Shown here: positions 1-64,000 of the stretch, in pieces | Numbering within the stretch: position 1 is the first letter of the stretch | How the letters are laid out: every line of letters begins with the position of its first letter | NCBI GenBank assembly: GCA_023974075.1 | Contig: CM043808.1 | Span: forward strand, 18,149,572-18,213,571 | Length of the DNA: 64,000 bases | Reading direction: 5' to 3' | From: Chaenocephalus aceratus | Taxonomy: Eukaryota > Chordata > Actinopteri > Perciformes > Channichthyidae | The notes under the pieces: generated by a model | The model's database searches: none | Told to the model about the DNA's origin: nothing | The model's input: only the letters and a program-made list of their open reading frames with translations | Program-made: the position numbers and the translations under genes

Positions 1-1965
1 CAACCTTTGACGTTCAAAAAACCTACTTCTGTACAGCGACAAAGCAGATACAACTTAAATAGGTTCGACTAAGAACACACGACTGACATTTTCGACTTTC
101 ATTGTTTAAATGATCTCATACACCATACATTCTCAACCAAAGTGTGGCCAACACGTCAGACTAGAGGAAGAAAGTTCCAGCCGCCATGCTTTCATTGTGA
201 CGACGTTAATCACAACCGAACCGCCATGATCGAATACCAGCGAAACAAATGGTAGTACACGTACCAAAGGTAGGCTGAACACTTTTGGAGACTTTATCCT
301 TCCTTGTTAACATCACGTACGTTGTCCCAAAAGATGTCTTCTTATATAAAATCCAGCCGAATCTCTTAAATGTACAACAGTCGATGCACAACCTTGACAG
401 GAAGCGAAGAACGAAGATCTGAGCGGAAATTTCAAAATAAAAGTGTCACCATCAGCGATCAAAACGGGATTTGTCAATGTGCACAATTATATGATTACTA
501 ACTGTAGGTGCCATAACACTACTTAGCTCAAGTTCATTATTTGTATTATCATTATTATTTACGTCACCTTTATTTGCTTGTTGAGCACTTCCGGTAATTG
601 TCACATGGGTGTGGTTTGGTTTATAAGTCACCTGTTTGATGTCGAGTGCACATGACAGAGGGTGAGCTTGTGCTGTCATTTTTTGAAACGGGACAAAGGT
701 AAATACAGTTTGTACCATTAAAACAACCAATCATAACCACCACAGACAGAGCTGTCACTAACATTGATACAGCTCCCCTAACACCCAATGCAGGCATCAG
801 GAATCTCGATGAACATTTACATGTAGCATCTCCAGATCCAGTAACTGCCACAAGCAACAGTGACAAGTGCAATATATTTTCAGTCATGGAAAAACAAAAT
901 GAAATAACCGCTTTATTAATCCAGCAACAGTGTCTATCATCCATGCCCAAGAAAGACATTCCAGTGTTTAATGGTGACCCACTTCAGTACCAAACATTTG
1001 TGAGATCTTTCGAATTTAATATTGAAAACAAAAACAATAACCCCAGAGACTGCCTCTACTATCTGGAGCAATATACAACAGGACTGCCCAGAGACCTTGT
1101 ACGGAGTTGCCAACATATGGCATCAGACAGTGGATTCAGCAAGGCCAAACGGTTACTGCAACAGAACCTTGGCAATGAACATAAAATTGCTACAGCATAC
1201 ATGGAAAGAGCTCTTTCATGGCCATTAATAAGGGCTGAGGACACAAGGGCTCTACAGGCATACACGGTCTACCTTAGAGGATGTTGCAATGCGATGGAAG
1301 ATGTAAACTACATGTTTGAGCTCAACATTCCAGCAAACATGCTAGCCATTTTAAAGAAACTTCCATATAGGCTGAGGGATTTATGGAGAACTGTAGCATG
1401 TGACATCCAGGAAAAACAACACCAAAGAGCTGCCTTCAAGGATATTGTGGAATTCCTTGAAAGGCAAGTAAAAATTGCTACAGATCCCATATTTGGGGAC
1501 ATTAAAGACCCCCCTCCCGCAAGCAAAGACATAAGAAGGCCACAGCCTCATCCAAGAGGAAGCATCTTTGCAACCAATGTGAAAGTTACAGAAAATAAAT
1601 ATGACAGAAGCACTGTAGAGAAAGGGATTTTGTCTGCTGTGAAAAACTGCTTGTATTGTAGAGGTGAACATGCTCTGGAGATGTGTCCACAGTTAGGAAG
1701 GAGGACACATCATGAAAAAAATCACATTTCTTAAAGAAAATGGTCTTTGTTTTTGGCTGCCTGTGTAAAGGACACATAAGTAGAGACTGCAGGAAACGAA
1801 TGAGGTGCAACATATGCAATCTAAATCATCCCAGAATGTTGCACATACCAACAAATAAAGGAAATGGAAAATGAGCAGGAGGAAATGGAAGAAGCATCTG
1901 CAAACACTGCTGACGCCTCAATTCAGACAGGTGGCCTTACTGGGTACTGGTTTGTATGGTGTAAA
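1..1965 (+). mobile_element. BEL/Pao LTR retrotransposon relic (gag region)
   Basis: This stretch is a broken BEL/Pao element read left to right. The only part recognised with confidence is the gag ORF and zinc-knuckle region (886-1860). The same reading frame stays open upstream of the first methionine from about position 730, so the annotated start is a convenience and the true gag start may be further left or lost. No pol domain follows: after about 1965 the sequence passes into AT-rich DNA and an unrelated MITE-like fragment. No LTR could be delimited because the left end runs off the window. I see nothing codable in 1-700. Confidence 0.6.
886..1860 (+). pseudogene. BEL/Pao gag-like protein, frameshifted
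   Basis: A 282-codon ORF (886-1734) has the look of the gag family that precedes BEL/Pao polymerases: a region around residues 24-60 built on 'PVFNGDP..YQTFVRSFE', then a long helical section with 'RLLQQNLGNEHKIATAYM' type spacing, and at the C-terminus a cysteine cluster starting 'CLYCRGEH'. The frame stops at 1734, but the conserved zinc-knuckle tail (CLCKGHISRDC then CNICNLNHP) continues in another frame to about 1860, so a frameshift separates the two. In intact members this protein packages element RNA in cytoplasmic particles. The copy is dead: it is frameshifted and not followed by protease or reverse transcriptase. Confidence 0.7.
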
Positions 1966-2189
1966 ACTGGCACATGTTAGTTTTTTTAATCCAGCATTAC
2001 TTTGATGTGATAGCCTACCTTTAGAACGCAGGAGGCAAAGAAGGGCTGACTCTTCAATTGTTGAGGGATCTCAAAAGCCACACCCAGGTCATTACCTGAA
2101 GAGAAGAAGACAAGAAACATGAGAAACATTGTTATCGTGCCCCAATTAGTTAATGATAATAATATGAATGATAACTACTAGGACCGCAC

Positions 2190-2330
2190 CAGGGTTTCCC
2201 ACACATAGACTTTACTTGGGCGGGCCGCCCAGGTATATTAATGGCCGCCCAAGTAGGCTATATTTCGCGACCCATTTATGTTTCATTCTTGCCCCTCATA
2301 TTACAAGAATGGACGGTTGAAGCACTTTTA
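2190..2330. mobile_element. hAT-like MITE fragment
   Basis: The sequence CAGGGTTTCCCACACATAG near 2192 begins a short GC-rich piece with a self-complementary GGGCGGGCCGCCC core. This start is of the CAGGG type seen at several hAT ends in this window. No partner terminus or target duplication could be found, so it is a fragment. Confidence 0.35.
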
Positions 2331-2639
2331 GCTGCTTACACTTTATTAAACTTTTACATAGAACGTAGCATAACATTTACACCCTGGCTTCATCCGCATG
2401 CCTGCTCCGGTGTGTGTTCCCCTCAACAGGGTCCGTGTGGAAACATAACAACTATTGTAACATCCTTTTTCTTTTTCTTTTTAAGTGTAGGTACAAAATC
2501 ACTTATTCATTTTTTTTCTTAAATACAAATTTCAAAATACAATTTTCACTCAAAATTTTTTCTTTTAAATCCCCCCCAAAGTCCTTGAGTCACATCAGTG
2601 ACCCCATATCAGTGTGCATAGTCCTGCAAGTACTGTGGC

Positions 2640-4499
2640 CTAACAACTGGTCGGCCAGCTCTGGTAGTCACAGTCTGTTATGTGTCACACATGACTCTGT
2701 CAGTGGTTGTAACAGTTTCTGGAGTCGTGTGAGTGTCAACAGTCACCGTACGGGCTGTCACACTCGGTACTGTGCCCTGGACCCGTCTCAGGTGACGTCG
2801 ATTCCTCCTTAGAACACCTCCATTCTCCAGCTGCACCGTGTAGGACCTGTGGTCAACAGGCTCCACCACAGTAGCCGTCCTCCAGATCGTGTGGACCGGT
2901 CTTCCTGTTTGAGCATGTCCATGTCCTTAGCTGTCCTGTTGTAGTATGTGGCTTGCTTCTCCTGCCTGTCAATCCGCTCTTGTGCTGTCTGTTTCACCTC
3001 GGGTTGTAGGAGACTGTCCCGAGCAGGTAGTAGAGTTCTGGTCCTCCTGCTAAGCAGTCCCTGAGCCGGGCTTGTAGTCAGTCCTTGAGTAGGTGTGTTG
3101 CGGTGATCCAACATAGCCAGGTACGGGTCCTGTCCCGCCGCCTTAGCTTTCAGCATCAGTGTTTTGCAATTTTCACAGCAGACTCGGCCTTCCCGTTGCT
3201 CTTTTGGTATCCAGGAGACAACGTTTTGTGCTCGAACTCCCACAGCCGACTGAAACGCTGGAACTCTTGGGACGAATACTGGGGCCCATTGTCCGAAAAA
3301 AGAATAAACGGAGACTCCTGACGGGAAAAGTGAGCTTTCAGCTTCCTAATTACAGTACTTGACTTTGTATCAGGTAGGTAGTCAACTTCCCAAAAGTTGG
3401 AATAGTAGTCCACTGTAATGAGGTAGTTCTTATCGTTAAAGGTAAACAAATCTGTACCAACCTTGGCCCATGGTCTGCCTGGTACCTCATGTGGATGTAG
3501 TGTCTCTTTTTGTTGTTTCGTGTCAACTGATCTGCAAATGTCACATTTCACTATGAACGTTTGTATCTGTTCATTCATTCCCGGCCAGTAGACACATTCT
3601 CTCGCACGCCTGAGGCATGCCTCCACACCCAGGTGAGAGGAGTGGATCCGGCGGAGGATGTCCCTTTGTAGTGAATATGGGATGACAGCTCTCTCCCCTC
3701 TGAAGATGATGTCATCCTGTATACTCAGTTCCTCCTGGAATGAGTAGGAGTGCATAATATCTATCGTTGTGTCTTTCTTATGTTTAGGCCATCCCTTCTG
3801 AATGGTGTTGCTAAGTGTCTGTAGCGTTTTGTCTCCTTGTGTAGCAGAGCGGATTGTGCTCAGTCTCTCTTCAGAGATAGGCAAGTAGGCCACCATATTG
3901 ACCGTCTCAATCTCAACGTCCACTGTTCCTGCGGATGAGCTCTCTAGTAAGTATGCTCTACTCAATGTATCTGCAAGCAACATGTCACGATCTGGGACAT
4001 AAATCACATCAAAATCATATCTCTGAAGTCTGAGCAACATACGTTGGAGTCTCTTTGGTGCACTTAACAGTGGCTTCTTGACAATGTTCTCCAACGGCTT
4101 ATGGTCACTCTGTACTGTCACTTTCCGGCCATACGTGTATTGATGGAACTTTTCCATGCCATAGACAATAGCTAAACATTCTTTTTCTATTTGGGCATAG
4201 CCCCTTTCGGTTGGTGTCAGTGCTCTGTTCCCGAATGCTACAGGTTTCCCTTTTTGAGTCAGTGCTGCTCCCATCCTCGTTTCTGAAGCATCACACTGCA
4301 ATGTCAGTTCCTCTTGTGGGTCATAGTACTTCAGTACTGGTGTTTTGGCTATATTGTCCTTGAGCCTGCTGAATGCTTCTTCGTGCATTTCTGTCCATTC
4401 CCACATATTTTCCTTGTGTGTGAGCCGTCTCAGAATTTCACAGTCATCTGACAGGTGTTTGTAGAATTTAGAGAGATAATTTACCATGCCCATCAGTCT
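2640..4499 (-). pseudogene. Ty3/gypsy pol: RT C-terminus, RNase H, integrase
   Basis: The 454-codon ORF ending at 3156 starts in the RT thumb ('LMGMVNYLSKF'). It continues through RNase H (TLQCDASE, then 'VQSDHKPLE', 'LLADTLSRA'), the integrase zinc-binding region ('HLGVEACLRRARECVYWPGM', 'KCDICRS') and the integrase catalytic core ('VGTDLF', 'SDNGPQY', 'GKAESAVK'), which supplies the D, D and E residues. A second ORF in a different frame (3243-2809) continues the integrase C-terminal region ('MLDHRNTP', 'LLSRRTRTLLP'), so at least one frameshift is present. The first methionine is an accident of the hAT insertion: codons upstream resume beyond 12042. Confidence 0.85.
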
Positions 4500-4559
4500 C
4501 TGTACACCAGGGCTATTCAACTGGCGGCCCGCGGGCCAAATCCGGCCCCCGGGTGATAT

Positions 4560-4815
4560 TTACTGGCCCTTTGAGTATAATGTTAAAAAGTAAAAAATAA
4601 ATAAAAAACATTGAGAGGTAGAGGGGAAGACATTGCCTGAAAACTTTGGCGGGCTCGGGTTTCGAACCCACCTACTACCAACTCCTGTCATTTATTGCGT
4701 CTCTGCGCGCGTCCTCGCGGCTCGCGCTGCCGTTCACTACAAGCTTGCGCACCTTCGACGGTTTCGCGCCAATAGAACGATTAATCAAACCTGGTCAGCA
4801 TAGTTGGATATCAAA
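4560..4815. other. 5' non-coding part of the hAT element
   Basis: This stretch lies between the left hAT terminus and the first transposase codons. It contains a short tract resembling a tRNA B box on the minus strand near 4655-4670 but no cloverleaf. Nothing else is recognisable. Confidence 0.4.
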
Positions 4816-7639
4816 ATGTCTCTTTCTACGTTAAAACAACCGAAAGGTTGATACCGAAAACCGGCAATTCAACAGCGAGTGGAAAGAGAAGTACTTGTGT
4901 GTAAATGTCAGTGGGAGGCCCGTGTGTTTAATCTGCAATGAGTGTTTATCGGTGTGTAAAGAGTACAACTTGAGAAGGAATTTTAAGACAGCTCACGCCA
5001 ACTTTGACGCCACTTTTCCAGCGGGCTCTGATGCTCGCTGCTAGAAGATTTTGGGGCTAACTTCGTGCTATGACCAAAGACGTAGCTCCCTGTTTCGGGC
5101 TTGCACTGACCAAGAGAGAGCTACCGCAGCGTCCCTACGAGTGGCCTGGATATTAGGCAAAAAGAAAAGGCCTTTTACGGAAGCAGAGACAGTCAAAGAG
5201 TGTATGCTTGAATCAATTGAGGAAGTGGTTGCAGATGAGAAAATCAGAAAAAGCGTTATAGACTCAATTAAGAACATTCCGATATCTGACACGTCAACAT
5301 CAAGGAGAGTGGAGACCCTTGCATCGGACGTTTTTGAGATTCTCTTGGACAAACTGTGAAAGGCGGAGGTTATGTCGCTAGCTATTGATGAATCCACTGA
5401 CAGCAGCGATGTTGCACAGCTGTGCCTCTATGTTAGATTCTTTGATGGTGAGTGCTTTCGGGAGGATCTACTTGGATTAATTCCTTTGGATGGACACACG
5501 ACCGGTGAGGTGATGTTCCACAAAGTGGTTTCGTTTTTCAAGGAGCACAAGTTGGGATTGGATTGGATGGGGCCCCTGCGATGTCCGGCCGAACACAGGG
5601 ACTGTCCGCTAGGCTGGCAGATGTGGCTCCACAGCTGAGATCGCTGCATTGCCTCATCCACCAAAGCCTCCTGTGCGCAAAACTGAGTGGTGAGTTAAAA
5701 AACACAATGGACTCTGTCATGGCGATTATTAACTTTATTTGTTGTAACTCCAGTTTACAGCACCGCCTTTTCCGCCAGATGTTGTCAGACATGTCAGCTC
5801 AATATAATGATTTGCTCATGCACAGTGCCATTAGATGGCTAAGCAAAGGAAACGTCTTGAAATGATTTTGTGAACTTAAGGAGGAGATCATGGCGTTTCT
5901 CCGCAATTCAAAACATAAAAAAGCCAACGCCTTTCTGTGTCTGATAGAGAATGATGAGTTTTACGCTTTTTGAGCAACATTTTCCAACATCTGAACCAAC
6001 TCAATTTGGAGCTGCAGGGCAGAGATAAAATGGTTACACAACTTGTGGAGAGACTCCATGCGTTTCAAAAAAAGCTCACACTTTTTTTGCGGATTTATGT
6101 CCAGGCAAAATGCTCCATTTTCCAACACTGCAGGTTTACAAATCACCGAGGTGATGACTGGATTTATGGACGCATTGAAAACCAACTTTGCCACGAGGTT
6201 TGAACATTTCAGTCTCCCGACTGAAGTGATGAGATTTGTGAAGGACCCTTTCTCTGTGAATGTAGAGGGGGAGTTTGCACTGAAAGCAAAGGAGCTGATT
6301 GTGACATTAAAGGAGACCTATCATGCTATATTTAAATGATATAGTGTATGCCCATACCTATATAAGGTATATTTATACATTTTATTTTTCAAAATACCAA
6401 ACAGATCATTTTTTAGACATGCCTCGTTTCGCTCATTTTCGCTCTATTCCAAGCCCGTCTTTGAAAATTCTGAGCAGCAGCTGACCACGCCCCCCTGCAG
6501 AAGAGCAGGCATGAGCCGGCGAGAGTCACGTTACCATGCTTGCTGTGATTACGAGTGTCGAATAAACATGTCATCTCAGAGCAATGCATGTGTTCAAGCA
6601 TATTATCAATTTGATCCAGAAACTGACCCTGAAGCAGCGGAGGTTTTGGTGGAGGTGCAAAAATCTCGGTTGCAGCAGGACGTTTCTGAATGGTTAGCTG
6701 ACAAGCTGTTGTCCCTATTTATTTTACTCTGTTACGATGCTTGCTCCTTATTCCGTTCATATTTTGGCTAATTAGCAAGAATGCAATGTGTACAGTTTGT
6801 AACGCAAAAACAGCGATATATATATTTATAAAGGGAGACATTCATATTTTCAGCATATATACAATGGCCTCATTGCGTTTATTAATAGTTTACAGTCCTT
6901 TTCTTCCAACATCGTGCAACAACCGTTGGAAAGTTCAATAACTTAGGGTGATAAAAAGTATAACTCCAACAACACCTCAGTTGTCAGCAATGTGTGTAGT
7001 TTCATGTGTTTTTAAAAGCTCAGTTATTGACTTCTGAACGGAGAATGTGTGCTGCATGGAGATACCACAGGTAACATTTTTGACAGCTTTACTAAGTTGT
7101 CTGTTTAAATACATTTTTCACATGTCATTCAATATATGTTTATCACAATGTGTCAAGACGGATGCAGTAACTTGAGGACTCTGTAACCTGTATGGTGGAC
7201 CATCCTGGATTGGAGCCTGTGTGCCTAAATGTGTTCTCCCTGCAGAATGCGTTGAATATTTACAGAGCTGAACATGGTGGACTACAGTTGAGGCAAATAG
7301 AGCAGTGAGTGGTTTGTTTGTTTTGACTGAAATTGTAAAACGAATGCTAATATTGTTCATGGAAATAAATACTGGTGTATATGGCTTTATGCAATCTTTC
7401 ATTCTGTCATTGTACATGTACTATTATATTATATACTACACAGCAATGGCATAACACACCCATGTGTACGACAAAAAGGTCCACACATACAACCTTATGC
7501 TTTTGAAATCAGAATATTCTTTACCCATCCAAACATGAATAATCACGACACAACACACATCTCAACTCGGAACTTTATTGTCAAAATCAACGGTTAAAAA
7601 AACCCATAAAAAAAACCTAAATGTAGCCTACTTGTATTT

Positions 7640-8263
7640 TGTATAAATGACACTAAATATTTTTACAGAAGCTTTGTGAGCTGGTGCTGGGGCTTCCTTG
7701 GACGCAGGATCAGAGTGGTGATTCCGGCCTGCGTTGTCCTCAGGATACGCAGGGAGTTTCCTGATCCGTGAAATGTCGATGTTGGGTTCAGACAGCAGCC
7801 AAATTGAACCGTGTAGCATACCCGGCGATGACCTCCTCCCTGTCAGGTCGTTCATAATGGTGCAGGGTCCACAAAGACTTGGTCGAAGATGAGGTCCATC
7901 AAGTTGGCCACGTAGGGCTGTGCAATGGTAAAAAAAGCACAACAAAAAATGTGGTTTAGATTAGTATATGCATGTAAAAAACTGAAACTTCTTTCTAATT
8001 TTTTTATTTTATATTTGTGAATAGTTGTATAATAAATATTTTAAACACTTACGGAATGTGGGATCAGTCTTTACTGGTTTTGCTCTGCATTCTCCCTTCC
8101 TGGCCTTTGGGAACTGCAGTTTATACAGAGGGTTTCCAGTGGATGTAGTGGCTTGTGCACGCTCAGCGTTTTCATTGTAGTGCAGGGCTGCCAGGTACAG
8201 TCTTTCATTTCCGCCATGATAAAAAAAAATGTAAATAATAGTAAAGGATGTACAAATTGTCAC
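7640..8263 (-). pseudogene. C-terminal transposase-like fragment, frameshifted
   Basis: Minus-strand codons at 8263-8060 read 'RLYLAALHYNENAERAQATT' followed by 'LYKLQFPKARKGECRAKPVK'. A further block in another frame near 7880-7930 reads 'YVANLMDLIFDQVFVDPAP'. This series resembles a recurrent C-terminal segment of fish THAP-containing transposon proteins as I recall them; I cannot name a curated family. It shares strand and element with the THAP exon, so I read both as parts of one decayed transposase gene. A splice or frameshift separates the blocks near 8009-7945. Confidence 0.45.
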
Positions 8264-8694
8264 TAATTACTAAGTATGTGAGGTGCTGGCCTGAAAAGAA
8301 GAAAACATAGTTAGAACAAAATCATCTCAATTTAGTATTCAGGATGAGAAAATACTATTTGGATAAATATAGTCTGAAATCCCAAAAGATGGGGCTAAAA
8401 CTCTCTATTTAGCAAAGCTCTTTGCTTAGCCTTTTCCAATCCGAGTTAGTTTTGAACCGTAACGTGCATGCTGTGTTTCTGACTCAATACAGATGATGTG
8501 TTGGAGAGGGGCTGAGCTCAGTAGACTGACTGTAATGAGTGCTAGCCACTAATTAGCCTGTTGCTAGAGGTAAGGCCTTGTCAACAACAACAGACCAACG
8601 GGGCTTTAGCTCAGTTTTACTCGTGGTGTGTGTGTCCCCTCGCATACATACAGTGTTGTATCCTAATACACCCCCATTTATATTCATGTGCACA

Positions 8695-9840
8695 AACAAG
8701 TAAACACACAAAAGCTTTTACATATAACGCTGCAAAAAACGGCATGTCTCATTAGCGTAGCGTAGCATAGCTTAGCTTACAGATCGATGATATCTGATCG
8801 TTCTTACAGACTACAATCACAAAAGCTTTTACATATAACGCTGGAAAAAACGGCATGTCTCATTAGCGTAGCGTAGCTTAGCTTACAGATCGATGATATC
8901 TGATCGTTCTAACAGACTACAATCACAAAAGCTTTTACATATAGGCCAGGGTTTCCGTTAGCCGGTAATTACTGGTTTTTAGCTGGTAAAATTTATTAAA
9001 AACCGGTAAATTCAAAACCTGCCGGTCAAAATGTCTGGTAATAATTAGGGAGGCTTCGATCGATCGGCCACCGGTCATTATCGGCCGATATTCACTCTTA
9101 ATAGTTTGATCGGTGCTCTCTATAAAGGCCGATCAGGAGAGCTGGATCTGATCGATATGGACATAAACGCGAGTGAAGTTTAACCGGACGCGAGAGAGAG
9201 ATCAGATCAGCTGCTGAGTCTGACCGAGACACGCAGCCCCGCCCTCTGTTTAGCGAGCTGCAGGAGCTGCATGAGAAACTGACGTGCTGTCAGGAGAGAG
9301 AGGGAAGGAGAGAGGAAAAGAGAGGATCCGAATTTCTCCCGTGTTATTATTCAAATGTAATGTAAACTTTTGAATAATGTACGTTATCTACTACAAGTAG
9401 TTTGTTTGAATGTAATAATTATGTTGTTTGTTGTTTGTGGAATAATGTATTGAAAAATGAATCTGAATTTTTCGATCTGTTACGATTATAAACTGAAGCA
9501 ATATAAAAATGAGCCCCGTGAACTGAGTTTTAAACTGAAGCATATCTGCTCATAGTCCGGTAATTACCTGCTAACGGAAACTCTGCTACACAACTCTTAT
9601 TATTATTATTGAAATATGGTAAGTAAGTAAGTAAGTTTCACATTTGTCCGGTAAAATAAATTCTGCCCGGACATTTGACCGGCGAGAAAAAATCCTAGCT
9701 GATATAGGCCTAACGCTGGAAAAAACGGCATGTCTCATTAGCGTAGCGTAGCTTAGCTTACAGATCGATGATATCTGATCGTTCTTACAGACTACAATCA
9801 CAAAAGCTTTTACATATAACGCTGGAAAAAACGGCACTTG
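8695..9840. repeat. ~115-bp tandem repeat inside the Kolobok-like element
   Basis: Units starting CACAAAAGCTTTTACATATA and ending near GATCGTTCTTACAGACTAC occur at about 8703-8816, 8817-8926, 8927-8946 (cut) and 9708-9835. The third unit is split by the hAT-like insertion at 8947-9701; the target duplication ATATAGGC lies at the split. The units are almost identical and contain the short inner repeat GCGTAGCGTAGCTTAGCTTA. Confidence 0.85.
8947..9701. mobile_element. hAT-like MITE nested in the tandem repeat
   Basis: The insertion begins CAGGGTTTCCGTTAGCC and ends AATCCTAGCTG. It is flanked by the 8-bp duplication ATATAGGC (8939-8946 and 9702-9709). A further inverted match to the left tip, GCTAACGGAAACTCTG, lies inside at about 9573-9588. 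There is no coding capacity. A related sequence in opposite orientation lies at about 17940-18135, just upstream of the Tx1-like LINE. Confidence 0.75.
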
Positions 9841-10189
9841 CCTACAGAAGATTACATTTGTTATTATAACTTACTCAATATTATTTTAGAGGATATAAAA
9901 TACTAATAAATAGGAGAATAAATACTTGTGTTATCGCCTAGGGCGTGGCTTTACAGCCTTCACACAGATCGCCATTACGGCAGTATATCTGAACATGTTA
10001 GCAAATGATAATTCAAATAAAAGACAAAGCAAAGACTGCGGAGCGTACAAAATAAAATGCTACAAAAATATATAAACACCTAACCGATTACTATTTGGGT
10101 TTGAGGCGACATTGATACGGCGAAGCTACATGCTACATGCTACAAGCTAGAGATAGCTTTATCAGGAAAAACACCGCTAAATAAAAACT

Positions 10190-10513
10190 TACAGCTTCAA
10201 AATTGGATGTGTCCTCACTGGCCTGGTCCCGGATGGTTGGTATTGATCCCGGGTTTAGCATTAGTTTGGAGGCATATCCGTGTTGGACTTGAGACAAGTT
10301 CATAAACATGTCCGTCGTAAAATGTTTGGAACACACAAACAGAAATCTGCCGGGGTCTTCTGGCACATGTCCCTTGTAAATGAAGTCTAGCCACAGATTC
10401 ATTTCTTTTTCCACTGATGGCATTGCATGCAGTCCCCTGTCCCGAGTCTTGCAGCCAACAACAGCACAACGTTTAACTATCTTAGACATCCTGGCAAGAG
10501 TAGGCAAAAACAC
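10190..10513 (-). pseudogene. THAP domain exon of Kolobok-like transposase
   Basis: The minus-strand ORF contains the THAP zinc-finger pattern. An N-terminal C-x4-C is seen in 'RCAVVGCKTRD', then a spaced tryptophan in 'MNLWLDFI', then 'FVCSKHF', which supplies C-x2-H, and near the end a proline-rich 'GSIPTI'. This matches the order expected for a C2CH THAP DNA-binding module of about 80 residues. The downstream codons in this ORF are hydrophobic and probably intronic. In its family the module binds transposon ends. The only other recognised part of the protein is at 7640-8263. Confidence 0.7.
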
Positions 10514-10951
10514 AGATGTGGGTTGATTTAGCCTGCCGATAGCCTATATGCGAATGAGAGGTTTGGCAATGCACGTGGCCGTGGCTCATTCCCCTGATAG
10601 GTGGAGAGTTGACCAATAAGCCGAGGACTTCTCTGTGACGTGGAAAAGTGTTGAAATCTGGATCCGTTTTTTTCAGATCCGTTGCAGCCCCTTTTTTAGA
10701 GATTTGGCGAAGGAGGAAAATAGAGAGGGTTGTGTTTTCTGACACTTGGTGAGTTCCCTGGAACACCGGGGACACATATCCATGTATAAAAGACGTACAA
10801 AGGTGCATTTTGCATGATAGGTCCCCTTTAAATGAGGCGTCTTTACAACTTGAACTCATTGACATTCAGTCATCAGATGACCTGCGACAGTCATTTCAGC
10901 TGGCAGGTTCTGAAAAGTTCTGGACTCATGAAGTCAGCCACGAGAAATTCC

Positions 10952-11270
10952 CTCATTCAATCAATCAATCAATCAATCAATGTTTATTTATATAGCCCAA
11001 TATCACAAATGTTACATTTGTCTCAGTGGTCTTCACAGTGTGTACAGAATATCAGTATGACAATACGACACCCTCTGTCCTTAGACCCTCACATCGTACA
11101 AGGAAAAACTTCTGAAGAAAACCCACAGTTTAAAGGGAAAAATGGGAGAAACCTCAGGGAGAGCAACAGAGGAGGGATCCCTCTCCCAGGACGGACAGAC
11201 GTGCAATAGATGCCGTGTGTAAATTGAAAATATAATACATTTGCAACATACATACATTCAAGGGGTCTTG
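10952..11270. repeat. Dispersed teleost repeat (SINE- or MITE-like)
   Basis: It starts in a short (TCAA)n run, followed by TGTTTATTTATATAGCCC, and ends near CAACATACATACATTCA. It interrupts the hAT transposase reading frame. The sequence type is familiar as a high-copy fish repeat, but I cannot assign a class. No ORF of note. Confidence 0.5.
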
Positions 11271-12049
11271 CACTTTTTGTCCTCACAATGTTCGGCTCGA
11301 CTTACACGTGCGAATCGGCATTCTCACACATAATGCCATAAAAACTAATAATCGAGCATCCCTCACTGACCAGCATCTGCATCACTGTATGCGTATTGCC
11401 ATGACAACGTATACTCCCGACTTCCCTGCTCTTGCTAAATCGAAAAAATGCCATTTCTCTCATTAGATGGCACATATCTGCCAAGTTGGTTGCATACAGT
11501 TATCACTATGTTAATCAAAAAAGGTTTGAGTTTTAAAAGGCTGTGTGTTGTGGTTTGGTAATTAATACAAGTCTTTTGACAATTGTTTTTGCTTTGATGT
11601 GGTATGGCTCACTTGTCTTTATTGTTATTATACCATAATATGCACTGTTGTTTGTGTATGGCCCTAAATTGCTATTTTGTGTGAATTATTAGATCATTTA
11701 ATCTAAATCTAATGATGTTGATGGTTATATTAGCTTCACATGTACTGAGTTCTGAACTTGCCATTTATAAAGGCCTTGGGGCTATGTTTGATTTAATTAA
11801 ACAAGATATATGCACTCCACTATGCTGTTGTAGTCATTTAATTTAATTTCAAACCTTTATTTATGCAGGTGAATCCCATTGAGATCATTGATCTCTTTTT
11901 CAAGGGTGACCTGCTGTAGTATTTACTGTATCTGAAGCTCTTAATATGATTGCTCATATTCCAAGTCATTTTTTTCCAGGCCCCTTGCTTTGGATCATTT
12001 TCATCAACCGGCCCCCATTCCAAACTACTTGAATAGCCCTGCTGTACAC

Positions 12050-12345
12050 CCTTCACGTCAGTTGGTCTTGGCATGTCTCTCACTGCCCTGATCTTCTCGG
12101 GGTCAATTTTCAGCATCTGCTGTCAGCAGGTGTCCAATATATGGCACCTCCTGCTGCCTTAACCTGAATTTCTCTGCATTCAGTTTGATATTCTTTTCTC
12201 TGCATCTGCTTAGAAACTGTCTCAATTTATCATCATGGTCTTTGAAGGCCATTTCTTGTGTGTCACCTTCTCCTGTGATCAATACATCATCAGCTATGAT
12301 GTAGATGCCTGGCAGACCCTCCAGTGCTTGATTCAGCTGATTACA
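12050..12345 (-). pseudogene. Ty3/gypsy reverse transcriptase core fragment
   Basis: Minus-strand codons read 'LPGIYIIADDVLITG', which matches the gypsy RT motif around the catalytic YxDD box but with IADD in place of Y-x-D-D. They then read 'KLNAEKFRLRQQEVPYIGH' and 'IDPEKIRAVRDMPRPTD', the usual palm-to-thumb order. The frame changes near 12116. This is the upstream half of the pol found at 2640-4499, and the sequence continues across the hAT target duplication CTGTACAC. Confidence 0.8.
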
Positions 12346-12425
12346 CTTTATTAAACTTTTAGATAGAACGTAGCATAACATTTACACCCTGGCTTCATCC
12401 GCATGCCTGCTCCGGTGTGTGTTCT

Positions 12426-13440
12426 CCTTATCCATCCACGACCACGACTCCATCTGCGATCAATTAACTTCTGGACAATGATCCCTCTCTCTACGCCTCC
12501 TGTACCCAGGCTCGGACTGGCCATCGGGAGGACCGGGGGGTTTCCCTATGGCCTGGCCTGTTAAGTGGCCTGCCTCACACAGGGTGACTGGCTGTCTACA
12601 TGATGTGGCCTGCCGACATGGCCACTGTCATACAGATCACAAATCAAAGCCCTTGATTGGTCTCTGTGTGTCAGTCAAGCTCGGGATAACCTCAGCTCAG
12701 GTGAGGTAAAGGACTCTCTGAGTGTTTAGATAGTTAACTTAGTCTAAGTTCTCTGTGGGTCTCAAACGGTTTGGTCACCATTTATGTAAACACATATTTC
12801 CATTTGAGGGGGTAGTGAGATTAGTAAAATATGCATGAATAAAATAAAAAAAGAAGTTAACTAGGGGATAAAAGGTAAGATACACTTTTAAAACTTGTTG
12901 AGAGCTAAAACTAGCCTTTGCTGCTGCCTCAAAGAGGAGCAAGGGCGAGAGGAGGGAGACAGGAGAGGCTGATCCAGGAGCACAGACACACTCACAACTA
13001 TAAATGAACCAAAAATAAATTAATAAACAAGTTTCAGTGTGTTTCATATTGGAAATGGTATGTTATTGGTTATTGGTTACATGATTTTATGATTATTTAA
13101 ATGTATACAGTTCTGTTTCAAATAGGTGTTTCCATAGATCTAGTCTCTTTATTTTCCCCTCAAAATGCACCAGATTGACGCATCTAACTCCAAAATAAAA
13201 TAAAAAATCTTACCGGGGGAGCATGCCCCCAGACCCCCTAGATGATTTGAGGTCCACCCCTACTTAAAATCACATGGATAGGTTCCTAAATAAATTTACC
13301 ATTTAAAAAAAAAAATAGTAACCCATGTCCACATGTTTATTTGTGGGTAGTAGATTTAAACTATAGGGCTATCACTATGGGCCCTGTTTGTACCTGTTCG
13401 TTCTGCCATCGTGTGAAGGGTCTGCTAACAAGCGACCAAC
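12426..13440. other. Repeat-rich DNA without genes
   Basis: Near 12510 there is a piece beginning GGCTCGGACTGGCCATC that recurs in similar form at about 27112. Near 13210-13275 a tract ACCGGGGGAGCATGCCCCC belongs to a common fish transposon end. I recognise no coding exon in this kilobase. Confidence 0.5.
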
Positions 13441-13449
13441 AGCACGTCA

Positions 13450-13942
13450 CAAAGGCACGTCACCTCATACTTATCAGTTCCTGGAAAGAAATAAAGATTA
13501 CAAAATTAAATATGTTTTCTAGTCAGACAGTTTATTATAGACTGAGTATCTTGTACAGCATTAAGGGGCATACCCAAGTCCAGGGCTGCCTGACTGGTGG
13601 ACCACCCAATGCGACATAGACCCTGGTCATGGCAGGTCACCTCATAGTACTTCCCTGGACAAATAAAGACCTAACTTTTCCAACTTGGGCTGATGTTTAA
13701 ATGCAAACTGAAAATTGTACAATATGTTAGTTGTATTATAATCTCAGTGACTGTCAAGTACTTACCCCTGTTTTACCACTACCATTTGCTGTTGCCTGAA
13801 CAAGGGAATAAAAAAGGAGAATGAGACAGAAACTTGTAGTGTTCAAATTTTGAATAAGAAATAAAGAGGGATGCCTACCATAAGCTCATCTCCTCCACCA
13901 AGAATAAGTGGAATAGACTCTGCCTGGATGTCAGTAGGTAGC
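13450..13942 (-). pseudogene. DDX1: DDX1-derived exon fragments (DEAD-box helicase with SPRY domain)
   Basis: Short exons with good splice sites lie in DDX1 order on the minus strand. Exon 13879-13942 encodes 'LPTDIQAESIPLILGGGD', the Q-motif region. The 30-bp exon 13766-13795 encodes ATANGSGKTG, the Walker A motif, normally AAETGSGKTG. Exon 13574-13654 encodes '[18 protein letters not shown]' from the SPRY insert and ends LDLG. A piece ending at 13480 continues with TDK before diverging. Each has flanking AG and GT. The coding part between Walker A and the SPRY exon is missing and only about 110 bp separates them, with mismatched phase, so this cannot encode a full helicase. DDX1 is an RNA helicase acting in tRNA ligation and RNA clearance. 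I call it a relic or captured fragment. Confidence 0.75.
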
Positions 13943-14182
13943 CTGAAACGCAATGATTTAAATAAATCAGGTTTGTGTCAACTGTTAAGCTTGCAGAAAT
14001 GTCTAACGGTACGTCCACACAGCAGCTTTTCAAAAATCTCGAAAATCTTGGAGCTGGGCGTGTCTGACAGTTTGGGGATTTTTTGCGAGCAATGCGACCA
14101 ACAACAAATCACATGAATCTCCCGCCCCCGACATACAAAGCAAAAAACCCCGGGGATTTTATGCGAGCAATATATATATATT

Positions 14183-16490
14183 AGGGCTGTCAAACGATTA
14201 CAATTTTTAATCAGATTAATCACAGCTTAAAAATTAATTAATCATGATTAATCACCATTCGAACTATGTACAAAATATGTATATGCCATTCATTTATGTA
14301 TATTGTTGTGGGAATGGAAAGATAAATGAAAGAAGGCGGATATATCCATTTAACATACAGATCTATGTTTATTCTAAAAAAATTCTGCGTGTCAAAATGA
14401 AAGACAACCCACACACCTATCAATCATCAAACCGTGGGGTCTTAATTCATTACGTGTTGATTTCTATCAACGGGGGACATGGGCGGCGCCAGGAATTTTT
14501 TTCTGCAGTAGCTTTGCAGTTGCTATATGACAGCACGGCGTTGCTAGTTAATTTTCAAAATAAATAAACAAACAATACCAGTGGGCCAAGCACGAGCCTG
14601 TTCATATTGTAGGGTTCACCGCTATTCAAGATCACATATCACGAGCCTTCAATGTCGAAAACGTTCTCTTTATTTTCTGGTATTGACGGCCACAGCCACG
14701 CCTATACAGAACCAATCAATAGTATAACACTCATTAGGCTTGTTTGAGACACATTGCGGCTCGCCTCGAAAGTAGACGAGAGTAGCCGATCGCAGCCGGG
14801 GGAGGTGTCAAAAAGCTCGACTTAAGTCGGACAGCTCGGACTCGGAGTCGGCTTGACTGGCTGGGTTTGCAATGGCGGAAATTGCGTTGGCGTTTTTCGT
14901 TGCAGATGAAGTGGATGCAATAGAAATCCCACATGTATTGTATGCACATGGGCGGCGCCAGGATTTTTTTGCTGCAGTAGCTTAGCAGTTGCTATATGAC
15001 AGCACAGCGTTGCTAGTTAATTTTCAAAATAAACAAACAATACCAGTGGGCCAAGCTGTTCATATTGTAGCGTTCACCGCTATTCAAGATCATTCAAGCC
15101 TTCAATGTCGAAAACGTTCTCTTTATTTACAGAACCAATCAATAGTGTAACACTCATGACTTTCACGTGACACACACCGGAAAACACACACACATACACA
15201 CACCTGGAAGGGGCGGTCTCTCCCTAACTCCCACCAACAACATTGCCTAAATAACGCACTTTTCCTCCTCTCTGGCCTCATTCTGTGACTCTCCTCCTCC
15301 TCCTCCTCCTCCTCCTCCTCCTCCTCCTCCTCCTCATTCACAATTCCCCGTGTTAGATCTCACTGTCAGCACGCCTCGAACAATGCGCCATGTCGGAAAA
15401 TACAACACATTCTTGATTCATTTAAAATGACCATTTGTAACTGAGAGGAGTGACTGCTCATTTCTGCCGAGATGCTCAAAGGGTGAGACGCTGTGTCTGA
15501 GAATCACTGACTAGCAGAATTTGTATATTCTGGAGTGGAGCTCTGCAGAGAGCAGGGTGGAGGAAATGAGGGCAGTGGATCATCACGGTGCGGAGAGGAG
15601 CAGCGCTAGTTCCACTAGTTCCACTGCAGCTCGTGGTAGCAGCTAGCTGGTCCTGCTGCTGCAGGTGCAGCGGGTCAGTTGGCGGGGGCACCTGTTCTTC
15701 GTGGTCCCAATCCTCCCGGTTTTCATAGTGAACATCGGGATTCTTGTGGATAGCAGGGTTGTCCGGCTGGACCGGCTCCGTTGGAGATCGCGGTCGTTTA
15801 CGCTGACGGCGGCGGCGACGAGTGGAGTACTTCGTGACCACAGAGTGTGAACGTTGTGATCAGCTGTTTTAGCGCAGTTCTCCAGTGAAGGGGGGGAGTC
15901 TCCCTCCGCAGCCGGTTGGCGTAGTTTTGGCACAATTCCATTGTACAGACCGACGTTAACAGCAGCCCTGTCTGTGCACACGGAGACCGACTCTGTCGTC
16001 CGGTGATCTAACCGCCTTCTGGAAAAGCTTCACAAGTACGTCGGTACGCAAATGCGCTTTGTGACACAAGTGACGGTACGCATTTCAGATTATGTGCACC
16101 CCTGTACTACAGCAAAATTATTCTCCGTCGGGACTTCCTGCAACAACACCACACCGTTATCAAATATGTTCTATTGAGAAGACGATCACTACGTGACAAA
16201 AGTTTTCAAAAGCGTGGCTACTGAAATCAATCTTACTAACTGCTGTCTGTGCAATTTACTCCGTGCGAGTTGGCAGACTTTATTTTGCTTACTTTAACAT
16301 CATTTTTCATGGTGGGGCTAAGCCATTTCTTGATATGGGTGTAGCCTACCCCAGCCATACCCTGGCGCTGCCACTGGTGGCATGTATGGGGCGGGCCATT
16401 CTACACATGCGGTAAATGCGTTAAATATTTTAATGCAATTAATTAAAAAAATTAATTACCGCCGTTAACGCGATAATTTTGACAGCACTA
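14183..16490. mobile_element. hAT-like element inserted in MITE copy 1
   Basis: The left end reads AGGGCTGTCAAACGATTAC with an ATTAATC-rich region behind it; the right end reads the inverse (GCGATAATTTTGACAGCACT). The insertion sits in a (TA)n tract, so the target duplication cannot be read exactly. Inside, a block of about 180 bp starting GGGCGGCGCCAGGA is present twice in direct orientation (about 14482-14690 and 14950-15125), with a duplicated 'ACAGAACCAATCAATAGT' after each. A (TCC)n run lies at 15289-15335. No transposase is recognised. Confidence 0.6.
15289..15335. repeat. (TCC)n microsatellite
   Basis: An uninterrupted run of CTC/TCC triplets. It produces a spurious polyglutamate reading on the minus strand. 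Confidence 0.95.
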
Positions 16491-16936
16491 ATATATATAT
16501 AAACTCCCCAAACAGGCGAAAACCTACCAGTTTCACCCACTGTCTCTGCCACCTCCCTCCATCCCTGGTTCCTCCGGTTTGTATCCCGTTAAAAGTTCTG
16601 CTCGTAAAGAACCGGGTGATTTGCTTCCGTAATTTCTCGTTTGGAATATGAGGAAATGACTGTCTGGTTCTCCCTGCTTACACTTGATTGGCTAGCGCTT
16701 CTACTGTCAGATTTGCATAAACGTGTTTGATTGGCTGGCGCTTCCAGCTCAGCTTGAAAAGTTGAACATTGCTCAACTTTTGAATCCTGGAAATCCTGGA
16801 CATCCTGGAAATCTTCGCTTCGCTCCCCCACAATGCAGTTCGGCGAAAAGCGAGGCAAAGTGACGTCATCCCCATTCAAAGTCAATGGGCAGAGAAGCGT
16901 TGGAAGATTCTTCTGAAGCTGCTGTGTGGACGTACT

Positions 16937-17266
16937 GTTACGGAGCGTCCACACTACAGCTTCAAAAAAAGCTTGGAGCTGGGCGTGTCTGTAGCTTGGG
17001 GATTTTATTCAAGCAACACGACCAACAACCAATCACATGAATCTCCCGCCCCCGACATACAAAGCAAAAAACCCCGGGGATTTTATGGGAGCAATATATA
17101 TATAAACTCCCCAAACAGGCGAAAACCTACCAGTTTCACCCACTGTCTCTGCCACCTCCCTCCATGCCTGGTTCCTCCGGTTTGTATCCCGGTAGGTGAA
17201 GAGGGTCTGGTCATACAAAACCGGGTGATTTTCTACAGCGATTTGAAATCTAATTTAGACCGATGA
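16937..17266. mobile_element. MITE copy 2, right end truncated
   Basis: It begins TTACGGAGCGTCCACACTAC immediately after copy 1 and follows the same internal sequence (TTGGAGCTGGGCGTGTCTG, then the (AT)n run and CCAAACAGGCGAAAACC). The matching right terminus is absent. Confidence 0.7.
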
Positions 17267-17940
17267 CAATCATATTAGATTCATATTAACCCTAGAACTG
17301 CAGACAATATAGCTAGGACTCAAAAAGTCTGTTCAAAAAGGCAGAACTCCAGGTAAGAAAATCATACACAGGGATGCAAACACAGGTGAAAAAAGAGAGA
17401 ACTATTCGAAGCAGAAAAAAAACAGCGTCAAAATCTGACAAAGGCCTGTGCTATAATGCTTCAATTAACTGGCTATTCTTTATAATATACTCTGATCAAT
17501 AGGAGACAGAGATGGGGAACTTAACGTGAAGAGACGTTACACTCGTGTTGTGTTCAAGGAACCTGTCATTGGCCAGGAAAAACAGGCACTCACTTGTTTA
17601 ATTATTTTGCGGTCTAGATTTCTTCTTCCTTTTTGAAGTGAGAAGTTGTCCGTTAGTCGGACTGACGGACGGACCCCCCCAAAACGAAAATTCTTCGGTT
17701 CTCCACGAATTACACGAGTCACCCAAATCAGCGTTAAAAAAACGGGAGGCGCCGAAAAGCGACTAATTTGCATTTTTTCATTACACATATTTAATTGAAA
17801 TTTCTGTTAACACTAGAACCGCCAACAGCGTCAGCGCCTACATAGATATAATTTTCAAATCATTTAATTTGTTCCTCTTCATAATTTATTTATAAACTAA
17901 GTAGGACGATTTAAAACTCACTTAATTGGGTTAATTTAGA
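17267..17940. other. DNA with piggyBac-like end motifs, no genes
   Basis: TTAACCCTAGAACTGC at about 17287 and TTAACACTAGAACCGCC at about 17810 are similar motifs in direct orientation, of a type found at ends of fish TTAA-target elements. I could not pair them as inverted termini and see no coding region. Confidence 0.3.
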
Positions 17941-18128
17941 AATTGCTTCAGTTTATCATCATAACAGATCAAAAAGTTCAGATTCATTTTACAATAAATC
18001 AAGGAATGATAAACTTCTACAAACAAAAACAACATAATTAAAACATTTAAACAAACTACTAAAAGTAGATTAACTACATTATTCAAAAGTGTACAGTAAC
18101 TTCTGATAATAACACGGGAAATAAATGA

Positions 18129-18135
<7 letters not shown>
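17940..18135. repeat. Inverted copy of the 8947-9701 MITE family
   Basis: Several blocks are reverse complements of 9340-9500, including the run around AAACAAACTACTAAAAGTAG and TAATAACACGGGA. The copy stops at the (CT)n tract where the LINE begins. Confidence 0.6.

Positions 18136-18168
<33 letters not shown>
18136..18168. repeat. (CT)n microsatellite at the LINE 5' boundary
   Basis: About 16 CT dinucleotides without interruption sit directly between the MITE-family fragment and the sequence leading into the LINE ORF1. Confidence 0.9.
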
Positions 18169-18172
<4 letters not shown>

Positions 18173-18348
18173 TGTGAGTGGACCGGTGAATATAGCGGAG
18201 AGCGATCGTTTAAGTTTTATAACTTTTCAAACCATTGTCAACAATTCATTTTTCTCTGGGTGATAGTTTGTCTTTGTGCATCACTTCACTGACTTGGGTG
18301 TTTTTTGGTGGTGTTGTTTGGTTGCACTGGTGGTGAATTGTTTGTCTA

Positions 18349-19780
18349 GTGGCTGCAGCTGCAGTCACGCCGCCCGGCATGGCGTTCCGTGGCAGCTGCG
18401 CTGTGTTAGAGAAGCTGACTCGCCAACACGCCATCAAGCTCTCTCCACCTGTCGGTGTGTCGGTGGAGGAGTGTGGTCTGGCTGTGGGGGCTGTGGTGGG
18501 ATATGGCAGAGTTAAATCTGCCTCCCGCCCGCATGAACAGTGCAGTGGTTATTTTTTTAGACTGCACGGAAAAAGCTAACCAGCTGGTGGAGAGCGGGCT
18601 AGTGATTAAAGGGACGCTGTTACCCGTGCTACCCCTTGTCACTGCAGCTAAACAAGTCATCATCTCTAATGTACCCCCGTTTCTGAGAAACGAGTTGTTG
18701 GAGAGAGAGCTGGCTCGACACGGGCAGCTTGCGTCTCCCATTAAGTTGATCCCCCTGTGCTGTAAATCCCCGCACCTCAAGCACGTTGTGTCTTTTAGGA
18801 GACAGGTGCTTATGGTCCTGAAAAAGGATGAAGGGGAACTTAATCTGACTCAAGTTTAAAATTGATGATTTTGTGTATACTGTCCATGTTACGTCTGACA
18901 TTTTGAAATGTTATGGTTGTGGAGCGGCAGGACACCTGATTCGCGTGTGCGCTCGCAGCCGGCCCGACGGTGCCCGCGGCAGAGCCGCTACCGGTTTGGC
19001 CGGGCCGCCGGTGCTGGGGTCCGCGCCAGCTGCGGAGCCGCTGCCGGGTGCTTTGTCCACGGCCGGGGCTGCGCCAGCTGCAGAGCCGCTGCCGGTTGCT
19101 TTGTCCACGGCCGGGCCGCCGGTGCTGGGGTCCGACCCCGCGGCGGAGTCGCTGCAGGTCCCGGTTCCACCACCGGAAACGCCGGTGGTGTAACCGCAGG
19201 TCAGTCGGTCCGTGGCAGAGCCAACGGTTTCGCGCGTAGAAAGCACACAGGAAGCCGGTACACACAGTATCACACACACAGACACTCAGGTCACACAGAA
19301 AGCAGATAGTGAGCACACTGCAGCCAGAGTGACTGAGTCTGTTCTGGAGGATGTGGTAATGGATGAGGATTTGTTAAGGTTACCTGTTAAAAGGAAAAAC
19401 GAACAAGTGAGCAAAGGAAGTGGGGCTCAGAAAGGGAAGGTGTCAAAGAGGGAGTCGCTGTGTTCCTCCTCTCAGCCAGAGGGAGTCTCAGAGGACTCAG
19501 AGGACAGTGCAGCGAGTCATTCTTTGACATCGTTGAGGTAGCAAAGGGAGAGGAGTACTCTTTCCAGAGGATCAGATCCTTTCTGGCGGAAACTAAGGGG
19601 TGGAGGGGGGTGAAATTAGATGACTTTTTTGCAGATTTGCAGATCTTTCACAATACTGCCAGGGTTCTCATGCGGTGCAAAGAAGCCTTAGGGGAACCTT
19701 TCTTCACTGGCCCAGAGAAGGCTCGGTTAAAGAAGATACTTCAGAGGATTAGAGAGGAAACTGCAAAGAATGATGAATAA
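18349..19780 (+). pseudogene. Tx1-like LINE ORF1 protein (nucleic-acid binding), frameshifted
   Basis: ORF1 begins near 18379 (MAFRGSCAVLEKLTRQ), changes frame near 18530 into 'MNSAVVIFLDCTEKANQLVE', runs to 18859 ('RRQVLMVLKKDEGELNLT'), then shifts again to the knuckle 'CYGCGAAGHLIRVC' at 18908-18950. The part after this is Ala/Pro-rich and tandemly repeated (18990-19190), which explains overlapping open frames on both strands. The tail to 19780 is acidic and basic in patches. The protein should form RNA particles with the LINE transcript. At least three frame changes are needed to read it. Confidence 0.75.
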
Positions 19781-20674
19781 GTACATCTTGGTTTTATTTT
19801 TTATTTTTCTTCAGCCAGGTTTTTGATTTTGTTAGGATGCAACAATAATTTCATTATGAGTGACATAAAGCTGGGCTCTTTAAACATTAACGGTGCTCGA
19901 GGGGATGCTAAGAGAGCATCTTTATTTACTTTATTAGGAAACAAGAGTTTAAATGTGACGTTTCTCCAGGAAACTCACAGCACTGCTGAGAACGAGAGTG
20001 ACTGGAGGGGGGGAGGGTTTCTTCAGCCATAAGCGCAGCAATAGTGGAGGGGTTGCGATTCTCTTTGCGAGGGGCTTTACACCCTTCTCATGTATGGTCG
20101 ATGAGGTCATCCCAGGACACTTGCTCAAAATAAATGCTGAATTTGAAAAAGTTAAAATATGTTTTATAAATATTTATGCTCCCAGTGTGGGCGCAGAGAG
20201 GCTTTTGTTTTTTGAGAAACTGAAACACACTCTTAGCACCTGTGATAGTGGGGAGTATCTGTTCCTGGGGGGTGACTTCAACTGCACAGAGAACCCTGTG
20301 CTGGATAGGAACCACCAGGAACCGCATGCTGCGAAGAGTGCCTTAATAAGACTAACAGAAAGCTTTGAGCTGTGTGATGTTTGGAGGCACTTCCACCCGG
20401 GCCAGCGGCAGTACACGTGGGTGCACTCTAGGGATAACCTGTTGTCTCTAGCTAGGCTGGATCGTGTCTATGTTTTTAATCATCACATTAATGTAAGCAG
20501 AAGCTGCTCCATCAGTCCAGTGGGAATCTCTGACCATTCCCTCGTACAAGTCTCAGTTTTTATTAATCATGTTAAGTGTAATAGTGCGTATTGGCACTTT
20601 AATGCTTCTCTGTTGGCCGACAACCATTTTAAAAATGTTTTTCAATTATTTTGGGAAAACTACCGTTTATCTAA

Positions 20675-21705
20675 TGCCCCTTTCACACCAGCGCCTTTTC
20701 AGCTCCGGCTCGGAGCTAGAGCCTGAAAAGCGCCGGGTTTTCCTGTTTACACCGCAGCGGCGCTGGCTCTTAGCTCCGGAATCCGCTTCATTTACAGCTC
20801 CAAAAAATAGTCGGTCCAGAGGCAAGAGCTTTGGAGCTAAGAGGCGACGTCGCTTACGTCTCTCTTACGTCGAGGCGTGCAGGAAACTAAACCCACCTCC
20901 CCTGAACATGGGTCGACTGTTATGCCTGCCTACAAGCAGTAGTGCTTATAAACACACTTTATAAAGTCAGGCAACACTAACCAAGCTTCGTGTGATTCTG
21001 TTTATTTGTACCTTACTTTGACCATCCGTTCACTGTTATCGATCATTGTGGAGAGAGGCAGACGTGTTGTTTTGTATTATTGCAGCTATCGGATGCAAGT
21101 AGTCAGTTTAGCTTCGGTTGCTATGCTAACATCACCCGTTTTATACCAGAGAAACTTTCATAATAGCGTTGTGATACCAAACAGCGTCAATTCAGACTGA
21201 CACACATTCACTTAGGCTAAGGGGAACTGGGGATATGCATCAGCTGCTTGTGTGAGTCGGACAGTGAATACTTTAGAGCGGCCGCTGCAGTGTGAGCTAA
21301 CTGGGAGCTAACGGGAGAATAAACTCCCGTGGAAGAGCAGCACTGCAGCGGTCGGTAAATGCTGCAGAAACACATTAATAAACAATGAACCACGGCACTC
21401 TGGAGCAAAGTATAAGGTTGGAGAAGTCGTTATTCAATTTATTCTGGCTTCGTGTGATTAAAAGCAACACGATCATCGACCCGACGCAGTTGTTGTTGTT
21501 GTTGTTGTTGTTGTGAGCGCCGTAATGGGTGCCGTTGGGGAGCAAATCAGCGATGTAAACGGTGATGTCATGACGCAGCAGGGGCAGCTCTGGGGCGCCA
21601 GTGGGCGGTGTGAACAGAGCGGGAGCTGAAAAGGGAAACCGGAGCTGAACCAGAAAAGCTCCCGCTCGGAGCTAGAAACTGAAAAGCGCTGGTGTGAAAG
21701 CCGCA
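20675..21705. mobile_element. PIF/Harbinger-type MITE in LINE ORF2
   Basis: The ends are TGC(C/G)(C/G)CTTTCACACCAGCGC in inverted orientation. The flanks are TAA on both sides (20672-20674 and 21706-21708). Removal restores the endonuclease-to-RT linker reading, which confirms the limits. The three-base TWA-type duplication is typical of PIF/Harbinger. A (TTG)n run occurs at about 21491-21513. No transposase. Confidence 0.85.
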
Positions 21706-22670
21706 TAAGAGTGAGTACAATTCTCTTCAGCAGTGGTGGGATGTAGGTAAAGTGAAGATCAAGCAGCTTTGCCTACAGTACACTTTCAATGTCACAAAGG
21801 ACATGGCTAGATCTCTGAGAGCTCTGGAGAGAGAAGTGGTGGAGCTGCAGGGATTGGCAGACTCCACAGGAGAGCGAGAACATGTTGAAGTTTTCAAAAG
21901 TAAAAGCTCAGCTCTGTCTGACCTGCTGGGGTTTTCTGCTCAGGGTGCTCTGGTCAGATCCCGGTTTCAGAACATCGTGAAAATGGATGCTCCCTCTCAC
22001 TTGTTCTTTGGTCTCGAGCGTAAGAATGGTCAGAGGAGGCTGATGCACTCCCTGCGATCCAATGCTGGGCAGCTGCTTCAGGAGTCCGCCGACATTCGTC
22101 AGTGTGCTGTGGAGTTCTACAAAGAGCTCTACAGAACAGAGTTCCAGGCCGAGCCAGAGGTGGCGCAGTCGTTCTATGAGGGCCTTCCTAACGTCCCTGA
22201 GGAGGACCATGCTGAGCTTGAGGCGGAGCTCTCTGCCCAGGAGCTGCAGGAAGCCCTGCAGAGCATGCAGAGTGGGAAGGCTCCTGGCTGGCATAGACGG
22301 CCTGCCTGCAGACTTCTATAAGGCTCTCTGGCCAGTTATAGGTGATGACCTGCTGAGTGTGCTCAGAGACAGTCTAAGTAACGGGAGGTTGCCTCTGAGT
22401 TGCAGGAGAGCTGTGCTCACTCTCCTCCCTAAGAAAGGAGACCTGCAGGAGATTAAGAACTGGCGTCCTGTGTCTCTACTCTGTACCGACTACAAGCTGC
22501 TTTCCAAAGTGTTAGCGACGAGGCTGAGAAAAGTGATGGAGCATGTCGTTCACGTAGACCAGACATACTGTGTACCCAGCAGGTTGATAACTGACAACGT
22601 GACTCTAATTCGAGATGTTTTGGACCTCTCCGGTTCATTGGGCTGTGAGCTTGGTCTGATTTCTCTAGAC

Positions 22671-22989
22671 CAGGGGTGTCAAACTCAAGGCCCGGGGGCC
22701 AAATCCGGCCCGCGACTTCATTTGATGTGGCCCGCAAGAGCTTGCAAAGAATATAATACGTTCTTATACGGTTACATGAAGAGAGAATTATTTGCCCTGG
22801 ACTTCTGCTTTCAGACGTAGTTAATTACTAAGTTATTACCCTATCCGATAATAATCCAATGCAGAGGCAATAATGTAATTATAATACATTATTTTGTATA
22901 TATTATATATTTATATGGTTACAACCGGCCCTTTGAGTGCAACCATAATGCTAATGTGGCCCGCGATGAATTTGAGTTTGACACCCCTG
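22671..22989. mobile_element. hAT MITE in the LINE reverse transcriptase
   Basis: The ends are CAGGGGTGTCAAACTCAA and its inverse. The 8-bp duplication is CTCTAGAC (22663-22670 and 22990-22997). Excision joins codons '..ISLD' and 'QEKAFDRV' in the RT palm. A very common fish hAT non-autonomous type. Confidence 0.95.
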
Positions 22990-25140
22990 CTCTAGACCAA
23001 GAAAAGGCTTTTGACCGAGTTGAACACCAGTACTTGTGGCAGACGCTGGAAGCTTTTGGGTTCAGCTCTGGTCTCATAGCCAAGATCCAGGTGTTGTACA
23101 GGGACATTGAGAGTGTACTGAAGATAAACGGTAGTTTGTGTGCTCCTTTTGAAGCTCAGAGAGGAGTCCGACAGGGCTGCTCTTTGTCCGGGATGCTCTA
23201 CTCCCTGGCCATAGAGCCTTTTTTACACCGGTTACAGGGTTTCTCTTTTCCTGGCTGTAGGGATGTTTTTAAATTGTCTGAGTATGCGGATGACATAATG
23301 GTCTTTGTTAAAAAACAAGATGACATCAATGTTTTAACTGAAACTGTGAGCAATTTTTGCAAAATCTCATCTGCTCGAGTCAACTGGGGGAAAAGTGAGG
23401 CTTTAGCAGTAGGAGAGGGCAGTATTGACAGCTTGTTGTTACCTGGGGGCCTTGGTTGGAAAAGGGCAGGGTTAAAGTACCTGGGTATTTATCTTGGTGA
23501 TGACACATTTTGTTTGAAAAACTGGGACGGGCTTATAGAGAAAGTGGAAGGCCGGTTAAAGAAGTGGAAGTGGATCCTTCCCAAACTTTATTTTAAAGGG
23601 AGAATCCTTATTTTAAACAACCTTGTTTCCTCCATGCTGGCTCACCGGCTGGCGTGCACCGACCCACCCGTAAACCTGCTGTTCAGGGTGCAGGCTCTCA
23701 TGGTGGACTTCTTCTGGGACCGCATGCACTGGGTCCCTCAGAGCGTCCTGTTCCTGCCAAAGGAGGAGGGGGGACATGGCCTGGTTCACCTGGCAAGCAG
23801 AGGGGCGGCCTTCAGGCTCCGGTTCGTCCAGAGGTTCCTGACTGGACCTGCTGACCTGGTCTGGAGACCCGTAGCTCGGGCCTTATTGGAGCGCTGTGGT
23901 GGGCTGGGTCTGGCTGAGTCGCTGTTCCTAATGGACCTGAAAGGATTACGCCTGAACAATCTCTCGGGTTTCTATGGAGGTCTCTTCAAGATGTGGGGAC
24001 TACTCAAAAAAGAGAGACCAGAGTGCTGTGGCTCACTGTTCTGGCTCCTCAGAGAGCCGGTGGTCCGTGGATCTCGGTTTGTGTGTGGAGTAGGGCCTTC
24101 TCTACAACAGAGACTCTGTGAGGAGAAGATCCTCACGCTGGGCCAGGTGGTGGAGGTGTGTGGCCCCCGTCTGGACAACGCTGCAGGCCTGGCCTCACGT
24201 CTGAGCCTCAGGTCAGTCCGGGTGGTCAGCCTCCTGCTGCAGAGCTGGAAACAGCAGCTCAGCCAGTCAGAGCTGGCGCTGATCGCTGCTCACTGTAACG
24301 GACTGAAGTCTCCAAATAACAATGACTCTTTTCCAGAGATGAAATGTTTTCCTGATCTCAGTTGTGAGGGGTTTTTGTTAAAGTTGGACAATGTTACGCA
24401 TTTTAAGTTTAGCACCATGTCCAACAAAACATTTTATTATTTGGTGACAAAGGTGCTGAATCAGAGCAGACTCCAAGAGCGAGTGGACACCCGGTGGAGA
24501 GCCCACCTGGGCCTGACGGAGGCTCAGAGGCCTGAGTGGAGAGTGCTCTACAAGCCTCCGCTGACTAAGAGGGGTGAGGACCTCCAGTGGAGGATTCTCC
24601 ACGCTGCGGTAGCTGTTAATGCGTTTGTTTCAGTGATCAACCCTACAGTGTCTGACGCCTGTCCTTTCTGTGAACAGAGGGAAACCATTTTTCATTGTTT
24701 TACAGAATGTGGTCGACTCCTTTGTCTTTTTCAGTTACTCACTCAGATGTTGATTTTGTTTAATGTGTTTTTTTCTAAGTCAATGTTCATTTTGGGTTGT
24801 AGGTACAGCCAGAAGCAAAAGTGCAAAAGTCAGCTTTTGAATTTTTTGTTGGGGCAGGCTAAAATGGCCATCTACCTCAGCAGGAGGAAGTTGCGAGATC
24901 ATTGGATACCGATGCAGTTTCGATTTTCAAGCGGATGGTTAAAGCAAGACTGAAAGCGGACTATGGTTACTTTTGCTTAACAAAAAATGTGGGAGAATTT
25001 GAGGCCATGTGGTGCTTTAAAAATGCTTTGTGTTCTGTGGAGAATGAGGATCTTATTTTCAGTCGTTGTCTGAACTGACAATGTGTGTCAATGTGTCTGT
25101 TTGGTTATTTGCTTTGTGAATAAAAGTGGTTTGAAAAATC

Positions 25141-25740
25141 AAAAAAACTCTCTTTCTTAGCGGTTCTCGTGTTCATTTACCGTTTTGTCTTCTCTTTGCT
25201 TAATCGATTTGAAACCAAGTCTGACGTAGCTTAACGTTAGCTTTCTAGCTAACACAACACATGCACGCACCTTTCTCTGTGGGGTTTTTTGTAGTGACGA
25301 ATGAAGTTGGATGTTGTGGTGGTCGTGTCACTGATCTGTATGCTGCAGACCCTGCATATCGCTGTTCTCTTCTTTTTACCGTCATCGACAAAATAATCCT
25401 TGAATCCAAACTTCACTATTTGTGGAGTAAAGCAAGCTGCTGCCATGTTAACTGACACTCCTGCCTTCTAGTGGGTTGTCAGGTTTGCGCGCACGGCGCT
25501 ATAATCACGTTTTTTGAAAAAACTAAACGTAATATCTCACTACAAAAACAAAAAAATATTTAATTTTAAACAGTCAAGTCCTTTCAAGTCATCTATCTCA
25601 AGCTTAAGTCAAGTCTCAAGTCATGAATACCAAGTCAAAGTCAAGTCTTTTATCAATGTTAGTCAAGCAAGTCTCAAGTCAAAAAATATGCGACTCAAGT
25701 CTGACTCGTCTGACCACCTCTGCTGTTCATAGTGGAGGTG
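25141..25740 (-). mobile_element. hAT remnant with BED finger and AAGTC-repeat end
   Basis: Minus-strand codons at 25249-25458 read 'FGFKDYFVDDGKKKRTAICR' and 'NFIRHYKKPHRER', a BED-type zinc finger with C-x2-C and two histidines. Beside it (25560-25700) is a cluster of TCAAGTC motifs ending in GACCACCTCTG, of the kind found at the tips of certain fish hAT elements. No transposase catalytic part remains. Confidence 0.55.
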
Positions 25741-25765
25741 ATGCGAGGACAGAGGAGTCCTCACC

Positions 25766-26110
25766 CTTAGCAAAAAAATCTATAACATCCTATAGAATCC
25801 TATAGAATCTTGTAGAAATCTATAGCATGTTATAGAACATAGTCGTATTTGTAAGCCATGCTAAAGAATTCTATAGAATACTATAGAAATCTCTAGATCA
25901 TTCTGTAGAATACTATAAATGTGTACTTTTCTATAAACTTCTATAATTAAAACTATAACAATCTAAAGAATTCTATAGGACAGAACCGACTCATGACATA
26001 TCTGTAGAAATCTATAGGAATTTGTAGAAATCTATAGCATTCAAAGAAAACATGCATGACATTTTCTCTCTGATGCAACCTATACTAAATTCTATAGAAT
26101 TCTATAGAAT
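25766..26110. repeat. Left array of TTCTATAGAA-type motifs next to CCCTTAGCAAAAAAATC end
   Basis: After CCCTTAGCAAAAAAATC the sequence is a loose array of short palindromic motifs (TTCTATAGAA, CCTATAGAA, TCTGTAGAA) spaced 10-25 bp over about 340 bp. The same terminus in reverse and the same motif type occur at 52880-53433. Confidence 0.85.
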
Positions 26111-26915
26111 TCTATAAAACTCGTCTTTAAATTGGAATAGAGAAAATCATAGTAATCTACATCATTTTGTGGAACTGAGCTGCTTTGCAAAAGCTGTATG
26201 GGTCCCTTTGAAATCTTTACAACTGTATACTGGATTTTGTGCCCAACATATTGGAATGGAACTCTAAACTGAATGAATGTCACTGTCCTTGTATTCTGAT
26301 GTAAATGCTCCAGAATTTCTGTGACTGCATCTGTATGTATACATTGATCACTTATGTTATGTAACTAATTATCTGTTACAACTGGAGATTAAAGCTAAGT
26401 GACATAACAATATCTATTGTTAGTGTGAGTCTGTTATAAACAACTCATTGGAGTCTGCAGTACTCTACTCTGTTTTGCAGTCTATTATACACTGTAAAAA
26501 AAGATCGTAATTTTACAGGAAATAACTGTAAATGTTTATAGTAATTATCATGTTTTTTTAAATAACTTGCAAAATCCTGTAAAATGGCAGATATTAAAGG
26601 TGGGGTAGGTAAGTTTCAGAAACCGGCTCGAGATACACTTTTTGTTATATTCCATGGAATGCTCTTAACATCCCGATAGCAATGAATATCTGAAGTGCTT
26701 TGACAAAAAATCCATAACAAAATTTCATCTGTAGAAGCCGTAATACTGTAAAAAGTAGCCGGCCCGGCTAAACGGATTGGATGGCCTACCTGCCTGTCAG
26801 CCTTCCATCGGGGCACAAACTTATCTCGTGCCCTCATTGGTCATGTGCGCGTTCGTGTGTGTTGGAGGAGGGGCTCTATAAGGAAGTGGCAGATTTTCTC
26901 CGGTTGTGTATTTTC

Positions 26916-27452
26916 TAGGGCTGTCAAGTTAACGCGTTAATTAACGCCACTAATTATTTTAACGGGATTAACGCATGTGTATTTTTTTTCCTCGGCCGCC
27001 CCGTAGTTTCAGAGTGCATCGAGTTTAAAATACCATCTACAAGCTGATGCTGACAGCCCCGCTCCTGCCGCCCGCTTGTGGCAGACCACACTTCCACGCT
27101 CACCGGCAGGCACCGACTGGCCATCAGGAGGACCGGGAGGGTGTGTGTATGTGTGGCCCGAGCGAGAGAGAGACCTTACGTGCATTGTTGTTGTTAGCAT
27201 CTGGTGCTAGCTAGCTGCGCTAACGGATATAAGGAGCTGTTTAAATGAAAACAGAGGAGCGACATTTCGCCACAACTGCGCCGAGCACTTGACTTTATGC
27301 AGGAAGCCAGACAGTGGGACATTGTACGAAAAGTCAGCACACTCAGCAGCACGGATAGTGCAACATGATTGCAGCGTCCAGGTAGCTCCCGTTCGAGCAT
27401 ATGCCTTGAGTTGCACATAGCTCCAACGATCCATCACTCTCTCACACACACA

Positions 27453-27507
<55 letters not shown>

Positions 27508-27791
27508 ACACACACACACCATTTGTATTGTATTATTGTATGAGAGGTTCCAGATTGAATTGAGGCGAATATTTGTAATGTTCAGAGGTTGTTGTGTTTA
27601 ATATTCACGAGAATATTTGTCATTGTTCAAATGATAATAAACATTAGCATAAAGCATATTTGTCCACTCATATGTTGATAAGAGTATTAAAAACTTGAAA
27701 AATATTCCTCTAAGGTACATTTAGAACAGATAAAAAATGTGCGATTAATCGCGATTAACTATGGACAATCATGCATCGACTGAGAGCCCTA
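26916..27791. mobile_element. hAT-like element with (CA)n tract
   Basis: The ends TAGGGCTGTC and GAGAGCCCTA are inverted. The 8-bp duplication is GTATTTTC (26908-26915 and 27792-27799). It contains a (CA)n microsatellite at 27442-27519 and no ORF other than repeat-derived ones. Confidence 0.8.
27442..27519. repeat. (CA)n microsatellite
   Basis: Nearly pure CA repeats with a single CAT interruption and a CACT at the left edge. Confidence 0.95.
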
Positions 27792-28419
27792 GTATTTTCA
27801 AATTCTAGCAATCTCGAGCCGGTTTCTCAAACTTACCTTTAACTATAAATTAACAACCCAAAACATTATTTTCAGTATTTTGACAATAACCACAAATAAC
27901 GTTTATTTCCTTTTTTTTTTTTACAGTAAATTTACTATATAATATTTACAGTATTTTTGCACTTTCAGAAAATAAATGCAGATGTACGTAAAATAAAAAG
28001 TGTTATCTGTAATTAAATATGTAACTCGTAATATAAAAGTGTATTACTATTATAAGACTTTAAGAATTTCTTTGTAATTTTAAGGTAATCATAAAACTGT
28101 AAAAAAATTAAAACCTTTTTACATAAATCATTTTCTCAATATTCGATTGAATCCACCACAAACACAAAATATCCAATGTTGAAACAAAAGTAAATAAATA
28201 TGTTCTCATTAACATCTACAGTTGACAATATCATTAAAAAAAATAAAAATGATAGAAAGTGGAGACATTTCTGCAGGGAGGACCAAGGTTTAAAACACAC
28301 ACTGTTATTTACTCAACAAGTCACAGTTATCCTTGTTTTATTTATGTTGCTGTTTTTTCCTCCCCATTGGTCAATATACATTAGTTTTACAGTATAATGT
28401 ATGGTTTTCGGATTCTGGC

Positions 28420-29767
28420 CGACAGCCAGAGCTACGGCACTTGAAATAGAATTCAGCCAAAACACGGCAGACAAGTCAGGCATGTTTGGAATGAGTCCAC
28501 AACACTCCTGATTGGTTAATGTAAACGTAATCGAAGAAACCTGCCAATGAGAACTGTCCGTGCCTGTCGTTCACATTTGAAACTTCCACGTCAGTTTGAT
28601 CGGGTCTCCTCCTGCGAGCTACAGCTGTCTGTATGTCTGCTGCAGGAGTTTATGGATTAATATCGGGATCGTTTTACACGTTAAATATGAGCATCGGGAC
28701 GTCAACAAAGAACAGAAGACTTGAGATCTGGTGAGTCCTGCAACTGTAATGGAGTTAAATATGTATTTAGATAATCCTTAGTTTGTGAATGTTTTATTTT
28801 TTATTTAAAGTTACGTTTCTTCTTCTAGTTAGCTGAGTTTCTTCCCGTTAAGTTGGTATTCATCATTAATAGGTTGTTAAATGTTAAGAAGCCCTGAGAT
28901 GCTGTTTCTTACAAGATGTTGCGCCCGGGAAACCAGACTTAACAGGTGGCTGCTAACGTTAGCTTACAGCTTATTGCAGTGCTGCCGCGCCACCCTCTCG
29001 TCTCCAACACGGGAGAATTACACATAAACATGCAGCGGGTTGTCACAATGTTGTCGCCAAGTTTAATGTAAAGTTTCACAGCTTTCTTATAGCGGAATCT
29101 AGTTTGTTAATGTTCAGTAACAGCTAGCATAGCATAAACAGCTAACCGCTAACGTTTGGCTAACTTGCTAGTTAGCTCTGCTCTATATATTACAAGCTAA
29201 CATGACTAGCTAATGTCACACTGTGTGAACTAAAATACTTTTTGTATTACTACATCATACACGCTAGGTCCAAATCACTGCTAACATTTATTATTTTTGA
29301 AAATGTATAGTAAAGAAACACTCAGCCATGCATGAAATAACATAGCAAAAATAATACGGGTAATGTTTGACCCATGTTGTGCCTTAGAAGTGTAGTGATA
29401 CAAACATGATTTTTATTCAAAAAGTAAGAAAGGGAAAAATACAAATTGGTGTTGCTCCAAAACAGGTTAATTGAGGAATACCTGGAATCCTGAATGGTTA
29501 AAGTAATTTATTGCAAAGATATTTACAATTAAAACTAATTCGGGTCACTTTTGACACATGTTGGTTGTATGTTGTGTAACAAAGGGTTAACATGACGGCT
29601 GTGATGTTCACTCTTTTGACAGAGCACCAGTGGACAGCGAGGACTATGGAAGAGAAGATGTGATGGCTTTGTGTGGAAAGCTGCTGAAGCCAGCCTGTGT
29701 CCCTCATCAGTCTCTCCAGGCAGCACCCAGCTATTCTTCCATCTTGCAGATGAAAAGACTTTGATAT
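28420..29767 (+). other. Candidate two-exon transcript of unknown function
   Basis: Around 28620-28731 a GC-richer stretch contains an ATG in good context (MSAAGVYGLISGS...) and ends at a consensus donor (CTG|GTGAGT). A second exon-like block starts after a pyrimidine tract and TTGACAG near 29622 and ends at GATAT|GTGAGT near 29767. ATTGG and CCAAT motifs lie upstream at about 28510-28550. With the simplest joining the ORF stops after 33 codons; an alternative acceptor two bases further keeps it open. I recognise no protein family. It may be a non-coding RNA, part of the surrounding transposon or a decayed host exon pair. The interval 29770-30540 shows nothing. Confidence 0.25.
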
Positions 29768-30540
29768 GTGAGTAATAACTAACTTGTGTCTAACATAGTA
29801 TTGCATGTGGTTTAGTAAAGTATTTAAAAATACCCCACATTGTACATGTACAGGAAAATCAGACCTTGTTCAACAAAGATCATAAGACAATTGTTTTGTC
29901 TTTGAGGTACAGCCGCAGCAGAGAGTCTGAGTTTGAAGAAAGCACTAACATTTTATTTAGTGTTGTTTAATCAATCAATATTTACTGGTCTTGAATGTCC
30001 TCACTGGATTACAAAATGCTCGAATCTTATTGTACAGGGTCATTATGCAGATTTAATCACCTGAAGATGAAAATATAGATTCATCGATATGTACCATTTT
30101 AAGGAAATAGACAGTTGGTGGTATTGACCAAAGCTCCGCAGCTGTAGCTAGGTGCTGCTAATGAAAACTCAAGTGCTCAATTTGTTGGTTTTTCTTTATT
30201 AAGAATTGAGCAAGCATATCTTCCTCTTCGAAATCCCAGTTGTACTTCGCTAACACGTGGTGCCTGGGAGGGTGTGTTTGATTGTTCCCACCCTTACCTC
30301 ACTTATGGACTAGGTCATGTTAGACAAGCAATCCAGTGGTTAGTTTTAGGGTCACCTCCATTGTTTTATTTTTTATTTATTCACTTTAAGAGAAAGGGAT
30401 TTCAGACACAAGTCTCACAAGTTTGGCTCGAGGTAAAATTAACAAAAGCTAACTGTTGTTAGACTATGTTCCCCCCTTCTAAACTTATAAAATAATTAAT
30501 GCCCTGATAATAACATCCATCATTATGGTTTACTAATAGT

Positions 30541-30650
30541 TATCACTTCACTTCCTCCTCCAGCACCTGGACACAGCAGGAACCTATGCCAGGATCCTGT
30601 TTGTGGACTTCAGCTCTGCCTTCAACACAACCCTCTGGCTGGAGGCTGCG
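30541..30650 (+). pseudogene. LINE reverse transcriptase fragment (L2/Rex-like)
   Basis: Codons read 'HLDTAGTYARILFVDFSSAF', the RT motif A region with its catalytic aspartate, followed by NT. The rest of the RT is absent. It is followed by a short minisatellite in which the DIRS element has inserted. The matching 3' portion lies beyond the DIRS element at about 51806-52072. Confidence 0.7.
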
Positions 30651-30651
30651 C

Positions 30652-30734
30652 ACCATCAGGACCAAAACCTCTCTACATCAGGACCAGAACCTCTCTCCAT
30701 CAGGACCAGAACCTCTCTCCATCAGGACCAACAC
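30652..30734 (+). repeat. ~21-bp minisatellite (left of DIRS)
   Basis: About four units of the type CATCAGGACCAGAACCTCTC. The same array resumes at 51643, so the DIRS element split one array. Confidence 0.85.
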
Positions 30735-30950
30735 GTCGGGTTACGTAGTGTAACCCTTGTCATATTAGCACAGGCGGAGCCCTCTACTGGACTCTATGGG
30801 TACTCTCTTACCCCGCAAGCATTCTCCCACTGAGACTTCTATAGACGTAGCCGGCCCTGGGCGGGCCTACCTGAATGCACGCGCATCACACCGCATAAAA
30901 GGAGGCCTCGCCTCCTGACTATCATCCTACACTTCTCTTCAGCGAGCGGA
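30735..30950 (+). repeat. DIRS left inverted terminal repeat
   Basis: It starts GTCGGGTTACGTAGTGTAAC, which is unique to this end, and then shares the segment from GAGCCCTCTACTGG through the TATA-like GCATAAAAGGAGG with the right repeat in inverted orientation. Confidence 0.85.
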
Positions 30951-30986
30951 ATAGGACTGACAGTGCCCCGAGTAGAGGGCTCCGTC

Positions 30987-31070
30987 TGTGCTAATATTAC
31001 AAGGGTTACACTACGTAACCCGACGCTATATCTCTCACAGGCTCCGCCCTCTACTGGACTCTATGGGTAC
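30987..31070. repeat. DIRS internal complementary region
   Basis: Positions 30987-31024 are the reverse complement of the extreme left end. Positions 31025-31070 are the reverse complement of the extreme right end (TATATCTCTCACAGGC...). The two are fused head to tail, as needed to template circularisation of the first-strand product. Confidence 0.85.
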
Positions 31071-31606
31071 AGTGGGTGGAGCCGCGATGTATACGCGCAC
31101 TGTCGTCCAACAATATTCCACCCTACTGCCCCTGACCGGCTATTATGGTCAGCAGCTGCTGCCCCACCTTCTCCTTTAACCCGGTTGTAACCGAGGAGAA
31201 ATCTGGGCTGTGGCTGACAGAGCACACCCTGCTGCGCTTACCTCGCAAAAAGTGTGCTCAAAAAACGGTGCCGGGGGACCCCCCCACCCTGGATGGGGAG
31301 AGCCCCCTCGGCCCCGAAAGGGCTAACTACACGCCTGCCTCCCTGAATCCTTAAGGATAACAGGGAGAGCGCCAGAGCCCCTGCCCCACACTCAAACACT
31401 GATCCCGTGTCGAGTATGTGGACTAAAGTGTGGAGGGCTCCCCCCCCTCCTGCTCTCGGCAGGAGGAGAGCAGTCCTCCAGCCCTGTAAGGGCCCAGTGC
31501 GCCACCCCCGCCCCTCCCGGGACCCTTCGAAGGCCCGAGAACAGCGAAGGCGCATTACGTCCGGGGAGGGGGTCAGATGCCAACTGACCCACAACCCCCC
31601 TCCCCC

Positions 31607-31918
31607 CTACCAGTCCTGTGTTGCCCCCGCAAGTACAGACGAGGAGAAAGAGCCCGACATGTCCAAGATATAAAACCTTATGAAGGGGCCTGGCGTCGAC
31701 CAAGACGCCGCTGTGCATATATCCTCCACACTCACACCGTTGAATAAGGCTGCAGCCACAGCCCGTGTGGAGTGTGCACGAACCCCCGTGGGGCAGGCTC
31801 TCCCTGCCTGTCCGTAGGCATGTGCAATGCACTCGCAGAGCCAGCCTGCCAGGCGTTTCTTCGACAGAGCTTTCCCGGTCACCCCGCCCCCGAAGCACAC
31901 GAACAGCTGTTCGGTGCG
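31607..31918 (-). pseudogene. DIRS tyrosine recombinase, C-terminal catalytic part
   Basis: Minus-strand codons 'RTEQLFVCFGG', 'KRLAGWLCECIAHAYG', 'VRAHSTRAVAAALFNGVSVE' (supplying H-x2-R) and 'FIRFYILDM' (supplying the tyrosine nucleophile) complete the recombinase interrupted at 46164. Codons at the break match on both sides of the duplicated GGTGCG. The region 31071-31600 is non-coding DIRS sequence. Confidence 0.85.
31913..31918 (+). repeat. Target site duplication GGTGCG (left)
   Basis: Six bases identical to 46164-46169. Deleting 31919-46169 restores the DIRS recombinase frame across the site. Confidence 0.9.
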
Positions 31919-31969
31919 AGTAGTGATACAAATGCGGTATCAATCTCATTAGTATGCAGAGAAAGTGAC

Positions 31970-32125
31970 AGGTCGCCCCGCCCCTTTTTGACCGGAAGTC
32001 CCGCCTTTTTATTTTGAAAACCGGAAGTCCCGCCTTTTTATTTTATTTTGAAAACCGGAAGTCCCGTCTCGTTCGACCGGAAGTCCCGAATCGTTCGACC
32101 GGATGTACAGCCACCGCTTCCGGTT
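31970..32125. promoter_or_regulatory. Left tip: cluster of ETS-type sites and GC box
   Basis: CGCCCCGCCCC near 31976 is a GC box (Sp1/KLF type). CCGGAAGT occurs at 31992, 32021, 32055 and 32077, then CCGGATGT at 32099 and an inverted CTTCCGG at 32117. The ETS family core with flanking ACC is the GABP-type consensus. The units are separated by CCCGCCTTTTTATTTTGAAA, so this is a short tandem array. By inference it is an enhancer or promoter of the terminal gene. Confidence 0.5.
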
Positions 32126-32329
32126 TACAAAATTAAATTAAAATTAAATTAAAATTAAAAAAATGAGAAAAATTAAATGCAGTTGTTTTCAATCAATTAA
32201 TATACATAGGATATATATCCCGCCTCCTAACCACTTCCTGTGTGGTTAATCCTGTATATAGTATTGAATGTAACTTGCAAATAACATGAAATTAATCTAA
32301 AGTAAAGCATCTAAAAAAATGTATATTTA

Positions 32330-32381
32330 AACCTCTCTATTTTTGCAAACAGGACAGGAGGGGAGAAAACATATGGTGGAG

Positions 32382-32438
<57 letters not shown>

Positions 32439-32717
32439 TCCCCGCCCATCACCCCATCTCCCACTGTCTAAATAAAAAGCCAGCTTCACTCTTAAATATT
32501 TCTCAAGTCGAGAGAAAATGGCCAAGAGACGTCTTGATATGAATTTAATCAGCGAGACACCGGTAACAACTTACAACCATCCGTTGGGTGCTCCAATCAA
32601 GAAACGAATGAAGTTTGTATGCCGGGTTCAGACACCTACAGCCGAAGAACTTCGCCTCTCTGTTTTTGCGAACAGGACATGAGGGGAGAGACCATATGGT
32701 GGGCCAAGGGGAGGGGG

Positions 32718-32756
<39 letters not shown>

Positions 32757-32920
32757 TCCCCACCCCTCACCCCATCTCCCCTTAGAGGTTGTTTAAATAA
32801 AAGCCAGCGTCTCTTGTGGCCATGAGACGTCTTGATATGAGTTTAATCAGCGAGACACGGTGACAACTTACAACCATCCGTTGGGTGCTCCAAATCAAAA
32901 GTAAAGCATATAAAAAAAAA
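32330..32920. repeat. ~320-bp tandem duplication with CA tracts (left arm)
   Basis: Two successive units each contain CCTCTCT(A/G)TTTTTGC, AACAGGAC, a (CA)n tract (32387-32437 and 32719-32754), CACCCCATCTCCC, a TAAATAAAA-AGCCAGC stretch and the start of the small ORF (AAGAGACGTCTTGATATGA or similar). The second ORF copy is broken after about 13 codons. Confidence 0.8.
32518..32682 (+). CDS. 54-aa basic protein of the palindrome (left arm)
   Basis: The ORF starts MAKRRLDMNLISETP and ends FANRT. The N-terminus is basic, and a central KKRMK cluster could act in nuclear import. Upstream is TAAATAAAAAGCC, a TATA-like stretch about 45 bases before the ATG. The ORF spans the junction of the tandem duplication, so its last residues come from the second unit. 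Its conservation in both arms only shows that the arms are copies. No family is recognised; small basic proteins are common near the ends of linear DNA viruses and Polintons, but that is analogy only. Confidence 0.4.
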   Translation: MAKRRLDMNLISETPVTTYNHPLGAPIKKRMKFVCRVQTPTAEELRLSVFANRT

Positions 32921-33492
32921 CAGATATTTTAAAAAGGCAGCTTTTTTTGTTAAAGGATAAGGGAGGGGGGAAAAAAAACCAAACCCCCTGTGGAGGAACC
33001 GTAAACCCCCTATGGAGACAACCATGCGGTAATTAGAGGGAGGTAGGTAATATACTTAAAATATATATAGAAAGTCAGAGAATATTTATCAGAGGATAAC
33101 GCATATACATTTTATACAAGTCGACACGAGTGGATTTTGTAAGAAAACAAAGTTTTCGTACTCAGACCGCTGCAACATTTTCAAGCAGATCTCTGCGATA
33201 TGCAGTCGCTGTCCAAATATAATGATGACTTTTAATTATTTGTTAACAGTCATAAATGTATTTAGAAAAAACCTGTGCTCAAACATTAAAAAGAAAAAGA
33301 AGGGTAAAGTTACCAAAGCTTTTTGATACAGTTTTTAACACACAGCGAGATCCCTAAAAAAAAAAGTTACAAACAGCTGCGGGGAAAGAATTCTTTACTA
33401 AAGTTTTTTCAAAACTTGTTGAAGAAAAGAGGTATTGCACATTATATAACCTCCAGTGACATAAGGCATGTACGGTAGAAAGATTTAACCGT

Positions 33493-33730
33493 ATGCTGAA
33501 AACTAAAATGTGGAGGTATTTTACAGCTAAAAACACTCCTAGACCTAAAAATCTGAGAAAAACCAAGTCTCTCCCCACGATATGCAGCCTGGATCAAATG
33601 CCTACAGGACCGCCATCCTCACCAACATTTAGGACACCAGATCTGGACAGCGCTATGGCTGACATTGATATCACGGGGTGGCTGGATATGCCTCAACCTC
33701 CATGTGAATTACACACAAATCTGCAGAGTG

Positions 33731-33766
<36 letters not shown>
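33493..33766 (+). pseudogene. ~90-aa ORF, 3' end lost in a (TA)n tract (left arm)
   Basis: The ORF reads 'MLKTKMWRYFTAKNTPRPK' and then NLRKTKSLPT, a phrase nearly the same at DNA level as the start of the 91-aa gene at 38132 (CTGAGAAAAACCAAGTCT). It continues 'LDQMPTGPPSSPTFRTPDLD' and is then lost in a (TA)n microsatellite at 33733, so the natural stop is missing. In the right arm the first ATG is changed and the ORF can only start at MWRYF. After the (TA)n a dispersed repeat fills 33770-34010. No family recognised. Confidence 0.35.
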
Positions 33767-33767
<1 letters not shown>

Positions 33768-34019
33768 TTTATTTAACAGGTAAAAAAAAACCTCATTGAG
33801 ATTAAAATCTCTTTTTCCAAGAGTGACCTGACCAAGAAGGGCAGCATGTACAAAGTTACAACATATAAAACACAGACATGAAAGGCAGACAAATACAGCT
33901 GTAAAACACAAATAAAATGGCACATTAGCCAGTCAATATAAAACCTTTATTTAACCAGATTGGTCCCATTGAGATCATAGATCTCTTTTTCAAGGGAGAC
34001 CTGCAGAAATATGCAAAGT

Positions 34020-36280
34020 AAAACAAACTATTAAAATCATTCAAAAACTGGCAACATTTTTAAAACGATTTCAAGATATACGAGCACTCACATCGACCAA
34101 AACTAAAAAAGTGTTACACAATGACTGACATTCTGTACGGGAGTTCACACCCCCCAGCTGCTGTAGGGAGTTGAAATATGTTAAGGCTCTCGGGGGATGG
34201 TGGTTAAGAGACAGATTCTTAGTTTTTGGACTGCCTCAGGGGGTTAACGACATCTACTAAAAACAAAGTACTTCATAGTGTTAGTGTTCCCTGCCCTTAT
34301 CCATTTATTTTTCTTTATTCAGCAATCGGCAATTGTGTCACCTTGTTTTTTCTTGTTAATTAGGAAAGTGCTTGCTTAAATGTTTGTATTTTAAGTGCAT
34401 ATTATAGAACAGGTATAGGGCAATATCAAAATTAGCCCAAACTTTTTTTTTATTCACAATGTTTACTGATAATCATCAAAATATGCAGGGGGTCCAATTC
34501 TTAACTTTTCCCTAAAACATTCTAGAATTTCTTTATCTAACACAAAAAACATGAATTTTAAAAACATTTGACAACAATAGATACGTTGTTCCTGTTTTTA
34601 TTACGATTATCAGATACAAAATGATAAGTATAAATAAATCTATGCTTTCAAATGCATTATTCAGAGATATTAGGCCTGTCAAATCAAAACTGGAGCATGT
34701 GAATAAGAGAGAGCAGAGTCCTAACCAGCAGCCCCTCTGATCCAAACCAAACTCTGAGCAGCAGGCGGCTGAGACGGAGCCAACCAGCATGCGGACCAAA
34801 CTGCTGCTATTGATATTTGTCTATATTGATGTTAAACATGGAGCTGCTGTGATGCAAGTCAAATTTGATCTGACCATTAAAGTATTATCGTATTATCGTA
34901 TCGTATTTCTGCAGGAGATCCACACATAGACAACTCAACATCACAAAGAGGTCAAAAACTTCACAACAGCCCTTTCAATTGGGACAAAATGTATCGACAG
35001 TCATTTAAAAATGACCCCTCTCACAACTAAGAAGAAGTTAAGAAAATGGACACTGCAAATATAGCTAGGTAAAATGCCAAGTGGGTACAGCTCATTACAA
35101 ATGTTAATCTTGGGTTTGCTTTCACTCGATGAAGCTCAGTGCAAGTTCTTTCATGAAGTGCAGGGTCTTTAATGAAGACTTTCACCTTTCCTAGTCGGAT
35201 TCTCGTACCCCTAAATCTATCACAGCAAGATGGAGTCTAATCGCCAAAGTTTAATATATATTGCTCTTTGTATACACAGCAATAAATATGTTTATCGCAC
35301 TAAACAAACTTCAACTGTCAATCATTCCAAACACTCTTTAAACCGAGGAGGAGGGGCAGACTTAAAATATTGTAACGCAATTTAATCACATTACAAAGTT
35401 TGACCCAAAGTTGCTCCCACGCGGATGTTCCCCATGAATTGAATGGTTTTGGAAGAGCAAAGGCAGATTTTGGCTTTTTTTCTCTTGCCAAGATACTTTT
35501 AGACACACTTTGAGGGATGCAAAACCTTAAAACTAGAAAATGAAGTACAGTCTGATTAGATTTTTTCTTAAAGACTGTTTCTCTAAAAGGTAAGTTTGTG
35601 ATTTTAACAATTTTCCCTGACACTTGGCAGATTTGTGTGTAATTCTCTCACAACGGAACTGTAAGATACACTTTTTATGTATGCAAAACCTTAAACTTTT
35701 TTTTTTTTTTTTTGGAAAATAAAATACTTTGTCTGAATACATTTTCTTTAAAGGCACTTTTTTTTATTTTAACGCTATTTCAGTGGAAAAATACAGTTTT
35801 TGTTGACATCAAGGCTTTTTTCTCTTTTCTTGTGTTACTAAGATACTTTTAGACACACTTTGATGTATGCAACACTTGTTCAGTTAAACAATGGGTTTTT
35901 TTTTTTTTTTCTGATAAATTTACATATTTTAGTTATTTTATGTTACCAAGATACTTTGAGATACACCCTGATGTACGCAACACTTAACAAAGGGTATAAT
36001 ATGAAGTACTTGGTAAGGAAGGGGTTTTTCCTTAAGGGTGCAAAACTTTAGAACAGGGTAAAATATTCATTAAATTGTATTGAATTGAGTTTTCTTTTTT
36101 TGATTTTCAACATACTATTTGTACACAATGACTTTTCCATATTTCTGATAAACTATACTTTTGACTTTTTTCCGTAAAATCATGACAAACTATTACTTAT
36201 TCTTAAATTTCACCTATTGCTGGAGATGAGATGAAAAAGCTACAACGCTTAAAGAACTTTTTTTTCTAAAAACTCTCAAT
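34020..36280. other. Left-arm AT-rich non-coding region with diverged intergenic repeats
   Basis: No convincing gene is seen. Segments around 34240-34290 and 35530-35900 are diverged relatives of the ~120-bp repeat at 37573-38050 (TTAACGA(C/A)ATCTACT, ACTTCATT.TCTA, AGATACACTTT). A dispersed motif with GAGATCATAGATCTC lies at 33972. The mirror region is 41803-44060. Confidence 0.5.
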
Positions 36281-36298
36281 TCTATAATTGACTCCCCC

Positions 36299-36381
36299 AT
36301 TCAACGCAATGAGCCCCACCCTCCACTCAGCAAATCATCTAAAACGAAGGACCTCACTAAGACGATCGTTGTAAACTAGCC
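36299..36381 (+). promoter_or_regulatory. Duplicated promoter/leader cassette, copy A (left arm)
   Basis: The sequence CATTCAACGCAATGAGCCCC, then CCACTCAGCAAATCATCTAAAA, then AACTAGCCATGG leads into the 187-aa ORF. The same blocks precede the 91-aa ORF at 38132. TCTAAAA replaces the TATAAAA of copy B. The TATA-like box is about 37 bases from the ATG, so the leader would be only a few bases long. Mirror copy: 41720-41802. Confidence 0.6.
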
Positions 36382-36945
36382 ATGGAGCAGAGAAAAGCCA
36401 AGACTCCCCCCGCGAGTTGCAGTCAGGAACAGAGTCTACCAGCAACACCACCATGTGGGAAACCCGAATCTTGCAGTACTACTGCTGCTGATGCTACTCC
36501 TCGGGTCAAGAAGTCTCGGTTTAGGGACACAGTGAAATCGGAGTTGTTTTATATTCTGGAGATGGTGATGTATCGGTACAGAAAAGAAATCTGCAAAGAA
36601 TGCCGACGCAGTAACCCCGACCAGAGGCAACACGATTGTCGGAATGACATGCCCGATTTCTTCTTCAGAAACAATTACAATGCGTTAATGAAAAGACTTT
36701 GGCTCGCCGACTTCGTTGCAGTGATTGACCAGAGTCTTATTGAAAAAGGCATTTGCGAGGATAAACTGAGGATAGGACGCGCTTCGGAAGCTTTTCTGCA
36801 CAAGCTTGTAAAATGCAGATGCCTCAAGGAGAGACTTGAAATATCCATACAGAGTTGGATGGAGAAGAAGAAGACTAACAAACAACAGTCGGATGGAGAA
36901 GAAGCCAGGGACTTGTTCAATGCAGTGACTTTTTTCTTTAAGTAA
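36382..36945 (+). CDS. 187-aa Cys/His-cluster protein (left arm, intact)
   Basis: The start is fixed by the promoter cassette and a good context (GCCATGG). Residues 1-45 are Ser/Pro/Thr-rich and basic (MEQRKAKTPP). The core from residue 50 is helical ('SELFYILEMVMYRYRKEICK') and holds C71-x2-C74-x9-H84-x-C86, a likely zinc site. It is followed by 'DFFFRNNYNALMKRLWLADF' and a C-terminal basic helix with EKKK. No membrane segment. It is followed after 7 bases by the 154-aa ORF. I do not recognise the family. A zinc-stabilised small regulatory protein of a DNA virus-like element is the likeliest reading, by inference only. Confidence 0.5.
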   Translation: MEQRKAKTPPASCSQEQSLPATPPCGKPESCSTTAADATPRVKKSRFRDTVKSELFYILEMVMYRYRKEICKECRRSNPDQRQHDCRNDMPDFFFRNNYNALMKRLWLADFVAVIDQSLIEKGICEDKLRIGRASEAFLHKLVKCRCLKERLEISIQSWMEKKKTNKQQSDGEEARDLFNAVTFFFK

Positions 36946-36952
36946 AATAAAA

Positions 36953-37417
36953 ATGGGAAACTACTTTGCAAAACGCTCTGTATATATTGATCATAATGTA
37001 GTCATTACCCGTTTAATAAATGTGGTGATGGGGACGATTGAAAACAGAACGAGTAGTGACCCCTGTGTAAAAAGAATGGCTGAAGTTTGTAAACTACAAG
37101 ACATTTTGGATATCGTTCGTTCTGGCAGTACTATTCCGGGTCATTGGGAAACGCTTGTAAACGAAACATTTAAAGTGGTCCTGGAATCTTCATTTTCCGA
37201 AACATTCTGTAACATTATCTCAGAAATGAAACAAACATCAAAAGTGTATCATGTGCTCTCATTGTATGCTCTGTTTGTAGATGTAATGCATCTGTGTGTT
37301 GAAAACAGCATACACGTGAATATTTTGACTGAAGTGAAAAAACTCCATCACGATATCTCCAATAATATGGGGAATTCTAAGCTGGAGACTGTCCTGGGGA
37401 TGCTACAATCAGTATAA
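36953..37417 (+). CDS. 154-aa helical protein, possibly Bcl-2-like (left arm)
   Basis: It starts 7 bases after the stop of the 187-aa ORF on the same strand, with no promoter between, so both may be read from one mRNA. The N-terminus MGNYF could be myristoylated at Gly2. The rest is predicted helical without a zinc site or membrane tail. The stretch 'VYHVLSLYALFVDVMHLCVE' (residues about 98-117) has the hydrophobic spacing of the Bcl-2 BH1 helix region, and 'MAEVCKLQDILDIVRSG' could serve as a BH3-like helix. The hallmark NWGR is absent. I rate the Bcl-2 resemblance as weak. AATAAA follows at 37440. Confidence 0.5.
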   Translation: MGNYFAKRSVYIDHNVVITRLINVVMGTIENRTSSDPCVKRMAEVCKLQDILDIVRSGSTIPGHWETLVNETFKVVLESSFSETFCNIISEMKQTSKVYHVLSLYALFVDVMHLCVENSIHVNILTEVKKLHHDISNNMGNSKLETVLGMLQSV

Positions 37418-37439
37418 CTATTGATTTTGTGGGTGAAAA

Positions 37440-37445
37440 AATAAA
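37440..37445 (+). terminator. Polyadenylation signal after the two-ORF unit (left arm)
   Basis: AATAAA lies 23 bases after the stop of the 154-aa ORF, with GT-rich sequence downstream. No signal occurs between the two ORFs, which supports a shared mRNA. Confidence 0.55.
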
Positions 37446-37572
37446 AAAAGTGTTCTTTACATCTAAAAACTGTTGTCATCATTATAGCAAGGGGAGCGTA
37501 TCTGATACATGTGTATTACAGTCCTTCTTGTTGTGTTTTTCAGTGTTTTCTGTGTGTCTGTACACACAAAGC

Positions 37573-38050
37573 ACACTTCATTATCTACTTGTCAGCTTCT
37601 TTAAAAAGAAAAGTGTATCTTTCGGTAACTTTCTCAGAGAATTTAAGCATAAATATGTCAAATGTTCAAAACAGCCTTGTTTCACTGAAATACCCTCAAA
37701 ATGACAAACTGCCATTAAGAGTCAGATTCTTAACCAAATCTACTGAAACAAAGTCCTTCATTATCTACTTTTCAGCTTTTAATACAAAAGTGTATCTTTC
37801 GGTAACCTTCTTGAGAGAATTAAGCATAAATCTGTCAAAGATTCTTAACGAAATCTACTGACACAAAGTCTACTTCATTATCTACTTTTCAGCTTTTTTA
37901 AAAAGAAAAGTGTATCTTTCGGTAACTTTCTCAGAGAATTTAAGCATAAATCTGTCAAATGTTCAAAACAGCCTTGTTTCACTGAAATACCCTCAAAATG
38001 ACAAACTGCCATTATTACGAAATCTCCTCAAACAGAGTACTTTCTACAGA
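37573..38050 (+). repeat. ~120-180-bp tandem intergenic repeat, three units (left arm)
   Basis: Units start at about 37573, 37756 and 37873. They share CTTCATTATCTACTTTTCAG, AAAGTGTATCTTTCGGTAAC and GAATTTAAGCATAAATCTGTC. The middle unit lacks the CAAAACAGCCTTGTTTCAC section present in the other two. Open frames in this area are repeat artefacts. The last unit runs into promoter cassette B. Confidence 0.85.
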
Positions 38051-38062
38051 TGAAGCCTTCCC

Positions 38063-38131
38063 ACTCAACGCAATATGTCCCACCCACTCAGCAAATCATA
38101 TAAAACTAAGGACGACCGTTAAAAACTAGCC
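38063..38131 (+). promoter_or_regulatory. Duplicated promoter/leader cassette, copy B (left arm)
   Basis: CACTCAACGCAATATGTCCC, CCACTCAGCAAATCATATAAAA and AACTAGCCATGG match cassette A at 36299. TATAAAA is at 38099-38105, 27 bases before the ATG at 38132. Initiation at the usual ~30-base distance would place the start site at the ATG itself. The match continues a few codons into the coding region (ATGGA.C.GAGAAAA.CCAAG). Mirror copy: 39956-40024. Confidence 0.65.
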
Positions 38132-38407
38132 ATGGATCTGAGAAAAACCAAGTCTGATGTAGCCTGCCCTTATTATCACCAGGATAATGGATATGGGCTT
38201 AATGACTGGATGTTACAAAGTAGGGGAGAGGATGTTCCCGAAGAAGAGCTCTCGCGTATATCATATCCATGTAAGGTCTTTAGGACAAAAGAGGACCATG
38301 ATAACATGACATATGAAGAATATCTTTCTTTAAAAGATGGTATTATAGATAACCTTTATAGAAACAGTATATTTCATACCACTCGCAAGATCGCAAACGA
38401 CAATTAG
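38132..38407 (+). CDS. 91-aa acidic protein (left arm)
   Basis: It starts 'MDLRKTKSDVACPYYHQD', then an acidic middle ('SRGEDVPEEELSR', 'MTYEEYLSLKDG') and ends at 38407. The first seven codons are shared at DNA level with the 187-aa gene and with part of the ORF at 33493, so the N-terminus belongs to the duplicated promoter cassette. A second ORF in the -1 frame is open from 38362 and overlaps its last 45 bases. Translation or splicing could therefore link the acidic part to the very basic part, but no canonical slippery heptamer is seen. Family unknown. Confidence 0.5.
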   Translation: MDLRKTKSDVACPYYHQDNGYGLNDWMLQSRGEDVPEEELSRISYPCKVFRTKEDHDNMTYEEYLSLKDGIIDNLYRNSIFHTTRKIANDN

Positions 38408-38451
38408 CAGAAAAGAATAGAAAAAGTAAAGAAAAACGAAGAAAAAGCAAC

Positions 38452-38712
38452 ATGAAAAGGAGAAGAAAAATTAAAAGCAAACGCAGAATGCGAATGAAAA
38501 GAAAAGGGACCATAGGACGCAAAACTAAAAAGACAAAAAGAAGGAAGGTGAAAAGAAAAAGAAACAAAGTGAAGAAATTTAAACTAGAGGATGATATTGT
38601 AGAGCCATTACCGGATCATAATAATCTTATAGATCATCTCCCGCTAACCGACTGCTGCGAATGTCTTGAACAAATACCAAAAGCAATGTCAAAAAAACAG
38701 AGCATACAATGA
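38452..38712 (+). pseudogene. Basic protein gene, truncated at the palindrome junction (left arm)
   Basis: The first 79 codons equal the N-terminus of the 255-aa protein (MKRRRKIKSKRRM...). At 38689 the left arm ends and the frame runs seven codons into spacer sequence before a stop. The break marks the end of the fold-back copy. Confidence 0.75.
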
Positions 38713-39398
38713 AAGCACATGATACACTATAAATGTTTCGTTTACAATACTATTACTATATATGAAAGCAAAAAAAATAAAACACATTTTCATTGTGTAA
38801 TGGTTGTTTAATTGAAAAAACACAACATTCAACACAATTCATAGAAAACATATTACATTTTACCAAGTTAATGTCGTAGTGCATACAAGGTAATAGACTT
38901 AACGATTTGCACTGCTGCTTCTCTCCGCGTTTCATTGACAGTGATCGGTTTGTCGTTCAATTCACACAGCCCAAGTAGATGTTTAGGGGTCTCTTGGAAG
39001 TATACGAAAGCATTTTTTATATCAGATAAATGCATTAACATCACATGTAAATTCTCTATCCTTTCACCCGCAACGATTATAATCTGCTTTGCTTCTTCTT
39101 CGGTTTCTCCATTATTAGCTCTGAATGTAATCCTTTCTGGGACTTCTTGTGCTTCTTGTGGTCTGTTGAATACCTGGCGTAGGATTTGTTTAGCTGTAAG
39201 GACAGGTACCATATAATTGTCTTCAAAAGCTTTGTCTATGTCGTCACACGTTTTGGCGTATCCTTCGCTGTAATGACAACCGACACTAGAATAGAGATCC
39301 TCCAACAGTTTTTTAATACATATTCTGGCACTGTCGCCAATTTGGGCAATTCCACAGTATCGCGCTTTTTCTCTCATTATACTGAAGCAAAGTTCTGC
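38689..39398. other. Unpaired centre (loop) of the palindrome
   Basis: Positions 38752-39398 hold the single copy of most of the 255-aa gene and its 3' side. Positions 38689-38750 are a mosaic: ACAGAGCATACAATGAAAGC and TAAATGTTTCGTTTACAA match two separate parts of the 154-aa gene in the right arm (about 40811-40842 and 40914-40931), joined with the 71 bases between deleted. The junction therefore records template switching. Confidence 0.75.
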
Positions 39399-39635
39399 CA
39401 TTGCTTTTGGTATTTGTTCAAGACATTCGCAGCAGTCGGTTAGCGGGAGATGATCTATAAGATTATTATGATCCGGTAATGGCTCTACAATATCATCCTC
39501 TAGTTTAAATTTCTTCACTTTGTTTCTTTTTCTTTTCACCTTCCTTCTTTTTGTCTTTTTAGTTTTGCGTCCTATGGTCCCTTTTCTTTTCATTCGCATT
39601 CTGCGTTTGCTTTTAATTTTTCTTCTCCTTTTCAT
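38868..39635 (-). CDS. 255-aa protein with strongly basic N-terminus (right arm and spacer)
   Basis: Residues 1-42 are almost all Lys/Arg, a nuclear or nucleolar and nucleic-acid-binding type tail. The rest is helical: 'LPLTDCCECLEQIPKAM', 'AELCFSIMREKARYC', 'ICIKKLLEDLYSS', then 'AGERIENLHVMLMHLSDIKN' and a C-terminus ending LYALRH. Several cysteines are scattered, with DCCEC at about residue 70. It is not a match to any family I know; a core-like or regulatory protein of a linear DNA element is possible. ATTAAA on the minus strand (plus 38808-38813) is a candidate polyadenylation signal. It is the only gene that extends into the unpaired centre. Confidence 0.55.
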   Translation of the reverse strand: MKRRRKIKSKRRMRMKRKGTIGRKTKKTKRRKVKRKRNKVKKFKLEDDIVEPLPDHNNLIDHLPLTDCCECLEQIPKAMAELCFSIMREKARYCGIAQIGDSARICIKKLLEDLYSSVGCHYSEGYAKTCDDIDKAFEDNYMVPVLTAKQILRQVFNRPQEAQEVPERITFRANNGETEEEAKQIIIVAGERIENLHVMLMHLSDIKNAFVYFQETPKHLLGLCELNDKPITVNETRREAAVQIVKSITLYALRH

Positions 39636-39679
39636 GTTGCTTTTTCTTCGTTTTTCTTTACTTTTTCTATTCTTTTCTG

Positions 39680-39955
39680 CTAATTGTCGTTTGCGATCTT
39701 GCGAGTGGTATGAGATATACTGTTTCTATAAAGGTTATCTATAATACCATCTTTTAAAGAAAGATATTCTTCATATGTCATGTTATCATGGTCCTCTTTT
39801 GTCCTAAAGACCTTACATGGATATGATATACGCGAGAGCTCTTCTTCGGGAACATCCTCTCCCCTACTTTGTAACATCCAGTCATTAAGCCCATATCCAT
39901 TATCCTGGTGATAATAAGGGCAGGCTACATCAGACTTGGTTTTTCTCAGATCCAT
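39680..39955 (-). CDS. 91-aa acidic protein (right arm)
   Basis: The mirror copy of 38132-38407 with a Phe-to-Ser change near residue 81. It is followed by the intact 255-aa ORF in an overlapping frame. Confidence 0.5.
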   Translation of the reverse strand: MDLRKTKSDVACPYYHQDNGYGLNDWMLQSRGEDVPEEELSRISYPCKVFRTKEDHDNMTYEEYLSLKDGIIDNLYRNSISHTTRKIANDN

Positions 39956-40024
39956 GGCTAGTTTTTAACGGTCGTCCTTAGTTTTATATGATTTGCTGAG
40001 TGGGTGGGACATATTGCGTTGAGT
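39956..40024 (-). promoter_or_regulatory. Promoter/leader cassette B (right arm)
   Basis: The mirror of 38063-38131. It drives the only intact copy of the 91-aa plus 255-aa pair. Confidence 0.65.
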
Positions 40025-40036
40025 GGGAAGGCTTCA

Positions 40037-40514
40037 TCTGTAGAAAGTACTCTGTTTGAGGAGATTTCGTAATAATGGCAGTTTGTCATTTTGAGGGTAT
40101 TTCAGTGAAACAAGGCTGTTTTGAACATTTGACAGATTTATGCTTAAATTCTCTGAGAAAGTTACCGAAAGATACACTTTTCTTTTTAAAAAAGCTGAAA
40201 AGTAGATAATGAAGTAGACTTTGTGTCAGTAGATTTCGTTAAGAATCTTTGACAGATTTATGCTTAATTCTCTCAAGAAGGTTACCGAAAGATACACTTT
40301 TGTATTAAAAGCTGAAAAGTAGATAATGAAGGACTTTGTTTCAGTAGATTTGGTTAAGAATCTGACTCTTAATGGCAGTTTGTCATTTTGAGGGTATTTC
40401 AGTGAAACAAGGCTGTTTTGAACATTTGACATATTTATGCTTAAATTCTCTGAGAAAGTTACCGAAAGATACACTTTTCTTTTTAAAGAAGCTGAAAAGT
40501 AGATAATGAAGTGT
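40037..40514 (-). repeat. ~120-180-bp tandem intergenic repeat, three units (right arm)
   Basis: The mirror of 37573-38050, almost identical. Confidence 0.85.
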
Positions 40515-40641
40515 GCTTTGTGTGTACAGACACACAGAAAACACTGAAAAACACAACAAGAAGGACTGTAATACACATGTATCAGATACGCTCCCCTTGC
40601 TATAATGATGACAACAGTTTTTAGATGTAAAGAACACTTTT

Positions 40642-40647
40642 TTTATT
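40642..40647 (-). terminator. Polyadenylation signal after the two-ORF unit (right arm)
   Basis: The mirror of 37440-37445 (TTTATT on plus). Confidence 0.55.
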
Positions 40648-40669
40648 TTTTCACCCACAAAATCAATAG

Positions 40670-41134
40670 TTATACTGATTGTAGCATCCCCAGGACAGTC
40701 TCCAGCTTAGAATTCCCCATATTATTGGAGATATCGTGATGGAGTTTTTTCACTTCAGTCAAAATATTCACGTGTATGCTGTTTTCAACACACATATGCA
40801 TTACATCTACAAACAGAGCATACAATGAGAGCACATGATACACTTTTGATGTTTGTTTCATTTCTGAGATAATGTTACAGAATGTTTCGGAAAATGAAGA
40901 TTCCAGGACCACTTTAAATGTTTCGTTTACAAGCGTTTCCCAATGACCCGGAATAGTACTGCCAGAACGAACGATATCCAAAATGTCTTGTAGTTTACAA
41001 ACTTCAGCCATTCTTTTTACACAGGGGTCACTACTCGTTCTGTTTTCAATCGTCCCCATCACCACATTTATTAAACGGGTAATGACTACATTATGATCAA
41101 TATATACAGAGCGTTTTGCAAAGTAGTTTCCCAT
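40670..41134 (-). CDS. 154-aa helical protein, possibly Bcl-2-like (right arm)
   Basis: The mirror copy of 36953-37417 with a Leu-to-Met change near residue 113. It is intact here, but its upstream partner ORF is frameshifted. A third, partial and rearranged piece of this gene lies in the centre spacer (38697-38747). Confidence 0.5.
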   Translation of the reverse strand: MGNYFAKRSVYIDHNVVITRLINVVMGTIENRTSSDPCVKRMAEVCKLQDILDIVRSGSTIPGHWETLVNETFKVVLESSFSETFCNIISEMKQTSKVYHVLSLYALFVDVMHMCVENSIHVNILTEVKKLHHDISNNMGNSKLETVLGMLQSV

Positions 41135-41141
41135 TTTTATT

Positions 41142-41719
41142 TTACTTAAAGAAAAAAGTCACTGCATTGAACAAGTCCCTGGCTTCTTCTCCATCCGACT
41201 GTTGTTTGTTAGTCTTCTTCTTCTCCATCCAACTCTGTATGGATATTTCAAGTCTCTCCTTGAGGCATCTGCATTTTACAAGCTTGTGCAGAAAAGCTTG
41301 TGCAGAAAAGCTTCCGAAGCGCGTCCTATCCTCAGTTTATCCTCGCAAATGCCTTTTTCAATAAGACTCTGGTCAATCACTGCAACGAAGTCGGCGAGCC
41401 AAAGTCTTTTCATTAACGCATTGTAATTGTTTCTGAAGAAGAAATCGGGCATGTCATTCCGACAATCGTGTTGCCTCTGGTCGGGGTTACTGCGTCGGCA
41501 TTCTTTGCAGATTTCTTTTCTGTACCGATACATCACCATCTCCAGAATATAAAACAACTCCGATTTCACTGTGTCCCTAAACCGAGACTTCTTGACCCGA
41601 GGAGTAGCATCAGCAGCAGTAGTACTGCAAGATTCGGGTTTCCCACATGGTGGTGTTGCTGGTAGACGCTGTTCCTGACTGCAACTCGCGGGGGGAGTCT
41701 TGGCTTTTCTCTGCTCCAT
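41142..41719 (-). pseudogene. 187-aa Cys/His protein gene, frameshifted by a 14-bp duplication (right arm)
   Basis: The mirror of 36382-36945. The unit AGCTTGTGCAGAAA is present twice at 41281-41308 and once in the left arm. The duplication shifts the frame after residue 140, so the protein ends at 147 codons without its basic C-terminal helix. A Ser-to-Arg change near residue 18 is the only other obvious coding difference. Confidence 0.7.
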
Positions 41720-41802
41720 GGCTAGTTTACAATGATCGTCTTAGCGAGGTCCTTCGTTTTAGATGATTTTCTGAGTGGAGGGTGGGGCTCATTGCGTTGA
41801 AT
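41720..41802 (-). promoter_or_regulatory. Promoter/leader cassette A (right arm)
   Basis: The mirror of 36299-36381, with small differences (GATTTTCTGAG for GATTTGCTGAG). Confidence 0.6.
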
Positions 41803-44306
41803 GGGGGAGTCAATTATAGAATTGATAGTTTTTAGAAAAAAAGTTCTTTAAGAGTTGTAGCTTTTTCATCTCATCTCCAGCAATAGGTGAAATGTAAGAA
41901 TAAGTAATAGTTTGTCATGATTTTACGGAAAAAGTATAGTTTATCAGAAATATGGAAAAGTCATTGTGTACAAATAGTATGTTGAAAATCAAAAAAGAAA
42001 ACTCAATTCAATACAATTTAATGAATATTTTACCCTGTTCTAAAGTTTTGCACCCTTAAGGAAAAACCCCTTCCTTACCAAGTACTTCATATTATACCCT
42101 TTGTTAAGTGTTGCGTACATCAGGGTGTATCTCAAAGTATCTTGGTAACATAAAATAACTAAAATATGTAAGTTTATCAGAAAAAAAAAACCATTATTTA
42201 ACTGAACAAGTGTTGCATACATCAAAGTGTGTCTAAAAGTATCTTAGTAACACAAGAAAAGAGAAAAAAAGCCTTGATGTCAACAAAACTGTATTTTTCC
42301 ACTGAAATAGCGTTAAAATAAAAAAAAGTGCCTTTAAAGAAAATGTATTCAGACAAAGTATTTTATTTTCAAAAAAAAAAAAAAAAAAGTTTAAGGTTTT
42401 GCATACATAAAAAGTGTATCTTACAGTTCCGTTGTGAGAGAATTACACACAAATCTTAAAGTGTCAGGGAAAATTGTTAAAATCATAAACTTACCTTTTA
42501 GAGAAACAGTCTTTAAGAAAAAATCTAATCAGACTGTACTTCATTTTCTAGTTTTAAGGTTTTGCATCCCTCAAAGTGTGTCTAAAAGTATCTTGGCAAA
42601 GAGAAAAAAGCCAAAATCTGCCTTTGCTCTTCCAAAACCATTCAATTCATGGGGAACATCCGCGTGGGAGCAACTTTGGGTCAAACTTTGTAATGTGATT
42701 AAATTGCGTTACAATATTTTAAGTCTGCCCCTCCTCCTCGGTTTAAAGAGTGTTTGGAATGATTGACAGTTGAAGTTTGTTTAGTGCGATAAACATATTT
42801 ATTGCTGTGTATACAAAGAGCAATATATATTAAACTTTGGCGATTAGACTCCATCTTGCTGTGATAGATTTAGGGGTACGAGAATCCGACTAGGAAAGGT
42901 GAAAGTCTTCATTAAAGACCCTGCACTTCATGAAAGAACTTGCACTGAGCTTCATCGAGTGAAAGCAAACCCAAGATTAACATTTGTAATGAGCTGTACC
43001 CACTTGGCATTTTACCTAGCTATATTTGCAGTGTCCATTTTCTTAACTTCTTCTTAGTTGTGAGAGGGGTCATTTTTAAATGACTGTCGATACATTTTGT
43101 CCCAATTGAAAGGGCTGTTGTGAAGTTTTTGACCTCTTTGTGATGTTGAGTTGTCTATGTGTGGATCTCCTGCAGAAATACGATACGATAATACGATAAT
43201 ACTTTAATGGTCAGATCAAATTTGACTTGCATCACAGCAGCTCCATGTTTAACATCAATATAGACAAATATCAATAGCAGCAGTTTGGTCCGCATGCTGG
43301 TTGGCTCCGTCTCAGCCGCCTGCTGCTCAGAGTTTGGTTTGGATCAGAGGGGCTGCTGGTTAGGACTCTGCTCTCTCTTATTCACATGCTCCAGTTTTGA
43401 TTTGACAGGCCTAATATCTCTGAATAATGCATTTGAAAGCATAGATTTATTTATACTTATCATTTTGTATCTGATAATCGTAATAAAAACAGGAACAACG
43501 TATCTATTGTTGTCAAATGTTTTTAAAATTCATGTTTTTTGTGTTAGATAAAGAAATTCTAGAATGTTTTAGGGAAAAGTTAAGAATTGGACCCCCTGCA
43601 TATTTTGATGATTATCAGTAAACATTGTGAATAAAAAAAAAGTTTGGGCTAATTTTGATATTGCCCTATACCTGTTCTATAATATGCATTTAAAATACAA
43701 ACATTTAAGCAAGCACTTTCCTAATTAACAAGAAAAAACAAGGTGACACAATTGCCGATTGCTGAATAAAGAAAAATAAATGGATAAGGGCAGGGAACAC
43801 TAACACTATGAAGTACTTTGTTTTTAGTAGATGTCGTTAACCCCCTGAGGCAGTCCAAAAACTAAGAATCTGTCTCTTAACCACCATCCCCCGAGAGCCT
43901 TAACATATTTCAACTCCCTACAGCAGCTGGGGGTGTGAACTCCCGTACAGAATGTCAGTCATTGTGTAACACTTTTTTAGTTTTGGTCGATGTGAGTGCT
44001 CGTATATCTTGAAATCGTTTTAAAAATGTTGCCAGTTTTTGAATGATTTTAATAGTTTGTTTTACTTTGCATATTTCTGCAGGTCTCCCTTGAAAAAGAG
44101 ATCTATGATCTCAATGGGACCAATCTGGTTAAATAAAGGTTTTATATTGACTGGCTAATGTGCCATTTTATTTGTGTTTTACAGCTGTATTTGTCTGCCT
44201 TTCATGTCTGTGTTTTATATGTTGTAACTTTGTACATGCTGCCCTTCTTGGTCAGGTCACTCTTGGAAAAAGAGATTTTAATCTCAATGAGGTTTTTTTT
44301 TACCTG

Positions 44307-44315
44307 TTAAATAAA

Positions 44316-44350
<35 letters not shown>

Positions 44351-44573
44351 CACTCTGCAGATTTGTGTGTAATTCACATGGAGGTTGAGGCATATCCAGC
44401 CACCCCGTGATATCAATGTCAGCCATAGCGCTGTCCAGATCTGGTGTCCTAAATGTTGGTGAGGATGGCGGTCCTGTAGGCATTTGATCCAGGCTGCATA
44501 TCGTGGGGAGAGACTTGGTTTTTCTCAGATTTTTAGGTCTAGGAGTGTTTTTAGCTGTAAAATACCTCCACAT
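44307..44573 (-). pseudogene. ~88-aa ORF, 3' end lost in a (TA)n tract (right arm)
   Basis: The mirror of 33493-33766. The upstream ATG has become ACG, so this copy starts four codons later. The (TA)n tract (44318-44346) is shorter than in the left arm. Confidence 0.35.
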
Positions 44574-45175
44574 TTTAGTTTACAGCGTACGGTTAAATCT
44601 TTCTACCGTACATGCCTTATGTCACTGGCGGTTATATAATGTGCAATACCTCTTTTCTTCAACAAGTTTTGAAAAAAACTTTAGTAAAGAATTCTTACCC
44701 CGCAGCTGTTTGTAACTTTTTTTTAGGGATCTCGCTGTGTGTTAAAAACTATATCAAAAAGCTTTGGTAACTTTACCCTTCTTTTTCTTTTTAATGTTTG
44801 AGCACAGGTTTTTTCTAAATACATTTATGACTGTTAACAAATAATTAAAAGTCATCATTATATTCGGACAGCGATTGCATATCGCAGAGATCTGCTTGAA
44901 AATGCTGCAGCGGTCTGAGAACGAAAACTTTGTTTTCTTACAAAATCCACTCGTGTCGACTTGTATAAAATGTATATGCGTTATCCTCTGATAAATATTC
45001 TCTGACTTTCTATATATATTTTAAGTATATTACCTACCTCCCCCTAATTACCGCATGGTTGTCTCCATAGGGGGTTTACGGTTCCTCCACAGGGGGTTTG
45101 GTTTTTTTTTTCCCCCTCCCTTATCCTTTAACAAAAAAGCTGCCTTTTTAAAATATCTGTTTTTTATATGCTTTA

Positions 45176-45321
45176 CTTTTGATTTGGAGCACCCAACGGA
45201 TGGTCGTAAGTTGTCACCGATGTCTCGCTGATTAAACTCATATCAAGACGTCTCATGGCCACAAGAGACGCTGGCTTTTATTTAAACAACCTCTAAGGGG
45301 AGATGGGGTGGGGGGTGAGGA

Positions 45322-45372
<51 letters not shown>

Positions 45373-45651
45373 CCCCCTCCCCTCGGCCCACCCTATGGTC
45401 TCTCCCCTCATGTCCTGTTCGCAAAAACAGAGAGGCGAAGTTCTTCGGCTGTAGGTGTCTGAACCCGGCATACAAACTTCATTCGTTTCTTGATTGGAGC
45501 ACCCAACGGATGGTTGTAAGTTGTTACCGGTGTCTCGCTGATTAAATTCATATCAAGACGTCTCTTGGCCATTTTCTCTCGACTTGAGAAATATTTAAGA
45601 GTGAAGCTGGCTTTTTATTTAGACAGTGGGAGATGGGGTGATGGGCGGGGA

Positions 45652-45696
<45 letters not shown>

Positions 45697-45750
45697 CCTC
45701 CTCCACCATATGTTTTCTCCCCTCCTGTCCTGTTTGCAAAAATAGAGAGG
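45176..45750. repeat. ~320-bp tandem duplication with GT tracts (right arm)
   Basis: The mirror of 32330-32920. The (GT)n tracts lie at 45324-45371 and 45653-45693; their lengths differ from the left arm, as expected of microsatellites. Confidence 0.8.
45408..45572 (-). CDS. 54-aa basic protein of the palindrome (right arm)
   Basis: The mirror copy of 32518-32682 with the same start, length and stop. The second, truncated copy of the ORF start in this arm reads CATGAGACGTC on the minus strand near 45255. Confidence 0.4.
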   Translation of the reverse strand: MAKRRLDMNLISETPVTTYNHPLGAPIKKRMKFVCRVQTPTAEELRLSVFANRT

Positions 45751-45954
45751 TTTAAATATACATTTTTTTAGATGCTTTACTTTAGATTAATTTCATGTTA
45801 TTTGCAAGTTACATTCAATACTATATACAGGATTAATCACACAGGAAGTGGTTAGGAGGCGGGATATATATCCTATGTATATTAATTGATTGAAAACAAC
45901 TGCATTTAATTTTTCTCATTTTTTTAATTTTAATTTAATTTTAATTTTATTTTG

Positions 45955-46112
45955 TAAACCGGAAGCGGTGGCTGTACATCCGGTCGAACGATTCGGGACT
46001 TCCGGTAGAATGACACGGGACTTCCGGTTTTCAAAATAAAATAAAAAGGCGGGACTTCCGGTTTTCAAAATAAAGAGGCGGGACTTCCGGTCAAAAAGGG
46101 GCGGGGCGACCT
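45955..46112. promoter_or_regulatory. Right tip: cluster of ETS-type sites and GC box
   Basis: The mirror of the left tip array, with ACTTCCGG at four places and CATCCGG once. One spacer differs (CGGTAGAATGACACGG replaces CGGTCGAACGAGACGG), so the tips have diverged slightly. Confidence 0.5.
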
Positions 46113-46163
46113 GTCACTTTCTCTGCATACTAATGAGATTGATACCGCATTTGTATCACTACT

Positions 46164-46169
46164 GGTGCG
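46164..46169 (+). repeat. Target site duplication GGTGCG (right)
   Basis: The partner of 31913-31918. Confidence 0.9.
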
Positions 46170-46930
46170 TCTAAGGGCAGCCGTGCGCTCTACATAACAT
46201 GCTAGCGCACGCACCGGGCAGAGGAGGTGCAGTTTAGCTTCCCTGGTCCCACATGGGGGGGAAGCCTAAAACCCCCTAACTGAATAGCCCCTGACCTGAA
46301 CGCACTCCTTAGGCTCTTGGGCACAAAGGAGGGGTTCGGTCTGAGTGTCGCGCCGCTCCGGTCACCCCGAATCTGTAAACAGCTCGGGTGCACCGACAGA
46401 GCAGTTAACTCGGACACTCCTTTGGCTGACGTTAAGGCAAGAAGCAAAGCTGTTTTCCACGACAATGCTTTCAGAGAGGAGAGCTCCAGAGGCTCAAACA
46501 GCCCCGAGGCCAGAGCCTCGAGCACTAGGGGCAGGTCCCACTGTGGGGTGGAGGCGTGCACTACTGGGCGCAGCCTCCTGACCCCCTGTAAAAAACCGCG
46601 ACATCAGTGGTTGACTAAAGGCTGACCTGCCGCCAAATCCCTCATGGCAGGACGAGATGGCTGCTGCATACACCTTCACTGTTGAATGCGCAAGCCCTCT
46701 GTCCACCAGTAACTGTAAGAAGGATAAAATAGAGCCTAACTCACAAGATAGGGGCTCTATTCTCCGCTCCTCACACCATCGCTGGAATCCTAGCCACTTT
46801 GGCCTGTAACAGGCTGTGGTGGATCCAGCTGTAGCTGCCTGGATAGACTGAATAACACTATCAGACAATCCACCCTGTCTCAACCTGTCCCTCTCAGGAG
46901 CCAAACCTGGAGAGGACAGCCGAGAGTGGG
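46164..46930 (-). pseudogene. DIRS tyrosine recombinase, N-terminal and central part
   Basis: The SAM-like N-terminal domain reads 'VIQSIQAATAGSTTACYRPK', 'WLGFQRWCEE' and 'SFLQLLVDRGLAHSTVKVY'. After a frameshift near 46530 the catalytic domain begins ('PLELSSLKALSWKTALLLAL', then TSAKGVSEL). The position that normally carries the first catalytic arginine (AKRV) is glycine here (GGA codon at about 46417). The gene continues after the palindrome at 31912-31607. Confidence 0.85.
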
Positions 46931-48695
46931 TAACACCCCGATTGCACCTGCCTCTTGAGACATCGCCCCCCAGAACTGGGGAACCGCCCAGGGCTGGCCC
47001 ACCTTCATCTGTGTCATCTCTGAGTACCACGGCGCCCCAACGCGATCCGGAGCCACTAGGATGACTGACAGACGTTCTCGCCTCACTCTCCTCAGGAGGG
47101 GGAGAATGAGACGCAGCGGTGGAAAGGCGTATAGCAGCTTCCTTGGCCATGGCTCGTGTGCAAACGCGTCCACCCCCAAGGGTGGGTCGTTGCTCCGAGC
47201 CACGGAGAACCACAGGGCACAGTGGCTGTTTCGCCGGCTGGCGAACAGATCCACTTCCGCTCTCCCGAACTGGGCCCAGATCTGCTTCACCACCTTCGGG
47301 TGAAGCACCCACTCGCCTGGCAGGGGGCCGCCCCTCGACATGAGGTCGGCTCCCCCGTTCTCCAGTCCCGGGATATGGAGGGCTCTCAGAGATAACACCA
47401 CCTCTGAAGCCCATAACCACAGCCTCTCCGCTGTGGTCAACAAGGCGGCGGAGCGGACTCCGCTCTGCCTGTTGATATAAGCCACTGTGGTGCTGTTGTC
47501 GCTCCTGACCATTACATGCCTCCCTTGAATTAGGGGCCTGAAATGCTGGAGGACTAACACTACCGCCCGTAGCTCTAGGAGGTTGCTGTGTCGAGACTCT
47601 GTTAGAGCCCAGCGCCCACCTATAGCCCTCTTCAGGCAGGTCCCTCCCCATCCTGTTCCGGATGCATCCGTGAACACTGTGATGTAGGAGGTCACCCGTC
47701 CCAGTGGAGACCCCCTCCGGAGGTGATCCGGGGACCCCCAAAACCGGAGGTTGCCCCTCACTGAGGGGGGTATGGTCACCAGCCGCCGCTTGTGCCTCTT
47801 GGGATCCAAGCGCAGGCTGGAGAACCACCTCTGCAGGCGGCGCATATGTAGTAACCCTAACGGGACCATCATGTGATCAGCCGCCATGAGACCCAGCGTC
47901 TGCATGACAGTAAAAGCTGTCACTGTTGCCCCCTGTCGCAGTCTGCGTAGCCCCTGAAGAAGGGACGCACGTCTGCTCTCTGACAGGGTGGCGCGCAACG
48001 TGCCTGCATCGAGCACCACACCCAAATACAACGCCCGTTGGTGAGGTATGGGGGTGCTCTTTTTCCAATTGATCGCGAAGCCTGATCTAGTTAGGTGTGT
48101 GATCAATTGTGCTGTGCAAAACATTGCCTGTTCCCGTGACCCAGCCATGACTATGAGGTCGTCTATGTAAAAGAAAACTCTCATGCCGTGTGCGCGCAGC
48201 GGTTGAAGCGCTGTGGCCACACATTTGCTGAATGTGCGTGGGGATAGGGAATAGCCTGTTGTACTCGTAGGCTATTCCCTGGAAGGCAAAACGCAGATAC
48301 TTTCTGTGCTTTGGAGCAATTTCTACATGAAAGTATGCGTCTTTCAGGTCGATGGTGGTGAACCAATCGCCTGGCTGCACCAGCCCCAGTAACTGTTTCA
48401 TAGTTAGCATGCAGAATTTCCGGCGGGAAATGTGGCCATTCAGGCCGCGGAGATCTAGAATAGGTCTGAATTCCCCTGTCTTCTTGGGAACCAGGAAGTA
48501 TATGGAATAAAGACCCTCTTCCCTGCGCTGAGGGTGCACAACAGACACAGCCTGTTTCTGCACCAGAGCCTGAATCTCTGCTGAGAGGAAACTCATCCCC
48601 TCTCGAGAGGATAGCTTCACCTCTCGCATGCCCATAAAAGGGGGTGGGACGCTGCAGAACTGGAGTGAATAGCCCCGTTTCAGCGTCCTGTCCAT
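46880..48695 (-). pseudogene. DIRS reverse transcriptase-RNase H, one frameshift
   Basis: ORF 48695-48087 covers the RT fingers ('YFLVPKKTGEFRPILDLRGL', 'WFTTIDLKDAYFHVEI'). It then shifts frame near 48240 into the ORF 48220-46880, which has the catalytic 'FFYIDDLIV' box, 'GFAINWKKS' and 'YLGVVLD'. RNase H follows ('VFTDASGTGWGG', 'LLELRAV', 'VRSDNSTTVAYINRQ') and a C-terminal segment ('EVDLFASR') usual for DIRS. The catalytic residues are intact, and the single frameshift is the main visible lesion. Confidence 0.9.
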
Positions 48696-48936
48696 CCACC
48701 TTGATAGTACACAGATTTACCTCTCGCATGCCCATAAAAAGAGGTGAGTGTGGGACACCCACAAGACAGTGGTCCATGTGATACAGTGGTACAGTGTATA
48801 GACACATGTGGTACAGTGGGACGCTGCGTCCTCCTGTCCCTCCACCTTGTTAGCACACAGCTGAGTTTCCATTCCCCAGAACATTGTGTTAATGGGCAGG
48901 CCCTCAGCTGTGGGGCAGCAGCTATGAAGCTGTGAC

Positions 48937-49566
48937 GGAGCGTCCACACTACAGCTCCAAAAATAGCTTGGAGCTGGGCGTGTCTGGAGCTTGGGGATTT
49001 TATTCAAGCAACACGACCAACAACCAATCACATGAATCTCCCGCCCCCGACATACAAAGCAAAAACCCCCGGGGATTTTATGCGAGCAATATATATATAA
49101 ACTCCCCAAACAGGCGAAAACCTACCAGTTTCCCCCACTGTCTCTGCCACCTCCCTCCATGCTGGTTCCTCCGGTTTGTATCCCGGTAGGTGAAGAGGGT
49201 CTGGTCATACAAAACCGGGTGATTGCTACGGCGATAGTTAGTTTCTCCTCCGACTTTTTTTGAAATATAGAAATGAACGGCGGGATATCTCTCCCAGCTT
49301 AGACGCGGTTTGATTGGCTAGCGCTTCAGCTGTCAGATGTTGGGAAACGGGATTTGATTGGCTGGCGCTGGCTACTCCGGCGTCCAGGCGACCAGAAGTT
49401 GAACAATGTTCAACTTCTGGTCGCCTGGGACGCCTGAGACGCCTCGCTCTGCTACCCACAATTCAGTTCGGCGAAAAAGCGCGGCTACGTGACGTCACCC
49501 CATTGAAAGTGAATGGGCAGCTTGGAGCAGCTTGGAGCTTTCGACGCTGTAGTGTAGACGGGCCGT
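48937..49566. mobile_element. MITE copy 3 (same family as 14004 and 16937)
   Basis: The left tip reads ACGGAGCGTCCACACTACAG and the right tip is the inverse of ACGGCCCGTCTACACTACAG. The internal sequence matches the copies near 14-17 kb, including the (AT)n core and GGCGAAAACCTACCAGTTT. It is inserted in the DIRS leader. A CTGGTCGCCTGG inverted pair occurs near 49390-49430. Confidence 0.8.
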
Positions 49567-51440
49567 GATACTCTCTGGTGACCCGTTCCACCGCAAAAAC
49601 TCCCCGCGAAGGGAAGATTTGCCCCTGGAGGGTTGACACAGAAAGGGCCGATTATTTACTGAGGACACTGAACGCACCGCCGCGCGCTCTTGTGTGAGCG
49701 CGCGCTCCACCCTAATGCTGTTCTCACCACTACGGTAAACGGCATTAATCGGAGTCTTTATAGGCGTAGTGTGTTTTACTAAGGTCCCTGAACGCATCGC
49801 CACAGCGCTCTTGTGTGAGTGCGGACTCCGCCATAATGCAGCCTTTACCACTACGGGTAAACTGCATTGGAGTCTTTGCTCTAGGCGTAGTGTGTTCTCT
49901 GACAGCAATACGCCGGCCATAATGTCCCTGTACCCGCATAGCGCTCTCCTTTAGATAGCACTCCCTGCGGTTCATCCCTCTCTGCGCACACCTCCTTTAC
50001 AGGAGCTACAGCTGGGGCAGCGAATGGGGAATTTGTACGGTTTAACATTGTGTGTAGGCCTAAGTGTAGCCTTTGTGGAAACAAAATACACTTAGATTTG
50101 GATACAGATCAACCTCATTCTTATTAGAAAACGTAGTGATCTGTGCATTATACAGGGAGGAGGCGGGATTCGCCCCCTCGTCCCGGGCGGAGAGATGTTC
50201 TACCCCCGCCAGCCAGATCCGTAAAGACGGAAAACCCGTCCCCGTGAGTGCCGGCACGCCGGTTCCACGGGGTGGGCCGAAGAGGTGGAGGGTGCCGCGG
50301 GCACGGGATCTCCGTGCCTGCACCTCTCCCTTCGTCTCACCTCTCTACTGAGATCTTTGAACGCACCGTGGCCCGCCCTCGGGGGAGGGGGGCCGCGCGC
50401 GCCGTCACAATGCCGTCTCTTTGAACCGGACATTATGGGGGAAAGTGGAATTGTGGAGAGAAATGACTCTTACTCTGGGATAAATGCAATAGTCTTTACT
50501 GAATGCATTTTTCCCACACACACACACACCTCCCTCCAGAACTAGAGTTTACAAACGTAAACCACCGTTCTCCTGCGGGGGTCCCTGAACGCACCGCGGC
50601 CACTCTCACGAGGGCCGCGCGCCCACGTATTAACGCTGTATTTCCCATTGCAACGGTGAAATGCATTATACTAGGCAAGGTGTGTTTTCTGACAACAGCA
50701 CGAGGGTAATAGCGTCTCTTGAACCCGCACAGTGCTTTGACAGCACTCGGTTTATTCCACTCACGTGCACACGCCCACCTGCTGGCTCCCTATACTGGGG
50801 TTTACAGCAGGGGCGGGGAGTGTAGGACAGTGTTTCTTCCTCTGGGAATGGGCAAGAAGCAGCTACACTGCGACTAATCCTCATCCCGTGAGCAAAGAGC
50901 CCTTCCGTAAACACGGGGGCTCCCAGGAGATCAACACGATCCTCTTTGGAAAGTGCCACGCGGCGTGATATCCCAGGGACATCACACGGCGGGCAGCGGT
51001 AGCGGCCTCTGATGAAGTAGGGGCGACCCTATATCACGTGAAGCCACCGAGCACCGGTCCCTGGGGGAACCGGGCCTGGGGCAAGGCCCGTGGACCAAGC
51101 TACTTATTCGGCCTTGCGGCCCAATAATCGCTCTGACCTGGTGAGGCGGGGGCATCTCTCGCAATAAGTGAGTAGCCCACACATCCGCCGCCACGATCAT
51201 CATCCAGGGAGAGTACAGCCCTGGGCGGTGGACTTCCATGGACGCCAGACCCGGAAGGAATGGCGAACATGAATGGCACCGCCTCAGCCATATCCTGGTC
51301 CCCCAACCACTCGAAGCAAGGTGGTGGGGATCGGCGCCCGCTATTTCAACCAGGGCACGAAGGACAGGCCCGGGTCTCTAGCAGTGGCGACTCCCTGGAG
51401 GTATGATAACTCTTTCTTCTTCTTTCAAACGTCTGCAGTC
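49567..51440 (-). other. DIRS 5' region: degenerate tandem repeats, gag not identified
   Basis: A DIRS gag ORF is expected here on the minus strand but only short broken frames are present (for example near 51100-51306, 'MAEAVPFMFAIPSGSG'). The DNA from 49620 to 50760 consists of degenerate units of 110-150 bp carrying CCCTGAACGCA(C/T)CGC, GCGCTC..TGTGAG and GGCGTAGTGTGTT. GC content is much higher than the surroundings. Gag is probably decayed, and I could not assign frames. Confidence 0.4.
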
Positions 51441-51642
51441 TCTCGTGGAATCACTTCCGCTGCTGAAGAGAAAAGGATGATAGTCAGGAGGCGAGGCCTC
51501 CTTTTATACGGTGTGATGCGCGCGCATTCAGGTAGGCCCGCCCAGGGCCGGCTACGTCTATAGAAGTCTCAGTGGGAGAATGCTTGCGGGGTAAGAGAGT
51601 ACCCATAGAGTCCAGTAGAGGGCGGAGCCTGTGAGAGATATA
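51440..51642 (-). repeat. DIRS right inverted terminal repeat
   Basis: The reverse complement of the left repeat from CCTCTACTGG to the purine-rich leader, ending at TATATCTCTCAC (minus strand). It contains the probable promoter. Confidence 0.85.
51495..51515 (-). promoter_or_regulatory. DIRS promoter TATA box
   Basis: On the minus strand CACCGTATAAAAGGAGG lies in the terminal repeat upstream of the coding region, spaced as a TATA box for the element transcript. The left repeat has GCATAAAAGGAGG at the same place. Confidence 0.5.
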
Positions 51643-51805
51643 ACCTCTCTCCATCAGGACCAAAACCTCTCACCATCAGGACCAGAACCTCTCTCCATCA
51701 GGACCAGAACCTCTCTCCACCAGGACCAGAACCTCTCTCCATCAGGACCAGAACCTCTCTCCATCATGACCAGAACCTCTCTCCATCAGGACCAGAACCT
51801 CTCGG
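51643..51805 (+). repeat. ~21-bp minisatellite (right of DIRS)
   Basis: About eight units of CATCAGGACCAGAACCTCTC with small variants (CACC, CATG) continue the array found at 30652-30734. Confidence 0.85.
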
Positions 51806-52072
51806 CACCTCAACAAGGCCCGCCCCCCCCCACTGACACTTTACCTCAGCCACAACGCAGACTCTGCATGGAGATCACAGGATGGAAAATAATGCAATGT
51901 TTAAATATTGCTTACTGCCCATATTTTATATTCTATAATTTATTGCATTCTATTTCTTAATATAGTTCGCTATCTGTGTAGTTTTTACATTTTTGTATTT
52001 GTATGTACGACACCTTCTCCTACGTGTGAACATACCTGGCAATAAACCCGTTTCTAATTCTGATCTGTTTGT
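51806..52072 (+). mobile_element. LINE 3' tail (continuation of the fragment at 30541)
   Basis: After the minisatellite the sequence runs through a non-coding tail with CACCTTCTCCTACGTGTG, AATAAA and a final TTCTAATTCTGATCTG. This pattern is typical of fish L2/Rex LINE 3' ends. It continues the element broken by the DIRS insertion. Confidence 0.55.
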
Positions 52073-52879
52073 CCTCTAGGTTGCACTGCCACGTCTACAG
52101 TAGCGCAGAATGGACAGAGGAAACATGATTGGGCCTCAAGTTTTTTGCAGCCAATATACATTATCCTACAAACTTGGGATAGGAGGGTGAGTGAATAAGT
52201 TATCCATTGGTTGTAACCTACATCCCCATTGTTAGACGTACTAAATCCTGCACACTGCTCCTTCAAATTGACAATGTGAACATATGTCGCCATTTTGCAA
52301 TTTCTGTTATTTTCAGTTGAGAATGTTTCAAAGTAAAAAAAAAATTCAACTTACTTTTTGTTTCTACTGTTTATAAGTATGATGTTTAAATATGAAATGC
52401 TGTATTCATTAGTTGTACTATAATTCTACAAATATTTTTATATTTTAAGTTTTCAGAGTAATTGTTTCCTACAGAACATTTTGTGATGTCATTTTGTTGA
52501 ACCTGTTTGATTGGAAAATGTTAGGAAGCTGTAAAATAACAGTATTCTCCCTGTAGAACTTTAGTTTCTGTATTTATTTTAGTGTTTTATCATACAAATC
52601 TAATAAAAGAAAATGTAAAAAACTGTTTTTCTCATCAGAACTTTATTTAAGGTATTTTAATGTAACATTTTAAGACAATGGATTTTGAAAAGAGAGGAAG
52701 GTTTCCTCTAAAATCTTTAAGGACAATTTCTGTATACTAATTGCTTTTGCACTTTATTTCAGTTAAAGTATTTTTACTTTAATTTTATGGTTAAAGGTTA
52801 TTGACTGTAAAAAGAGCAGATACATCTGTACAATTCTGTAAAACCTTTAAGGACAATTCCCGTAAATTAATGTTATAAG

Positions 52880-53433
52880 TTCTGCAGAACAATTTTATAG
52901 AAAACAATAGCAATTTTCTATAGGATTCTATAAATTATTTGGTGGAATCTATAGTAAAATTCATAGGTGAATTATATAGAATATTTGACAATATCCTGCA
53001 GTATATTCTACAGAAACATCAATAGATTTTTCTATAGATTATTTTGCAGAATCTATAGTAAAATCCATAGATAAATTCTATAGAATATCTGCAAACATTC
53101 TATAGTATTCTTCAAAGAAGTTCTATAGAAATGTCCACAGATTCTATAGAATATAGGTCACAAATTCTATAGTATTCTACAGAATGGTATTCTACAGAAC
53201 AGTTCTATAGAAAGCATCCATGGGGTTTTCAATAGGAGTCTATAGATTATTTTCTACAAAAAAATCATCTACACAGTATATATTTTCTATACTATAGTAT
53301 TCTATAGATTATTTCCCAGAATCTATAGTAAAACACGTAGGCAATTTCTATAGTATGTCCGCAAAAATCCTGTAGTATTCTACAGAAATTTTCTATAGAA
53401 TTCGTCCGTATTCTATAGATTTTTTTGCTAAGG
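52880..53433. repeat. Right array of TTCTATAGAA-type motifs ending GCTAAGGG
   Basis: About 25 copies of TCTATAG-like motifs run up to the terminus TAGATTTTTTTGCTAAGGG. This terminus is the reverse complement of the left one at 25766. The region 52300-52880 before it is AT-rich and without recognisable genes. Confidence 0.85.
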
Positions 53434-53635
53434 GCAGGTATTAATTGGGATGTCCTCGTTCACTCAAACGTCACTCTTAAACGACGTCTGTTAATGATGA
53501 CATGTGCACAGCTGTATCCCCTCTCATCGGGCTTAACTGAATAACCCTTTAGAACCGGCCCATGTCTGGTTAAATATTTATTTAAATGAATGAATCTTTC
53601 TCTTGTTAGTCAAGGAATTCAATGTATGATGGTTG
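53434..53635. other. No feature seen
   Basis: Short unique-looking DNA between the CTATAG array and the next hAT-like element. It may be host sequence outside the large element. Confidence 0.3.
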
Positions 53636-54296
53636 CAGGGCCGTATCCAGGATTTCCTAAATACCGAGGTCCAAACATGCTAGGCCTAGGGGGGTTCGGG
53701 GGTATACTCCCCCGTGATTTTTGGGATTTTCATGATCTAGTTAGGTGCTTTTTAAGTCCTGTGGGGGGTCACAAATTGGATAATATATTGATTTCAAACC
53801 ATGTCAGTGGGCTGCAGCATCAATTCTTTTTTAAAGTGTAATGCATAACAATCAGTTGAGTGTTACTATTAATGATCTGGACATGCAGAAGAGGCTAAAA
53901 TGATCACACAACATTGTCAACATTCATTTTCCATGTGTCTCTCCTTTCCATAACCTGCAGCCTCTCTTCCATCTTCTTTAGTCTCTCTGTCTTCTTCCTG
54001 TTCATTACTTTCTCTGTCCTCTACTCTTTCTCTTTGTTCAATCTCTCCCTCGTTGCTCACTTCTTGCTCCTCCTCACTTGTCGCTCCTGCCAGTGAATTA
54101 AAATCAATTCAGCAATTTAGTTCATTTCACTTGTTTGTTTGCATTATTTTTTTAACTTTAAATCAGTTTTGTTTGATTCTCAAAAGAGAACAAGCAAATT
54201 GTGTTTTATACAATTGTATGTTATTATGACATCATAACAAAGATGTTGTTTTAAAATTATGCCTATTGTCTATATTCTAAATGAAGACTACGTTAT

Positions 54297-54325
54297 AGAT
54301 AGATAGATAGATAGATAGATAGATG
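54297..54325. repeat. (GATA)n microsatellite
   Basis: About seven TAGA units in a row. Confidence 0.95.
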
Positions 54326-55149
54326 GGGTTATTAAGCCTACATTCGTTTGTGTGACTATACCTGCAGTTCCTCCCTGACTTCCATCACTTTCTCTCTCTC
54401 TCTTTCTCTCTGCCTATCCTGTCTCTTCCGTACCAAAGCTGAGCTTCGACTGACATAGTCTTTTCATTATATCTGAGTCAGTGTGAAAAGAAAACAATAC
54501 AATGTTATATCTTCAATGTTTTACTCAAATTGAAATGAAAGAAAAGCATTACAACGTTTGTTAAAAGGTAATCCTTCTGACATTGGATGAATGTAATTAA
54601 ATGTAGCTCTCTAGCTAGTTTATTCACGCAATTTAAACTAAAGTATAGCCGATAGCTGCAATATAAGTTAGTGTGCATGTTGTCGGACGTCCACTGACTA
54701 ACGTAGAGCGTTCACACAGGATCTGCTGGTCATATGATGACGTCCTGATGAACAGAAACACAAGCAGCCCGCTGGACTCAGATCTCTAGATACCTCATCA
54801 CTCCTCCTCTGCTCCGGTTCAAGTCCGGGCTGCGGTGGTTTGTTGATACCAAGCGGCAAACTGTGGGGTAGAGCCGTGAAGCCAATACGGAAGTGTCACA
54901 CACTGCAGTTCATATATTGGCCGATAGGCGATGGCTGCAGAAAGGAGCAATTTCCATAGACCCCCATGTTAAAATGCCCAACTTTACAGCAGAAAAAAAC
55001 ATGTTTCTGTCCCTGGCTCCATACATTTTTATTATCGATATAGTTAGATTCCACCTTCATGATTATGGATCTGAGAGTGAATTGTTTTCTAACGCGATCC
55101 TTTTATTTATATTAGGTCTTAAAGTGTGTGCATAAATTAGGGCGTGGTC

Positions 55150-57000
55150 ACATTGAGTGACGGCTCTGTCAAGTGCCTGCCGCTGTTAGCTTCTTGTCTC
55201 TCTGCTAGCTGCTCCGTGAAGCTAGCTACAGGGACTCTGCCTGCTCAGCTCATCCAGGAAACAGAACTTGTAGCCGGCTGTGGTTGTTTTTGTTCATCAT
55301 GCTTATATATCGGACTATTGTGACTCGCTCTGCGGTTAAAACAGACGGTGCATGAATGCGGTAAGTGAAATTCGAGTGCTTTATTTATGTGTTAATGATT
55401 TTAATCAGCTACGTAATGAATGGTAAGGCTTGGGTTAGCATGTAAGCTAGTGGTAGCTACATCAGTGCTAACGATTGTAATCGTACCCTCCAAGTTAAAA
55501 TCATAGACTGTATATATAAAGGTTAAAACGAAATAGACAAGTGTTAAGTGGGATAATACTGTTGAACAAACGGCTTCTGTTTGAGGTTGATAAAATAAGG
55601 TTACATCCTTGTAACTTAGAGATATTTTATTATGTAGGTAGAACTGTATGCATCTAAGGTTAATTTAAATTGGCTATGCTCAAGTATGTAGACAAGTTAA
55701 TGTCGAAGTAGTTATGTGAAATCAACCTCACAATAAGATGTGTGTATATTACAATTATCAATGTCATATTTCAAGATGATTACTTAGATATTACAATATG
55801 GTTGGTTGAGCTGGAGTTCATTATCGAGCTTACACGTTAACGTCACAGTCATCTGAAGAACGAACCCAAACCTTGTTGTTTTTATTAATTGCATTACCAA
55901 ATTGGTATCAAATAAACAGTAAGCATTGGTAACACAACTTCCAAAGTTACAGTAAAATAAAAAGGACCCTGACTCGGACAATACACAATCCAACATGTCC
56001 AACAGAAGAGAATCAGTTATATTGTTTGTACACATGGTACTTTACATATATATATATATATATATATCTGTTTGGTTAAGGTGTCCAGGTGATGCAGACA
56101 GGCTGGACCAGAGAGTGAGAGACAGCAGACTCCTCACAGCAGTGAACTTCAGCACAGGTACAAAGACTCTTTTTTTCATACTGTACAAAGAATCAAGAAA
56201 GATATTGGTTTAAATAAATGAAGTATTGACTTTAATACACTGATATGTATTCCATTAAACAATACTAAATACTCGATCACCTACACATCAGTTAAGTTGA
56301 GGGTTTTTTCCATGCAAAAAGTCACATTTAGATATTTAGCAATATGACTTTGTCAGCTCTCTAATTTAATGTATTGAAGGCAAAGATATTTAACACATAG
56401 TGAGAACTGCTACTATTTATCTCTCAATATTGTCTGTCAAAAACGTGGTAAAAGTTATTCTTTCAGTGAGACAACAGAGCAAGCTTCTACAGTTGCACTA
56501 CGTTTTGATAACAGTTAAATATTATTTTGATAATAACATATATTTCAATGTTGATGAACTTCATACTGTTCATTCATAATCTGATTGCTCACAGTTAAAA
56601 TTAAAATAAAACATTACAATTACAAAATAATTATATCTACACCCCCGAAACACACAAACACACCGCTTTCATAAATAACACACTTGTTCTGCAATAATAT
56701 GTTTTATGTTTCCTGTCATTTTTGTTAGGAAAGGACATGCCTGAAAGACACAACATGTTCTCCTTCTCTGAGGGTCAAGAAGAACATCCAAGAGGAACAT
56801 TAAAAGCTGATGTTATGAGATTTTAAGACCAGTACAGGACATTCACTAAGAAATTACTTTTATTGTAAAAACAGTCAGCTGATCGAATGCAGCTATTTCC
56901 ACATCTACACTCCATCCGCTGATTATTTCTATTTGCCTCACTTTATGAGCTTCACATCACTTGTGCCTTGTACCGCAGAGTTTGCAACGTCACAAATAAA
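55150..57000 (+). ncRNA. Candidate three-exon transcript
   Basis: Exon-like blocks end at AATGCG|GTAAGT (55361), run from TTGGTTAAGGTGTCCAG| to AGCACAG|GTACAAAG (about 56084-56157), and start again after TTTTGTTAG| (about 56729). AATAAA at 56993 could end it. Joined, a frame of about 60 codons is open through exons 2-3 but lacks a clear start, so I treat it as non-coding or decayed. Part of exon 1 lies outside the inner inverted repeat. Confidence 0.3.
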
Positions 57001-57079
57001 TGGGGCCAATCTTCAGTCAGATGTGAATGTGTAATCTAACATTTTCAGTAAGAATAATGGACAAAAGGAGTGCAAATAC

Positions 57080-58050
57080 AAATACAATTTATTGAAATGT
57101 GAACCAAAAGTTAATCAAATGTTTTAAATAAAAAGCACATATGGACAGAAGGTGTAAACCTATTAAATGTTTAAGTAAACACATTTAGTCAAATAACGTG
57201 ACAGACTAGGCCTGTGCAGTTGGTATCAGCTTTGCCCAGCATGGGCTCCTTCATCAGGCCTGGTCTGCCTCGCTGAGAAAAGACCCTCAGTCCTCTCCAC
57301 ACCAACAGACAGGATGTCCATCACACGGAAGTCTCTCCCTGAAGTCTCTGCAGCTCTCTGGACACCATGCTGTCTCAATCCGTCCACACTGAATATGAGA
57401 GGGGAAAATGAAAATAATAAATGCTTTAGACAATAAGAAACATAAAGTTGACGGTTGAGTTGCTCAGTTTTTTTAGATTGTCAATACTATTACTGTATAA
57501 CTAATATCTCAGGTTAAGAGGCACATTCAAATAAAGATTGGTCTTTAAATACATTTTGTCTTTTGAATTGTTTGTCTAAAGTCAAGGATCTAGAACTGGT
57601 ACTTATTTGTAATGATACAGTCTGGTTATTATGCTGTTGGCCTCACAGGTAAGAGCACTAACTAGCTACCATCACATGTACCTTAGCTTGACTTAAATGT
57701 ATTAAACGTATGGTTAAGTGATATCAAAATATAAATAACTAATGTCATGCAAACATATTAATATGTGCTTGCTTCCAGTGTTGAATTTAGCACAATTGCA
57801 TACAAACGTTAAGGGGTTTTAAGATTCTGAAGTATTATGCTAAAAACTCAATAACTTAGATTATTATTTATAGTTTTGCTGAATAGTTTCATGGCCGCTT
57901 ACCTTAGAAACGTAAAATGCGACGGCAGCGTGCAGATGGGGAGCATGTTAGCTTAGCTTGGTAGCTTCAGCTAGCTCTGGAACTTCCAGCTGGGTGGCAG
58001 CAGGTCCCGCCTCGGCTCCGCCTATTTGCCCTTATTTGGAGCAGGCTGGA
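57080..58050 (-). other. Candidate two-exon gene with a 68-codon spliced ORF
   Basis: On the minus strand a first exon (about 58050-57904) contains an ATG (MLPICTLPSHFTFLS) and ends at a GTAAG donor. A second begins after a pyrimidine tract and CAG at about 57391. Joining keeps the frame open ('VDGLRQHGVQRAAETSGRDF' and onward) to a TGA near 57235. AATAAA on the minus strand lies near 57090. It converges on the transcript at 55150-57000. No family is recognised, and it may be repeat-derived. Confidence 0.3.
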
Positions 58051-58584
58051 GTTGAACTCTGACGTCACTGTTGAGCCGTTAGTGGCCGACTCCGCCTACT
58101 AAGGGCTTCACGGCAACTCTGCAGAATCCTATGGGTGACGTCACGGACCCTACGTCCATTTATATATACAGTCTATGGTTGATACATGTCGTCTTCTTCT
58201 GTTTGCTTTAATCGAGGCTATGTAGTTATGCAGCGCCCCCATCGGCAGTAAATGGAAGTACTACAAAGAATCCCTTTTACTGCAATTATATCACACGTTT
58301 TGTATACACAGCTCGGAAAAAATTACCGAGGTCCGGACCTCGGTGACCTCAATGGTGGATACGGCCATGGATGGTTGGTCCTGCTTTTGTGTTCCGTTTT
58401 GGTGTAAAAGGTAGCCTAAATTTAAATAAAAATATAATTATAGTAATGTGAAAGCTTTTTAGAAATGAATTGCACATAATAATTCCCACGGAGCTGTGAG
58501 CACTTATACATTTATGTGACGCTTTTCCACTCATCTTCCAGTTGTCGGTTTTCCTCCTTTGAAATCGACCAGCTGTGAAGGTGG

Positions 58585-58735
58585 GGGCGGGGCTTTTATA
58601 CGCGAGTAGTGAAAACACTTCCGCGTAGTCTGCTCGCGTGTATCCTCCCTTTCGTCTCCTCGCGCACCCCTCCTCGACTCCTCCTCGTGCATTTCAGCTA
58701 TCGGGACCATGATGTATAATAAGAAGATGTGGGCC
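58585..58735 (+). promoter_or_regulatory. Possible GC-box/TATA promoter with a short leader ORF
   Basis: GGGGGCGGGGCTTTTATACG combines a GC box and a TATA-like box. About 115 bases downstream, GGGACCATGATG starts a nine-codon ORF. No following exon could be identified on the plus strand within the window. Confidence 0.25.
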
Positions 58736-58739
58736 TAAG

Positions 58740-59859
58740 CCCCCAGGAAGTGCGCCGGAGTCTGATGATAATATTCGTTGTGGAGATTATATTAATTATG
58801 GGAAATATAATCAGCACTTAAACAAGACTTGAGTTTCACCTGAAGTAAATTCACAAACTACCCTGCAGTGTACAACGTGATTAAAACTAGCTGCCCCTTT
58901 TCCAGCTTTGATTACATTTGAATGCATGAATAATTATAATCGAAACATATGATATATGATTCGGAAATGGACCAATTTGCATAATAAGTACTTTTACTTC
59001 TTTAATATTTTGATGCCAATATTTTTACTTGAGTAACATTTTGAATGCAGAACTTTTACTCTGGTAATTCTGGTAAATGGACACTAAGCAAATAAGTCAT
59101 ACACCTATCCTATATAGTACATGTTCATTGGATTTGAAAAGAACAAAGAAGTAGACAGGATACATGAACATTCTTTATATCAAACATGTGTGGTGAAATC
59201 AAAATGAAAAACAAACTAATCCATCAAGATACAGGTATTTTTTACTTTATACATTGTTGTTGTATTAGCAGATTTATTAAGTACTAACACTCATCTTCAC
59301 CAATTTACACCACAACTGAAAAAATAATTATACAAAATCTTGAAAATGTCACTAATCAAATATTTTTGAAAAATAGAGAAAACATAAAAATAGAAACAAG
59401 AAATATGGACATATGAACAAAATGTCCAAATGAAGGAAAACAAGACTAGAATGTTTAAGAATAAAGCACAATAATCTTCTTTCCGCCAAGTAAAGTTAAG
59501 CGTCAGGATATCCAAGTTACACATCACATTTTTACACATTTGGAAATTACCAAAAGTGGGCCACTGGCACAAAAAAAAAAAAAGAAAGAACAATTGTTCA
59601 TGCTTCAACATATAATATGTAATAGCCCTATGCATTTACACACTTTAATCATACATCAATATTTGTGGACACTTTGAGTCTTTGTATTTACATTGAGATA
59701 TTTAAAGTATAAATTACAGCAACACATTACTGCAAGATCATCAAGTTCATTCTACACCAACAATTAATACATTTGCATTACAATAAATCAGCTAATGGCA
59801 TTTGTAATGAAAAACACACATACAATTTATGTTAACCCTGGTAGATACCTGCTGCACTT
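58740..59859. other. AT-rich non-coding DNA; 3' side of the large minus-strand gene
   Basis: No ORF with support. On the minus strand this is the probable 3' untranslated region of the repeat-protein gene; a minus-strand AATAAA (TTTATT at 59273) lies about 590 bases after the stop. Confidence 0.4.
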
Positions 59860-62800
59860 TCATTGACCACCATAATGGTATAAGTCAACAGGCACATTAT
59901 CTTCCTCTTCTTTGATTAATGTGCTCTCATTGCCATGACCTATTATAACCATGGAGTATTCCTGGGATTCTTCTGTTTCCACTGGGACTGAATACTCAAC
60001 ATTTTCAAACTCCCATTCGGTATTTAAGTTACAAGCTGTGTTTGGATGTGTAACGGACCCTTGTGGTGCACCCAGGATGTAATACTGGACATTCTCATTT
60101 TCTGGTTCTGTTTTGTGTCTTTCAGAATCTGGCAATGCAGTCATTAACGTATGTCCAAGGACTCCTGTAGGATCACCTGGGACAAAATGCGCAACGTCCT
60201 CAGGGTTTGACTCCGTTTTGACATCATCATGAAGAGGACAATATTTGTCCTCTGAGTCCGGTTCTGGTTTTATATTTCCATAACATGGATGCCAATCCTC
60301 CTCTTTGATTTGCAAGTTTCCTTGGAGAGGACTGCCACAACCATCACCCACTTGGTTCCCATTGTTTTGGACAATCTTCCTAGGATCGCTTTGTACCTTT
60401 GTGCCATCACGAAGGATCCAATCTTTTGTTTTGTAGCCTTCGAGAAAATGGACACAACTAACACCTGAATGGTATTTCACTTGGCGCACAAAACGACCAA
60501 AGAGCCGACATTGCTTATTTTGGCTCTTCTCGAGATGACTTTGTGAAGCAAATAAAAATGGCAATTCGAAGATCTTGTTTACCTTACTGTATCTGTCATA
60601 ACCTCTGAGCATGGCTTGGACTTTGGTCTTTACAGCTATTGAAAACTCCCAGCTTCTTCTGTGTTGGGAGCTAATATCAAAGTTATAGTCAAGGATGTCA
60701 TACCAAGTGCTTGGCAAATAGTGTCCTCTATTTGTTTGTGTATATTTATTTATCTCCGACACAACAGCTTGGGTCAATAGCCTCAAGTGCAGTTTTTCTT
60801 TCGCTCCAGATTTGGTTACATCCAAATCCAAACCTATCTCCGTGCAATTGGGATAACAGATCACCTTACTGCAACACATCGTATTTTTTTTCTTTCTATT
60901 GTATTGTATCTTATAAGGATTATCACTTGTCATTGTGTCTTTTTCCTTCTTTGTTTGCAGTGCCAACTTTCTTTTTTCACTAACCTCCCTCCATCCAGCA
61001 TCCTGAATCCGATCTCGCCGAGTCGACTTACAAGTTGGAGGTTGTCTCTGAGAAGACTGAAATGGAATTTCAAAGACCTCATTAAACCAGTCAGGCCCAA
61101 CTTTCTTTGGGGCTAAAGAGTAGAACAAACGTGCAGGACTTGTCCTCTGCAAGTCAATGTTAAAGTTGTGTTCAAGGATATCACCAATGATGTCACCCTT
61201 TGTTCCACACAATGATCTGGCAAAACCAACCACTTCCAACATAATTTCGCGAGTCAGTACATTGGTGTCAAGTTTATCTCTTGCTTGGTCTTTGTCAACA
61301 AACAGGTTCAAACCTGTTTTCTTGCAAGCAGGAAAGTATTCCACTATCATCTCCTCTATTGCAGAGAAGGAAGAGGACTGAACCTTTTCAGACTTTGGTG
61401 CTGTGCAGTTTGCATCCCCAGAGACAGCGTCTGCCCTGGTATGTGTAGGTGGATGATGCATGTGACTAGGGTCAGAGTCAACCTTACAAGTCTTATGACT
61501 TCTTTCTTGAAAGCATTTGGGGCAATATTTTGTAGGATTTTTTAGGCATATCAAGTAAGGCAATTCAAAAGGCTTATTCACAGAGTACATTTTCATCCCA
61601 ATTACTTGGGCCCTAATGCTTGCCAATAGTTGCTCTTTATAGGCCTCGCGATACAGTTCATTTTTTAAATCAAGAGGAAAATTATACTCCAATATCTCTG
61701 TGACAAAGTGCTTTTCGTCTGATATCAGTGCTGTGGCAAACGTATTCAATTCAACCATGATGCCATTGGTCAGCGATTTTGGGTCGAGATTTAGTTTTTC
61801 TCCAGATCCTACATTGAAATCAATGCCTAATGTCCTGCATCTAGAGTAAGAATATAATGGACAATGCTCAGTATGAGGTGCTGAGAGAATTTGCTGTATA
61901 CGATTTTCCCGCACTTTCCACAGCTTTAAATCTAGTTCATTTTTCTGTTCAACCGCAGAACTGCCTACTTCTTGGTTTGTGATGGCAGTATGGGACGAAC
62001 CAGCACTACATCCAACTGTATTAAGGTTGTTCTTTAATTTCAATTTCCCCCATAGATATTCTTTTCCTAGTTTCTTTGGTCCCTTGAAAGGTTTCACATA
62101 GCATGTTAGATTCCTTTGCTCCACTGTAGCATGAATTCGGGCAACAATGCTTCTGGCAAGGTCAGGATCTCCACTTTGCAAATGAAAATCGAAGTTGTGT
62201 GTAAGAATGTCAAGACAAATCTGCTCAAAAGTACCACACAACTTTTCTGCAAAGTTTGTCACTTCAGCCACTGATCCATTTGTCAGTTTGTTGATGTCCA
62301 GTTTATTTGGTTGATGATTGTTAACATTTAACTTCAGACCTATTTCCTGGCAGAAGGGATAGAGATCCACACCCTTCTGTGAAAAATGTTCTGAAGTTTT
62401 AGCTTGTGAATGAGGTGGGAACCCGGGAGCAACATCACACTCTTCCATTTTCAATATGTTGCTGGGTTGAGGTTTTACATTGCCCATACCAGGGAAAATA
62501 GGAAGTACACAAATCTCATTTGAGAATTTAATTGCATCTTCACAATTTTCCAGCTCTCTCACTCGATTCATAATTTCTAATGTGAATATGTTTAGCTGGT
62601 ATTCACTTTGCAGGCCGAAGTCAAAGTTGTGCTCAAGAATCTCCATGATGAAATCCTGCTTGGATGAATTCATTGCTATGGCAAATTTAGCAACTTCGAG
62701 CAGATGATAGTCACGCAAGTTGTCAACACTGATGTTCTTCTTTGCACTAAATCCAACATTGAATTCAAGGCCAAATTTAATTGAGTAGTAGAATGGACCA

Positions 62801-64000
62801 AACTCGAATGTCGATAGGATCTTTCTTGCACGGTTAGCACGCAACTTCCACATGTTGTTCTCCGTTTCCATTTCCTCTCGTTTCATGTCACCTATGTTTA
62901 GTGTATTTTTGGAAGTTTGTGTTTGCGCGATAACTTCACAACATCCTCCCTCATTCGTTTTATTTGCATTTGAGTTTACAGTTGGTACACTGGATGAAAT
63001 GTCATCTGTGGTGTGGAGAGGTGCAAGAATAACAAGACATCTTGATTTTAATTGTCCTGGAATGTCCAAGCTTAGAGAATTATTTGAATTGTTCAAGTTA
63101 TCCTGAAGGCCACAGTTCCCTGAATCTGTGAATTCGTCTGAGTCTAGATCAGACTCTACAAGAGGACAAGTGTAGTCATCTGCTCTTTCTTTCTCTGTTT
63201 GCAGTGTAAACATTCTTTCTTTGACAGTAGTTTCCCGTTTCTGATGAATAACATAAACTTTATTGAACCAGTCTGGCGTCAGTGTTTGATTTGGAATCGT
63301 AGGAGAAAAATGTCTCCCCTGTATGCCCATGTTGAAGTTGTGTTCAAGGACATCTTTGATGATGCAATTTTTAGTCCCACACAGTTTCTTGGTGAATCTG
63401 ACCACTTCATGAATAATCTCGTTTGTCAATACATTTGTGTCAAATTTATTTGTTGGTTTGTCTTTGTCCACAAACAGGATAAAACCAATTTCCTTGCAAG
63501 AAGGGTATTTGGCCATTATCGTTTCCTCTCTTCCTGAGAAGGTAGAGGACTGATCCCTTGCAGTCCTTTGTTCGGTGCAGTTTGCATCACCAGAGATTAT
63601 GTCCGCCATTGTTAGTGGATGAAGATGATGCATGTGACTACGGTCAGAGTCATCCTGAAAAAGCTTATGCCTTCTTTCTTGGAGGCATTTGGGGCAATAT
63701 TTTGTAGGATTTTGTAAGCACATCAAGTCAGGCAGTTCAAAAAGCTTTTTTTTCCGATAATCGCTAGAATCCATCGTCTTCAAATGTGATACGTTAATTT
63801 TTCTCCATACTTCATGGGTGTAGGCACTGCGATGCAGCTCATTCCTTAAATCAAGATCACAATTATACTCCAGTATTTCTGTGATGAAGTGCTTTTGTGC
63901 TGATATTAGTGTTGCAGAAAATGTGTTTAATTCAACCATGATGCCATTGGTCAACAATTCTAGATCAAGATTTTGTTTGAATCCAGATCCTACATTGAAA
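59860..64000 (-). CDS. Large tandem-repeat protein, unknown family (5' end outside window)
   Basis: One uninterrupted frame of over 1,365 codons is open to the window edge. The methionine at 63957 lies inside a repeat unit, since the codons before it still match the repeat (FNVGSG..), so the true start is outside. The unit is about 100 aa: 'C.E.GL.L.V', 'KLD...LT', 'EV..FA..LCGT', 'DILEHNFD..LQ', often ending FELP.L. Counting from 63957, units lie near 1-80 (cut), 151-236, 389-487, 533-615, 702-799, 875-966 and 1034-1133. Residues 1-240 and 702-970 are a higher-order duplicate that includes NPTKYCPKC, a CxxC pair followed by His. The tail is acidic with four sumoylation-type motifs (IKEE 1217, IKPE 1229, VKTE 1246, IKEE 1348). 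A nuclear role is inferred; function is unknown. Confidence 0.8.
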   Translation of the reverse strand, partial: FNVGSGFKQNLDLELLTNGIMVELNTFSATLISAQKHFITEILEYNCDLDLRNELHRSAYTHEVWRKINVSHLKTMDSSDYRKKKLFELPDLMCLQNPTKYCPKCLQERRHKLFQDDSDRSHMHHLHPLTMADIISGDANCTEQRTARDQSSTFSGREETIMAKYPSCKEIGFILFVDKDKPTNKFDTNVLTNEIIHEVVRFTKKLCGTKNCIIKDVLEHNFNMGIQGRHFSPTIPNQTLTPDWFNKVYVIHQKRETTVKERMFTLQTEKERADDYTCPLVESDLDSDEFTDSGNCGLQDNLNNSNNSLSLDIPGQLKSRCLVILAPLHTTDDISSSVPTVNSNANKTNEGGCCEVIAQTQTSKNTLNIGDMKREEMETENNMWKLRANRARKILSTFEFGPFYYSIKFGLEFNVGFSAKKNISVDNLRDYHLLEVAKFAIAMNSSKQDFIMEILEHNFDFGLQSEYQLNIFTLEIMNRVRELENCEDAIKFSNEICVLPIFPGMGNVKPQPSNILKMEECDVAPGFPPHSQAKTSEHFSQKGVDLYPFCQEIGLKLNVNNHQPNKLDINKLTNGSVAEVTNFAEKLCGTFEQICLDILTHNFDFHLQSGDPDLARSIVARIHATVEQRNLTCYVKPFKGPKKLGKEYLWGKLKLKNNLNTVGCSAGSSHTAITNQEVGSSAVEQKNELDLKLWKVRENRIQQILSAPHTEHCPLYSYSRCRTLGIDFNVGSGEKLNLDPKSLTNGIMVELNTFATALISDEKHFVTEILEYNFPLDLKNELYREAYKEQLLASIRAQVIGMKMYSVNKPFELPYLICLKNPTKYCPKCFQERSHKTCKVDSDPSHMHHPPTHTRADAVSGDANCTAPKSEKVQSSSFSAIEEMIVEYFPACKKTGLNLFVDKDQARDKLDTNVLTREIMLEVVGFARSLCGTKGDIIGDILEHNFNIDLQRTSPARLFYSLAPKKVGPDWFNEVFEIPFQSSQRQPPTCKSTRRDRIQDAGWREVSEKRKLALQTKKEKDTMTSDNPYKIQYNRKKKNTMCCSKVICYPNCTEIGLDLDVTKSGAKEKLHLRLLTQAVVSEINKYTQTNRGHYLPSTWYDILDYNFDISSQHRRSWEFSIAVKTKVQAMLRGYDRYSKVNKIFELPFLFASQSHLEKSQNKQCRLFGRFVRQVKYHSGVSCVHFLEGYKTKDWILRDGTKVQSDPRKIVQNNGNQVGDGCGSPLQGNLQIKEEDWHPCYGNIKPEPDSEDKYCPLHDDVKTESNPEDVAHFVPGDPTGVLGHTLMTALPDSERHKTEPENENVQYYILGAPQGSVTHPNTACNLNTEWEFENVEYSVPVETEESQEYSMVIIGHGNESTLIKEEEDNVPVDLYHYGGQ

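Follow-up and report, generated by a model that had tools for sequence, protein, structure and literature searches.

The window, the 64,000-nt stretch of Chaenocephalus aceratus DNA analyzed here, contains a palindrome at positions 31919 to 46163. Its arms of ∼6.77 kb are 99.1% identical in the arm alignment (58 mismatches over 6742 aligned columns and 16 gap events), confirming the near-perfect palindrome described in an initial annotation; a chance origin of an arm match this long is out of the question. The left arm (31919 to 38694, + strand) begins with the tip AGTAGTGATACAAATGCGGTATCAATCTC and carries haplotype B over its outer 1.63 kb, and the inverted right arm (39393 to 46163, − strand) carries the master haplotype over its outer 1.6 kb. 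Between them lies a single-copy loop (38695 to 39392, − strand) that measures 698 nt rather than the 710 bp first proposed and constitutes turnaround J1. The turn occurs at a short imperfect match, AAAAGCAATG, after which one arm reads TCA and the other GCA. The layout is analogous to that of a defective snap-back genome: one end occurs twice, in inverted orientation, and the single-copy loop between the two is the continuation of one arm. The palindrome ends are AGTAGT...ACTACT and the insertion borders read GGTGCG, AGTAGTGATAC ... GTATCACTACT, GGTGCG, so that the AG tips and the 6-bp target-site duplication (31913 to 31918 and 46164 to 46169) reported initially are present at both borders.

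The palindrome splits a DIRS-like retrotransposon (46202 to 48695, continuing at 31607 to 31918, − strand), in which the reverse transcriptase and RNase H were recognized by Pfam and the tyrosine recombinase by eye. Within 46883 to 48220, RNase H scored above the Pfam cut-off and RVT_1 just below it. When the flanks are joined with a single copy of the hexamer, a 135-codon frame is open across the insertion point; a Pfam search with this frame gave no match, and by eye it was read as a putative DIRS-type tyrosine recombinase. Palindromes are a classic form of assembly or library hairpin artifact, but such an origin is very unlikely here because the left and right flanks are not inverted copies of one another and each of 16 further palindromes in the assembly is bordered by its own perfect 6-bp duplication; the substitutions and gap events between the arms, the pairing of the tips at 45 listed places, and the perfect, mutually different duplications in 17/19 tested relatives also speak against it.

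The arms carry several short or truncated genes. A truncated gene starting MAKRRLD (32518 to 32682, + strand), mirrored in the right arm within a stop-to-stop frame (45408 to 45614, − strand), is identical at 45/46 residues to the start of a 267-aa right-end gene of L020. It is followed by a 0.48-kb integrase fragment (33063 to 33538, + strand) with 88% DNA identity to the L020 integrase gene and 23/27 identical residues in the matching frame. Accessory gene A (187 aa, 36382 to 36945, + strand) is matched by a hypothetical Champsocephalus esox protein (95% identity over 66%) and by a 218-aa right-end gene of L020 (32% identity over 155 columns); the right-arm copy of gene A (41276 to 41719, − strand) is shortened to 147 aa by a 14-nt tandem duplication within 41280 to 41313. 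Accessory gene B (154 aa, 36953 to 37417, + strand), which has no Pfam match, differs by one residue from its right-arm copy (40670 to 41134, − strand). The 3′ part of a central gene runs from the right arm through the loop (38868 to 39725, − strand) in a frame of 285 codons, the longest in the palindrome, including an ATG-initiated open reading frame (ORF) of 255 aa from 39635; the 5′ part (39680 to 39964) is in a different frame. The left-arm copy (38123 to 38712, + strand) is cut at the turnaround, and in a palindrome on contig C21 the gene is a single 323-aa ORF. Over its last 177 codons, the window and C21 copies differ by six non-synonymous and two synonymous codons, a comparison that gives no sign of purifying selection.

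No Pfam match exceeded the curated cut-off among the arm and loop ORFs scanned, the best one below it being TSP1_2 in the MAKRRLD frame (E value, 0.0034), and PDB sequence searches returned nothing below an E value of 0.28. The structure model of gene A (mean pLDDT, 52) was too poor for a structure search; a guess that gene B is Bcl-2-like was dropped, as its model was too poor (mean pLDDT, 44). Among viral contigs, neither the two accessory genes, A and B, nor the central gene had a confirmed relative, and the exact tip did not occur; phage records had no match to 36300 to 38700; and the Rfam and tRNA scans found nothing. The protein database yielded eight relatives, seven on contigs of 599 to 2120 bases and one in C. 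esox.

Vertebrate Mavericks (Polintons) possess the end motif (AGT)2//(ACT)2 or a related one, 6-bp duplications, and accessory genes near their ends (PMC8097293), all of which are found in the window element. The element differs from them in being palindromic, its inverted repeats measuring 6.8 kb against a reported 46 to 1447 bp (PMC8097293), and in lacking any core gene beyond a fragment. The Pfam scan of arm and loop ORFs gave no match to a protein-primed family B polymerase (PolB), and none of the PolB matches listed for the genome falls at the window locus (C24:18.18-18.20 Mb). Capsid, ATPase, and protease likewise had no Pfam match in the window ORFs scanned, a weak test given that 6/10 ORFs of a longer copy are equally matchless. 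The absence of core genes noted initially holds insofar as no intact one was found, the retroviral-type integrase included, but the arm retains the 0.48-kb integrase-like fragment. The adintovirus definition specifies a PolB with an OTU-like domain and an adintovirus hexon (PMC11071296).

Longer relatives with the same tips are present in the same genome. In total, 246 tip sites were found (122 forward and 124 reverse), against none with a reversed-pattern control. The copy at C9:16649594-16665239, the one longer copy examined for integrase, encodes an integrase with rve and chromo domains above the cut-offs and two PolB pieces (PF03175) of 25.6 and 19.2 bits (cut-off, 25.8), and it has a comparable integrase fragment at its left end. 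Four further tip pairs enclose PolB above the cut-off, and the PolB-bearing relatives span 14.9 to 15.6 kb. Positions 1 to 1633 of the window arm are 97.6% identical to the left end of the C9 copy; the outer arms of three palindromes match that end over 2449 bp (97 to 98%), and those of three others match its right end to position 3000 (97 to 99%). The Polinton/Maverick origin suggested initially is therefore supported by the end motif, the 6-bp duplication, the longer same-tip relatives with PolB and integrase, and a common end of 1.63 kb. A full-length relative sharing an arm, for which the initial annotation proposed a search, was found as to tips, PolB, and integrase; the window-arm match at C9 spans the outer 1.63 kb. 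An ordinary long-armed DNA transposon of the Foldback, Galileo, or Mutator type that is Maverick-like at its ends only would account for the long arms and the lack of a detected transposase, and Galileo copies share with the fish palindromes long inverted arms, structural variation, and sequence exchange among copies (PMC3573991); however, Galileo belongs to the P-element superfamily, whereas the fish palindromes have tips, end regions of up to ∼3 kb, and haplotypes in common with Mavericks of this genome that carry PolB, which leaves this explanation scarcely credible.

The window element is one of many related palindromes. A list covering 100 of the 246 tip sites (contigs C1 to C13) comprised 45 tip-bounded pairs, of which 36 were inverted-symmetric, five contained PolB, and four fell in neither class. 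Seventeen of the symmetric pairs were read over at least ∼1.5 kb or through the center, and 19 were sampled at one point, 950 to 1400 bp from the tip. At least eight turnaround points were recognized: J1, J2 (arm 6530|6595), 6249|4564, 6627|5630, 6767|4906, loop 325|arm 6648, loop 224|484, and loop ∼10|473. For several of these, a deletion spanning the center is an alternative to a new fold-back; deletion as their sole source is rejected because the loop 224|484 and ∼10|473 centers exist. One additional copy, with arms 1828|4718, is join-like or deletion-like. Junction patterns placed the natural and snap-back J1 junctions facing each other within 1 kb at 41 loci. Exact natural-junction sites number 84, of which 43 are without a facing snap-back junction, and three of those 43 sit in known palindromes (C21, C15, and C10:5453487); another, C3:5692895, lies 7.1 kb from a family tip. 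None of the copies read was a non-palindromic parent from which the inner arm and loop could derive.

The two arms of a palindrome mostly change together. Scoring gaps as compatible, we found the same haplotype on both arms in 15/18 palindromes, compared with a mean of 2.66 in shuffles, none of 100,000 of which reached 15. Structural mosaics are likewise symmetric between the arms. Three of the 18 palindromes, the window element among them, have unlike arms, and fresh snap-back of every element at insertion is ruled out on that account. In the outer 4 kb of the window element, 15/31 arm differences belong to a haplotype tract that one arm has in common with arms of two other copies, contrary to the initial implication that the arms were copied once and then mutated. 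The differences are clustered (counts in 13 bins of 500 bp give a chi-square of 81.9, which none of 20,000 simulations reached), with difference-free patches (34419 to 35418) between diverged ones.

We conclude that the window element is quite probably a member of a large, young, non-autonomous palindromic Maverick family that arose by repeated fold-back copying and is propagated in trans. The Maverick tips, 6-bp duplications, and ends common to PolB-bearing longer copies are observed directly, as are the mosaic arms, the many near-identical copies, the several turnarounds, and the joint change of the arms; the polymerase and a hairpin intermediate would have the following roles. A replicating strand may start at one tip, switch to the opposite strand ∼700 nt beyond the re-entry point, and copy back to the tip, yielding a genome with two working ends and the J1 center, for which Mavericks would then provide polymerase and integrase. 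Replication by such a helper is suggested by the common tips, ends, and haplotypes. Folding of a single palindromic strand could give a hairpin of half the length that has a single normal end. Either replication starting at that end would traverse the turnaround and return, or the hairpin's mismatches would be repaired; both routes would keep the arms alike. Outer arms would be replaced when template switching involves resident Mavericks, and new turnarounds would arise by new fold-backs or by deletions across the center. The initial proposal of a fold-back shape reliant on machinery from elsewhere is supported, but a single snap-back keeping one end does not account for the mosaic arms, large amplified family, several turnarounds, and exchanged outer arms.

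Long inverted repeats in chromosomes undergo gene conversion, and the alternation of difference-free and diverged patches in the window element would fit a single fold-back followed by conversion between the integrated arms, with no contribution of element replication to their likeness. This is unlikely, as the shared tract accounts for about half of the outer-arm differences, structural mosaics are symmetric too, and turnarounds such as loop 224|484 are not derivable from arm-arm conversion at J1. About equally improbable is head-to-head joining of two broken Mavericks, or sister break-fusion, by host repair with no Maverick polymerase involved in the turn. The geometry of the product would be identical, end joining acts on linear extrachromosomal DNA, and the 1828|4718 copy resembles a join or a deletion; against this, the J1 loop naturally continues one arm (the intact gene in C21), and the turn at a short imperfect match fits a template switch, with which host polymerases remain compatible.

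Adeno-associated virus replicates from hairpin ends. It also forms defective snapback genomes (PMC8235507) that resemble the fish palindromes in being double-stranded, in snapback configuration, and derived from a single viral end. Unlike these, the fish palindromes are integrated, numerous, and exchange outer arms with presumed helpers. A hairpin plasmid (Kikuchi et al., 1985) reportedly stems from pGKL1, a protein-primed plasmid of yeast, and is likewise said to be palindromic and derived from a linear replicon that has a terminal protein, but cytoplasmic and non-integrated. Among the matches listed, which exclude subscription journals, no title or abstract opening reports palindromic Mavericks, and the passages of PMC6431247 covered do not mention a palindromic Polinton.

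The case for extrachromosomal, protein-primed replication of vertebrate Mavericks has presumably been built mainly on their gene content and end motifs. Multicopy fold-backs with common turnarounds, like arms, and exchanged ends are the trace expected of strand-displacement replication with template switching, and a palindromic family makes this replication mode testable. The related palindromes apparently multiplied around the genome by using the replication and integration apparatus of intact Mavericks, which points to a satellite-helper relation within an animal genome; arm divergence in such elements is not simply readable as insertion age. Somewhat short of even odds, the J1 center may itself be the core of a selfish replicon. 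It would exist by turns as a half-length hairpin, protein-primed at its one end, and as a complete palindrome; template switching would bring in new ends from different Maverick families, each of which would be copied to both sides, and the replicon would persist as a satellite outnumbering its helpers. The palindromic form is the commoner one among the listed pairs (36 versus 5 with PolB), and in the C21 palindrome the J1 center is bounded by the tips of another Maverick family.

The palindrome proposed in the initial annotation is real: arms at 31919-38694 and 39393-46163 enclose a 698-nt loop and align over 6742 columns with 58 mismatches and 16 gap events, and GGTGCG flanks the element at either side. 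Once the flanks are joined via a single GGTGCG, a 135-codon frame stays open over the insertion point. The flanks are therefore the halves of a single interrupted site, contrary to what a hairpin artefact would be expected to show. This frame, which had no match in Pfam, was read by eye as the putative tyrosine recombinase of a DIRS-like host element, whose RNase H and reverse transcriptase lie at 46883-48220. The proposed link to Polintons/Mavericks is also supported. According to PMC8097293, vertebrate Mavericks have 5′-(AGT)2//(ACT)2-3′ as their commonest end motif, 6-bp duplications, intact sizes of 12.7 to 24.6 kb, and terminal repeats of 46 to 1447 bp. The window element resembles these in its ends (AGTAGT...ACTACT), duplication, and size (14.2 kb) but differs in the length of its repeat, and the same genome holds PolB-bearing relatives with these tips.

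The 29-base tip (≤2 mismatches) occurs at 122 forward and 124 reverse sites in the 1.064-Gb assembly, in which the window lies on contig C24; a reversed-pattern control gave 0 matches. Pairing was applied to the first 100 sites listed, on contigs C1 to C13, and yielded 45 facing pairs 6.5 to 15.6 kb apart and 10 unpaired tips. For 19 pairs, sequence was retrieved from the two ends or from the centre and a single end; 17 were inverted-symmetric, including C1:32378755 (contig and start position), with arms of unequal extent, and C5:34523730, with symmetry limited to 1.5 kb, and 2 were PolB bearing. The other 26, sampled 950 to 1400 bp from each tip, comprised 19 symmetric pairs and 7 nonsymmetric ones, 3 of the latter with PolB. 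In total, 36 of the 45 pairs were symmetric (for 19 of these, point sampling cannot separate a palindrome from a repeat slightly longer than 1.4 kb), 5 carried PolB, and 4 nonsymmetric pairs (C5:21138508, C7:32683227, C10:735562, and C11:2573341) were put in neither class. Perfect duplications flank 17 of 19 tested copies (15/17 symmetric and 2/2 PolB bearing; the exceptions are C5:6259606 and C1:32378755), as well as the window and C21 copies.

The initial annotation suggested looking for a full-length relative sharing one arm. The copy at C9:16649594-16665239 (15,646 bp; duplication CTCGAG; terminal repeats of ∼0.75 kb) encodes an integrase, whose rve and chromo domains both score above their cut-offs, and two PolB pieces scoring below theirs, with the PolB frame split into several ORFs; it also has further long ORFs with no Pfam match. 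Over its outermost 1.63 kb, the window arm is 97.6% identical to the left (PolB-side) end of this copy, and arm positions 1633 to 1785 from the tip (153 bp) are 95% identical to its right end. The rest of the arm gave no additional DNA match to the end-to-end halves of the copy. The shared end itself contains pieces of right-end genes, namely, the start of the MAKRRLD gene (45/46 residues) and an integrase fragment (23/27 residues; DNA, 0.48 kb at 88%). Gene A of the window element is 32% identical to a 218-amino-acid (aa) right-end gene of the longer copy and, over 66% of its length, 95% identical to a Champsocephalus esox match, which suggests that the DNA comes from an Antarctic notothenioid fish. 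Among the 45 tip pairs, four others also enclose PolB above the cut-off (C5:35426511, C7:3136050, C8:17202476, and C10:12760529), and the family totals 134 matched stretches in the assembly (91 of 144 candidates scored). Some Maverick PolB frames are open over at least 1,500 codons, alongside many broken ones, and may reflect the recent existence of helper functions.

The palindromes share turnaround points. The window-type turnaround (J1, 698-nt loop) was read in the centres of the window element, C6:21782171, C23:16250071, C13:669607, C1:18083361, and C21. A second, J2 (arm positions 6530/6595), was read in six copies, including C1:37279484 and C3:2704204, which show 0 differences in 3591 gap-free columns within and between elements. 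Other centres turn at 6249/4564, 6627/5630, 6767/4906, and loop 325/arm 6648. These could be deletions over the centre; however, no deletion within one J1 palindrome yields the centres at loop 224/484 (C283) or loop ∼10/473 (C5:1026477), which need further inverted copying or joining. The J1 snap-back junction, where the strand turns, occurs at 68 sites and the natural continuation of one arm into the loop at 161, with 0 sites for controls. Among 84 exact natural sites listed, 41 have a facing snap-back junction less than 1 kb away (in 38 cases, the spacing is 706 to 713) and 43 do not; at least 3 of the 43 sit in known palindromes (C21, C15, and C10:5453487), and others may be parents. A loop search gave 383 first-look candidates, and all 40 scored were 99 to 100% identical. 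Two snap-back junctions face each other at eight loci, two of these at a spacing of 123; at the one read (L114), the arm was found on one side only. C243 has two places, 113955/114773 and 163534/164352, where a pair of natural junctions is in facing orientation with 818 bases between them, possibly a fold-back of the other arm type.

The ends of the palindromes have been exchanged. The C9 left end is matched by three palindromes over 2449 bp (97 to 98%) and the right end by three others, to position 3000 (97 to 99%), and palindromes with such outer arms have parts of the inner arm in common with the window. The 13,853-bp palindrome on C21, flanked by the duplication GGGGAA, has tips of another Maverick-like sequence, AGTAGTAGTAATGATG, and PolB fragments in both arms; its centre is nonetheless J1, with a loop 98.7% identical to that of the window. 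The same PolB-bearing arms are present at two further loci, on C15 and C6. The central gene, frame-broken in the window, is a single 323-aa ORF spanning arm and loop in C21; the last 177 codons differ by 6 nonsynonymous and 2 synonymous codons, so selection is not visible. In a symmetric copy on C4 (39412846-39428304), the tip region is present twice in each arm: the inner one, nearly complete, lies ∼1.23 kb in from the outer one, as though the end of one element had been placed beyond the end of another.

The two arms also change together. At 15 sites in the outer 1.6 kb, picked where the window arms differ in states that other copies also show, the right arms display nine codes. The left and right arms agree in code in 15 of 18 palindromes, versus 2.66 expected by shuffling (gaps taken as compatible). 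The exceptions are C11:14537756, C4:16046281, and the window, whose left arm carries one haplotype (B) and right arm the other (master) at 15/15 sites each. Because the B tract is partly common to arms of C11:14537756 and C4:16046281, about half (15/31) of the differences that separate the window arms within 4 kb of the tips were inherited or received from another copy; the clustering of differences is not by itself evidence for conversion after insertion. The two long copies examined differ in state at their left ends: C9 has B followed by master, and C7 has master throughout. This suggests that palindromes and Mavericks have exchanged sequence.

Such palindromes would arise if a strand-displacing polymerase switched template where the strands match briefly and imperfectly (AAAAGCAATG, then TCA or GCA), with replication and integration supplied in trans; a half-length hairpin would be the step keeping both arms alike. 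The closest experimental parallel found for such fold-back genomes is the snapback particles of AAV (PMC8235507). Palindromic Mavericks were not reported in titles or abstract starts among the literature matches listed. Nonautonomous Maverick derivatives are unsurprising in principle; the surprising part is that a palindromic family has been amplified and that its ends can be exchanged.

Elsewhere, the window contains a 1365-codon ORF (59860-63957, minus strand) with internal repeats spaced ∼2.2 kb and no Pfam match above the cut-off, and a Ty3/Gypsy-type pol fragment (3159-4520, minus strand; RNase H, H2C2, and rve). On the plus strand are a DUF1759 ORF (Pfam; 886-1734), which we take to be perhaps from a Pao/BEL-type element, and a non-LTR-type reverse transcriptase ORF (22956-24953; RVT_1 and zf-RVT).
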